Assembly (NCBI GenBank): GCA_010093515.1
Contig: MU001683.1
Coordinates: 250,084-314,083, forward strand
Source: Lineolata rhizophorae
Taxonomy: Eukaryota > Ascomycota > Dothideomycetes > Lineolatales > Lineolataceae
Length of the DNA: 64,000 nt
Direction: 5' to 3'
Positions 1-64,000 of the stretch are shown in pieces. Under the pieces are notes generated by a model. The model saw only the letters and a list, made by a program, of their open reading frames with translations, was not told the DNA's origin and ran no database searches. Numbering within the stretch: position 1 is the stretch's first letter; each line of letters opens with the position of its first letter. Made by a program: the position numbers and the translations under genes.

Positions 1-301
1 CCAACAAAGAATCGGCCATCTCGCGCAGCATATCCTTCGTAGGGGGGAATCCTCGCGCGTCGAGGTTGAGTATGTGTTCGATTATCGCCTGCTCTTCTAT
101 AGGCGTGAGGTTCTTGCAGTTGGGTTGGCAATCGCGTCGGAAGGATTTTTTAGCGCGTCGGTCGATTAGCGTGGTTCGGGGGACGTTGTAGGCCAGGGCA
201 GCCTCTTGTACTGATTTAATATCGCGTTTCTCGATAGCTTGAAGAGCAAGCTTAATCCTAGCTTCCTGCGCATTAATATCTTTGCGTGATTATTGAGGCA
301 T
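1..301 (-). mobile_element. pogo/Fot-type DDE transposase, N-terminal part, decayed
   Basis: The minus-strand frame from the ATG at 301 to the window edge gives about 100 codons. It holds a Pipsqueak-type helix-turn-helix (motifs INAQEARIKLALQAI and SVQEAALAYNVPRTTLIDRR) and the start of a CENP-B/Tc5-type DNA-binding domain (NLTPIEEQAIIEHIL, FPPTKDMLREMAD). This order is that of fungal pogo/Fot/Tigger transposases, which bind their terminal repeats through these domains. Codon 4 is TAA (290-292) where CAA would fit, a C-to-T change of the kind RIP makes, so this copy is probably dead. The DDE catalytic domain lies beyond position 1 and cannot be judged. Family is clear from sequence; inactivity is inferred. 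Confidence 0.85.
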
Positions 302-890
302 TATACTGGTTCGTCTGGGATGATGCGGGATCGGTGGGCGCTGTCGGCTCGGTGATATTGACGACTCGGTGATGAAACACGTTAATCTATATATTAGATA
401 ATCTATTCGCTCCGATAGGGGAAACTCTTTTAGCTATAAAGCTTGTTTCTACTAAAAGAACCGAAGGTCTAAAGTCTATAGTTACCGACGTCTTTTGCTA
501 TTTAATACTTTTAGAATTAGCACTTAGTACTACTACTACCTCGGGACTCGACGCTGATATTAAGGTACTACCGTTCTTGCGTCTCGGCCTAGGATAGGTA
601 CCCGAATATGCTTATAAGATATTACTATATTATATAATATCGACCCTTCCTTAATGGAAGACGTCTACCTATGCTCTCCTCTTTAAGAGGGTTTGATAGC
701 TTTGTCAGCAAAACGGGCAAAGGTATACGTCATGCAGAGAATTGTAGAACCAAAGAACCAAGATATACCCGGCAAGCTTCAAACGGCCTAGGCCATTGCC
801 ACAGCGGAAAGTCCAATTCTGTGAATCAGAATAGTCCAGGTTGCAAGCCGTGGGCTAATGCAAGTCATTGTGAAGCAACCTAATTGTTAG
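302..890. other. AT/TpA-rich stretch next to transposase relic
   Basis: No coding frame is supportable. From about 380 to 660 the sequence is rich in TA steps (for example around 385-405 and 615-645), as expected of RIP-mutated repeat DNA. It may be the 5' flank or terminal region of the pogo-type element. I could not find a confident terminal inverted repeat. Confidence 0.4.
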
Positions 891-899
891 AAGATCAGC

Positions 900-3800
900 A
901 ACAATTTCGATGAATATCTCGGCTAGAACCGGAACTGTGCAATGAAGCCTGGAGAGCAGCTGGCAAGATACGGCATCATTAGTGAAAACAGGATTGGTAA
1001 AGTGCATTTCGTCTAGACCGCACATGATGCACTATACGATGGCTGATCACCCCCACCCAACATTGAGCGAGTTCACAATGCATACCACGGCTTGCCAACG
1101 CAACGACAAGCCGATTTCAAGAGTTTCATCAAGCATCTTTGTGACACCGATAAGCATACTTCAAAGTCTTACAGGCGCGATCATTTGAGAGGTGCTGTCG
1201 GGCCTCAGTTTCCACCCTGGCTTCGCACCGATACAACGTGCAACCAGATTCACACCTTGAAAGATATATCCGGATGGATAAGAGTACCGGCACGAGTATA
1301 GACACTAGTTCCAACGTAACTATAACCACCATAATTTGAGGAGCTTAGGCACTAGTCGCATCACAGTTGAGTGGGTCGAATAATGTCCTTTTTTGGCGAA
1401 ACCCTCACTGGCCGCAGCGTTCCAACTTCTGGAGCCGACCAAATTGAAGGACCGATGATCACAACTGTTCCTGTCCTGATTCAGTCGACGGGAGTCTACA
1501 GGTATAAGAATACCTACAAAGGATTCTTGGCGAAGGTATCCAGCAAGTGCCTTGCGAACACTACGATTTGCAGCATATTTGATGCATAAGTCGCGACGTG
1601 CAAGCGCGTGTGACCTGAAGATGGGACTTGTCATCCAGCCCAGCACTCCGAAAGATACAAACGCGGACTAGTATCTTGCCAACGGACTTGTTCCAGTGGG
1701 AGGTGTTGAGGCGGCTTGGGAAGCGCTTGAATTCAATTCATACCGACTCATGTTGGTATGCTCATTAGATGAGAATAGATTCTCATTATGGCGAGTTTCG
1801 ATTCTTGATGTATCGATGCTACACAAATGAGCAGAGTTCTAGCACAGCGAGAGCATGCAGTACATCACTTGTCTCGGGAAGGGATGCGAGATTTGGATGA
1901 GCTTTGCTTGCTATGCGAGGAAGACCGGAAAGAAATCTGGCAAATGGAACCAAAGTCCGCTCTCTTCCGGGTTGGACTGTCAGCGCAATGTCGTTCTTTT
2001 GCCGCAATGCAACATTCTACCAAGTTAGACTTGCCTAAACATCACCGTTTAGTGGATTTTCGACCCAGCAAACTATGACCGACTTCTCCCCATTGGCGCT
2101 GTCGGTGAACTCGTCATCGAAGGACCTCTTACTTTTAGTGATTACGTCGAAGATCCAGCGTGGTTCGTTGCTGGCGCCGGAGAGCAACACCCGAGCAGGC
2201 AAGGCCGTCTTTACTTGACTCACTACGTAGTCAGGTATAGGTCGAATGGATCAATTCTATTCATAAGACAGCGAAACTGCCAGGACGCTCTATGTTGGAA
2301 TAAAGTGAATTCCAAGGAGTTCGAGAGTTTATATAACGAGGAACTGCCCGTATAATCGAGGAGGAGAGAGCCTCGATTTCAACAGCAGCGGAAGACGGGG
2401 TCTCCGAGGTCTGCATACTGATTCGGACTACATGCTATAGAGACTGTGGAATGGAACCCTTGGAATCAACGCCGCCTATATAACCGCCCGCGGCGGCTTT
2501 TTTGGTCTCGATGGTGACTCCATATTTGCGATGAAGCTAGCTTCGTCCGCCCGGCTCGATGGTCTTTGTCTGTTGCAGACGTCTTTAACAACGCTCCTTT
2601 CTCGATGTGGCAAATATTCTGAAGGCCTCGAAAGCGAGTCTGGTTTCGGAAGTAATCCATGCACCTTTTTCAGTAATCAACGTCCAAAATATCGAAGCGT
2701 TCCTTACAAAAACCGTATATCCTCCTCTACATACTCCGAGTTGGAAGGTCAACGATATTTCTCCGTGCACTATTCTACAAGAAGATGCGGTGGAAGCGAC
2801 GGTCCACGCTCCTCGGTTCTCTGCGCAATACAACTTACTCTACCTGGATCCATTGATCAACGAGGACGGCTTGCGCAGGAGCTGTGAGCAGATTGTCGCG
2901 AGTTATGTGATGCTTCGTACCATGTTCATCAGCCACGAAAGTTGCTGCCTGCAGATTACGCTCGACAACGCCCAAGCTCCGTTCCTTCATTGTGATGCCG
3001 GTGTGGATAACTTGGAACAATAGGTTCGCAAACTTTGCACTACGAACGCCAATCCCGACACGCCGTATGGATCAATGTTTCTCAATTTTTTCTTTGTCAC
3101 AGGGAGTTTGGCAAGAACTGTCTTGTCATGCGCATTTCGCACGCACAGTATGATGGCCTCTGTCTCCCCAATCCCATTCGGCAAATCAGCTCTTTGTACG
3201 AATGACATTCCATCAAAAAGTCCAAACCATACTCCTCTTATATGCTCTCCGTGCTCCGTGAGGTAGCCCCCAAGAGCTATGACTACTGGCGGACTCTGTT
3301 GTGTGGGTCAAGTGTGACAGCTCTTCGGCCCACGTCATTTCATGGCAGGAAAGATCAACTACTGCTGCATCTCCCTCGAGAACTCTCAATGTCTCTGGCA
3401 GGAATAGAGATATCACATTTGCCACTATTTCAAATGTCGCTTGGGCTAATGTCCTTGCGCGGCGCCTTTCTAACATTCTACCCGAGATGTAATTTTCGGA
3501 CAGGTGGTTCCTAGGCGTAGTCTCGATCTACCCGACATTGACACTATTGTTGGACCCTGTGATCAGCACGTCCCTATACATGTCTGCTTTGAACCCACGT
3601 GGACAGCGGCTGACCTTCTCCGCCATGTCCAAGAACAGAATGTCAGCCGTGCACCTCATGAACCAACTGGTCTTCGGGAGATTACCGAAAAATGGGTAGA
3701 CTGGCCCGAAGCCACGGAGTTTGATAGCGTGGTGTACCACCAAGATATTGACTCTTTTAACGAAATGGACTTTGCTGGGAGGAGATACAAAGTCGATGCC

Positions 3801-3960
3801 ATCAATCCCCACAGGGAGCCTGTGCGGGAGTGGAAGGTTCAGAGTTTCTCAAAAGACGACAGATCGTACTTGAAGTTGCGGGCAGCGAGACCTGGAAAAT
3901 TTGGTGGACACATTAGTGGAGGATCAGGCCATGGCAATCACGCAGCTTGTGAGTAGTCCA
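900..3960 (+). pseudogene. Nonribosomal peptide synthetase relic (C-A-T-C)
   Basis: Fragments in shifting forward frames follow NRPS order. A first condensation (C) domain shows a degraded HHxxxDG region near 1020-1045 and the FFGETLTGR latch near 1390. Adenylation-domain traces follow: DPANYDRLLPIGAVGELVIEG near 2060-2125 and GRLY...VRY near 2205-2240. A thiolation-domain core FFGLDGDSIFAMKL lies near 2500-2540. A second C domain runs from about 2690 (VNDISPCTILQE, LRTMF) to 3960 (IDTIVGPC, FDSVVYHQDI, NPHREPVREWK). The adenylation part is far shorter than normal, so pieces are lost. The gene is broken in many places (more than ten) and cannot make a synthetase. It ends in a C domain with no thioesterase, as in many fungal NRPSs. 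The product of the ancestor is unknown. Confidence 0.85.
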
Positions 3961-4689
3961 GGCATGGTTCTTTTTAAAGAATGATAAATGAGACGCTATT
4001 TGTTGTTGGCATCTTGCTTTTACCTTTGTTCCCAGTATTTTAAGTTTGTCTTATGCTCGTTACACAACATTCGTTCCCTTTCCCACTATAATAAATGCAT
4101 GGTGTTTCGTGCAAAGTGGCAGAATCGCTACAGTCTGCAAAAAAAAAAAAAAATCAGTTCTACAAGTAGCAGACTCAGTTAGATAAAGTAACTTATATAG
4201 TCTACCTAGTCATTTATTTGTGTAATCGTAGCATGGAGCCTTCACTAAAGAAGCTTACTACCGAGTTTAATGCCGCATGAATACCATACTTAGCTCTAAG
4301 CTACGTACAAGTAAACTCTCAATTCTGCGGTTTATGACCATTGGTATAAAATACACGTTGTAAAACCTTTCGGTCTTTGCATTCTATGGTGATATATTTG
4401 GTCCAAAATGGACGATAGGGAAAAATAAAATAACAAATCTTCTGGCCGTCCAGTGTTGTCCATCCAATTTGTATGGCCTGTCGCGCAATATGATTGGTCG
4501 CAAACGAGGGCTTGGCGTGGACTGCCTCTCCAATCCAATCCGTTCTCTTCGGCTCCGTAGCAAAGGACCAGAAGCTTCGAAACATCTTTAGTGCACAACC
4601 ATCAGTTGCTCGCATGCGATCCGATCCGAACGCAACTATTCATTAACTCAAGCGATGACTCGACATACCACCGAATAGCTTAACGTACG
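3961..4689. other. AT-rich intergenic stretch with A15 run
   Basis: No gene seen between the NRPS relic and the OMA1-like gene. A run of about 15 A at 4139-4153 could be a retroposed tail, but no element body is recognisable upstream. The last 100 bases are probably the promoter and 5' leader of the OMA1-like gene. Confidence 0.5.
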
Positions 4690-6565
4690 ATGCCATCCAC
4701 GATGTTGGCCGGCCGCCTCGCCGCGCGTCTCTTCGGCACCTCATCCGCGCTCCTCCGCTCGTGCACCCCGCAGCGCGTACTCACCGACGCGTTGACACGC
4801 TCCGACGCTACTCCCACCACTAGACTCAGTCGAAGGAGATTCTCCCTCGCGAACACATCACGGACAACATGGGCACGGACTCCGCTGCAGCCGCAATGCC
4901 GGCAGCTGTGGTCGCGACAACAGCGAGGGCGGCGGAGCGCGGGACAGCAGCAGCAGTCGCGGGGATATAGGTATAGGTACCAGCGATTTGGTAGCGGAGA
5001 GAAATGGTACCATGAAGGGATGCTGAGGCGGTGGGCTTCGCGGCCGACGTTCTACATGGAGATTGGTGGTGTAGGGGTCGCGGTTGGAGGGTTTTACGTG
5101 TACAACTTGGAGGAGGTAGGAGTGTTCTATTTGCAAGCGTTGAGTAAAGTCCATGCTGATTGGACATGAAAATTTTAGGTACCGGTATGAGGCTCCCATG
5201 CGATTGCGAAGATGATATGGCCTCTGGATATTGCGTTGAAGGTTTAATTTACCACTTTGAATGAGTAAGAGCTGACATTGTATTACACGTAGGTATCCGG
5301 CCGACGTCGCTTCAATATTGTTTCACCAGAGATGGAGAAGGAAATCGCAAGCGGTGCATTTGACGAATTGCGGCAACAGTATAAGAATCAGATCGTGACT
5401 TCCCATCATCCCGTTGTATGGAAGATACAACGGATCTTGGATAGGCTGATCCCAGTTTCTGGGGTCGAACAGGACTGGGAACTCACCGTTGTTAATAGCC
5501 CAGAAGCGAATGGTGAGTTTGAGCTTTGAATTTGATTATTTGGGTGTTGGCCAATAGGACCAAAAAAAAAGATAACTAATAATGTGGTCACAATAGCAAT
5601 GGTACTGCCAGGGTAAGTTAGTTTTCAACTAATGGGATATGGAGCTAGCCAGAGCATTACGAGCATTATTCTCACTATTTACAGTGGCAAAGTATTTGTC
5701 TTCACAGGCATATTGAACGTGGCAGATACTGAAGATCGGATGGCCGCCGTACTCGGCCATGAAATCGCTCATAACGTTGCACACCATACCGCCGAGAATT
5801 TGAGCCGAAGCGTTTTCATCATGCTTGGAGCATTTAGCCTTCTTTTTGTCGGGGTTGACTTGCTCCATTCTAGATGGTTGCTTCAACTCGTTGTCGGTCT
5901 ACCTGGTAGTAGGAGACAAGAGGTATGTATCGCCAACATTGACTGAAGAATTGATAGGAAGACGCTAATTTGAATGTCAGTCGGAGGCAGATTATATCGG
6001 GCTGAGTATGTTTCTGCCTTATTTTCTGAATATGATTTCTGCTCATGCGGCCTAGTGATGATGGCGAGAGCGCGCTACCGCCCAACAGGTGCCCTGGAAA
6101 TGTAAGAAGTCTTCTTGTAACTGATGTTAAACAAATTATACTGACGTTTATTTTAGGTGGCAAGTATGTATTCTCGAGTTCCGCTGCTTAGGCTGCATCT
6201 AACTCGGTTCCAATCTATAGAGGATGCAGCAACTACAAAAGTACTCACCGCCCCAATTCATATCAACGCATCCCTCCGTAAGTGTTCCACATGCCATAAG
6301 TTTTTATCTTTTACTGATAGTCGTGTAGAGCCACAACAGAGAAGAAAAGATCCGTGAATGGTATATGCCTTTCCTTGATATTTGATCGCCGGTACGAGCA
6401 TTCTGACATGTCTGATAGGCTGCCGGAGGCCGAGCAGAAGTATCAGGAAGCCGTGGAGGAATACAAAGCTAATCATCGTAAGAATCCTTACCTCGCTATT
6501 GCTATCTCTTCCGTGTGAGCTGATATTGATGCCAAATAGTCTCTTTGCCTCGGATCACTTGGTAG
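4690..6565 (+). CDS. OMA1: OMA1-like mitochondrial M48 metalloendopeptidase
   Basis: Twelve exons: 4690-5115, 5179-5184, 5293-5512, 5597-5612, 5685-5922, 5981-6005, 6056-6101, 6157-6163, 6221-6277, 6329-6360, 6419-6477, 6540-6565. They sum to 1158 nt (385 aa) and all introns are GT-AG. The product has an Arg/Ser-rich N-terminus like a mitochondrial presequence, a hydrophobic segment near residues 121-140 and the conserved block VPVSGRRRF. The HEIAH zinc motif is at 248-252 and the third ligand Glu is in SEADYIGL (about 304). OMA1 is an inner-membrane stress protease; in yeast it takes part in membrane-protein quality control. Exons of 6, 16 and 7 nt are needed to restore conserved residues (VP, AMVLPG, WQ), an unusual density of micro-exons. 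Family assignment is firm; the 6- and 7-nt exons are inferred from conservation and frame. Confidence 0.9.
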
Positions 6566-8130
6566 AGCATCAGAGCACGCCGCTTATGACAATCCCAACG
6601 ACTCTAATTGTTGATTTTCTTTCACCGCTCATACATGTATTCTCTTCGGATGGGTAGAACTAATCATTCCCACTTTTGGATAGCCTTTAGCTATTTTGAG
6701 GCATGCTCTGGCCCTTCACAAATGTTGTTGATATCACGAGATGTTGACATGTCCCTAAAAAAAATTCGGGTCCAGTAGTTGATAGAAGATTTTTGGGCTA
6801 GCCGTTGTCAAAGGCCCGGGGTGATTCGTCGAACAGTGACAATACTCCACTTATACTGCAGCCGAAAATTATGCCGTGTTCCTCGGTCTCCGCTTTATCA
6901 CCACTAACAACTCGGTCGGTGATTTAGGCTGTCTAAGGAAGCCATAGATAGGCTCAGGCAGTAGTATGTACACAGCAGTGTTGGGATCTAAGACAACGGA
7001 CAGTCGCCTTTGGCAATCATAAGTGCACGACTCAGATGCCCTGTCACAGTGGCTTTTTCGGGGACCCGAAAACTCGGATCAGCTGCAACTGAAGAGATCT
7101 TGGGCACCCTAACGGAGCTTGCAAAAAGACTTGCTTCCGCTTCGGCCCGTCCTAATGGCTCTTTCCCGAGCTATATGTAGGAAATATGCAGTATGCAAGT
7201 GTAGCGAGGATGGCAAGGGACGGCTGGGCCTCTTGGAAGGCTACCCGAAGAGCCATAGCAAACACAATGCACCTATCTCGTACATTTGTACTAGCTTAGC
7301 CGAAAGTACGAGCGGTACCTAGGAAAGCAGGCTGCCTTGCGAGAGTCTGGATACCAGCCATTCCAGTTTTTTTTCCTACCCGCTGTCAGAACTACTGCAC
7401 TGGACCCTAGTTTTGTCACCGTACTAGTATTCTGTTAGTTGCTTCCTTTCATGTAGGAACACGGACTGTATGAGTTGTGCTCGCGAAATTCGAAATTACT
7501 AGATAATGTACCTAAGACTTCTGGACCTCTGGCCGTTCATCGTTTATCCATCGTCCGTTACCTGATATTCACGCCACCCCGATGTCTAATCACGAGCCTG
7601 TAGACAGAATCGTAGGTGGCATAAGTAATTTGTTATACGTTAGCCTCCTAAGAGTCGCCCGCGTTTTCTTGCATTTTATGCTTCAACGTGGCTGGGGCTT
7701 TGACACTTACTCCCCACTTTGCGGTGGGGCCCTTGAAGTCCAAGAAGCATCGACCTACCGCTGCAGCGCCCGCGGGTATGGTACCTTCTGACAGAGCACC
7801 GATACCGAGGCTTGAACGCCAAGTGGCTTTGATCGAAGCTTCGACTAGCGACCTTAATGACCAAACGTTTGCTAAAAGTATCAATATGTAAGAAAACAAA
7901 TTTTAAAATCAACAAACGAACCATGCCGCTTGACAGAATGAGAGATCCTATTCCAAAAGGCGTACATTGACTCTCTTTCGGTGAGAGCCACCACCAACAC
8001 TTCGGGACTCTGGCGCTCGAATCCATCACCCTGGCTTAGCCTCCATCAATGAACCCGCACCGCGGGAGGGACGACCCGAGTACCACGCGAGCACACCCTA
8101 TGCTGTAACAGGTGCTAGTGGCCGTCAAGG
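6566..8130. other. Intergenic, nothing recognised
   Basis: Only short frames of 60-120 codons without family resemblance. Composition is mixed, with no repeat, tRNA or transposase trace that I can support. Confidence 0.5.
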
Positions 8131-11100
8131 GTGCGCGCCGAAGAAGGTCCGCACAAGGCTTTTTCGTCTTCGTCGTGCAGTCCAGTCGGCCGATTCCAAA
8201 TTGGATTTGCCGACGGCAACGGGGTCATCCATCACCAGGGAGTTGAGAACGCGTGTTTTCGGTTTGCGCCGCACCCGGTCACAATTGCGATTTGCGATTT
8301 GAAAACCGTCGCGATATGTTGCAGCAAGAGCGGACACATGGCAAATGGCCGCCGTGCCCCTTGCCTAACAGTTAATAAACAAGGCCACCCAAGTGGACCC
8401 AGCAAAACAGAATATGCAGCAGAAGCAACGAAAACGAACCGCGCGCACGTAGAACGGAGAGGCGACCAGTCGCGGTGCGCGCCTTCGACGCGGATCCCCA
8501 TCGCGGCGGCATTCCCGCATCCTGGCTCGTCCAAACGAAAAACGGAGACCGGGATTAGCGCCGCCTCGCCATGCCGAATTGGGCACTCAGGAACGGGCTA
8601 CGAGATGGCTGGGTACCCCGGACAAGAGCCCAACACCGGGGATGCTGAGCAGTGCGCCCGCACAGGTCCAACGTTCCTGGGAAGCCCCCGGGCGGGGAAC
8701 GGAGCCTTTCCCGGGGGGTGCTGGCTTGTTGACTGCTCGACGAGTGGTGGAAAACAACGAGGCAAGGTTACAACGATGGTGGAGGGCTGGAGTTTCAGCT
8801 TTTCTATCTGTGTGTTTCAGAAAAACTAGATGGCTGTTGCAATCACGTCATGAAGATAGAATTGTGTAGTGCTAATAGCCCTACGGGTTGTTAAACTTCA
8901 CTTTTGTACAACTGAGGCGGTGCAGTCTTCTTAGAATACTTGTCGTCTTCCGGGAGTACAAGCCCCTAACTCTGTTCTATGCATATTCCGAGTGTTACGT
9001 TGCGTACAATGCCGCCAGAACAGCAATCCGCAGACGCAGCCAAACGCAGCCTGCAGGACGTCCCATTCCCCTTCCGGAGTCGGTAGTTTCCAACGGCGCA
9101 TTGCAGACATGTGCGCACTCTCTATAATCTAGAAGGGACATCGATGCGGAGCGCCCCGCTAAAAGCAGTCCGCGGAGCTGTCAAGCCAGTCTTTGAGTCA
9201 CTGCCGCAGGCCCCATGGCGCTAGCTGTCACCAACTCTTCGTTCGGGATCGCATTGCAGCAGGACGAGAGCCCGTCCTGATCCCGAGAATGTTTGCAGCT
9301 GGCAGCGGGGACGATCTGGATGTCGGCGGTATCGAGTTACCCAATGAATGCACGTCGGCGCCCATTATTCACGTCTTGTGGCGTGCACATCTCCTGTACA
9401 AAGATACGCGAATCCCGAAGCCGCTCCGCGCAAAAAAGCAAAATATTTGCAAACCGCATCATCTCTGCACGGCCGCCCGAGCAACAGTCACCCAGACGGC
9501 CCAGTCAGATGCGCTCGTCACACCCGACAGCGTGGTTCCTGGCCTGCCCCGAGCCAGCCTCCCCGTACCCGCCGATCGTGAAACTGTGCGACCTCGGGAA
9601 CGTGGGGGTCTGAAAGCCACCCACCAGCCCCCTTCTGCCCTTCCCCTTCCCTACCCCCGCCGCCGCGCATTTGTTCGATGCGATAACCGGCAGTTGCACG
9701 AGATCGTTCCAGAGGGGAACACAGAGGGCGCGGTCGGCAAACCTCTTTTCCGTCGCCGTGGAACGTGCCACACCCGGCATGCTTTCGAACGGACTCCGCA
9801 ACTGCCGGGAACCGCTGTACGACTTCGCTGTGACGTCCCGCAGGGCGTTCTTTTTTTGTTTACCCCCCGCGCTGGCGCGAACCTGTGGACTAGTCTACGT
9901 CGCTAAGCTACGCCGTCGAGTGCTTTTCTTGTGCCGCTCGCCCGTCCGGCCGCTGGGCCGCCGCCAATTGTTTTCTTTTCTGCCGGCCGGTCAGCCACGC
10001 AGACTCGCGTAGGACGGACGCGCAGCACGCAAGCCGCGGAGTCCCAGCTCTTGCCTCCAACGCCGACGCGGGATAGCCGCTAAGTGGCCAGCGGCGCAGG
10101 CACCGCCTGCATGTGTGCCCGTCTGGAGAAGGGAAGAAGCGGTACAGACGGGCGTGAGGGGGCCCGTTTGCCCGACGCACCGTGGCAGCATGGTGGTACG
10201 AATCTAGGAACAGTTTCCGGCCGTCCTTACCCCGGGTCACAGACGGGACGACGAAACGTTGATCGCCTGAGAACGTTCAACAAAATGACGGCAAGGCTGC
10301 GCGTTGATGTGGCCGGGCCGTCCGCTTCTATTGTCGGTGGGGTACGGAGTGGCAGACTTGCGTTGCGTCGCCAGCGTCGTCACGGGAATCGAGTCGAAAG
10401 AACCCAGTGCATGCAAGGCCTTAGTGCCCGCTGGATTTATTCTGTGCGAATAGCTCCGTTGCTCGCATAGAATACGCTTCCCACTATATCGGAAGTAAAA
10501 GTCATTCCATGGCCATACAAAAGCCTGTCGTAATGCTTGTGCCCTCCAGAGCCTTGCATAGATCGCAAACAGATTTCGCGGTTCATCATCGGTTCAATGG
10601 AAAGTACCCAGGTTTAATTCGAAAATGAGAAAACAACGCCGAAGCAGAAAGAAATCCACCTGCAGCAAGCAGTACACAAATGATTTACTGCAGAATCTAA
10701 TGCTTCTTCGAGGATGTCCCCTGTTTACATGCGTCTCCTAATATTTAGATAGAACCGAATCATCCTATTGCAGGTTAACAGATGAAACTATTACCCAAAC
10801 CTTTCTTTGAACTCTTCCAAAATGGAAACGATCCGAACTCATTTGGATTTTAATCGCTGGTGAAGTAGACCTGATAGTCTTACGTTCCTCGGTGGACTAT
10901 GTGGCATCACTACGAATGCCCAAACGGGTAGATCAGTGTTCGTCCTAATACGCTCGGCGGCTCCACGCTCGCCTCGCTAGGAGTCTAGGATATGGCTGGA
11001 GGATCGTTCTTTCTCTGCGACAGTCCGAGGGAATACCCGAGGAAAAGGATTCTAGAGGAAATCATACGAGGCCATGAATCTAGCCATGATGACTAGAAAT

Positions 11101-12600
11101 TCTCCATTTCGTTTGGGATGAGCGACATTGCACTAAAGAGTTCTGTGGAGACACTTCCGTGGCTCTCCTTTTGACACATCTCCGCGCGGTAACACTCGAT
11201 GATCGTCTGTATGACATTCTACGAACTGCCAGGACGCCGACGATCTCATTTCGCTCGAGTAAGTAGTCCAGGCCCAAGCGGCCCTCGGCCGCCGATGCGG
11301 GGGGGCTAGAGGTTCTTTCGACGGCCGGTGGTCTGACGGTCCTAATTCTAACGGTCGCCTAACGCGCGATCAGCCACCTGGATTCTAGGCCCCAGGAATA
11401 AAAGCCGCAACGAAAAGGAGACACCATTGAATGAAAGGAATAGAAGATGTCGCGTGCGTCTAAAAACGGGACCGTCTAGGCGGGGGAGTCAGGGACGCAC
11501 GTCCGCGGTTCCCCGGTGTGCAAGACGGTGTTCTCGAACAACCCCGCTGCGCAAGGAACATCCTCGGACATGCCTTATACCACAAAATGAAGACAACCAC
11601 GATCCACAAATGTCCCCACATCAGCAGTTCCATGGTAAGGAGCACGAGCAGGCCCGAGGGTTCAGACCTAAAATCGGACCACCTAGCGCCGGCTCTGTGC
11701 GCCTTGAAGCACGTCGTCGTTCCGGCCCGCGAAGCTTTCGAGCTTCGGCTTCCCGATATACGAGACCATCAATCAATCTCAAGCAGCGGCGTCGTTTCCA
11801 AATTCGTACTAGACGTTCCCCATATCCGGTCGAAAAGTAATATTCGATGTCGACAGTTTGGGACTCCGTCGCGTGGCGCGGGTCAGCTCCCTAGGCGCAT
11901 TTGAGGGTCCGGTGGAGCTCCTAGGCCATGGAATGGGAAGCAATCGGGCCGGGTTGAACCGTTGGGAATGCTCGACCGACTCGACTCTGTCTGGTCCGAA
12001 TCCGGGACCTAGAAGGCCTGTGGAAGGCGCGGAGCGGGTGATGGACCCAAAACGGCTGGTGAGCCGTTCCATGGATGCATGAGACGAGCCATGGTAATGG
12101 GTGAGCACCTCCAACGTTTAAAGTTCCCCCGAGTAGCCGGACCCGAGCAGCCGTTGGGTTGGTGAATTTCAAACGTGGTGTTGGCCGGCACGAGCCGGGC
12201 GTCGCGTGGCCTTTGTATGTAAGGTGTTCCCGGATCGCGTGGCTCGTCTGGGGGCTATAACAGAGTCGCAATACAATATGTGCACGTACATATTCCCCCC
12301 CTACAAGGCTGCATGGAGGCTAAACGGTTATAGGGCTCACGTGAAAGACCTAGCAACTAAGTCGCATAGTAGACCGGTTGTCGGATGCTGCATGGCAGAG
12401 CCGCTCGTTTTCCAAGAATTCTGCAGTCTTCAATTCAGCCGTCGCCTAAGATTTTCTGCTATGTAATTCAATGCGTACCAAGGCCATCACCTGACTGCTT
12501 CTCATTCTCCAGGTTTCCATGCCAAGGAGTCGCCTTTTTTTTGGTCTAGACAAACTCGCTATTGCCCCTCACGCGCACTTACCTACGTTGCCAAGTCTTC
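8131..12600. other. GC-rich stretch with chance open frames, no supported gene
   Basis: Open frames of 232 codons (8131-8829, +) and 237 codons (9193-9906, +) exist. Their translations are Pro/Arg/Ser-rich, show no domain and lack the codon bias of the real genes here, so I read them as chance frames in GC-rich DNA. From 10.5 to 12.5 kb the frames are short and unrecognised. Old, eroded repeat DNA is possible. Confidence 0.45.
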
Positions 12601-15600
12601 ACACCATAGAATGCGACTATTAGACGATTTTGCAGCCACCTTAAAGCCCTTGCTTGCTAGCCATCCCCGCTCACAGCAGATATTAAGGTTTGCGCCAGGC
12701 CGATCACCTCTTTCGCCGCACGCGGCCAGCTGCGGTGGAAGGGGCTGGAAGTCGACGGGAGGGGTAGGTAATGGCCAAACCTTAAACCAGGACCCCGCGA
12801 CACCAGCGGGCCAACGATGTCGCTCGCAGCTCACACCCCTCCACCGCCCCTCAACACCAACCGTCCGGTTTGACTTTCGATGTCCCCTTCATCCAAGCTT
12901 CTACGCTGCATCTGCGGTCCAAACCGTTGTCCGAACCCTCGTCATACTCGTCAGCTTAAAATTGCGGGTCCCCTTTCCACTGACCCTCCCCCTCTTCCTC
13001 CAATCCCTGGCTTCCAACCCAAAATTTTCAGTTCGCACCTACTAGGTGCTGCGTCAGTCCTCGCAAGCATGTTCCCCATCCCCCAAGAGTCCAAGACGAT
13101 CAGGCCAAAGCGCCCTGAACCTCAAGTAAACTCTGTCGTCGTTCCACTTCAAAAAAAAAAAATACACTGACGAAGGCACATACAACGCAGGCTGGCAACA
13201 TGCTCTTTCGCGTACTCACGCGCACACATACGCCATCGGCTTTTAACTAACGAGCGACAACGACAGACCTTGAGTATGCATGATCGCCAGAATGCTTTAG
13301 GGCTGGCCCGGTCCGAGACCCCGAAGCCACGAGCCACGTTTCCCCTTATCACCACCGTTTTGTGATGTTCGCAAGATCCGCCCGGCCGGTCGATCATGAC
13401 GCGGGGTCTTGTTTGCTGCTGCGATGTTCGCTGTCGCGGTTTTCAGGCGCCCGTTGCGACTCAGAGCGGGTGGCGAGGCATTGATTGAGTCTTTGACTTG
13501 CCAAGCAGGGGCACTTCGTGACTCGAGTGGGAATATTAAGTTTGCCTAGAGACATTCGTCACGTCCACCTCGCCGGCCGCTACCTGTTAAGAGCGCCGGG
13601 GTACCTTCAGCTTTTCGTTTCGACACTTCCGCCACACCGAGATTCAGCCTCGCCCGGTTGTGCAGCTTTTCGAACCGGCTGGTGCTGGGTGTGCACGGCC
13701 CCGCCTGTGCCGCGCCGCGGCGGAGGTGACGAAACGTCAAGAGCTCTGTCCATGGAGTTGCCAGGGTTCGACCCCGCTGCTGCTGCCGGGCTCCTGCTGC
13801 TGCGACGTTTGACATATGAGACCCTTGGACATAACAGATCGAACGAGCCCCAGTCCAATCATCGTCATGGCTTTGCTGCTGCGGCCATGGATGATTGCGA
13901 CATTGCGGCGATGCGCAAAAGGACCTGGGAGGGCAGCAGGGCACACTCTGTCGGCAGCCAGGCATCGTGGCCATAATTCCAGCTGGATATGAATGTAGCA
14001 ATATCATCGATAATATTTCAATTGGGAGGAGAAACCACGAAGATCCTCCGCAAAACGTAGTCGAGGCGGTTATTACTAGGTCGATCCCATCTATCCATCC
14101 GCGTACTTCTCTTCTTTTCCCTCTGCTTCCGGTCCACTTACTAGCCATTGTTGGTGGCTGTTGGATTCCAAACTTTCTTCGTGAATCGCTACCGGCCGGA
14201 GACGCTCACTCCACGCGTGGAGGCAGTGCTCTTCGAAACACCGGCCCAACGTACCACCGCAGCGCGGAGGTGGCGCGGCAGAACGCCACGCCGTCTCGAG
14301 CGCAAGCCATTTGCTAGTCAGCCAGCAAGTAAGCCAACGCGACTCGAGAACGAGCGAGCCTGCAGACGCACAACGCGGAGCGGGCGGGTAGAATCGAACT
14401 TGATGAAAAAGGGGATGTTACGCAACGCATGCGCCCTGGGTGCCACAAGCCCTACATACATACGGAGCTACATATGAGTAACGAAGTACATGCATACATG
14501 CTTCGAGTCGCGGCCGCCCATCTAAACTTAATTTCTCCCCGACAGGGCTGCGGACTGGGGTGCGAACTCTCTCAGCCTGGCGCTTGCGCTGTGCGACGGC
14601 GGTGCCGACAGGGCTGCAGTAGAGTGGGCGCGTCATAGTGATGAAGTTCCCAGAAGGTTGTGAAATAGAAAGAGGGGTTTCTTAATATTTTGTAGCTAGG
14701 TAGTTTAATCTTTCTAGGTACCTAGACTAGGGTAAGTGAGTGAGGGCAGTGTGCCAGTCAGTCCGCAGTGAACGCGCGAGTGAATTGCGGGCGCCGCAGC
14801 CAGGCCGGTGGCCGCTGCTGTGCACCTGCGAGAGCGGGCCGAGCCAGCTGGCAGCTTGCTCGCTAGGTAGGCCGCCGGACAGTCCGCATGACAGCAAGTT
14901 CTCGACGGTGAGGAGCCTCGTGCTCCTCTGCAGAAGACGCGGCTTGGCCCAGTACACAGTGCAGTCCCGCTCGTCGCCTAAGTACGTTGCATATGCACGT
15001 ACGTTTTCAATTTCTGCCTGCAGCGCTGCAGCGACGCCCTTTGTACCTACATAGGCACCACAGGTGCCTAGGCGATTGGGCCATTGTTTTCGCTCCGGGG
15101 AGAGGCCCAGTCAGGGCGCAGAAGTTCGCCGTGTGAATTCTACGGTCTTCCAATCGGGATCGTGCTAGCAAAGGTTGTTCGCTCGCCCTCGCAAGCACCG
15201 CGCCAGTCCGATACCTAGGTAGCTCCGTCCCACTCATCAACGCACGCAAATACCCCCGACCTGTCGACCATCACAGCCATCACTTCTGCCTACATACCTA
15301 GGTCCCTTCCTTCCTGCCCACGCTGCGCCCATCGCACATCGCACCACGCGCCACCGCACACGCGATCAACCGATCGACCGGCCCCCCCTCCCTCCCACCC
15401 GCCCATCATCCCAGATTCCTCCTTGCATCACTCTCCCACCCCTCTCCCCCCCACTCCATCCACCGACCGATCACCCCGCCACCAATCCTGCCGCCCAGCC
15501 GCCCAAACCAACCAAGCACCACCAGGCGCGTTCCGCCCCCCGGGCGCCGCGCGATCCGAACTTTCGGTCAGCTCAGCGCCCGCAAGGACGGTCCTTGCTG

Positions 15601-17235
15601 CGGGGAACGGGCGACGTGTGATGGACGGGCGCGACCAAGGGAGATCCGCAGGCGGATCCGCCGGGTGAACTGACAGGTGCGAGAGAAATAAGGCGCCGGG
15701 CTCGCAGGGGTATTGTAGCGCGGTGTGGCGCGGAGGGGGTTCTGGGCCGCCCGGGCGAGGAGGGATGGGCTGGGGTGCGGCGCGCGGATGTGGACGGAGG
15801 ACTAGAAATTCCAATTGTCGAGGAGCAACGCAGCTCGGCCCTGCCCCGCGTTTGTTTTGACGCGGGCAGGTATGAGCGCTTTGGCTACCGGATGTGCGGC
15901 TGGCTCAATAATGTACGTAGGAGAGGGAGGGCACAGCAATATGTGGGCCGGAAATTGCACGTCGAGCGCGAGGTGCTGCTCCTGGGCACTACAGCGGGCG
16001 GCCTCGCGCGACAATCTCCTCCGCACCCTTTGCGCAGTTTCGCCCATCAACATATGGTGATCACGAATAATTGGAAGGATTCAATCAATATGTGAGCGCA
16101 GCATTGTCCTCTTGTTCATATTGTTGCATTGGTTTGCTACCGAGACAGAAGGCAGAGCAAGGGAATGGTAAATACACACAAAGGGAAATAAGATGATGGG
16201 GATAATTGGGAGGCGCGCAACCAACAAAACCAACAGATATGAAAAAAAGGAGTTTTGTGCCTCCCTCGTCTGGGTAGCTCGCGCTGTGCGACGCAGGGCG
16301 GTTTGCAGGGTGGTATCATCGAGATCTATGTTGCGTGTATACAACGACAAAACAAGTAGGACTCAAAAAAAAAAAAAAACACAGAAAAAGCCGCCGACCT
16401 CCAAAGTCACACTAATTCCCAACCCTCTTCCTACAGAACCGACAAAACGGGAGAAAAAAAGAGAGGCCTCGAACTGTTTTTCAACGCCACGAGCTCTGGT
16501 GAATAAAAAAAAATCGCACAAGTGAGAAAGGTGACAGGGCCGTGTCGCCAATGACGTCCACCAGTCGTAACCCGTGCAGGTAGATGGGCAGCAGACGAAG
16601 CAAGGAAAGTTAGACACAAGGATGGGCTTCCTCCGAGGCGACAGATCAACAAAAGAAAAAAGAAAATAAAAGGGACAAGTAGATCAAAGGGAAGGGACAG
16701 TACCAGCGGTAGGACATGTTCGGACAAATATTTTCTTTTTTAACACTGTACAGGGGTTGAGAAAGCATAAACCAACATGACGGGTCGTTAAAAGCAAAAA
16801 AACAAGGCAAATCAGAGATCGGTGGCGGGATCTTTATGAGATGGCCGGACGGCGATGCGACGAGCCGTGCGTGGGCCGCGGCCAACCGCGGTGGCGCACG
16901 CGGGAAAGTCGAGCCAACTATAGCGACAATGGCCGACAGGATAAGCATTTGGTATCTCCGAAAAAACGTGGGGCCGTTTGACAGCGAGGAAAAAAAAAAA
17001 AAAAAAAGAAATTTCAGAATAAAAAGGAGTTGCTTAGAAAAAAGAAAAAAAAAAAGGAATGAGAGTCAGGGACCCTGATCCACGCTTCCCACGTTTCCCA
17101 TGTCACCGTGGGAAAAACGAGTGGGAGTCAATGGTGACGACGTGGCTGAGAACAACGCCTCACCCTTCCTTTCCGTTTTCCGCCTTTGCTTTTTCCCGTG
17201 CCCCTTCCTTCCCTTCCCTACCCTTTTCCCTGTTT
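12601..17235. other. Intergenic, with AGGTACCT/CCTAGG palindromes and A-tracts
   Basis: No gene supported. A 200-codon minus frame at 13546-14148 has no domain. 14.7-15.3 kb carries palindromes (TAGGTACCTA at 14715-14724, TACCTAGGTA at 15212-15221) and 15.3-15.5 kb is C/T-rich like a fungal promoter, but no gene follows it. 16.3-17.1 kb is rich in poly-A and A/G runs and is probably the 3' flank of the scaffold gene that ends at 17236 on the minus strand. Confidence 0.45.
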
Positions 17236-20200
17236 TCACACCTCCTCCATGAGCGCCTGCTCGTCACCGGCCTCGCGCCACTCGCGGCAGCGCTCCGCCA
17301 GCCGCTTCACGCCGGCGATGCGCTCCGCCCACAGCGACTCGGACGGGGTCCGGAACGTGTAGCCACGCTGGGTGCTGATGACGCCGATGGCCTGCAGCAC
17401 CGCCTTGCGCGAGTCGCGCCCGAAGACGGCCGGCTGGTCGATCCACTCGAGTGACGCGTTGAGCTCCGTGTCGAGCGCCGCCATAGTAGTCGCGTCGATG
17501 CCGGCCGCGGGGCTGAAGCCGCCGTCCGAGTGCGGCGGCGACGGCGTGCGCCGCGGCGGCGGAGGCGGCGGCGGGGCCATCATGTCGCCGCTTTCGTTCG
17601 TCGGCGACGCGCCGCTGCCGAGGCCATTCGAGCCGATGGGGCTGTTGGCCGGCCGGCTGGTGGCGCTGTTCGGAGGCAAGGGCGGGAGGCTGCCCTTGCC
17701 TAGGCCGCGGAGGATGGTGCGCGTCTCGCGCAGCAAGTGCTGAGCGCGCTCGTGCTGGCCGCGAGAAACGAGCGTGAGCGCGCGAGTCAGCATGTCGGAA
17801 GTAAGGAGTTCCATGCGCCTTTGCACGACCGAGGGATGAGGTGGAATCGGCGGGGTAGGTGGCCGTCCGTTGTTCCGAGCCTTGGAGACTGCCGGAAGCA
17901 TCGTGATCGCCAAGAGGGACGGCCGCGGCAAGTGTGCGAGCGAGCCTTCCCGCAGAATGTCGCCGTAGGTGAGGTCCGCTTGAATCAGTGGCACCTCCTC
18001 GACGCTGGAGACGCGCTGGTCATCTTGCTCGAGCGGCCCGCCAAGGGCCTCTAGGCCGGACACAATGGTCTCCCAGGGATCCTGCGGGAGCTGCTCGGGC
18101 GACGCACTGTCAGGCGAAATCGCCAACTGGACAAGGATATCTGCGGGGAATGTCAGTCATGCTATGCGTGAATCGTTTATGCTGCTAGTCATTTTTGTGC
18201 GTGTTTCGCCCGTACCTCTTTTGTCGCCAAACCTCAAATCACCGAGCGCAGCCTCAGCGTCGCGGCCCGTGGCACGTTTGGTGATCTGCAAAGCCCCACT
18301 AATTTTGACAAATTTAGCAGGGGACCCTTCGGGCAGGCGCAGCTTGAGCTTGACGTTCTGGTGTGAAGTCGTTTGCAAAGCGCCGAGGCAGCCCGCGACG
18401 CATTCGCGGAGCATCATCCAGTCCTTGACGTAGGTGTAGCTAGCCTTCGTACGAGTCGAAAGTTCAATCATCGTGTCCGGCTTGTGCGTGAGGCCAAGGC
18501 CGAAAGAATGGATGGTGACCCTGAAACACCGTGGTTAGTTTGAGGTCCGTGTAACATGCCATGTGGCACGCGGCGAGCAGGGGTGCTGGATGGGACGGTG
18601 GTTTTAACGAAAGTTTGGTGTGGTACGTACTTGGCGGCCTCAGCCCTTGAAACGACGAAGTCCACGCTCTCCGCGTCGGAAGTGGACGAGTCGCTGATGA
18701 GCAAAATGCTTGACAACGGGTTGGACGACTTCCGCTGCATGAGCAAATCCATCGCGACATTGGCGCCTTCCACAACGTCGGCGCGTAGGCTCTTCTGTCC
18801 AACTGGTCGGATAGACTCTAGAATCTTCGACCACCCAGGCCACGCCTTGGTGGTCATTCCGACGACCGGAACGCCGCCGCCGCTGGAGCCAAAGGTAACC
18901 AAGCCCATGCGATCGCGCTCGCCAAGGCTCGTCACCAAAAATTTCAGCGCATCGCGCAAGAGAGAAATCTTTAGGCCTTGCATCGACGAAGATACAGGAA
19001 TAACCACGACGATGTCGATAGGCACATGGACAGAGGTGGGCAGCCTTGCATCGGGCATACCATGGCGGGAGTTAGTGTACTCCGTCGGAGCGGTCACATT
19101 TGACCTCGCAGCGCCGTATGAAGAGTGCAGCGAGGAACTGCGCTTGTTTCGCGACGCCCGGTAGTCCTCTTCGTCGGTGCCGGAGTTGTCATGGTCGAAG
19201 TCGGGCGGCCTCGTATCGAGAGTGTTGATGTCCAGCAAAGCGCGCCTCCAGATCTCAAGCTGGCTGCGATTCTGGAACTGCAGGTGGAACGAAGGCAGCT
19301 CGGCGACGGAAAGGCTCAGCGTAAGAATGGCATCCTCGGGGTTAGATTCGACCCGCTTGAGGTGCTTCTTGATCAGAATGGAGCCCTTGAGATTGCACCT
19401 AGGCTTGCGCTGCGTCATCGACTCAGAGCCATCCCAATGCAGGCCCTGTGCATTCTTTTTCTCCTTGACGCAGATCAACATTTCCGAAAACAGGTAGCAT
19501 TCGAGCTCCTGCCACGACTGGCGGTCCTTGCCGACGCGCACGTGCCCGTGCAGCCGAAGCTTGCCGAATCTGTGCATTATTAGCAGAACGCACGGATTGC
19601 AAGAGTCGCTCCTGCCAACTGCAGGAATAATAGTCGAACGTACCTCGAAAAATCAAGACCGTGCCAGTTATCAACGCGCCCGTGCAGATCTTCAGTTAGC
19701 TCGTCCAACACCTCGGGCGGTTCGTAGGGTATCTCAAAAGCACGGTGGTGGGCGGGCGGGGGGGACTTCGCGCGCGAGTAGCCGTCAATCGAGGGGAGTG
19801 GGGGCGCGACGCGAATGTCCTCGGGGTCCGGGCGCCAGTTCCGCTCCACCACCTCCACCGTGACGAGACAGGTCAGGCTCTGCTGCTGACGCGACCGGCT
19901 CAGGGTCGGGAATTCGCTCCGCACCGTCACGGTCGGAGCGGGAATGGGATTCCGCAAAATCGCGCGCGGGCTGCTGAGGCTCGTCTCCATGGATTGGACG
20001 TCGAAATCGTGGCGCCTGCCGCTAGGAGGCATGTGCGGCTCGAAATCGGCCGAGGATGCGATGCCGCCCGTGGTGCCGCTGTCGTTCCTTGCATGGCTGC
20101 GGCCGTGGGCGCCGGTCCCCATGGGCTCGTTCATGGTGTGGCCAGTCTCGCGGCTGTCTCGGTAGCCTCCGCCTTGGCGGACATCCGGCGCGGAATGGTG

Positions 20201-20261
20201 GCGATCCCACGAAGGCGCAGAGGCATGGGACGGCATGTGCTGATGGTGCGGCCGCTGCTGT

Positions 20262-20293
<32 letters not shown>

Positions 20294-21128
20294 CTGCTGT
20301 TGGCCGCTCTTCCCGGGTGGCGGGACCGCGCGTGGCTCGGTAACTTGCACCGAACGCACAAACGAGCTGAGCTTCTCTTTTGGGAAGTTAGCCAACAGAC
20401 GAGGTGCGTGGGATTGGACGCCACCTACCGATGTCGAGAACGTTGCCGCCGCGACTGGAGTCCAGTCCTAGCGACTGATCGCACGACGGGCATGTCTGCG
20501 ACTCGAACTCGCGGATGTACTCGTAGAAGCACGCCTCGTGGCAGACGTGCGCGCACGAGAGCTGCAGGATGCGCTCGCCCTTGAGCGTGTGCTCGAGAGG
20601 CTCCTCGCAAACGGCGCACTCGACGCCGATGAAGGTCCTCTCGCGCCGCGTCCGCGACCGGTCAAGGTCCAGAACACCAGCCATGCCTCTGCTGGAGCGC
20701 GGGAAGGGAGGTGACGATGGCCGAACCGCCTTGGACAACGCAGGACGGCCGCCTTCGAGGCGCGCGTGGTCCGACTGGCGGGATTGCGGGCGGAAGCCTG
20801 GAGTTTCGGTGAGATTCTGGTCAGAGAAGAGACCGCGAAACAGGCGAAAGTGAGGCCGGTGCTGGTGGTGCGGCTGCTGCGGATCGCCCAAGGCAAGGTG
20901 CGAGGGAGGAATACTGGATTGGCTCTGGGAAGGCTGGTGGTTGAAGTCGACGGCGCGGTGCTTCTTGCCGGAGGGCGTCTTCTGGCGAGCGTTGCTCCCG
21001 AGGAGGCCAAGCGAGTAGAGGTTGTTTTCGAGGCTGGCCGAGTTGAAGTCCCTCGGGCCTTGGTGGTGAGGAAGATGAGGCAGAGACGACATGGAGATCT
21101 GGGGGCCCGGCAGGGAGGGTAGGAGCAA
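17236..21128 (-). CDS. Ste5/Far1-like RING-PH-VWA scaffold protein
   Basis: Five exons: 21128-20429, 20376-19644, 19569-18631, 18520-18216, 18140-17236. They sum to 3582 nt (1193 aa). A C3HC4-type RING lies near residues 171-216 (CAVCEEPLEH..CAHVCHEAC..CPSC). A poly-Gln tract and disordered Ser/Pro stretches follow. A PH domain starts near 479 (FGKLRLHGHVRVGKDRQSW) and a von Willebrand A domain near 659 (VPIDIVVVIPVSSSMQGLK). The C-terminus has a Pro-rich run of about eight and a helical tail. RING, PH and VWA in this order is the architecture of yeast Ste5 and Far1, which tether pheromone MAP-kinase or polarity modules at the membrane; the role here is inferred. The first MIDAS Asp is replaced by Pro (PVSSS), so metal binding may be lost. 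A later start at 21092 is possible. Confidence 0.88.
20254..20302 (-). repeat. CAG/CAA tract coding poly-Gln in scaffold gene
   Basis: A trinucleotide tract, CTG/TTG on the plus strand, encodes about 16 Gln between the RING and PH domains of the scaffold protein. Interrupting CAA codons suggest a tract kept in frame. Such tracts often vary in length between strains. Confidence 0.9.
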
Positions 21129-24100
21129 TTGAAGGGTTGGATGGGTCCCCTCAGGGAAGCTTGGGCATCTGAATGCCGAGCTAGGGTGACGGGTGGCCGG
21201 CGGCCCTAGCTAGAAGGTCGACGAAGAGCTGGTCTGCCGAAGAATTGGAATGGCGCCGAGGCAAGTGCAACGCGTGCAGAAGGGGAAGCACGGCGCGCTA
21301 GCTCAACTAATAGGGAGATTTGAGGTGGAGCGGTTTGGTCGGAGGCAAGTGAGCTTCCTTGTGCGGGGGGATGGCCCAGTCGCGGGACCCGGGCACGGCG
21401 AGACTATATCCACCATGGCGCGGCGGGCGGGCGGCGGACGCTGCGCAATGAGCGCAAGGGCAAGGGCCAGAGGCCGGGGGCGTGCGCAGAGGCCAGGGCG
21501 CAACGCCTTCGGCGCCGGCCAGGGGAGCCGGGCGAGGGGCCAGGGACGAGGGTCCTTGGGCGGCGGGCAGGGGGCCCGGTCGCGTCGGGTCCTGGCCCTG
21601 GGCCCCGGCTTGAACGCCCCGGGCGCGCCCCCTCCCCTCCCCCTCGCTCCCCGGTGGTCAGTGGCGCCGTGGAGGGCGACAGACTCCCCTGGCAGCCCGG
21701 GCGCTGCGCTCGTGGATGTGGCGTGCCCGCGAGCCCACGCCCCCCAGAAGCTCCCCCGTTGCACAAAGCGTCCTGCAACCACCGCTCTCCGTGCCCGGAA
21801 GCACCAGCCCCAGCGCCAACGCCAGCGCCATCCTCCTCCGTCGTTCTCCTCGGCCTTTTTTTTTTTCCTCCTCTCGCGCCCGCGGACGCCGTGCGACCTG
21901 CCAGGTAGGTCTGGCACTCTATCTGTATCCCTCGCTGACACCGACGCTCCCTCGACTCCGTCTCCTGTCTTCGGCGCACATCCCGCAACCCTCTGCTTCT
22001 GCTAGAAAAGCAACCTTCGGGATTTTCGCTGGCCAATTTCACGTTACCCACTTTGTGCGAGCCGTGCGGGCAAGGCGGCGTTCGCGGAGCAGGGCCGCCA
22101 AGAAGGACCGGACGGCCACTCGCCCACCCGCGGTAGCGGCTCCCTACTACGTACTATCGTGCATCTAGCCTAGATCGCTTCAGTAGCTCCGAATAGCTAG
22201 GCGTTGCTGCCTAGGGAACTTCTCAAACCAACTACCTCCTGGAAACACGTCGAATCACTCCCGGACTTGTGCAAGTGGTGCATGAAGGCTACGCTCTGCC
22301 CGCAGTGTCACGGCTCGTTGTACCATCTACATACCTAGGTAGACGAGATTCTCGTCTCCCTATAGACAGACGCTTTGTGCTGTTCTGGTGGGGAGTCCTT
22401 ACGTATAAGAAAGCAAGGGGCCCTGTTTGTGCTCATTATTTTCAGTCAGTTTGCGCATATTTTGTGCAAGAGCCGGCGCTCAGTCCGGGCACTGTCACGA
22501 CAATTGAGCAGAGCCAGTTGCCTGCGGCGCTCTTTCTGTCGTGAGCGCGCCTTAATCGTTTGTCCTCTCCGTGTCTTTGGAGCCACTTAGCAAGCCTTCG
22601 TACTGTAAGCATGTCTACCTTATGGCGGCGCCACTCTCTTCCTGCGGCCTCGTCCGCAGCCTGGTGTCTCCCAGATGTCGCAGCGCCGGCGCCAGCCCAG
22701 CCGTGTCCCGCCGCTTCCCCGACGCGCCGGTCGTGACTCCATCGGCGGCTTCAGCAACGAGCACAATCGGGCCAGTCCGATGGCGTCTCCGCCCTACTCC
22801 GGGCGTGCTTCGACGCTGTTGAGTGGGCGCCGGCCCATGCGGCCACGCGCGACCGTCGTCCTCGGTACCGCCTGCTGCTCGGCTGCCCAGACAGCTTCCG
22901 GCTCTGCAGAACCGGGCCCGACGCCTCGCGGGGCGGGCGAGTTGTTGCGCAAAAACTCTCCCGCATGCGGGTGGGTTTGGGCGCCGCGGCTTTCGTAGCC
23001 CGCCCGGCCGTCGATGCCGACGGCGCACATACGTAGTAGGCACATGGCTTCCGCGGATACTTTTGCTAGCTCATTCGCCCAACCTGCCGTTCGTCCAAGA
23101 CGTTCGCCCTACATATTTCTCTCCCCTCTTCGCCAAACGAGACGGGCGGCACGTTTTCGGGCAAAGATCGACCCTGTTCTCGCGAGCTTCTTCAGAGCAA
23201 AGGTCGCGCGCAGAATCCCCCATTTCCCTCCGGCCCGTTGATGGGGGGCCCGTCGGCCCTATTGCGGATTGTGCCATCTCCCGAACACCCCCAAATCCCA
23301 TCAAATCCCCGAGCCCACGTTGCTCCCTCGCTCCTCGCTCTCCTCCGCACGTGGAGTCGGGAAGGCCGGCCGGCCGCTCATCGGTGGGATTCGCGCGGGC
23401 AAATCGGTGATTAGCGCTCGACTGGGTCCCACGTTACTTGCCACGCGCGACTCATCCTGCCGGCGCAGCTGGTAGGCGAATTCATGCGTCTTTGATCACC
23501 ATGATCCTCCGTGTGCGACCCTATGTAGAATGCCGTTGGGCCGGCAGCAGGGAATGCGCCATCGGGCGGCCTCATTGTACAGTACAATCAAAGCCAGCTA
23601 AGTACAATGACCTCCGGGCGACGCCGCAGTTTGCAAATTTGCCTTCCTAAGCGGGCAGTTGGCCCGCTTCGCCGTCAATGCGCGCGGCTTACAAAATGCT
23701 GCGCGACCTACGGGCCGCGAGCTACGACGACTTGAGCGCAAAGTTTGAAACCGTTGCTAAAGCCATGGGATTCTTCAGCCTTGATGCGGGCAGTCGTGCC
23801 AGCTTGCCAGCTAGTCACACCACAGCGCATGCGATTGCCCGGTGGCGCGTTTCCTGAACGACTTGCGTAGTACGTAGTACTTGCAGTCGGAGTCTGGACC
23901 GCCTGGGCAGATCGTCGCTTGAAACAGAATGACGTCGGCCGCATTATGCGCACCACTTCTACTTGGGCAGCTGCTGCTCAGTGAAGACCGGCTCGTCTGC
24001 TTTCGCGATTTTGCTGACGAAATCATCGCAATGCGGCACCGGGCAGTTCTCGCCTGATAGAGGTGCGGGTGATCGCCTCTCACGCGCAGATCACGAATCT

Positions 24101-27100
24101 GGGACTCTATCGTGATTCCCCACCAACGCGACCGGCCAGCAAAAGTTTGCGGAGAAGTAAAACACAGCCTCCTTCATTATAGCTAAGTCCTCCACGCTCC
24201 CCAGGCGATGTCCTGGGTTCACAGCCCTATATTGCAACGTCCCTTGGTCATAACCGTGGTCCGCCCATGTGAAAATCCGACGTCTCTGCCTCGTAAAAGC
24301 GACTCGCCCAAATATAGCAGAACAGCGAAAGCCAGCAGCCAGATTCAATAACCCCGATTCCCTCCCTGTATCTATTGATTGATCTTGGCCGGTGCCTACT
24401 GAATCGGCCCCCGCCCGTCCAGCCCGTCGGGGCCGGCTGGAGCCTTGGCCGGTCCCAAACTTCGAACCTTCTACTGGGTAGACTCCACCAACTTTCACGC
24501 GTCTTGGCTCGGCCGTCAAACCACGGGCCAGCCTCTTGCTCGGGACCCGCGGCTCGCCGTCCCGTCCCAGTGCTCCCCACAATCCCATGTGGCGGAGCCC
24601 GAACCCTTCCGTCTTGCAGCCTCTTCACCAGCTGCAAGTCCTCAAAGTCCGGCCGCACACCCTCCGCGATCCTCCCATGCCCCACCCCCCTCTCTCTCCA
24701 ACACGTGGTGGTCCAGGACCATCCGTGCACCCGGCGGCGAGTCATCGTCTTGCGAACCGTGGGTTGACTCGCCGTTCAGCTCAATTTCGTCAATAGAGTT
24801 GCCGAGTCGTCACGCGCTAAAGCAATGGGGCCGGGGCACCGTTTCGCCGACGACAACCTTCTATCGGCCCTTCTTGTTCACGAAGAGCCACCGAGCCCTA
24901 CGACGGAACCCAGCACTGCGGCGCTGGAAATGGAGTCGTCGGCGCCACGCTCGCTTCCGCCCGGAACCTAATTCGATTATCAACTTTCCATTAAGTCGGG
25001 CGAGGAAGGGTTCCTCCCTTGTGAATTAGAGGGGTGGTCTTATTGACTCTCCAAGCTTGTAAGGGGCAAAGGGAGAGTGGCTCGTATGTGAAAGTCAACT
25101 TCAATCCCCGGTCATTTCTGAGTGCTCCCCAGACGCAGCCAATAACGGGCTTGACTCAGAGTGTGGCCCGGAACACGCCAATCAGGGCGCGCCCTTTTCT
25201 CGCTAGTTCTGCGCGACATTGGATGGTACGTAGGCAAAGGCCGACTCGCCAATTTCAAACCACTATCGAGATCCATGAGCCGCCTCATCAACCGCGGTCA
25301 ATTTTTAGCAACAGTCCGCTGCACGTGTATAGTGCGTCCGCCCCGCGGATTCCCAACTCCACAGCCACGCAAACTTTGCCAGCCGCTGCGAAGCGTCCGC
25401 GTCGCCTTTCGCCACTGCCGCTGCTGCAGAGGGACACAGCACACGCGAATCCGAATTACCCGCGTCGCTCCCCGGTGGAGAAAGGGCTAGGTCGGAGACT
25501 GAGCGCTCCCGGTATCGCGAGACTACTGTTCCGCTGCAGGCCGGTGTTTTGCCGGCTGCGAAGCAGCTCCGCCAGGAGCTCCGCGCGTGGAGCTCGGCGG
25601 CGAAACGGTAGGTCTGTAGCCTGGTACGAGCGGCGGGAAGGAACCGCTCGGCGGCAGAGAAGGATTTGTTTCAACCACGCGCGCCGGCCGTAGGGCAACG
25701 TTGCGAATCCACGCGCTACATCAGCTAGGTGGTCGAACTGCGGTCAACGACACTCCCGTGCACAGGGAACAACCCCCTCAACAACAGTTGGGAATCCACC
25801 CCCTGCACAACATCATGTATGCTGCCGACTGAGGGCTTGGAGCTCGCAAGGCTCACTAACCAGGCCGAAAGTCTTATCCCTGATTTGTCTAGCCTTGGCT
25901 TACGGACTCGTTCTTTGACTACAGTATCATCTCTGTGAGTCAAGGGCAACCCGAACCTCCACGCCCGGTCCGATGCAGAAAGGGGAGAGAGGGCTGGTTC
26001 CTCATCCCCATCCAACAAGTTGGCGTTCGGAGAATTTTTTGAGTGTCTGTGCCCCTCGTATGCTTCAATAAAGAGGCGTCGATGGGATGAAATTGAGGTT
26101 TCATGCCCCTTGCACCAACGTGCGGACGCCCGTTGACGGGCATGTCGGCAAACGTCTGGTGTCTCAGATCCTCATGATCTCTATATCGTCAACGATACTT
26201 TGACTTTTTCACCCACCAGTATGCTTTCCCGAGTTAAAGCTGTCTTGTAATCGTGGCGATCGAGTTACATTTAGACCTTCTCAGTTCCGTCTCAAACAGT
26301 TGGAAGTTAGTCAAATACTTCCAGTTCGGGGAGTTGGTTCGCTCCCTCAGGATCACTCTCGGGTAATGCTTGGAGCGGTGTGATTGTATCTAATAGCCCA
26401 TGCATGCAATTATTGCCTCTCTGAGACCGGTCGCAACATACGGTCCAAATGAGCGCACACAATATTGCTATCGGGGTTAGGCCCGTCACAAGGACAGAAA
26501 CAAGTCCTATTGCGCGAGGGTCTAAGAGAAGCCCGGCGTCGATTGACGTCCGCCATGTCGCGACGAGCCTTTTCCGCTTCCGTCTCCATCGCCCCATCGC
26601 TCCAACTGCGCCGCCTTGCGTTCGACGTTTGCGACACGGTACCTCTGTGTCCGAAACGCAACTCTCGCGACCGGCCGACCCAGCTCGCACCCAACCACGC
26701 GACCTGCAGAGAGCCGCGCAGCCCCGGCTCCGCCCGAGCAAAGCAAGGTACCTATATGTACATGCCACCCGTCAACTCGGCGCGAGCCGCACACCACCAG
26801 CCCGCCTCTACCAATACCGCCGCGATATTGGGCTCGCGAGGGCTCCGATGCTGATACGCGATGTGACGGCGTTATTGAGGCCCGCTTTTCCCCCTTCGTC
26901 GGTTTCGTCGGCGGCCAGTGCGGAAGCATGACTACGCTCGATGGGCGATGCTGACTGGGTGAATGCGTTGCTGCCGCTGGCTGGGCTGGACTGGGGGAGA
27001 TATTTTCGGAACACATGCGGATGTACATGCACGTAATATATCCAGCCTCCCTTCGGCTACTGCCCCTGCTCGCATCGCTACTCCGTCCACTCGCGGGGCC

Positions 27101-28090
27101 CGAATGTCGGCACTCGTTCGGGAGAATTTTATTGATCTTGGTTTTTGAAGATAAGTTTTGACTCTTTTTTTGTACATTTTCCTATGGCTATCGCGTTTGC
27201 TACTGGGTGCCAAGCGGTGCGGCCCGCTACTCGCTGGAGATAGTCAAATGAATTTCGCTTCAATGGAATCCAGTCCACCTATTACGTATCGATAAGTGAA
27301 ACTGTATCAGGTTATCCGCTGATACAATCGCCCGTTGACATGCCATGCCACGATAATGTTCCAAAAATTCTAGCTCCACTTACCAATGAGAAAAACGAGG
27401 CCGTCGCGCCGCGACCCGGTACGCAGGGAATTCTCACGCCCCAAGTTCGCCGGTTACACCAACCATGCCCTATACGTCGGAGTCTCGCGAACCAAACCTT
27501 GTCCATCTTATCGGCTCTTTCGACCCACGAGGCCATGCACAGACAGCGGCATGTCCGCTCATGTACCTCGCCTACGTCTTTGAAACGGAAAATCCGGGGG
27601 GATAAGGTCACAAGAGAGAGCGACAGAGGGGGAAAGAGAGGCTGGCCCGAATGCACGCACGCACGCACGCACGGCCGTCGTTCCCCCTGTCCGCGAAAAG
27701 AAAGAGTCCCAAATCTAAATTCGCTTGCCGAAACCCCGGGGCCGATCGCGTCGATGCCGCCGCGCCCTGAGTGGCTAGTCCTTTTCGTTTCCTTTGCGGC
27801 AGAGCTGCGAGACCCTCCGCGAGGCCTGTTTGGCTTCGTATGTAGCCTGGTTTGCGCGTGCGGTGTCCGATGCAGGTGTACCCAGGTACCGAGACGGACG
27901 GGTTGCTAATTATGGAGGTCGCCTCTGGGGGCGTGGTTGTAGAGGCGGGGCCTGACGGCGTCGCGCCCTTGGTGGCGAGTTGGGATGATGGCGTCTCTGG
28001 TTTGAGCTGCCACGTGGATACGTCTTGCTGCTCGGAAGTGCCGTGTCGCGAGACTTGGCGAAGGGAGAGTGGGAGGCATTGATTAGATAC
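21129..28090. other. Long intergenic stretch, no supported gene
   Basis: The first kilobase is probably the promoter and leader of the scaffold gene. Frames of up to about 250 codons at 21.2-22.0 kb overlap on both strands and are Arg/Pro/Gly-rich, typical of chance frames in GC-rich DNA. A TACCTAGGTA palindrome sits at 22332-22341 and a (GCAC)n microsatellite at 27653-27673. I see no tRNA, transposase or domain trace between 22 and 28 kb. Confidence 0.45.
27653..27673. repeat. (GCAC)n microsatellite
   Basis: Five uninterrupted GCAC units in intergenic DNA. Confidence 0.9.
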
Positions 28091-29890
28091 TAGATCTTAA
28101 TTTGGGATATGCGGTGACATCATTGGAGCTTACTTCTAAAAGGTCCAGCTAAACCACCAGTCAGACTCTCCGGGATTCCCAGAAACAGGCATTAGCAAGG
28201 GCGGCAGGAATTATTCCTTCGATAGACCGAGTGTATCGATGTGGTTCGTATTTCCGAGGTTTTTTCTAAGCGTGAGGGCAGAAATGAATGCAGCTGTTTG
28301 TAGATAAATTGTCCTATGCACGCCACGCTTTTGGGCTCAGACGCTTTAAAGCGCGAAGTAGCTCAACCGCATGGGAAATGATATGAGTGGTTTTGAAGAG
28401 CGATTAGCCAGCAGCAACTCCAGTGGGTCTGATTTACTATCTGAGCATAGTGCAGCACCATTCATATAACGATTTTGGAGGGAAAATGAAAAGAGGTCCC
28501 ACTAATATGGAAAGAAAATATTAGCCAACTATGGCAGTTAATCTATTGTAGGAAAGAGGATATAATACAGTGAACAAGTACGAATCCTACACTCGCCCCA
28601 CTTTCCAGCTTGCTACGTGTATATCGAACGTTGGTCATATGCCTAATTAATTGTACTAGAAATATCGTCTTTACCTATCTGTAGATTGCAGCTAGATAGA
28701 CTTCGACGTGGACTCGTAGGTCCATAAAACGCGTCCCAAAAACTAAAATGCGGTATTCCAGAAAACCGATCTTGCATTCAGTTGTAAGCGCATATTATCA
28801 ATAAAATGAACCCTTAACCCACATTTCGCTAATAAGAAAGTTGAAATATCTAGTCTAATGAAATTATATGCTACGCTGATATCGACAGATTCAAAAAACG
28901 TTACTTCGAAAAAACTGCTCTTATCGAATGCCAAATGCATGGCTCTAAAAAATGAAGCCGCCTTTTGTCCTCTCCAATCACCATATCGTTATCATTTCTA
29001 TTCTCCCTCAGCCAGCCCATAAGCACATTTGTATATCCTCATTTAATGCCATCTTCGCGTATTCCACGTCCGGTTAGTCTTTGATATTCAGAGTGGCTGG
29101 AGAAGAAGGAAGCCCGAGCCTATTATCTTTCACAAACCCCAAGGCCGCTCTACGAGGGTCATCATACCGGCCGGTAGGTTGCAAGGTGATTAGGAAATAA
29201 ATGTTTTCGAAAGAGAATAGACCGTAGCAAACTTTTGCTACGAGCCCAGAGTCTTCCCAACACTTACCCTCTCTATCATCGGTGTAAGTACCAGCAGCAT
29301 ATCTAGACGAGTTATTTGATGTCTAGATGTAGGTAAGAGCGTCTCTCCACTTCTTCATCACGAACTCTGAGTGGCAAGCGGCAGCCATGCCTTCTTCTCT
29401 CCCCTGATTCGATTAGTGTGGAATGTAATTCTGCATCTGAATGCACCTAGGAGAATAGCTAATTGGAGTCATGGCTGTTGCTGATCGCTCACGGATATCG
29501 GAGTAAAATACCGAGTTCTCTTTAGCAGGTGACCTCTGTTATAAAAGACGACTCTCGTCACCCCACCCCTGCGTGGACCCTGCGGATTTTATGGGTGCCG
29601 CACACCCTAACACTAGCCATAAGCGCCCTGTGCTAGCACTATCCAGGGCGCCTGAGTCGTCAACTGCAGTCAAGGGGGCCCTCAAACGGCCACCTCGGGA
29701 GATTCGCAAACGACTCCCGGCAGCCGCAACACAGCCCTGACTTGGCAGCCATAATTGAGAGCTCTTGGTCTTGGTCTTGTAGATTTCTATGAATATGGCG
29801 CCTTGGGGCCCGTCAGTTCCTACCCGGAGGATGAATCCGTGTCTACCCTCCTCACTCATCATTCAGCTCCCTCCTCTATGATCATCGAAC
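28091..29890. other. AT-rich accessory-like DNA, nothing recognised
   Basis: Base composition drops in GC from about 28.1 kb. Frames are short and unrecognised, including a 65-codon minus frame at 28743-28940. It directly precedes the DUF3435 relic and could be the edge of an old mobile element, but no terminal repeat was seen. Confidence 0.4.
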
Positions 29891-29892
29891 TA

Positions 29893-31869
29893 GAAATTTA
29901 CTCCTACAACCATAGACACCAACAGCAAAGGTCGTGGACAGAAGGCCTATAGAAGACAAAGCACTGACCCAGAAGAAGTGATTGAGGCTGCCTTGAAGAG
30001 TGGACTCTCAGACCGGTTCACGATAGATCCTCACGCTATCCACCGGAAGCTCAAATCAAAGAGCAAGATCGCTTATGATAGAGATCTTCGATTATGGAAG
30101 GCGTGAGTTGATGATAATTCCAAAGACATTGGAAATACAAGTTGATCTATATAGCTACCTGAAGAGATACCCAGACTCAGACCCAAGGGATATGCAAACA
30201 ATGAAACATTTCATGGACACGATATAGCTTGAAATTAGAGGTCGACTCAGCAAAGAGGCCAAGAGAACAACGCCTCGGAGCGTGTGTATCAAAATCCGCC
30301 GATTCTGTAGCACATGGAAACGAAATGACCTTAAGGTCATTTCCGGCAAAGTCAAATACTCAATGGCATCGGTGAGTTTGCTATTAGGATTAGACTATTC
30401 ATTTCTAAGTGACTAACAATTTTAAAAGCTTATCCCGGGGGATCTAAATGACTAAGTTGGCGCAGAAGACATCAAACATGATACGATGTTTTTCACCATA
30501 AAGAACTACGATGGGTGCCGAGTGGATAACACCAACCTGTTACAACCACTGCTACACTCCAGCTAGGTTACAGGAGGTTTACCAAGCAAAGTACCACGTG
30601 AGGACCAAGGAGACAAGAAAATGATAGTCTTGACCATTGACCTCAGATAGGATGTCGAGTTTATGGCGGCGTAGAACAACAGAGAGCCGGGATTCAAGAT
30701 GGGATTCAAGAGAGAGCATTGCAAAGGAATGGACGACAAACAACGAGCTAAAAGGTTGCCAGGCCCTCGTTTCGTGCTGACCAGCACTCAAGCCAGAACA
30801 CTCAATGGCGGAGAAAAGGGTGGGGTTAGATTGCTTACCACCTCCTCTTTATGCTCAGCCAATCTTGCATTGGCTCGCCAACATTCTCTCATCTGATGCC
30901 TTTAAGGATTACCGCACGATCAAGGAAGTTTTGAAGCTCGAGCCGCCTGAGAACGAAGATTTCTGGGTCGTCGAGTGGGCAAAGGACATGGAGAAGAAGC
31001 CAGTCTTTCTAGTATAGTCCTCGGAGGGGCCGCGAAAAGAGAGCAGGAACCCAATAGCAAGTGGCAGATAAGCCTTCGACTGGGCAATACGTGCAGGGTT
31101 CGTCAATGGTGTGGGCCTCCACGCCCCGCGTCGCGAGATCCTTACCAAGACCAACGGTATGCAGTCTGGTTTTCTAATACGGTTCGCCATTAATCGAGTC
31201 TCATTAGACAGTAGCGAGACAATATGGCAGGTGTTAAAATTCGCTGGATAAAGAACCCCAAAAGTCCTGCTCAACTATTACCTTGACGATATGTACGCCA
31301 TTGACGGTGTGGAAATCTTTCTCGGAGAGAATCCCAAGAAAAGCCTGACTACCGACTTCCGCTCGTCGACAATGAGGAGTGCGTAGGTGCCTCAGACTCT
31401 CCCTTCTGAAATCCAGGCGGAATTGGAGAACAAGAAGAAGTGTGTCTCCCTGGCGGACAGACTGAATCGCCTTGAGGAGCAAATCAGATCTGCGATAGAG
31501 GCACAAGAAGCCCAGCAGCTCAAGGCGGAGCGAAGCCGAATGTACGAGAGACGCCGTAAACTAGAGCATTAGGCCCTAAAAGAGCACTAAGAAAGCTAGG
31601 TTCAGGTATACCCGACTAAACTGGAGGAGCATAGACAACGCGACTAGCGGAAAGGGCACTTTGACCGCATCCGGGATATAAAGCCCGAGTTGGACCGCCT
31701 TGCTCAGAATCTATCGCTGAGAGTTCCTCTGCGAAGCCTAGGAGTCTCAGCTCTGCGAGACCTTATCGCTCTCCTCAAGGCCGACTGCTGCGTGGCGTAC
31801 CAGCAAGCGTTGAGGCCGATAGATAGTTTTTGCCCAGTCCCATTCTGTCGTCAAGAGATAGAAGAGTAA
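29893..31869 (+). mobile_element. DUF3435 tyrosine-recombinase relic (Starship captain family)
   Basis: Pieces in several forward frames line up in the order of fungal DUF3435 proteins. An N-terminal block contains IAYDRDLRLWKA then YPDSDPRDMQTMKHFM and RRFCSTWKRND. A middle block has LPPPLYAQPILHWLA and NEDFWVVEWAKDME. The HxxR-type catalytic motif is visible in GVGLHAPRREIL (about 31110-31145). A C-terminal coiled Glu/Arg-rich block has LPSEIQAELENKK and VPLRSLGVSALRDLIAL. DUF3435 tyrosine recombinases act as captains of Starships, giant fungal cargo-carrying transposons. This copy is broken by several stops and frame changes and is unlikely to be active. A possible C2H2-like remnant near 32300-32370 (RCPFTCSSEGDIWHHLEDIH) could be its displaced C-terminus. 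Family call is fairly firm; Starship membership is inferred. Confidence 0.75.
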
Positions 31870-33618
31870 GTGGACCCTCCGTCCATCCTTCTCACGGCCA
31901 CAGCCCTCACCGTTCACCACTCACTCACTGTCTTCGCAGGCTTGCCGCAAAAAAAAAGATGAAAGCACGTGTTTCATTGTTTCGAACAGTAGTACTACAG
32001 GACAAAGCTAGGTTTTGCGTAGTTCTGCTTTTATTGTAGTACCTGTATAACTACAAAGGAGGACTAGGCAACCCACTGCCAGCGTCGTATCGACAATCAA
32101 AACATACCGTTCCGTTGCAATCCAGTCACCTTCCACACTGCGGTTGCTTGTGCCTGATATTGTCCCTCCTGCCTGAAAAATGGCAGCCCGTCGACTGAAA
32201 ATCGGGTGTACAAGTACGCAGTCCAGTCTAACTAGCTGAGGCCTATCCACAATCGCATCCCGAAATGCATCAAAATGCGAGGCGGGACAAGTTCGATATC
32301 ATGTCGGCATGTGCGATGTCCTTTCACCTGCAGCTCAGAGGGGGATATATGGCATCACCTCGAAGATATTCACAGCATTCTCCAGCCCTCCGGTAGGGAA
32401 AGCCCCCCATGGAAGAGCTACCAGATATTGCAGCCAAGTCATTCTTCGCGGCTGATGATAGTCAGACGCCCGCTCCGCCGGTATTACAAACATTTGTTTA
32501 TTGTCCCGGAGCCTCTACTGGAACTCGTTTGGAAGATGCCTTGCCAGTAGAACTTCCTCGAATCTCAACGAACGTAGCAGACACAACACCAGTATTACAC
32601 AACATCTCGTCAGACCCGACGAGCAAGGACCGAGCTATTGCTATGTCTTACAGCCTAGCGCAGAACCACTAGTGCATCTAGGTCTTTCCCAAATGCATTA
32701 GGTCCTAACAGCTGGTTTTTGGAGACAATATCGGAGGATAGCAATAGTCTTCACGACCATAGAATCGGTGCATTGCTGCAACCAGAAAGGCAACAGCCAA
32801 TCCCGCTGCGTGAATAAGAGGATTGACTAATGGCACATTATTAATACGCGCCGGTTCTCGGCAGGCAGCAAAGCAATCACTTTTAGCCGATATTGAAGCC
32901 TTTCTTGCCTAGTTGAGGCTCGATCCATGTTGATTATCCTGTCCTTCAAGCAAAAACTTCCACTCCTGGGGTTATCAAGTTCCCATCAGCGTTCCCATGA
33001 GCGGTTGAGTTTCAACAGGTACGTCTAGACGTCGCCTTATCCTTGAGCAATAAGAGCTCAGCAGGCATACAGTACACCGTGAGTCGCTAGTTCTCCAGCA
33101 CTGCCCGAGAAGACACTATCGAGATAGCGTAAGTGGAGAGGCATGAATGGCTGACGGACACCGCCCTAACCCTTATAATGGCCAACTGTACCAGGGACCC
33201 AAAACTCCGTGTCTCGGGTCAAATTTTCAGGGACCGTACTTGTCTAGTGTCGGTCCACGCATATGACGACGGCACGGCTGAATACTCCAAGCAAAGTTGC
33301 AATGATACGCAGGAGGACTGAGCCCAAGCCACACGAATGAGGATACATGGCTAGAGTTTAAGTGCAAATGCGGGCTTACACGAAACTGACTCCGTCATGG
33401 TGGTCCCAAATGACGGCGGTCTACCCCCGCGGGCGCTGTAGTGATATTGGGCGGTACTGGGTTCTCCGACATGGGCTGGTGATAGAAGCTCCCTTTATGC
33501 ATTTCAAGCATGCCAATGCAACAATTGCACACACGTTCCACTCTCTACGTCGTGCTTAAGCCTTTTGTATACTCAGGCGTGGGTATTGTTGACTAGGCCC
33601 ACCGCCTCGAGTTTGGCG
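31870..33618. other. Stretch between DUF3435 relic and kinase, fragmentary
   Basis: Only short frames. The segment near 32300-32370 reads as a Cys/His-containing fragment that may belong to the DUF3435 relic. The rest (32.4-33.6 kb) has no recognised domain and probably holds eroded sequence. Confidence 0.35.
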
Positions 33619-35100
33619 CTATGTCCGGTCAGAATCCGTGTACAGCCAGGGATCCTTTAATAACTCCTTTGCTGAACTTCGGTTTTCCGGGTCCCACCTC
33701 ACCATTTTTTTTCACGAACCCGATGAACATGGATTTCTCCTCACTACTGAGCATGGTGATGGCGTTCTCAAAGCTGAAATCCTTTGGTACAAGTTCAAGG
33801 CTTTTTAGCTGACCTAGGCGTATGTCAGTGACAGCCTAAAAGAGTAAATGGAGACGGACCATTGGGGTAGAAAAACTTCGACGTTCTCCGGCCACGAGCG
33901 AGGAGGTACTCAGGCGGCGGGCCCATGAGAGCAGTCATTTGAGCAAGGTGTATGTGGTCATCGTAGTCGCCATCCTTTCGTGTATCTACTGGGCTGAACA
34001 AGGCCTTGCCTTCCAGCAAGTCCCACAGCTTCAACCATCCGACGTCAGCATATCTCGATCCAGGATATCAGTCCGAACTGGGACCATACCATCACACCAA
34101 AGCTCCATATATCGGCGCTGTAGGTGTAGCCTGCATCAAGAACGACCTCTGGGGTACGGTAGATTTCCGCCTGAATACAGCCATTGCGTGATGTGGTTCC
34201 TAACACTGAAAGACCAGAGTCCGCGATCTGCACAACCCCCGTAGGAACCAAAAAAGGGCCATAGTTATTTCGCGAGAGGTAAATGGTTCGCCCAGTAACG
34301 AGTTTCTGCGGTAACGGGTGCTGGTACTCGTCACGAACATCCCTCTCTAAAATTGTAGGGTCCTCAAATTTGACCAGTACATTGTCAGGTTTGAGATCTG
34401 CTTGCCTGTTAGAGCTGCAGCGCCAATCCAATATAGAACTATCATACCAGTGTGGATAATCTGACAATCTGAATGAAGGTAGTCGAGTCCATGGAGGATC
34501 ATTTGTACCGTAATCTTAAGAACATCCGACGGTACGACGCCACCGATGAACCTGCGACGATACAGCCACAAGGGTTCCCGCAGGGGTTCGAGAACAAGGC
34601 AGAGATGTTGCCCAGACACCCCTTCGATCGTGAATGAGTCGAGAAGCCTTCTGACAAAGTTCCACCCTTCATGACTCCTATTCATTCGAGAAATGTGTTG
34701 GAGAATGGCAAGTTCGTTTTCGGCCGCGTCGTTATGAGTATGGTGGTTGCTTGTGTTTATCTTAATTGCGACATATCGCTCCCTGGACCAGCGCCAACTA
34801 CAGAACGTTAGACAAAGCCAGAACATGAAGGAGACAGGGAGACACGAACCAGTGTAGATCTCTGGCTAGCCATACGGTTGAACTAGAGCCATAACCGAGT
34901 TTAGTCGCTAGCTGATATCGATCATTTAGGATTTGGCCGAGGCGGGCGGGGTAGAACTGGCTGGGATGGTAGTAGGGAGTCTTTTCTTCCTCTATGGGCT
35001 GGCGAGGATCGAGGCAAGGTGCAGTCGTAGGGGATGGAGGCCACGGGGGATGACGAAAAACTATGGTAGGTCGAGCTCTGCATTGTTTGAGGGAGAACAT
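33619..35100 (-). pseudogene. SRPK-like Ser/Thr protein kinase, one frame break
   Basis: Exons 35100-34850, 34797-34448, 34397-34090, 34028-33860 and 33813-33619, joined by introns of 50, 52, 61 and 46 nt, give a nearly complete kinase. Visible are the Gly-rich loop (LGYGSSSTVW), the ATP Lys (YVAIKI), the HTDLKPDN catalytic loop typical of fungal SRPK-like kinases, and the C-lobe (YTYSADIWSFGVMLWDLLEGK). SR-protein-type kinases of this expanded fungal group have mostly unknown substrates. Three oddities: DFG reads DSG, APE is preceded by Thr (YRTPEVV), and a run of 8 A (in VKK, about 33700) shifts the frame just before a typical ending (RWDPENRSSAKELL). Either a recent pseudogene or a sequencing slip in the homopolymer. 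Four clean introns argue for a recently functional gene. Confidence 0.75.
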
Positions 35101-38100
35101 GGGACTTGGCTAGCTAAAGAATGCGGATATTGCTTGGCAACGGATACGTAATGCCGCGCGCATCCCGGCACCCTTGAATGAGCCTTGAGCCGCAATTTGT
35201 TTTTCTTGCGGACAATACTTGACTTAGCTCGGCAAAGCGCGGGGTATTTTCTTTCTTCGGTCACCTGTTGTTCCGCGTGCACGCACCATCCACAGTCCCT
35301 TAGAGAACAACACCCGCCCGCGGCTGCAATGGCCTCTACGGATTCTAGCATTTCCCCCAATGCTTCGAATGCCGTAGAGGGCCATCGCGGCCGTCGAGTG
35401 GGTACAAAACGCGGAATACCGCGAGCTAAGCACGGGATCATTTCATGAGGCACAACGACGGAGCCCAAACACCCAACATTGCCGCCATGACAAACATCAC
35501 AGATCCGGATTGGTTTTAGTCCACCCATGGCACCGACAAGGTTTGCACCGTCCCACAACGACGAGCTCTCGGATAGAATAGTATCACCTCTGCGCACATC
35601 AAGCGCCAGACATCCCCTGTCGCCCAATTTCGTGGAGAAGGCTTCGTGACCCTTCAACACTCGACAAAGTCTACGGGGGTGGCGCAGGAGCTCTCATACC
35701 TAGTAATTCGACATTTATAATCGAGCGGAGCATTGCACCTCATGAAGGCATTCTATAACCCACGTCATTCCTGCCTATAGCCGTCAAACGCAACCTACGG
35801 TCGCGTAGGAATCCAGCAGGAAGTAACGAGAATACATGGGAAATACGCAACATCAGAGTACGCACAGGTCCTGTGGGAGCAAGGATGAACAATCCAATAG
35901 ACGAAGCCGATGACTGGGGGGAGACTTGTAGGTATACGAACAACCACACGGTGGGATCACACTGACACAGCCTTACAGGTGGACACGAACAGAGCGTTTC
36001 TCGGAGCAATGTATATTCTTGAGGGAAAGAAAAACATGCAGTGCGGAAGATTTCTCTAACAGAAGAACAGAGTTGTACATAGACAGTTAGCATCAAAACA
36101 GGAGGTTGGGAACAACTGGCCTTGATTCAGCAGCAGGGCGAAGTGGGGCATTCCTTGGGCACGCGTCGGAGGTCTGCCAGGTCCCGTTAGCTGGGCATAG
36201 CTGCGGATAAAATAGCGGCCACATCTGAGTACGAATCAATCAATCAATAGTAACGAGCACTCCGAAGCGAAAGTCGAACTCACGAATACTTAGTCAATTG
36301 GCTCTAGCAGTGATGTCGAAGTGAGATCCTGGTGAAAGACACGCTATAAGTGAGGAGAGATGCAGAACAGAATAGTTACCGGGACTTCCAACCTATGAGG
36401 GCCTTGTAAGACGTCGACGGCTTGCTGCAGCGGGAGATTGGGGTAACGAGCGAAAGAGGAAACCTTTTCCCAATGCGCACCTTGACTGTGAAATGTAGTG
36501 TGAAAGAAAGTGTGAGACAGAAAAAGACAGAGAAAAAGTAATAGAGAAGGGAGGATAGAGATAAAGTAGAGTGTGACTCACCAAGGGCTTAGTACCATAC
36601 ACACTGCAAGACTGCCGAGAGAAGTCACTGGAGATTAACGAACTACGGACCTTCGAGAGACACGAAAGGTTTATAAGGAACCAAGTCCAGGAGCCAGGCT
36701 CTTGGCAGCGTTATTGCTGCCCTGAGATTTCGTCTCCAGCTTTCATCTATTACCTATCCAGCGGGATGCCACATGAAGTCAAGCCCCCTTTATCGCGGGC
36801 ATCTCAGTCTGCCTCACCTTCATGGTCATGTGATTGCAAACCACCTCTCTGAGACGTCATCTGTCTATAAGTGGTGCCTAAGAAATCTGTACTCGGCCAT
36901 GAGGTGGGCCTCAGACATTGGTTCAAAGCCACATTTGTGACGTAAGTATGCGAGGTGATGCTGTTGGCACTGCCTCAAATCAAGAGCTCATAGGGCTCAC
37001 AAGTTTCACTTCCCCAACACCTCCTACGCGTCCCCTGCGGGAGCTGAGGAAGGCGGCATTGGCATCGCCCGCTTGCAACGTCGCTTGTCTCGCGGCTGCC
37101 GAATCCATTGTTCGGTTCTGCCTTGCCTGTATGCATACGTGATCGGGAACACCGGGAGGAAGGTGTGCGATCTCTGGCAGGCACGGATATCCTAGAGATG
37201 TGGCAGATTCCGCTGCCCTGCCGCTTGTGTCTGCCACCACAGCTGACTCTACTAACTCAAGGCAACGTTTTATACCTATAGGTCGAAGTCCAGGACTAAG
37301 TCCCCTTAGTTTTCTCTTCTATCTTGGAAGAGCTCCTTGAAGCCTGATCTGTAAGCCCCTGGATGTTCATGCACTAAGTCCCGGCCCTGCCAATTCCTGT
37401 CATGTGTTCCTGCGTGTCTGTGAATACGCAGCCAGACATGCTCCTCCAAACCGTCTAGGGGCCCGAGAAGCAGGAGGTGATAAGCCATGCCTTACCCATC
37501 TCCGCTCTCGCTCTCGACTCGACCAGGGTGCGTCCGTGGAAAGTCAACTGTAACCCTGCCTCCATGTTTTTGACACGCCCGTAGATGCGAGATCCAACTA
37601 AAGCCAGCATGTCAGCCTGCTTTGCCAATGTGAGAAAGGAATGTAAATCTTTCAGAGGAGAAACTGTGGCATATTTCAGTACTAGCAAGGTGAAGCTAGC
37701 ATATTTCCCTCCTTTCGTTTGCATAGTCCCCCTGTTTCTATCGCGACATATTCATCCCAAGTTGTGGTCATTGAAAGTTCGAAAGACCAGTTTCGAGACA
37801 GTCTGTCAACCAGTGAGAAAAATGGCCCTTTTTCTACGGATGGCAAAGGGAGCGTCATGGAGCCATTCGGATGCACAGCAATGTGTACGCCTTCAACCAG
37901 AGTCCACAAACGCATCCCTATAAACTTAGTTCCACTTTGTCTCTCTAGTCGACTTAGCCGGGATAGTAGAATAAGGCTCATCAACTGCGGCGTCGTCAGC
38001 ATACCACGTACCCTCAATACAGGGACGCACGCCCGCTGCACAGGTAACATGCTCAGCAGCACCGGCCCACCCATGAAAGAGGAAACCCCAATTGACGAGA

Positions 38101-39493
38101 TTAGTATTGTATATTGGTCTGTAATATTGACCCCAAATACTCTGCCCTTGAGACTCCACCAGAGTCTCTTTTCGTTTCATATTTTACCTCATGTACACAC
38201 TTCAAGCCACACACGGAAGTTGACAGTTTTGTTGTAATTGAAACGGAGTATAGATCTCCAGTGTCTATATATGAGAACGCTCTGAGTTCGCCTGTCTGAA
38301 CACATGTGCTGGTGAAATGGACAGAAGATGTGAGAGTAACTTTGCCATACGGATGCCAATTCATTTTGGTCGACTTCGTAGCGGAGGATTACGAAAAGCA
38401 CTGTGTCGAAAACCTATTCAACCTTTACTGCGAGCGTTAAGCCGTTGCTCGCACTCCAAGTAGCCTCTGTACGTATTGAATGCCGAGAAGAAGAGGACCT
38501 AAGTGCCAGGCTGCCTAAGGGATCTACGACGGTGCTGCGTTGCTATACCACGTTTATGATTTCATGGGGTAACAATATGAATCCTTGAGATGGGCTCCGA
38601 CCAACGCATATTATGCTGGCGCGTCGCATTTGCGACTTAACCGCATGAAGTTTTCGATATGATTTCGTTAAGCCAAAGTCGTCCATTTTATAATGCATGG
38701 AAGGTTGACTGGGACTAGTCGTGCTATAAGCTCTTTTACAACTTGTTCCGACATTGTGCTAGACTATCTAGCACCTATTACCTTCGTATGCCTCTACTCT
38801 CACGCATTTACCCACCCAGAAAATCTCCCCTACAGATTACGGACCAGGCTACGAGATACGAAAACCATCCACACCGAGACGCCTATAACCGCATGCCCAT
38901 TGTCAACTTACACGCACCACCATACAATGCTGTCCGTTTAAGCACATGGATGTCGCCACCACTAACCACCAGCCCGGCGCACACTTGCCTCCTCATTAAC
39001 AATACTCATTAACTATCGCAATCAACCCAAGCTAAATAAAATACACAAAAGAAGCAAAAAAGAGCACGAACCTAGGCTGGAGCCAAGCCGCGCCGCGCGA
39101 ACGGAAAAGTCTTGCCACACTGTCATTTTGCCACATCCCGGTCGCATACCCATCAATCGACGCCTGCATGGAACCACCCGCCTGTCGGGGTTAGGTAACG
39201 GAGCTACCGATTCCACATCGCACGGCCTACCTAGACATTCTTCAACCCGCCGACCATCTCAATCAGCATCCAATCTCTTTCCAAGAACAATAAAGGCCAC
39301 GCGTCACACTCGTACCGCCCTCGCCATTCACCGCCTCGCTCGCGCCCAAGCATGAAAAGAACTCGCCCGCAAAACAAAAGCCGGCACGAAACGAAGCAAC
39401 CCCGGCGAGCCGAGCCCAAAAGGCTTAAAGGCAAAGGGCAAACCGAAGCAAAGCACGAGCGAACCAACACCTCGACCCAACCCCGCCCCGCCC
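35101..39493. other. Accessory-like stretch, unrecognised frames
   Basis: A 199-codon minus frame at 35061-35660 overlaps the kinase 5' end; it contains two small Cys clusters (ICDVCHGG, CCSLRDCGWC) but no domain I recognise. Minus-strand fragments at 37455-38180 and 35740-36096 could be exons or relics of unknown genes. From 38.7 to 39.5 kb the sequence becomes C-rich and leads into the 3' end of the next gene. I cannot support a gene model here. Confidence 0.35.
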
Positions 39494-41131
39494 TCAAAGC
39501 GCCCCCTTCCCCCCACCCCACCCCTCGCACCTCCCCTCCAACCCCCTCACCCTCTCCCTAACCCCCACCCACCAACCCGCCCACTCCCCCCTCCACCCCC
39601 CCTCTTCCCCCCCCCGCTCCCGCTCCCCCTCCCCCGCCTCCCTCAACCCAACCTCCCTCTCCACGCCCCGCACGCAATGCCTCACGCGCACCCACCCCTC
39701 GCGCAGGCCCGCCAGCTCGGCCGCGAGGCGCAGCGCGAGCGGGTGCAGCGGGTCGATGCCGAGGTGGGGCGCGAGCGCGAGCTTGGGCGGGTACGAGGCG
39801 GGGAGGTGCGGGGCGAGGGAGTGGCGGATGGGGACGGGGGTCTGCGCACGGTTGGCGGTGGCGGTGGAGGACGCGGAAGCGGCCGTGGTGGAGCTGGTAG
39901 CGGTGGCCGTGGGCGGCGGAGACGGCGGCGGCGCCTTCTCGTCGTCGTCGTCGTCGGCGGCGGCGTCCTTCCGCCGCTCTTGCTGCTGCTCCGTCTGCGG
40001 CCCCGATCCCGAGACCCCGCTTCCGCAGTCGGCCCGCGCTCCTTGCCCGTCCGTCGCGCCTCCCACCTCGCCCGCGAGCTCGTCCAGCCGCCCCAGGCTC
40101 GTCTCCACCGCCGCCGCCGCCATCTGCAGCGCTGTGACGTGCGGCCGCAGCCGCGCCGGCAGCCGCGCCCACAGGCGCTCGGGCATCATCCAGGCCGAGG
40201 CGCGGAGCGGGTCGTACGAGAAGACGTCGTCGTGGTGAGGGGCCGGGAGGGGGATGTCGTTGATGTCGTTGTCATTGTCGGCGTCGTTGTTGCCGCGACG
40301 GTGGGGCTCGTCCGCGGGGTCGTTGGCGCCGTCTGTGGAAGGAGTAGCTGGGGACATGGCGTCGAAGGGGTTGATTTCGCCGTCAACTTCGAGAGGGGAA
40401 GGTAGGAGGAGAGCGGGGGTGTCCTGGTTGCTGCTACCAACGCGGCCGCTGACCGGCGGAGCGGGAGGGCTGTACTGGTGCCTCCTATGGTGGTTGTACC
40501 GATGGCCGAGGTGCAAGTGGTGATTGTTGTGGCTGTGCCTGCGCCACTGGCTGGGCGGGTATGCCGACACTGGGCGCTGCTGATGGTGGTCACCCGTGTA
40601 CGAGTGGGCCCGGCGGTGGTGGTAGTACTTGTGCGCGCTCGCGCTCGCGTTGACGCCCTCGGTGACATGGCCGTTGACTACGTGCTGCTCGAGATCGCAC
40701 GACGGCGGCAGCCCGGCCGAGAAGTGTTTGGAGCTCCGCGGCGAGAGGCGCCGCATCGACAGGCAGAGCGACGAGCTCGACGCAGCCGGCGTCGCGCAGT
40801 ACGAGGGCGAGGCGGGAGAGTGGGCCGACGTCAACCTGGGTGACGAAGACGGTGACGAAGGGGAAGAGACGGCTAGGTCGGACGACGCGGACGTCGAGGC
40901 TGCTGAGGAGACCGAGTCCAAGGACAGCGAGCGCAAGGAGGCATTTAGGTCCATGGCGGTGTCGGTAGCCTTGGGTAGTGATACGGTGTTGATGTTGAGG
41001 TCGGACTGATGGGCTGACACGACGTCCGGAGTGCCGCTCTTGGTGGTGTCGGACAAACGGCCGCCCACCAAGGATGGCTCGACGTCAGGGCGTCCGCCCA
41101 AGTATGAGGAAATCGCGGGACGGACAGGCAT
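39494..41131 (-). CDS. Hypothetical low-complexity protein
   Basis: A single 545-codon frame with strong GC3 bias, unlike the chance frames elsewhere. The first 330 residues are Ser/Pro/Ala-rich and probably disordered, with a His/Tyr-rich patch near 170-230 (KYYHHRR, HSHNNHHLHLGHRYNHHRRH). A more ordered segment around 325-365 (MMPERLWARLPARLRPHVTA) looks helical. An acidic run (DDDDDE) follows, then a predicted amphipathic stretch near 470-500. The last 50 residues are Arg/Glu/Gly/Trp-rich and come from a very C/T-rich DNA tract, so the true end may differ if an intron is present. I recognise no family. Upstream of Pin1 in the same orientation, 1.9 kb from its end. Confidence 0.65.
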   Translation of the reverse strand: MPVRPAISSYLGGRPDVEPSLVGGRLSDTTKSGTPDVVSAHQSDLNINTVSLPKATDTAMDLNASLRSLSLDSVSSAASTSASSDLAVSSPSSPSSSPRLTSAHSPASPSYCATPAASSSSLCLSMRRLSPRSSKHFSAGLPPSCDLEQHVVNGHVTEGVNASASAHKYYHHRRAHSYTGDHHQQRPVSAYPPSQWRRHSHNNHHLHLGHRYNHHRRHQYSPPAPPVSGRVGSSNQDTPALLLPSPLEVDGEINPFDAMSPATPSTDGANDPADEPHRRGNNDADNDNDINDIPLPAPHHDDVFSYDPLRASAWMMPERLWARLPARLRPHVTALQMAAAAVETSLGRLDELAGEVGGATDGQGARADCGSGVSGSGPQTEQQQERRKDAAADDDDDEKAPPPSPPPTATATSSTTAASASSTATANRAQTPVPIRHSLAPHLPASYPPKLALAPHLGIDPLHPLALRLAAELAGLREGWVRVRHCVRGVEREVGLREAGEGERERGGEEGGWRGEWAGWWVGVRERVRGLEGRCEGWGGGKGAL

Positions 41132-42990
41132 GGTAGGCGCGATTCGGAAGAGGCCGAAAGAAAACTTGGAAGGCCCGAACGGGAGGCGCTGAACTAAGAC
41201 TGCCTCGAAGGAATTTCCGGTGGCGTGATACGTCCTGGGCTAGTGCTTGACCAGAGATGATTCCAGGCCAGCAAGAGAAAGGCAGGACGGAAGTCTGGCA
41301 GCGAGTGCGCGAAGTGGGTTGAGAGTTGATCAAGGCTTATCAAAGGGCAAGGGAAAAGACTTGAGTGAGGTGGGGAGTTGAAGTGGGGTTGGGAGGCAAG
41401 ACCGGAAAAGACGCGGGGGGAGCGCTGGCCAATTTATGGACCCGCGGGCCGGCAGGAGTGAGTGTAGGTAGTGAAAGGAAAGCCCGAGTCGTGGCGGCAG
41501 ATAAGTAGCAGTTCTGGAACGCGCAACACGCCCTGACGCGGTCCCCGGTGGAGCCTAAACCCGATCGAGTGAATTATATGTGCGCGGCGGGGCCAGTTCG
41601 GCCGGCGGGATTGGGGGGGAACACTGGGTGTGGTCGTGTTGGTCGAGGGGGCTCGTTCCGGTCGAGAGAATCGCGCAGGCGGCCGCCTTCCGGAGCGGAT
41701 TGGCCGGCGGTCGCGCCTCCGCTGGGTCCTAGCCTGAGCCCGGCCCAAGGAAAGCCCAGCCCTGGCAGGTGTCCGTGACCGCGCGTCCCCGGACGAGGCG
41801 GCGGCAGCCTGAGCCCTCTCCGCCTGGCCACGAAGGCACGCCCCAGATGTGGACAGGTACGACGCGGTTGTGGCGCGCTGGTTCCGCGGGACTGCCTTCG
41901 CTCGCGGGCAACTGGAGGTGCGCGGTCAGAAACTTTGGTTGAGTGACGCGGGGCGACGCGGGGCGACGCGGGGCGGACGCGCAAACGCCGCAGAGCGTTG
42001 CACGGGCCTTGGCCGCTTTGCCGGAGAGACGAGAGAGGCGAGTGAGAGTGAGCTGTGTGGCAGACAACGGGGGTGAGTGATGGCTACGACTGCAGTGACT
42101 TTTTGGTGGAGCGGACTGAAACGAACGGCAAGCCGACGAGCGGGTTGCCCTGCTGGGTATCCGTGCACTGCAGGTTAAAGCCGCACATGGCGAGAGCCGG
42201 GGAATTATATGGACGGCGACTGGGCCAATGGGCAAGAGCAAGGAAGTGGGCGACGACACAAAGCACGCCGACGTGCCAACGTATGCATGGAAAGCTGGCC
42301 GGAATGATTGGAAAATTGCAAAACAAGAAGGCCCGCTTGGTCCCAACGGTGCTCTCGGGCTGCTGCTTCCTCGCAGGTTCCAGGCCCTTCCACGCGCGAC
42401 TGTCCGGAATGAGAAGCGTGCACGACATCAGCTGACATCGTGCATTGCCTACCTGGGAAAGTCCAGCCCGTCGGTTGGAACTCCTCGCGAGAGATCACGA
42501 TGCGCGCCTGGACGGCAGAACACGATGGAAGCAGCCCGTGGCCGACAGACCCACTCCGAGTCGTGCGTCCTCGCCAATCGGGCGCGCCGCCGAGTGCAAA
42601 GAGAGCTGCTCTGCTTTTGGATTTTCATAGCAGCACACCATCTCTCTCCCGGCGACTGCGTTTCCCGTCGATAATCCCACTCCCCACCACGCGCCCATCA
42701 TGATGATTTTTTTGCTTGCGGATACAATAAGGTGAGATGCGCTTCTGGCGCAGGAAAAATTTCTCCCTTTTGTGGAGCAGCTTGGCATTTTGCGGCTACC
42801 TCTTCCGCCCGCTATCCGAGTAGGAAAACTCACACAATGAGGAAATGCCGAGACCTTGGATACAGACAAGGAAAGCCTTGGAGGAGTGAACGCGCCAGAT
42901 GCCTTACCCATCACCCCACAGCCAAGATGAAAAGAGGAAAAAAGGAAGCACAGCATCGAACCGATTCCCCGGGTCGGTGGTGCGAAGTCA
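41132..42990. other. Intergenic: promoter of hypothetical gene and a 10-bp tandem repeat
   Basis: No gene supported. Three perfect copies of the 10-mer GACGCGGGGC lie at 41945-41974. A minus frame at 42495-43514 partly overlaps the Pin1 exons but is in another frame and is not a gene. The first several hundred bases are likely the promoter of the hypothetical gene on the minus strand. Confidence 0.45.
41945..41974. repeat. Three tandem copies of a GC-rich 10-mer
   Basis: GACGCGGGGC is repeated three times without change upstream of the minus-strand hypothetical gene. Purpose unknown; it may be a simple slippage repeat. Confidence 0.9.
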
Positions 42991-43967
42991 TTATTCCAGC
43001 CTGCGCGTCCGTCAGAAGGGGAATGACAAAAATCCGAGATTTGTACCTGCAGAACAACGCTTGGATCGGGCAAGGGCGGCAACAAACTTTGGCCCCGCAT
43101 CTCGGGATGCGGAGCATACAGGAAGGAAGAGGGAACATACCTCTGAATCAGATGCAGCCCGGAATCTGTGTCGACGATGCCGCTGACGTCGCCCGGCTTG
43201 AGCGCGAAGGCCGCCTCCTCGAACTTCTTCTGCATGTCGCCCTTGCCGAAGAAGCCGCTATCGCCTGCGTCAGCGCCGTCCAAGAGCCACCTGCCGCACG
43301 TGACACGCACGGGTAGAATAGAAAAGAGCTGGAAGACGAAAGAAGAGGATGGGCTGCGCCTTACAGATCGCCCCGCTTCCGCGCGCTGCTGCAGTCGCTC
43401 TCCGTCACGGCCAAGTCCCCCAGGCTGACCTCGCCCGACTTGATGCGCTGCTCGTGGCCCGCGATGATGGCCGCCGCTTCGTCCTTGTTCCGGGTGATCT
43501 TGGCCTCGCGCCAACTCGCCGGGCGCCTGCTCCCCGCGTGCTTGACGAGCAGGTGCGCGGCGCGGATCTTGCCTCCGCCGCCGCCTGCGCCGCCGCCTCC
43601 GCTTGCCGCCGCCGCCGCCGGCCGCCCCGTCGTCGAGCTGTGGTAGTTGCCCATGTACACCTTGAGGCGCTCCGGGTCCGTGCCCTCGGGCGGCTCCCAG
43701 CGCGACTCCTTGGTCTCCGGGTTGAAGTAGTAGGGCAGGTTCTTGGAGTTGGAGTGGCGGACCTCCCAGCCAGGAGGCAGGCCGGTGTCAGCCTGCTGGG
43801 AAGGGTGAGGGCCCGGCGCGAAACGCGCGAGGTCTTTGTGTCAGCGTGACGTGTCTTTGTTGCTTTTTTCTTTTTTCTCTTTGTTCTTTTTTCTATTTTC
43901 CCTTTTCCGCCTTCCTCCCCTCTCGTTTGAAGCAAGATGGACGATGGACGGATTTATTTCTTACCAT
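42991..43967 (-). CDS. PIN1: Ess1/Pin1-type WW-parvulin prolyl isomerase
   Basis: Four exons: 43967-43965, 43792-43365, 43257-43141 and 43000-42991 (558 nt, 185 aa). The first exon is the ATG alone and the last is 10 nt (codes LE and stop). Residues 6-36 form a WW domain (LPPGWEVRHSNSKNLPYYF, SRWEPP) and an Ala/Gly linker runs from 59 to 75. The rotamase domain follows with HLLVKHAGSRRP, the phosphate-binding basic patch, the catalytic Cys in SDCSSARKRGDLGFFG (about 135) and SGLHLIQRLE. These enzymes isomerise pSer/pThr-Pro bonds, notably in the RNA polymerase II tail. An acceptor at 43795 would add one Gln. The linker between WW and rotamase is longer than in yeast Ess1. Divergent from RPB9, about 1 kb apart. 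Confidence 0.93.
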
Positions 43968-44953
43968 TTTGACGGCGATCTAGAACCGGAGAGCCGCACT
44001 CGGTCTGGGTTTACTTAAGCGAGCGAGAGTAGACGGATGGAAGGCGGAGGCGAGACCGAGCTCAAGAATCGGGGCCGTGCGACTCGACTGCGTTGCGACG
44101 CGCGCCGTCCGTTAGGGGGATGGGAGGAGCAGGGCGAGGAACAGCGGCGGCCCTGGGCTTAAGTACTAGTAGTGATAGTAAATAAGAGGGTGCGGGCCAG
44201 GCGCGTGCGGTCTTTAAGAGAGGGACGAGGCTCGGTGCCGCAGGAAAAGGCAAAAACGAAAGAGAAGCGTGACGGGCGTTGTGACCCGCGCAACAGAAGC
44301 AACGGGGGGGAGGGGGCGTGCGGTATGGTGAGTGGCAGCGTGTTGACGTGCTGCGGGGGCAACACTGCGGGGGCTGGACCAACGGTGCCCCTCCGGCCCC
44401 TGGCTGGGGCCGCCGCGCTTACACACCTGCCTGCTACGTACGGAGTAGTGCGGTCGGCCATTGCCGTGGCCCGCTGGCGCCCGCCTGCAGCTGACTCAGC
44501 CGCCGCGCCTTCCCTTAGCCGTCGCTAGGCCCTGTCACATGGAGCTGCTGCATTCAACCAGGTGTTGTTGACGGGCGCCGCCTTCAATCGCACCGTGGAA
44601 CATCCACTCTCCGTCCCGTGGCAGACTCACCTTCCGCGCCCGCAAACACCGCCAAAGCTGCCGGCAACCGTGGCTCGTTTGCTTGCCACGTACCTCCTCT
44701 CCACCGCACCTTCCACTTGCTCGAGCGGCAGAGCTACAGCGGCACGACCACGGAGCGCTGCTTCCTCTCGCCTCTACGCCCCGGCGCCGTGACTCTTCCG
44801 CCGTCGACCTTGCCATAACATTCACACACGCGCCTGCGCAAGGCCGCACCCAAGCCGCAGAGCTTAAAGATCTCTACCAGCACAGGTACGCTGCTCGTTC
44901 CCCACACCATCTTATCAAACCCACGAGTCATTTTTCAATCAGAGCTATCCGAG
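43968..44953. other. Shared upstream region of PIN1 and RPB9
   Basis: Nearly 1 kb between two divergently transcribed genes, both tied to RNA polymerase II. No gene, repeat or clear TATA box seen. C/T-rich runs near 43860-43930 lie in the first intron and leader of the isomerase gene. Confidence 0.5.
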
Positions 44954-46509
44954 ATGGCTTCGTTGCGCGCGCCGGCGTCTAACCAGCGTGTACAGTCCGA
45001 AGACCAGTACTCCGAAGCTCCCACCCCGAGTCTAGATTCCGAAGCTTCCACCCTGACTCTACATTCCTCGTCGACCATCAAAGCCGAGTCGGACTACACG
45101 CCCGCACCATCTTCGCACACCATGTCCGCGTCGCCGGCGCCTACCGACGAGGGCGCCGCCAACCAGCAGGGCAAGAAGATCGCCTTCCGCTTCTGCCGCG
45201 AGTGGTACGTCCTCTCCACTTTCATACCCACGTCGAGGTACACATGATCGCGACGGAACGGGCCTATTGTAAGACTCTACATAGCCTAGGACCACTTCCG
45301 CCCCGTGGTGATCCCTCGACACAATATCACCCGCGTCCGTCGCGATATGGCACCTGCATCCCCGCCCAGACCATTCGTCCCCCAAACACAAAAGCAGCCA
45401 CCGCCTTACTAACTCGAAGCCTTCTGGACTTGTGCCCGCCCGCGCCGTGCAGCTCTAACCTGCTGTATCCCAAAGAAGACAAGGACGCCAACCGCCTCAT
45501 GTTCGCCTGCCGCACCTGCCAGTACGCCGAGCCCGCGCCCAACACCTTCGTCTACCGCAACGACCTCTCCAACGCCGTCGGCGAGACGGCCGGCATCACC
45601 CAGGACGTCGGCTCCGACCCCACGGTTGGTCCCCCTTCCCCAGCCCTCAGCCACACCACCTCTAGCACAAACTCCAACGGCCCCGCGAGCGCCTCCTCCT
45701 CTCCTGCCCGCGCTGCCGCTGCCGCCGCCGCCGATGACGACGACGCCTTCGCCACCGGCATGCCCCCAGAGTTCTGCACCCTCTGTGGTGACGAGATCGT
45801 CTGCGAGATCTGCGGCCAGCCCACCGAGTACGGCTGCTTCCTCGAGGTGCTGGACGAGGACGGCGACGTTGACATGGACGCGGGCGCCGGCTTCGTGGCC
45901 TCGTCTTCCTCTTTGTCTGCTCCTCCTCATCATCATCATCAACAGCAGCAGCAGCAGGAGCAGCAGCAGCAGGCGCAGCAGTTCGGCGGTGGCGACTACT
46001 CGACCTCGGCTGCCGCGGGTGGTGGAGGAGGTGCCGACGCGGGCCTATGAGACAGCAAGAGATAAGGAGAGAGAGGAGCCCCGGGAGAAGTAGCCTTCTA
46101 GCATTGCCCGCTCATTTCATTGCCCGCCTGCGTGATGATGAACATGAGAGAGCTTTGCTGACTTATGGATTTTCTCTCCCCTCGTGCGGTTTTGCCCTTT
46201 TCCCTTGCGGGGGTTTTCGGCGAAACGCACGTGTGAGGGGCGTTCTTTTTTCCTTTTTCCCCTTGCGTATTAGTTGCCGCGCATCCAAAAGCCCTGTCCT
46301 TCGTGCAGCGAGCCCGAGGCCGTCTACTTCCAGTCTCAGCAGCGTACGGCCGAAACTGGCATGGTGAGTTCTCCTGTTTTGTTCTTCTTGATGTGGGCTG
46401 TTAGGGCCCCGAAAAGCCGACTTTGGGTTTCGATACTCACGCGGACTTTTTTTTCCCTTTGCAGAAACTTTACTACGTGTGCTGCTCGTGTGGCAACGTC
46501 TGGCAATAA
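44954..46509 (+). CDS. RPB9: RNA polymerase II subunit RPB9, with coding intron
   Basis: Canonical splice: 44954-45204, 45453-45624, 46274-46363, 46465-46509. Starting at Met57 (45122) gives about 129 aa, the usual size; the ATG at 44954 adds 56 Ser/Thr-rich residues and may be leader sequence. The N-terminal zinc ribbon reads FRFCRECSNLLYPKEDK with CRTC. The Jaw/C-terminal ribbon has KPCPSC, VYFQSQQR and YVCCSCGN. RPB9 supports start-site choice, fidelity and TFIIS-stimulated cleavage. The intron between the ribbons is 649 nt with a weak donor (GTTGGT at 45625). It reads on in frame for 141 codons to a stop at 46048-46050 with strong GC3 bias. That alternative form would lose the C-terminal ribbon and gain the extension listed below. 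Family assignment is firm; two forms are inferred. Confidence 0.92.
45625..46050 (+). CDS. In-frame coding extension inside RPB9 intron 2
   Basis: If intron 2 is retained, translation continues 141 codons. The extension has a Ser/Pro/Ala-rich start, an Asp run, two close CxxC pairs (EFCTLCGDEIVCEICGQPTE) with a further Cys after them, an acidic DEDGDVDMD segment, and a His/Gln-rich then Gly-rich tail. Codons end mostly in C or G as in the real genes here. The protein would keep the first RPB9 zinc ribbon and replace the TFIIS-like one by a new Cys-rich knuckle. No family is recognised for this part. Alternatives: an exonised intron, a retained isoform, or a fused separate exon. I do not know which form is made. 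Confidence 0.6.
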   Translation, partial: VGPPSPALSHTTSSTNSNGPASASSSPARAAAAAAADDDDAFATGMPPEFCTLCGDEIVCEICGQPTEYGCFLEVLDEDGDVDMDAGAGFVASSSSLSAPPHHHHQQQQQQEQQQQAQQFGGGDYSTSAAAGGGGGADAGL

Positions 46510-47107
46510 GAGAGTGGAGAGATGGCTTTTTCTTGCAAGTTCCCGTGCTTGCTGAGTGATGGGAATGAGGGTGTTTCATTAATGGTTTTTTCCTTTTTTT
46601 CTCCTTCCTAAATGATCAAATCACCACCAATGCATAGGAGCTGGTGTTTAGGTACTGGATGGAGTTTGCAAATGGGTGTTCTCTTTGCTACGGCGTAGCT
46701 GGAGTTGTGCAATCTTGCTAGCAATGCCGGCTTAGACACTCTGACTTGGATCTGCCCACGCGATTCAGGTATTCTGGAATAAAAGTTTTCTTCTGAGCTA
46801 AGTGTAGTTTGATGTTTTTCCTGTCAACAGGTGATTTCATCATAATCCCGCACCTTCCTATGTGACAAGCTATATCCACTCTATGCTATGGACCATGACC
46901 TCGTGCTAGAAGTTCTATATCCTAGGTAGCCACGCCCTCACCTTAGGATGGCCAATCCGCACGCCATTCCCATTGTGTATCCGAAAACCATTCCACCCAG
47001 CCACCCACGCAAGTCGTCCCCTTCCTCCGTCCCCTCCCAGCCAAGCACCCATTCATCCCACCACCACTTCCTCCCTCCCTCCTCGCTCCTCCCTCCCGCG
47101 ATCCCAC
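46510..47107. other. Convergent intergenic region
   Basis: Separates the 3' ends of RPB9 (plus) and the Nudix gene (minus). It should hold both 3' untranslated regions. From 46990 on it is strongly C/T-rich. No other gene seen. Confidence 0.5.
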
Positions 47108-48271
47108 TCAAATCCTCCCCTCTCTCCTCAACCCCTCATACAGCCCCCACGCCGCCAGCGTCTTCCCATCCCTCGCCCCCTCCCTCCACAGCTCCGCCAG
47201 CCTCACCACCTTCACCGTGATCTTCTCCCCGTGCTCGCGCAGCCCCGTCAACTTGCCCGCCCACTCCTCCAGCGCCGCCCGCGGCACGCTCCGCTCGTGC
47301 AAGAAGACAGGCATGAACTCGTCGCAGGCGCCGGGCGAGGGGTACATCGCGGGGCGCAGGCGCTCCTGCTCCTGCTCCCGCTCGAGGGCGTCCTCGGGCC
47401 CGCCGGGTCCGCCGGGCGCCGGCGCCAGCGCCAGCGCCGTCATGTCGACCAGCTCCTCCGCCCGCACCACCAGCCCCGTCTCCTCCTCGATCTCGCGCGC
47501 CGCCGCGCCCGCGAAGTTGCCGCCGCCGTCGAGCATGCCGGCGGGGAGCTCGGCGAAGGCGAGGCTGCCGGCCGCGACGCGCGGCTGCACCGTCAGGAGC
47601 ACGTACTTGTCGTCGTCGGGGCGCGGGGCGTGGCGTCGCGGGCGGCCGCCGCCGCGCTCGCCGTCGCCGCCGTCCTCGGCGCTCAGCACCAGCATCATGG
47701 CCACGCTGCCGCCCCGCAGAAACACCGCGCCCGGCAGCTTCTCCCCCGCGTCGTTCGCGACTTCCGCGACTAGCTTGACGAACCCGATGCGTCCGCCGCC
47801 GAACCGGTCCACCGCCTGCACCGTCACGTGGCGCAGCGCGTAGGGCGCGGCGTGGAAGGGGTGCGTGGGCGAGGCGTGCTGCAGCGAGAGCGAGTGCGTG
47901 AGGGTGCGGAGCCAGGAGGTGTAGGGGGCGAAGGAGTGGAGGTCGGTCGGGGTGAGGGAGAGGTGCGAGGGGATGGTGAGGGGGATGGAGGGGAGGGGTG
48001 AGGCGTTGGTGGGGGAGGAGGTCGACATGCTGGCGGTGGTGGACGGGCCTTTGGTCGTGAGGAGACGGCAAGAGTTAGCGGGATGGAGATGCGCGGATGA
48101 CTGGTAGAGGCGGGAGGTTGGAGGGCTGCTTGGTGTATGGTGCGCGGTTTTGACGTTGACAGCCGGGTGGGGCGTATAGCGGAAGAGGAGAGGTTGGTTA
48201 TGGAGCGGGACCGGAGAGGAGCTGGATAAAGTAGGATTGGTCGTTACGCGTAAAACGCGCCATGGCTTCAT
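47108..48271 (-). CDS. Nudix hydrolase, ADP-sugar diphosphatase type
   Basis: A single 387-codon exon. The Nudix box region reads PAGMLDGGGNFAGAAAREIEEETGL; the spacing fits GX5EX7REUXEEXGU with the first Glu replaced by Gly, as I recall for relatives like plant NUDX14. Downstream blocks (YPSPGACDEFMPVF, KLTGLREHGEKITVKVV, LAELWR) also match that group, which hydrolyses ADP-ribose or ADP-glucose. The N-terminal 80 residues are Ser/Thr/His/Arg-rich with little acid, compatible with a mitochondrial presequence, or the real start may be Met82 (MSTSSPTN). Two low-complexity inserts, Gly/Arg-rich before the box and Gln/Glu/Arg-rich after it, are unusual in length. Divergent from the AAA ATPase gene. 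Confidence 0.85.
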   Translation of the reverse strand: MKPWRVLRVTTNPTLSSSSPVPLHNQPLLFRYTPHPAVNVKTAHHTPSSPPTSRLYQSSAHLHPANSCRLLTTKGPSTTASMSTSSPTNASPLPSIPLTIPSHLSLTPTDLHSFAPYTSWLRTLTHSLSLQHASPTHPFHAAPYALRHVTVQAVDRFGGGRIGFVKLVAEVANDAGEKLPGAVFLRGGSVAMMLVLSAEDGGDGERGGGRPRRHAPRPDDDKYVLLTVQPRVAAGSLAFAELPAGMLDGGGNFAGAAAREIEEETGLVVRAEELVDMTALALAPAPGGPGGPEDALEREQEQERLRPAMYPSPGACDEFMPVFLHERSVPRAALEEWAGKLTGLREHGEKITVKVVRLAELWREGARDGKTLAAWGLYEGLRREGRI

Positions 48272-49281
48272 GTTGGAGCCTTCACTTTTACCTTGAATCT
48301 TTCCAGTTAGTTTATAAAGTCACGCGTCTCGCTCTAGTCACGTGCTTTGCGGAGAATCATGTGAAAGGGTTATTCGCGATAGAAGTTGAACGCAACTAAA
48401 TAAGAATCCTTTGAGATCAAACAGACGGTTTTTGCTTAGCACTATGTGTGCGCTTTTGATGTCGCGATAATTAAAGAAAGAACATCAGATGGATTTACCT
48501 TCCGAAGCTTGACTTCGCAGAGTGGAAGCTCTTGGCTTAAGAATAATCCACATAAGCTATGGGAAGAACACGTGGGTTCGCGGCTTTAAGCGGTCACCAC
48601 GAGAGTTTTGGGCGACAGAGATCGTCGCGGCTCCGTAGGACGTACGGAGTATAGCCTGGGCATTGGGCGTAAGATTGGACAGATCTGCATATACCTAGAC
48701 ACGCGTGCCCAGCCACAGCAATAGGTGGCTGAGCCTTAGTACATAATTCCGGTGAGGTAGCTCCATGCTTCTTGGCATTCCCACCGGAAATCATTCAAGA
48801 ATTCGACCACAACCCAGCCTAACGGTATAGTCTCTACATCAGCTTCTCCTCTCCTCACCTCTCTACATTAACAATTGTACTCTTACCCCCAAGCCCCTTC
48901 AGCCCATGAAATCTTCGACAAATCGATGAAAACCCCCCTGAGACCCCTTTTTCTACCGGGAGTCTACCGGTAACGAGCGTAGTTCTAGGCGTGATTGTAT
49001 TGTACGGACGTCTGTACAGAGCGCCCTCTCTCTCCACTATTATCTCGCACAGGTACTTCTTTCGGATAGTATATGACGTTGACGTCGCATCGTCGCATCG
49101 TCGCATCGTCGTATTATCGCATTGCGCATCGCATATCGCGCATCGTAGGGAAGCCCCTTCGCCCCTAGGACTGAGGAAAGCCCCAAAAGGCGAGATTCGC
49201 TCACTGCACTTGTGTCCATTATCCCAATTTGACGTACTCTCAACCCAAGCATCCAGCAATACTGACAGCCTCCCTAGAGCC
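48272..49281. other. Divergent upstream region with 8-bp tandem repeat
   Basis: Lies between the Nudix gene (minus) and the AAA ATPase gene (plus). GC falls here at the edge of the next block. The 8-mer GTCGCATC is repeated three times at 49084-49107. The frame of the ATPase is open back to 48991, but Met at 49282 is the more likely start, with the rest as leader. Confidence 0.5.
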
Positions 49282-51875
49282 ATGGAGTCGGCCTCTCCGG
49301 AGGAAGAGAATTCCAATCAAGCATGGAACGATGCCTCTCCAGCTGCGGTAGAGATGGGCATGCCTTTCCTTAGCCACAAGCGAGCCAGAGAAGGTTCGAA
49401 TGACACCCTTGTCGGTCGAAGTCTGCCGGATTCAGCGGAACGTCTTGCTCATGTTCCGTCCGGCCCAAAGCGACGTTGCATGAGTCAACTAGAGAACAGT
49501 CCTAGCGCCAATCCCCACTATTTGGTGATTCACAAAGTGCACTGTTTTCAGCAGGATACTAACCACAAAAATCACGAGACAACGACTTTCTTGGACACCC
49601 CGCGGTTGTTTGAAGGAGATAGTAAAGTCAGTCCTCTACGCGGCACTCAAAAATTCCACAACGTGGATCATTATCTAGAAGACCACCCAGAAGTCAACTT
49701 TCTTGTGGAGAGGAAGTACAGCTGCGAAGAGTACCATGAATTGAAGAGAACCGAGTTCGAACGACTTCAGATTCCAACCGTGGATCCCGAGACAGCTCTG
49801 CAGCTACGGCCTTACTTATTCGTTCTTCGAAAATCCGTTGAGCCTGCCACTCCTGGAAACGAAACTCTGACTGTTCTTTCACAGGATCTTCGCAGCGCTA
49901 TTGACGCCATGAAAGCACATTTCTCTGCGAACTTTGTCAACTGGGTAGATGACATGCGGTTCAGGCTGGATGCTCCATACCTACCTCTCCATCACATAAA
50001 GTCTTTGTTCAATGACTGGGCCCCTCAACTACTAAACAAGGAAGAGCTCAAGCAAGCCAGGCTGTTATTCGAATATGTGCAATCCTCTTATGGAGCAGAC
50101 TACGAAGAAGCAGACGAGCTCTTTTCCAAGGGCCAAGTCTCCAAAACTCATTTATACACGCTCTTTTTGCCAGGCGAGACAGTCGTGACTTACGAAGACG
50201 GCCAACCTTTGGCTTTCTCCTTGCAAAGTTGCTCAAGAATATCTGGCCGCCATGGGATAACGCTGCGCTGTTACAACTGGGATTTTGATGGGGCATTTCA
50301 CCGGGCACAGCACTCAATTGAGGTCTATTGGCCTAAATCAGATCCTGCCATTGTTCCCATTGATTCACTTGAGGCCTACCCGCTTAGATCCGATCGCACA
50401 GGTCTTGAGCAAAGACTACGAGTGCGAGGCCAAACATTTTGGGGACTACGCAAGGGAAAATTGGTTAGCTACGAGTCTGACTCGCGGACATTTGAAATGC
50501 CAGTGGTACAAGTCAAAGGCTTTCTTTTTTCGACCTAGTCATATGCTAACTGTGCCAGACCATCCCCCGGTACATGGTAGATATATCAATGCATCGGCAG
50601 CTTTCCGATGACTCTGATATTCCTGAGCCACGAGACGACCTTGGTCAGCACGCCATGGACAACGATACACCACCAGAAGATCCGTTCGTCCTTCTTCTAC
50701 CCGCATATGTAAAGGGCTTTGGATTCCATGACAAGAAGTGGAGTGAGGCTAGGCCATTTGAAGCGAATATCTCCGAGCCTCAGTCGGCCGCTAATTGTCT
50801 GCGCAGGAAATTTATTGGTGGAAGACATCTGCCCTGTTCAGTGGAACAAACGCGCTTTTCGCCAAATAATATTGGCCCACCACAAAAAAGAACTCATTGA
50901 AGCCTTGGTCAGCGAGCACGTTGCTATGGTCTATCCAGCGGACGTCGTTGAGGGCAAAGGCAACGGCCTCATAATACTTCTTCATGGAGGACCAGGTACA
51001 GGCAAGACTCTAACAGCTGAAAGTGTCGCGGAAATTGCAGAAAAACCTCTGTATAGGGTCACATGTGGCAACATTGGTACTGAACCAGAGACTGCGGAAA
51101 AATACCTCGAGTCAGTGTTACATATAGGGAGCATTTGGAAAGCTGGTATGTTTTCCATATTTCGATTTATACTCTATCCCGCTTATGACCTGCAACTCTA
51201 ACCAACCTTAGTCGTTCTTCTAGATGAAAGCGATGTTTTCCTCGAAGAGCGCTCACAAATGGATCTGAAGAGAAATGCTCTAGTTTCTGTCTTCCTCCGG
51301 GTTCTTGAGTACTACGAAGGCATACTTATTCTTACATCCAATCGAGGTAAGCATTGTACTTTATATGAATGTTCAAAACCAGTTTCTAAATTGTATTGCT
51401 ATGAAAGCACACGCGGCAAATCCGTCTTTTCTTATGTGTTTGTACTTTGTCTGTGTGAACATGGCACTATACCGTTTGAAGCTAATGATCCCTTTCAGTG
51501 GGTTTGTTTGATGAAGCCTTTAAGTCTCGGGTTCAATTGGCTTTGCATTATCCACCATTGGACGAGAATGGGCGTTGGAAGATTTGGCAAAATATCTTAT
51601 TTTTGCTACGAAATGAGCCTGGCTCCAGATCTATCAACTACGAGGAACTCGAGAACAGAATCGACTCGTTGGCAAGGCACAGCCTAAACGGCAGGCAAAT
51701 CAGAAATGCGATCAAATCGGCCAGACAGCTGGCTAATCACAGGAAACAGACTTTAGACTGCTCACATCTTGAGCAGGTAATCTCTGTTTTGAGTGAATTT
51801 GAAAGGGATATAGCTGACGCTCACGGGCACTCTGACAATGAGTGGGCAAAATTCCAGCATTTCAGATCAGAATAG
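49282..51875 (+). CDS. Fungal AAA-family ATPase (DUF7025-AAA type)
   Basis: Five exons: 49282-50505, 50559-50742, 50807-51145, 51212-51346, 51499-51875 (2259 nt, 752 aa). The N-terminal half carries the fungal-specific region usually placed before such AAA domains (YLFVLRKSV, LYTLFLPGETVVTYEDGQP, FWGLRKGKL). The AAA core has Walker A GPGTGKT (531-537), Walker B VVLLDESD (583-590), sensor 1 (LILTSNR) and an Arg-finger-like FKSRVQLALHYPP, followed by a helical lid (LNGRQIRNAIKSARQLA). All catalytic motifs are intact. This large fungal family has no settled role; a basic KRR patch near residues 35 and 60 could be a nuclear signal. Codon use is less GC-rich than in the flanking core genes, so it may belong to a more labile compartment. 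Exon 1 could also end six bases later at another GT. Confidence 0.88.
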
Positions 51876-52745
51876 AGTTTGAATAAGTTAACTTTCAAAT
51901 CTATCAATTCAAACGTTTCCTGGATACTTTGACTCAAAAGGGAATTGTGGTTCATTCGCCTAAACTACGGCATTATATAGTTTGAAGCAGTGAGTGCTAG
52001 TTTCAAGAAAGGAGCGAAGTGACCACACCTCGTGACAATCGTACCGGATAAGACACTCAAAACGCCTTGCATTTCTATCACGTGGCCTTTTCCGCCTAGT
52101 AGTTTCTGAGCTTGTAGTCCACATGGACATTGGGGTACAATGATTACAAGTCTCCACTACCTCGTATAAAGCTTCGGCTCGGAGGCGATATCAAAAGGTG
52201 TACAGTACTACGTCAAAAGTCTCCGGACACAAGCGTGCCCCACTAAACCCAAAACCTCTACCGCGTAGCTTTACACCTAAACACTATACTAACTTATAAA
52301 GGTTATACTACATTTTTATTTAACCTAGGTAGATTTCTCTCTATGTTTTCCGAAAATATGAGTAATTTATAGAAATTTCAAGCCGAATGTACTTAATATT
52401 TAGTATACTATTTACTAGCCTGGACTATAACTCTATCTCTTCTATAGACTCTTAACTATACCGTTTAGGATCTACTAGTCTATCGGCTACTATACCTACT
52501 CTATCATATTCTTAAAACGCATAATAATTACTTTAGAATTATCTATAGCTGTCTCTGGGCTAGGGTTAATCTAAGTAATGTTAGCATGTATATAGTTCCT
52601 AGCTAGCAGCCTCGCACCAAAGTGCGATACTATGCCAGTCTTTTGGCCAGGTTGTCTAGTTGCAGGATAGTGCAGGCTAGTTCTAACACTTTTAGATTTT
52701 GCGCAAACAAGCACCCGCGTAGTGTGTACTATGTATGTCTAAGCA
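51876..52745. other. AT/TpA-rich RIP-like patch
   Basis: From about 52200 to 52700 the sequence is dense in TA steps (CTATA, ACTATA, TTATA), poor in CpA/TpG and has no open frame. This is the look of a repeat destroyed by RIP. The original element cannot be named. Confidence 0.6.
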
Positions 52746-53349
52746 TTATACAAGAATAAGCTCCTTCTTAGGGGTAAGTCTCTTGAAGGCAATCAGCCGA
52801 TCCCGCTTCAATGCCTCGTCACTCTTTGCGTAATCCTCAGAAATTGTGTGCCTGTTTTTGACTCCATTCAGATCCACTTTGCCATCGTGATCCTTTTTAG
52901 CTGTCGAGAGCGGTATGGGCGACGATTCTTGCGGGTTTGTCATTCTTGCTGCATTTCAACGCGGTTACGTTAGTAATTTGATACAAAATTCAGTGGAAAT
53001 GTACCAATGTCACCTGTCGGATAGGGCGTAGGCGGGGCGGTAAGCCCCTGATCGCCTCAATTACCAAGAAAAATTTCTGGGGGGTCAACTAAAATTTCCG
53101 GGGTGGTCTCCTTTGTTTTTGTCTTTTCTTCGGCGGCTCCGAGGCGGTCATTCTTTGTTTTTGTCTTTTCTTCGGTGGTTCCACGGATTCCTGAGAATCT
53201 GAACGCGAGCTAGCCTTTGAGTCTGATAGGCGCGGTTTTTTGGGAACATGCTGAGGTCGACGGTTCTGCGTAACGAGTTGCGATCTAGACATAAAAGTTG
53301 TTTTGCTAGATTTGTTCTTATAGGCAGAACGTTCCATCTTGACGCGCAA
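52746..53349 (-). CDS. Possible small two-exon hypothetical protein with basic repeats
   Basis: An 86-codon frame from 53349 carries a twofold repeat EPPKKRQKQR, a strong nuclear-localisation-like motif. A second frame (52943-52746, 65 codons) is Lys/Asp-rich. Between them a good acceptor (branch-like TACTAACG then ATGCAG, about 52950-52975) suggests splicing, but I found no donor that links the two frames cleanly. The repeat is mirrored in the DNA (two copies of a roughly 30-bp unit at 53110-53180). It may be one small gene, two fragments, or chance. Confidence 0.3.
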
Positions 53350-54390
53350 CGGAAGCTTCTATTCATAAATGAGCGCATGTTCTGACTAGCAAGCGATCAA
53401 GGATATTACCTTGAGGACACTTGATCTTGACGTATGCCTGTGCCGAGAACTTGGAAATGTGCCGTCGTTACGAGAAATGCACGGTACACGTGAATGACTT
53501 TTGAGCTTGGAGCATGTTTATTCGCAGACCGGACATGGAGATGGGAGTCGATGATGTATAGCAAAAGACTTTGGTATCGAAATGAGAGCGATGTTGTCGA
53601 GCTGAGCGGCGAGGCTGCAGGCGGTGAGTGGACACTTGGCAGCCTTGCGCTGATGGTGTATCATATTTTCAAGCCTCGTGGTAATTCTAAAGCTACTAGA
53701 ACAGGTCCTGTCGGGCAATGCGCTGCCTTTACACCTACAATGTCTTCCATTTTGACGATATCTCCGTACTGAGGAATCAAACGGTGGGGTTCGTAGGGGT
53801 TCGTAGATGCCTACTGGAATAATATACGGCTTAGTATATTTCCAACAAATCCCCGCTATGGCGACATAGGAATTGATCTGAATACACTGACAAGAGCAAG
53901 AAATGAGTGCGATATCCAAGAAGTAAGTCGAGCGCAACTCTACAGTGATATTTTTGTGACTACAAATATCTGAATGCGTCTGGATTTTAGACTAAAATAA
54001 CCCCTCTGCAAGCTCGTATAGTCTGTATGTTACGGATTTCGTTTCCTAAGGTATGTACATAGTACCTGACCGGCAGCCTCAATCGGCGCGAAGGAAAAGG
54101 GCACAATGCGGCGCAGTTGCACAGTCCCACTTCAACGCCCACCAAACGCGCGACGGTCATCCTTCCATCCGCATGCTATTGAGACATGATTTACGAGAAA
54201 CATCACTCGTGACCGCAGAAAACGAAGGTCGGATTTTACTCTCATACGACAAATTAGATAACAATAGGCATTTACACCATCTTCCTCAGCAACTCAAAGA
54301 TGTATGAGGCGTGGTATTGTCAGCCTGGAACTTCTACGTGAGCAACGCCCTTCAGATTCGTGAGAACCAGACCATCTGATAACTCCTAGG
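53350..54390. other. Intergenic, nothing recognised
   Basis: Short frames only on both strands and moderate AT content. No element or RNA gene supported. The last 90 bases may contain the missing first exon of the DUF7708 gene. Confidence 0.4.
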
Positions 54391-56100
54391 AAGAGGGACA
54401 TCGCTCAAGAGGCATATGTCCAATCAATCGAATTTCTCACGCAAGAATTCTCGTGCAAATTAGAACCTCAGGAATGGCTCAACGGTGCCGTTACTATGAA
54501 CGATATCTGTGCAACAGTTGAGAAGGCCAAGGTAGAGTACACAAAATCTTCTTTGAGGAATTCGAAAGCTTTGGAGTGGATGCATAAATTCTCGTCAAGA
54601 ATCTTGCACTACGGCCAAGTCCTAGACTTGCTGGCCCAACATCACCCCCAATATGTGGCCTTGGCATGGGGAACTGCCAAATTTGTCCTCGTGGTATGCT
54701 TACCTTCTCTACTATGTTCTCTTTTCGTTTTGGAGGCTTGAGGCTCATCCATACGGACTGAAAGGGCATCATCAACCACGAAAATCTGGTAGTGCAATTG
54801 TGCCAAGCACTCTGCAACATCGGAGACGCTCTCCCACGAGCAAAGATCACCGCTGAACTATACAAGACTGACCAAATGAAAGATGCCATATCCAGATTGT
54901 ATGCGCACATTCTGCTGTTCTTCCAACAGGCGGTGAAGTGGTACAACAGGAGCCCTGCTGGACGTGTCCTCTCGTCGATTTTCAAACCATTCGAACTGGA
55001 GTATAAAGACAACTTGGAACAAATCCGGATCTGCGCGAAAAGGGTGGACGATACCGCCAACACAGCCGCAAGAGCCGAGATCAGAGATATCCATATTCTA
55101 GCCGGTCTCCAGGAAAAGTGGCGGGCAGAAACCGACAGAAAATTGCTTGACATGCAAGGGCGTCTTTGCGACTTGCAAATGACAATTAAGGAAGTGCGCT
55201 CGATCGCGTGGGGTGAGTCTCGAATGGCCATGAGGACGAAGATGTTGAACATTAACCCATTAGAGTAGATCACAAAGCAATCTCGGAGGAGACCCGCGTC
55301 GACGTTCGAGAAATGAAACCCCTCATCATCGACATTCATTTCAAACAAGTGATGGATGTCCTCGCGCCCAAAATCTTGCCGGAAGATGCCCTGCGTAAGA
55401 GTCAATCGCTAGTCCGGCGAGGAGCAAAATTCAACAGCGTCCCCCAAGATATTACTGAACTTCTCCAACGTATTGGAGAATGGATGGCGAAGCCGGATTC
55501 GGCGCTTTTCGTTCTCAGAGCTAGTGTTCGGGCCGAGAGAAGGAGATTGCCATCGAGGTCATTGCTCTCCTCCAACCCGCGGCTCCCAAAGTCCTCTGGT
55601 ACTTATCCGGTCCCAACATCCAAAAGGACACCAGCCCCGCCACCAAAGATGTCCTTAAGAGCTTAGTCTTCCAAGCTCTCAAACTGGTCCCAGACATAGT
55701 GTCGCGGAATCTAGAACATCTCAACGCCGCGAAAATGTGCAGCGAGCACACGGAGGCGGAATGGCTCGATCTCCTGACCGCGATCCTAAACCAACTTCGA
55801 AAGTGCTTCATCGTCATCGAGGCCGAGGACGTGTTCCGCAGCTCATCCGAAAACGTCGAATGGGCTGCGACATTCATCGGCCTCTTCCAAACCATCGTCG
55901 ACCGCGCCGCCGATAACGGATGTGTGGTTAAGATTCTGGTCGTCAGTTACGGCAGCGCGGCTCCAAGGCTTCCGAATCCCAGCAACAGGACGGTCTTTTC
56001 CGTCCAGCGACCGATGCCTGTTCCACCACACTTAGGACGAGTGAGCCGCACCGCTGCCGCAAAGACGACGGCATGGCGGAACCTCCGTGCTAGGATATGA
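54391..56100 (+). pseudogene. DUF7708-type fungal protein, one frame break
   Basis: Reading blocks 54391-54693, 54767 to about 55213 and 55271 onward are joined by two clean GT-AG introns. The first blocks match the fungal DUF7708 module (WMHKFSSRILHYGQVLDLLAQ, HHPQYVALAWGTAKF, NHENLVVQLCQAL), often found N-terminal to NACHT/STAND signalling ATPases. A middle segment is helical (coiled). Near 55550 the frame changes; the conserved continuation (EKEIAIEVIALLQPAAPKV, WYLSGPN, FQALKLVPDI) is read in another frame to a stop at 56098-56100. No Walker A is seen, so the protein is not a full NLR. The true start is unclear: Met at 54496 would cut into the domain, so an upstream exon is likely. Probably a recent pseudogene, or a sequencing error. 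Confidence 0.6.
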
Positions 56101-56335
56101 AGGAATAATGGGAGCTTGGATGACTCGAAGGAAAGTAGAAAATATTGGAGTTTATAGCACGTATTCGATGGCCCGAAGCCTTGGCGGAGCATGAGGAAAG
56201 CAATGAACTCTGAAGACTGGGAGGGAGACTAGGAGGTATTGGGGGTCCGTAGCATATACTTAATGGCCCAAAGCCTTCCAATACTATTTAATATTTGCTC
56301 TCCACAGCTTCCAACCCGTCAGTACCACCACCTCC
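56101..56335. other. Short convergent intergenic region
   Basis: About 235 bases between the DUF7708 gene (plus) and the MAPEG gene (minus). It contains near-repeated phrases (GCATATACTTAATGGCCCAAAGCCTT at 56253-56278 resembles 56158-56182), so a small duplication is possible. Marks the step from the lower-GC block back to the GC-rich block. Confidence 0.4.
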
Positions 56336-56900
56336 CTACTCCATCAACAACCCCACTCCCGCCCACCCCGCCATGACATACAGCGCCCCCTGACACAACC
56401 AGAACCCGCTCCCGACGAGCCTACCCTTCCCACCCTCCCTATCCGCCCTCGTATACCCAACCGCATACAAAGTCCTAAACACGCTCCAGAGCGCGGCCGT
56501 GGCGGCGGCCGCGACGGGGAAGCGCAGGCCGGCCAGCAGCAGGCCGGCCAGCGCCGACGGGTACGACTCAAGGAAGTTGCCGTGCGCGCGCTGCGCGCAG
56601 TTGAAGAGGTACATGGCCTTGGCGCGGGCCGGGTCCGCCGACCGCGCCGCCGCCTCCTGCTCCGGCGTCGCGTACCGCTGCGGGTACGGGATCCCGGCCC
56701 GCTTCCGGAACGGGCCCACGCGCACCGCATGCCAGGTCGAGAGGAAGAAGGTCGAGGATGCCACGATGAGGACGTAGCTACGCGCGTGCGGCGTCAGTCG
56801 CCGACTGGGAGTGTGCAATTGGTGCGTGGAAGTGAGGGGGGGAGGGGGGGAAGGCGACGTACCCGTACTCGCGCGGAATGGTCACGGTGACGTCGGGCAT
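56336..56900 (-). CDS. MAPEG-family protein (microsomal GST 3-like)
   Basis: Two exons, 56900-56863 and 56777-56336 (480 nt, 159 aa), joined by an 85-nt intron. The start MPDVTVTIPREYGYVLIVA leads into the first membrane segment. NCAQRAHGNFLESYPSALA is the MAPEG signature with the Arg and Glu/Asn of the active site. Three further hydrophobic segments follow (ALAGLLLAGLRFPVA, LWSVFRTLYAVGY, LCQGALYVMAGWAG). MGST3-type enzymes are four-helix membrane proteins with glutathione transferase or peroxidase activity in the ER or mitochondrial outer membrane. Length fits the family. Confidence 0.93.
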
Positions 56901-58539
56901 GTTGAGGGGGTTTTGGGCGGGGTGGATGGGCAATTGGCGTTCGTGCGAACGAGTCGGATGCGGGTGGAAATGAGCGGATGCTGTGATGCAGTCGAATGGG
57001 GAGTGCTCGAGGTCGAGGCGCAGTCAATTGCAGAAACGAAGGTCGGGAGACTCAAAGCTCGCCGAACGTCAAACTTGGCAGCTAGCTAGCGTACCAACGA
57101 TGCGAAACCGTCAATGTTGCGAAGAACAAAACGCAACCCACGCCGGCGGAGCCCTCCCCTTAAGTACCCTGCCTCACTCTTCTAGAAGAAACCAAGCCCC
57201 GTTCCCACCCAGCCCTCCCTTTCCTCACGTTATTTAGTCACACTACCGCACGTGGGCGTTGACTTGAGTCCAGCTGGCAACTTCGCACCGGATGAAACCC
57301 TCCGGCCGGCGATTCGTCCGCCCGACCAATGAGCACGGCCCCAGCCCTCCGACCCCGGGCCGCCCGCGGCCAGACTTTGCATCCCGAAGCCCGACTGAAC
57401 CCAGCGCGCGCGACGCCATGTCTGTACCTACCTGCCTATGTACATAGGTGCAGTGCACTCCGCACCGACGCGTCGCAAACACCCGCTGTTTACGGCCCTG
57501 GTAGCGCCCGCCCAAACATCGCGATCAGCCCGAAGCGGCGCCGGCGTCCCGCCGCGTCGGCGGGAGAACGACGGGCCCGCCGTGCAGGTCTCCCGAAGCG
57601 CGGCCCCAGCTTATGCTATGCGCGTGCGCGCGGCGGAAGACGCACCCGGAAGCGCAGGCCGTCGACCGACGGGGTCGCCGCTTCTCTTGCTTGCTTATCA
57701 AGCGCCGGGCCGAGCGCGTTTCGATGGCGATTGCGAAGGGAGTGGAGCGTGGTTGGTCCCAGGCCTAGTAGCTAGTGCATACTTGCGTACATAGGCTCGG
57801 AACGGCTTCTGGCGTGGTGCGGCGTGCCTTGTTGCCTGCTACGTATGTACATGCTGTAGGTGGTTTATGCAAAGCCGCGATAGCTCCTGCGGATACCGAG
57901 GCACGGAGCGCCATGCTCCACACCCACAAACGTAGTACCTAGACTGACGGACAACGCTCCCACATACTCGCCGAGTCACTCACTCATTCACCCACGGACT
58001 CGCTCGCTCACTCACTCGCTCACCCACTTCCAATCGCAAAAGAATATACAAATTACTGCCCACCAGGTATAGGTCCCAGCCCTAAGCCCCATCACGATGC
58101 CGCCTTTACCGCCGCCACTCATCCATCCCATCATAACGCAGAGCCTGAAGCCCAAAAACGGAAAAAAAAAGTAATCATCAACCCACTCACTCACCCACCC
58201 ATCCTCCTATTCACCCATCAAAAGCAATCCCAGGCAACCTCACTCAATCGAACAGGCCAGTTGCTAAGCATACATTTTCAAGCCGAGAAGCCGCTGTCCA
58301 GAGAAAGACCAAAACAATAAAGCCAGGGAAAAAGGAACTACAAAAAAAAGAAAAAGAAGAAGAAGGAGAAGAAGAGGAAGAAGAAGAGATTACCCGCTAT
58401 GCCATGTACACCGAGCCCGCACCGCACGAACCCCCTCCAGATATCCATCCCACAGCACTTTTGTCCCCCCCGGTCACCACTCCTCACTCCGTTTCCACGA
58501 GCCTCGCCCACCACCACTCTGCGCCCTTCCCCTTCCCCT
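56901..58539. other. Intergenic with ACTC repeats and a purine tract
   Basis: First the promoter of the MAPEG gene. From 57965 to 58060 and again near 58180 there are irregular CACTCACTCGCT-type repeats. 58337-58390 is an almost pure A/G tract, and 58400-58540 is C/T-rich in the 3' flank of the next minus-strand gene. No gene supported. Confidence 0.45.
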
Positions 58540-59981
58540 TCACTCCCTCCTCAAAGCCTTCCTCGCCAGCCGCGCGACCGCGCCGTCCTCGGCGTCCACG
58601 ATCGACCGGAACCGCTCCTCATCGTAAAAGTACGCGGCGGCGACGCCCAGGAAGACGGCCGTGACGGCGATGGCAGCGTTACTGTAGAAAAAGTAGAAAA
58701 TTTTCGCTTTAGTGCTCTGAGACTTTTTTTTTCCGCATAAACCCTCCATGTCCCCCCTTTCTTCTCTTCAAAGAAATGACTCCTCGCCAGACATTTCAGG
58801 AAAGAAAGGGAGGGCAGAGAAATAAGAAGGAAGGAGAAGGGGGGGGGGGGGGGGGAAAGCCCCATAGCCCAATAGCCCAAGCCACCCTACAAACACAACA
58901 CCACACCTCCACTCACCACCCGCCTAAGTACCCAGCACCCCACACGCATTGTCGAAAACCCAAAAAGGGAGGGGGGGCCCAGTGAAGAAAACCCACAACA
59001 ACCAAAACAAAAAAAAAAGCAGGGCAATCTTACAACGTCGACACCGCCGTCCCTCCTCCCCCCCTCCTCCCATCCTTCTTCGTCTTCCTCCGCCCGCCGC
59101 CTCCGCACAGCATCGCGAACCACCGGCCCACGGGCGCCAACAGCGACCCGACCAGCGCGTCCCACAGGCCCGCCAGCGCGCCGGCGCCGCCGGCGCCCCG
59201 CCTGTGCTCGACGGCTCCGGCGCCCGAGCGCTCGTCCGCGCCGCGGGCGTCGTCGCCGGCGGCTCCTGCTGCTGGTTCGTCGTCTTTCGTGGAAGCGGCG
59301 GCGGTCTGGTTCGCGGCGGCGGCAGGAGGCTCGTCCTTGGGCGTGAGCGGCGGCGTCGGGGGCGGCGCGGCGGCCGAGTCGGAGCGATTAGGGCCTACAT
59401 ATAGCGCGCGCGCATGCGCACACAGCAGCTCGTCAGAAACAAACGACTCTTGAAGTCCGGCGATAGAAGAGGGGGAGTGGGGGTAGTGCAAGATAGCAAA
59501 GCAAAGCAAAAAGAAAAAAAAAGCAGAGGACATTCTTCCCTACCAGAAGCCGAACCAGGCCCCTCCCCACGCAGCGCGTCGCCGCTCCCCTCCGCCTCCC
59601 CACCAGTACCAGTACCAGCACCCCCCGCCACAACGGCCGCCACAGCAGCCACACCCGCCGCCGCGACGCCCGGCGCGCCCGGCGCGCCCGGCGCCCCGTT
59701 GCCCTCGGCCTCCTCCTCCGAGATGGCGTTCAGGTGTGGCGACGCGCCGCCGGAGACGCTCTCGCGGGCCGAGGAGCAGGGGCAGGGGCGCGGGCTGGGC
59801 GCGACGCTGCTGCCGGCGCTCGACCGGCGGCGCACAGGCGACGGCGGCGTGCCGCCGTCCACCACCACCTCGTCCTCCTCCAGCCGGCGCTTGCACGCGT
59901 CGATCTGCTCGTACACGCTGCGGCGGTCCGAGGGGAACGGCTCGAGCGATGGGTCGTCGGGGTCCGCGCTCTCGGCCGGGA

Positions 59982-60026
<45 letters not shown>

Positions 60027-61298
60027 CGTCGAGAGAGAGCGCCGGCGGCGCGGGCTTGCGCGACGAGGACGGGTGCCGCGAGCTCCGCTGCGAGGAGGGC
60101 GGCTTGGCGGAGCCGCGCCGGCTGTCCGATTCGTGGGCAAAGAGGGGCGCGCCCGTCTCCTCGTCGCGAGGCGTGCCGGCGACGCTGGAGCCCGAGGACG
60201 AGCCGCCGCACTCGTGGGCAAAGAGCGGGGCGCCGCTCTCGTAGGTGAATTCGTCTCCGGTGGCGCCGACCTCTTGCTTGGCGCCTTCTTCGTCTTTCTG
60301 CTGGTCCTTGTCGCCGTTGACGACAACGACGGCGGCAGGCTCGGCGTCGGCGGCCCGCTTGTCGTGCGCGATGCGCTCGGTTTCCGTGGCCGAGGGGCCG
60401 AAGTCGTCGCCGAAGCGGGGTTCGTCGTCCGTCTTTTCGACGATGACCATGGGGGGCCTGCTGTCTTGGACGGGCTCCTTGGGCGGCGAGACGCTGGGAG
60501 AGAGCTCGCCGTTGGAAGGGGACTCGAGCGTGACGTCAGGCTTTGCGTCGGCCACACGTTGCTCTTCGCGTTCGTGCAGGCTTTCTCCCTCGACGTCGCC
60601 GTATTCGGGACGTTCCTGATCCGGGACTTTCTCGACGACGGTGACGGGGACAGGAACGGCCTCGGCGCTCCGGGAGGACTCCTGCGGCGGCTCTTTCGCG
60701 GCCGTCTTCGAGGGCGGTTTGACCACGAGCACATTGTTGCGGTTGCCGGATCCATCGTCAACTGTAGCGCGCGTGAGTGGCAGTATCGGTAGCTAGCCCA
60801 GCACACAGACGCTAGCTAGCGCAGCGTCGAGCGGATCGCCCTACCTGAGGGTTGGGACTCGTCCAACACCCACCAGTCGCCCGTGCCGAGCCTGATCTTG
60901 TACTGGTGCTCTCCTTCTTCGACCGATTCAAACTTGCGCACAAACTTCACGTGCCCGTCTTGGGTGCGCTCCTCGGAGGCGTGCATCTCGTGGGGCACCC
61001 ATGGCGGCGTGGTAAACGAGCCGGCCACGTAGACCGGCGGCTGGGCACCAGGGTGCGCGTATGCGATCTCGACGGGCCAGGCCGGTGCTGGCGGCGCCGA
61101 TTCCGGCTCGGCCATGGTCCTGTCAACCAAGGTGTCGAGGGACGCAGGCTGGCGAAGGAGCTTGGCGCGGCGGAGCTTGCCTGGGTCTGCGGGGGCGCGC
61201 GAGGCCACGGGAAGCACGTCAGCAGACTTGGAGTGGTGGAGGTCCTGCTTGTGCAAGTGCAATTTCTTGCGGGATTTGGGGTAGCATAGCGAATGCAT
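58540..61298 (-). CDS. AMPK-type glycogen-binding (E-set) protein with C-terminal membrane anchor
   Basis: Four exons: 61298-60845, 60761-59544, 59394-59034, 58681-58540 (2175 nt, 724 aa). Residues 73-148 form an AMPK1_CBM/CBM48-like fold (PVEIAYAHPGAQPPVYVAGSF, VKFVRKFESVEEGEHQYKI, GDWWVLDESQP), as in yeast Mdg1/Crp1. A long acidic disordered region follows with a twice-used GAPLFAHE motif, poly-Gln and Ala/Gly/Pro-rich stretches. The end has a single hydrophobic helix (about 680-697, AAIAVTAVFLGVAAAYF) followed by a short charged tail, suggesting a tail anchor. A role as a membrane-linked glycogen or phosphosignal adaptor is inferred. The start could also be Met62 (61115). Translation of the opposite strand is long and open but lacks domains. 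Confidence 0.85.
58839..58855. repeat. G17 homopolymer in intron
   Basis: Seventeen consecutive G (C on the coding strand) lie in the last intron of the E-set protein gene. Such runs are unstable and hard to sequence; the length may be inexact. Confidence 0.85.
59982..60022 (-). repeat. CAG/CAA tract coding poly-Gln in E-set protein
   Basis: About 13 consecutive Gln codons (CTG with one TTG on the plus strand) in the disordered middle of the E-set protein. Likely length-variable between strains. Confidence 0.9.
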
Positions 61299-62941
61299 GG
61301 GCGCGTAGCAAGAGGCGAGTTATACGCGGGCACTGTATAGGTAGGATAGTAGGATAGGGTTTCGACAAAGAATAGGTAGCAGAGTAGAGCATGAAGTTGG
61401 CGGGTTGTTGGTGGGTTGGATCGATCAGTGGAAGGTACAGTGAAGGGCCTTTCACAAGGGCAGAACGCTGGCTTCATACCTGCTACTTGTACTGTGGGAT
61501 CTAGAATTGAAGACGAGGAGGAGGAAGGCGGAGATGCTCTGTACGGCACGTGCGGAGGGAGGGATAAAGCGCGCGCAGGCTGCAGCGGGACTTTGGGCCG
61601 TTGGGGTAAGCAAGCGCAACCTTAGAAGGTGCGACAGGGGAGCTCCCGCGTGATTGCTCTTGGAATGATTTCGCCTCAGTGGGCCGAAGCTGGCAGCGGC
61701 AGCACGCAGGCGGAAGGGGGAGGCCGCAGAGGGGCAGGCCCGCGCGAGAGTGAGAGGAAAGAGGCGGGTGGGCGTGCGGGCAAACGGCCGGGAAGCGTTG
61801 GGCGGGCAGCGGAGGCAGCTGACGGGAGCTCACCGGACAGCAGGCGCCGCCGAGCTCGGGCGGGCAGGAGGCAAGCTCGGCAAAGGCAAGAGCTCGGCGG
61901 GAAGCAGCGTTCGAGCAACCAGGACAGTTAGGGACGGCAGGCACGCGAGTTCTTACCGCGCGTTGCCTGCGTCTGATGCAATGTCGGCCCTGCCTTGTCT
62001 GGGGAGGGCCTGCGCCACACCCACGCACGCCCGCGCAGCAGGAAGTGTGCGGAAGGAAAACCGCGCGTCCGAACCCTGGTAGCACGTCCAACCACCGCAC
62101 CCGGCTGCGGTCATGGTCACGTATGCGCGCCGGACCTTCCGTGCCACAGCAGCGGCAACAGCAGCTCGGTACTACGTTTCGAAGCGTCAAGCAAGGCACA
62201 ACCACATATCCACCACTCGCCGGCCCCACCGTGCTCCCCCGCCCTATCAGATCCGCCCGGGAGCGTGGGAAAGCGCGGGAAATTCTTGGTCGGTTCCATG
62301 GATGCATCGAGGTTGGCGCGCTTATCGGCGGCTGGCGACGAAGAAAAGCCCAAGGCCCAACAGATATCAAGGAAACCCGATGATTGTGGGACCTCTGCAG
62401 TGGCGCCTTGCCGCGTTCGGATAGCTCGAGCCACAACTAACGACGGGGGCCGCCGTCACCGCCACAGGCGAGGCGCCCCGCACCTCATGCTGTGTGTAGC
62501 ACCGAGCAATCGAAGCGACGGCCTGAGAGGAGTGAGGCGCGAGCGAATTGAATAGTCCTGCGTATGCATTAGCAGCCAAGAATTAGTTCACTTTCAAATT
62601 TCATCTGGGGCGGTGAATTGGTGGTAGTTGGTGGCAAGGTAGCAGTTGTACCTGTTGAGGGGCACTTGCCAATACCCAATCACCTGAGGTCTTACCACTG
62701 CTAATCTAGAATCACCGAGGGCAAAAAAAAAAAAATAATAAAAATAAAATAAAATAATTAGAGCAACAATATTCGTGATCTACAGTAGACCCATGAGCTC
62801 ACAGCTAGTTCACGTGGATTCGCTACCCAACTTCAGTACTAGGTCTAGGCAGGTACACCGTTCGCATTCCATCACGTGGACCGAATCACGAGCTCCGACC
62901 AACACGTCCCGACACCCTCTCAAAAGTCCCACGACAAAACC
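61299..62941. other. Intergenic: promoter of E-set gene
   Basis: GC-rich until 62.5 kb with overlapping chance frames on both strands (for example 61501-62436, minus, 311 codons, Ser/Arg/Pro-rich, no domain). 62725-62760 is an A/T-rich run. No gene supported. Confidence 0.45.
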
Positions 62942-64000
62942 TCACGCCGGCGTCACGGCCTGCGGAAACGTAAACACCTCCTCCGGATCCCACACGGCCT
63001 TCACCCTCGCCAACCTCTCGTAGTTCTCGCCCCAGTACATCTCGTGGGCCTCGCGCCTGCTCAGCGAGGTGTCCGCGTAGTTGATGTACATGCCGAAGCG
63101 GGCGGCGGGCATGGCGCGCACCACGGCCGCCACCCAGCCGTCCAGGAACCCGAAGCCGTCGTCCGGGTACGCCCCGAAGAAGACGCGGTCGTAGAACTGC
63201 ATCTTGAGCAGCGTGGCGGCCCGGTGCGCGTATGCCGTCGCGTCTCGCCCCACCGCCCCGATGGCCGACGTCGGCCCGCCGTACAGGTCCACGATCACGT
63301 ACCAGTTGCGCGTGAAGGGCAGGTCGGCGGCCTGGTCGAACCAGTAGTCGACGAAGGCGGCGATGGCGTCGGCGCTCAGCGCGGGGCTCATGAGGCTTTT
63401 GGCGAAGAAGGTATCGTGCTGGGGGGAGAGCGTTAGTTATTTTTATCCATTCTTTTTTATTTATTTTTTTTCTCCTTGTTTGGACGGCCTCGGAAACCTA
63501 CGTATGGATACTCCCCGCTCATCTCCAGCGGCTGCCCGTTCGCGTTCGCCTCCAGCGACTCCATCCAGCCCACCTCCTCCACCGTCACCTCGGTCGCGTT
63601 GCCCAGCCGCGCCAGCATCCCGCGGTACTCGGCCAGGTCCTCGGCCGGCCCGTAGTACACGCCGCTGAGCGCGAAGAAGCCGCCGGCGATCAAGAAGCGC
63701 ATGTTCAGCTCCGGCGGCTGGGCGCCCTCGGCCGCGAAGTCCTGCAGCGCCGCGAAGGCGGCCTTGGCCTCGGCGCGCGAGAAGTTGAACGAGGCGTTGA
63801 TGAGGGTCGCGCGCGCGGGGGCCGCGAACGTGGCGAACTTGAAGTCGGTCACGATGCCGAAGGACGAGCCCGCCCCGCGCAGCGCCCAGAAGAGGTCCGG
63901 GTTGGACGTCTCCGAGGCCGTGACGAGGCTGCCGTTGGCCGTCACCACCGTCGCTTCCACCATGGAGTCGAGCGTCAGGCCGTGCGTGTGCGAGCTGAAG
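62942..64000 (-). CDS. Berberine-bridge-type FAD-linked oxidase, 3' part
   Basis: Two exons are visible: 64000 (cut) to 63502 and 63418-62942, joined by an 83-nt intron. The first has the FAD_binding_4 C-terminal part (SHTHGLTLDSMVEATVV, NPDLFWALRGAGSSFGIVTDF), where the flavin contacts the LFWALRGGG-like loop. The last exon carries the BBE domain (MYINYADTSLS, YWGENYERLARVKAVWDP, FTFPQAV). These secreted or vesicular oxidases act on alkaloids, sugars or cellooligosaccharides; in fungi many sit in secondary-metabolite clusters. Here N-glycosylation-like NxS/T sites (NGSL, NASFNFS, NATE) support a secreted protein. The 5' end, with signal peptide and the His/Cys bicovalent sites, lies outside the window. 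Confidence 0.9.

Follow-up and report, generated by a model that had tools for sequence, protein, structure and literature searches.

Genomic Context and Structure of the RPB9 Gene

The window, the whole stretch of 64,000 nucleotides that was analysed, occupies positions 250084–314083 of its contig in an assembly of 31.0 Mb and 48 contigs. Six of ten open frames searched gave a match at E values up to 0.001, and the window genes are of the WW/rotamase, PH_10 and VWA, NUDIX, DUF7025, NPHP3_N and BBE types, with the PH_10 domain followed by the von Willebrand type A domain in a single open frame (18471–19652, minus strand). These genes, together with the introns, suggest a filamentous ascomycete. 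Stretches of about 44–52% G+C (1–8000, 28001–38000 and 48001–56000) alternate with stretches of about 54–67%, and the DUF7025 frame and an NPHP3_N fragment are located within or at the edge of the 48001–56000 stretch. A four-exon fungal RPB9 gene was found at 45122–46509. Head-to-head with it, about 1.3 kb apart, lies a Pin1/Ess1-like frame (43364–43840, minus strand) containing a WW domain (44.0 bits) and then a partial PPIC-type rotamase (20.5 bits, cut-off 21.7); Pin1/Ess1 acts on the C-terminal domain of Pol II. The parts of the RPB9 gene are as follows.

45122–45204, plus strand: RPB9 exon 1, with its start codon at 45122, although the in-frame ATG 44954 may serve instead; the spliced translation resembles yeast RPB9 from residue 21.
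45205–45452, plus strand: intron 1, 248 nt, GTACGT...CAG, with CTAAC whose branch A lies 40 nt 5′ of the acceptor.
45453–45624, plus strand: RPB9 exon 2, the remainder of the first zinc ribbon and the linker, ending in ...GSDPT; PF02150 at spliced residues 22–56.
45625–46273, plus strand: intron 2, 649 nt, phase 0, GTTGGT...TTAG; its removal gives GSDPT-LPRIQK, compared with GSDPTLPR in yeast.
46274–46363, plus strand: RPB9 exon 3, the first half of the second (TFIIS-type) ribbon; PF01096 at spliced residues 92–129, together with genomic matches.
46364–46464, plus strand: intron 3, 101 nt, GTGAGT...CAG.
46465–46509, plus strand: RPB9 exon 4, the end of the second ribbon and the stop codon TAA.

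Several introns are ordinary in RPB9 genes, with four in fission yeast and five in human according to passages of PMC13300194. With the in-frame ATG at 44954 as its start, RPB9 would be 56 residues longer; the added segment is rich in Ser, Pro and Thr and has a GC content by codon position of 0.54/0.59/0.66, which is not clearly coding. A possible 57-nt leader intron (44886–44942, GTACGC...CAG) lies immediately 5′ of this ATG, and an AATAAA is located 3′ of the gene, at 46778.

Identity of the Spliced RPB9 Protein

Joining of the four exons yields an RPB9 of 129 residues that contains both the N-terminal RPB9-type ribbon (PF02150, 50.0 bits, cut-off 25.2) and the C-terminal TFIIS-type ribbon (PF01096, 53.7 bits, cut-off 21). 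As the first-pass annotation stated, the second zinc ribbon is obtained only when 649 nt are spliced out. In a sequence search of the PDB, residues 21–128 matched yeast RPB9 chains with an E value near 2e-43, and the nearest solved relatives were all RPB9 chains (2e-43 to 1e-29), one of them an RPB9/RPC10 fusion (3qt1), while RPC10 matches (from 1.5e-8) and RPA12 matches (from 3e-4) came behind them. When the spliced protein was searched against its own assembly, the four exons of RPB9 and one weak place on C5 (E 0.32) were recovered, the weak place having 32% identity to the spliced protein over the second ribbon. The TFIIS-type ribbon family occupies four places in the genome including RPB9 itself, and the other three are taken to be TFIIS, RPA12 and RPC11. 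The loop of the second ribbon (exons 3 and 4, 46274–46509) reads QRTAETGMKL here and QRRKDTSMVL in yeast RPB9; we take the former to be nearer to the TFIIS motif than the yeast loop, and to be without the Asp-Glu pair of TFIIS.

An Open Frame within the Second Intron

If intron 2 is left in place, the exon-2 frame runs across the donor GTTGGT for 141 further codons before it reaches a stop. The coordinates, the frame and the stop given for this extension by the first-pass annotation were all confirmed, and the two close CxxC pairs, the acidic parts and the His/Gln part that it described are all present in the translation. The extension can be divided as follows.

45625–45732, plus strand: part A, 36 codons, a Ser/Pro/Ala-rich linker in the RPB9 frame, of unclear coding status.
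45733–45897, plus strand: part B, the core, 55 codons, coding-like, with DDDDAF, C-x2-C-x5-C-x2-C-x7-C and the acidic EVLDEDGDVDMD.
45760–45762, plus strand: an in-frame ATG that could begin a separate 96-codon ORF.
45775–45837, plus strand: the five Cys codons, with first bases at 45775, 45784, 45802, 45811 and 45835.
45898–46047, plus strand: part C, 50 codons, with Ser, His/Gln and Gly/Ala runs.
46048–46050, plus strand: the TGA stop of the extension.

Acidic stretches flank the Cys motif on both sides and the His/Gln run comes after it. At the DNA level, intron 2 has 41 other matches in the genome. Forty of them fall on the CAG-type (Gln) run at about 45924–45992 (intron positions 300–368), so that at least 40 similar matches to the tail exist elsewhere in the assembly, some of them neighbouring, which indicates that CAG-type runs are common in this genome. 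The remaining match covers intron positions 92–136 (45716–45760), where it takes in the Ala run and reaches 28 bases into the core, which is therefore partly low-complexity at its start.

The openness of the frame is weak evidence for coding, because dinucleotide shuffling left at least 141 codons open from the donor 46 times in 2000 for intron 2 and 172 times in 2000 for the 426-nt extension by itself, and because the exon-2 frame is also open in the 5′ direction through intron 1, giving 355 codons in total. These figures favour an explanation by chance, in which a GC-rich intron with trinucleotide runs happens to be open and the Cys-rich stretch is a coincidence. Open frames are indeed common here, since two antisense ORFs, one of 177 aa and one of 107 aa, also overlap, and the low complexity of parts A and C, where the repeated matches on the Q-rich and Ala runs fall, points the same way. 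However, chance does not readily account for the composition of the core, as described below, and we consider it unlikely.

Coding Signature of the Extension

Third-position G/C was counted over informative codons, and P values were referred to the 0.545 G+C of the neighbouring non-coding DNA. The whole extension has G or C at the third position in 105 of 139 codons (P 2.5e-7), and the excess is unevenly distributed: 48 of 53 in the core (45733–45897, P 1.5e-8, with borders that were picked after inspection of the sequence), 26 of 36 in part A (45625–45732, P 0.023) and 31 of 50 in part C (45898–46047, P 0.18), compared with 52 of 56 in exon 2. The first-pass annotation had credited all 141 codons with the bias of real genes; this holds for the core, but its flanks, which make up 86 of the 141 codons, have no clear coding signature, and the coding-like signal is carried mainly by the 55-codon core. 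The GC content by codon position is 0.67/0.42/0.92 at 45754–45897 and 0.58/0.46/0.93 in exon 2, whereas such a phase is absent from intron 1 (0.63/0.58/0.57) and from the part of intron 2 beyond the stop (0.53/0.47/0.57).

The contrast between third- and second-position GC in the best 48-codon window is 0.54, a value reached in none of 2000 shuffles of the intron and none of 2000 shuffles of the extension, while a double CxxC appeared in 14 and 10 of the 2000, respectively. The strongest coding-like windows span 45742–45885. Among the training ORFs, 39 of 702 true-frame windows were open with a contrast of 0.5 or more and GC1 above GC2, compared with 1, 1, 11, 0 and 1 of 702 in the five other frames. 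In DNA not covered by ORFs of 120 codons or longer, no window out of 6118 reached a contrast of 0.5, a control that omits long open frames by design. Both the shuffles and this control, like the P value of the core, speak against chance. A codon log-odds model trained on 25 long ORFs (15606 codons) gave +0.044 per codon for the extension and +0.070 for one antisense frame; it also failed on exon 2, where the true frame scored +0.107 and one antisense frame +0.530, so that frames are not separated by it. An antisense gene was also considered, and the minus frame with G/C-rich third positions has a GC content of 0.42/0.67/0.92 by position, an unusual order that makes such a gene less likely. Overall, intron 2 probably holds, or recently held, coding sequence.

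Similarity of the Extension to Known Proteins

No Pfam family matched the extension above its cut-off, and no TFIIS-type ribbon was found in it at E values up to 10 in Pfam, so the intron-retained form would be without this ribbon. The start of the zf-HIT profile (PF04438) is weakly similar to residues 13–26 of a 47-aa piece (E 0.049), with 13.8 bits against a cut-off of 24.7, covering profile positions 3–16 of 30; with the whole extension the E value is 1. The PDB contained no convincing relative, with two sequences at E values up to 10 and a best E value of 0.099, and when 60 aa of the core were modelled by AlphaFold from the single sequence, the mean pLDDT was 49, which makes the model uninformative. 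The new knuckle that the first-pass annotation had placed beside the first ribbon thus stands in its frame and its Cys motif, but as a motif and not as a domain.

Two possible origins of the extension were rejected. A duplicate of the first ribbon gave no BLASTP alignment to the extension at E values up to 100, and a protein search for a copy from elsewhere in the genome returned only its own place at E values up to 0.001. No relatives were found in viral_contigs and genome_contigs, which hold viral, bacterial and archaeal DNA and are uninformative for fungi; the lone viral match, L022, covers 11 residues and is trivial. An RPB9 isoform of this kind was not found in literature searches by titles and abstract openings, and none of the 20 PDB sequences listed for the spliced RPB9 is described as a form with a replaced second ribbon.

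Splice Signals and Routes to the Cysteine-Rich Core

The U1 pairing energy of the intron 2 donor is −5.2, compared with −4.9 for intron 1 and −9.2 for intron 3, and 13.1% of the 6903 GT sites in the window pair with U1 as well as it does. The donor had been called weak, which is right in relation to intron 3 but not to intron 1. No branch-like YTNAY was observed within 100 nt of the intron 2 acceptor; the nearest such motifs are 108 and 112 nt from it, compared with 40 and 25 nt in introns 1 and 3. These remote sites would fit inefficient splicing, and they may make the removal of intron 2 less efficient. A de novo intron search of the genome produced 20 candidates with no recognisable donor consensus. 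A branch and acceptor pattern followed 2 of 138 GTTGGT donors, against 6.6 expected from a control pattern, in a test of low power in which canonical donors were hardly enriched either (GTAAGT, 6 of 61 against 2.9 expected; GTACGT, 6 of 127 against 6.0).

Four YAG acceptors precede the cysteines, and splicing of the exon-2 donor to any of them would lose the frame. Among all GT donors there, with introns of at least 40 nt, the single frame-keeping pair is 45629 (GTCCCC) to 45769, which would skip part A and whose donor is poor (U1 −2.6). A cassette exon or a shortened intron is therefore an unlikely route, and, since the acceptor joins do not give the cysteine frame, the core is reached most simply by read-through from exon 2 or by an internal start at ATG 45760. 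The internal start corresponds to a nested small gene, in which a 96-codon protein would be made from a transcript of its own. The strongest coding-like windows do lie around and after this ATG, preceded by part A with its unclear status, which is in favour of such a gene. However, the agreement with the exon-2 frame, a matter of one in three, and the openness from the donor would then be coincidences, the latter of modest size, as 71% of 5000 mononucleotide shuffles leave part A open. We consider a nested gene very unlikely.

A second donor could in principle place the cysteines between the two ribbons. If the phase-0 GT at 45847 (GAG|GTGCTG) were spliced to the acceptor of intron 2, both RPB9 ribbons would stay in place, separated by 74 additional codons with all five cysteines, and its U1 energy (−5.4) is comparable to those of introns 1 and 2. 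This three-knuckle form is nevertheless highly improbable in our estimation, as the donor GTGCTG has no G at +5 and the coding-like signal continues beyond 45847.

The fate of a retained transcript depends in part on where it ends. Fungal poly(A) signals are degenerate, so that a negative hexamer search speaks only weakly against an isoform made by intronic polyadenylation. None of eight poly(A)-like hexamers tried was present in intron 2, including the part between the stop and the acceptor, and with the AATAAA at 46778 this suggests that the retained mRNA would probably end after exon 4. Such a transcript would probably carry exons 3 and 4 as a 3′ UTR, with its stop ahead of an exon junction, and would resemble an NMD substrate. 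These features favour unproductive splicing, in which the retained transcript would be degraded by NMD or kept in the nucleus, the tail would not be a working protein and retention would set the level of RPB9. The position of the extension stop upstream of intron 3 agrees with this, and passages of PMC6315744 describe intron retention as the commonest form of alternative splicing in ascomycetes and as often leading to NMD. However, the phase-specific third-position bias of the core is left unaccounted for, and this explanation seems to us unlikely.

A Possible Switchable C-Terminus of RPB9

The best reading of the locus, to which we give about an even chance, is an alternative C-terminus of RPB9 made by retention of intron 2. 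With intron 2 spliced, the ordinary two-ribbon RPB9 would be produced, and exons 3 and 4, intact and yeast-like, suggest that this form is in use. With intron 2 kept, translation would continue from ...GSDPT through the 141 codons and terminate at 46048. The resulting protein would retain the first ribbon and the linker but not the TFIIS-type ribbon, and would carry in addition a Ser/Pro/Ala linker, a short Cys-rich acidic core and a Gln-rich tail. As no stop separates the core from exon 2, whose frame it shares, intron retention would be the simplest route of expression, and the third-position signature of translated DNA in the core suggests that this frame has long been translated in evolution. 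The variant subunit would most likely come from a minority of transcripts that keep the intron. The interpretation of the first-pass annotation is thus partly supported: the in-frame, coding-like extension is upheld, mainly for 55 of the 141 codons, its expression by retention is a proposal, and the knuckle is a motif.

In view of RPB9 biology, the variant subunit would presumably dock on the polymerase through its first ribbon, without the role of the second ribbon, and could compete with normal RPB9 for the polymerase, possibly in a dominant-negative manner. The second ribbon had been described as needed for TFIIS-like cleavage, a statement that needs care, as RPB9, though related to TFIIS, has itself lost cleavage-factor activity according to passages of PMC5715097. 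In yeast, lower RPB9 expression leads to higher error rates and more intron retention accompanies low polymerase fidelity, as reported in parts of PMC4868539. A more speculative reading, which we regard as quite unlikely, is a fidelity-linked splice switch, in which RPB9 retention under stress would let Pol II change its own fidelity subunit; a subunit without the second ribbon, bearing a Cys-rich acidic and Gln-rich tail, would then occupy the place of RPB9 on Pol II.

Production of the tail would mean that a core subunit of Pol II also exists in a form that lacks the TFIIS-type ribbon, and the role of this ribbon in the living cell, as well as a tuning of transcription accuracy by splicing, could be asked directly. 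The minimum result is a 55-codon coding-like stretch within an intron, hidden by ordinary gene models.

Comparison with Known Systems

The spliced protein resembles known RPB9, such as the yeast chain 1i3q_I and human POLR2I, in both ribbons, and matches the yeast protein over residues 21–128, but the gene differs in that intron 2 here offers another C-terminus, with which the second ribbon would be lost. The predicted retained form is similar to MoxY of Aspergillus flavus, in which, according to passages of PMC6315744, one intron that is kept or spliced alters the stop and the tail. The MoxY intron is 58 bp and both forms are seen in ESTs in the same account, whereas the RPB9 intron is 649 nt and contains a Cys-rich coding-like core. 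TFS4, an archaeal paralogue of the cleavage factor described in parts of PMC5715097, belongs to the same two-ribbon family and became an inhibitor by means of its C-terminal ribbon, which makes it a functional precedent for a variant in which the second domain is changed. However, TFS4 is a separate gene whose true ribbon carries three lysines, while the RPB9 case is a putative splice variant whose Cys motif is short and acidic.
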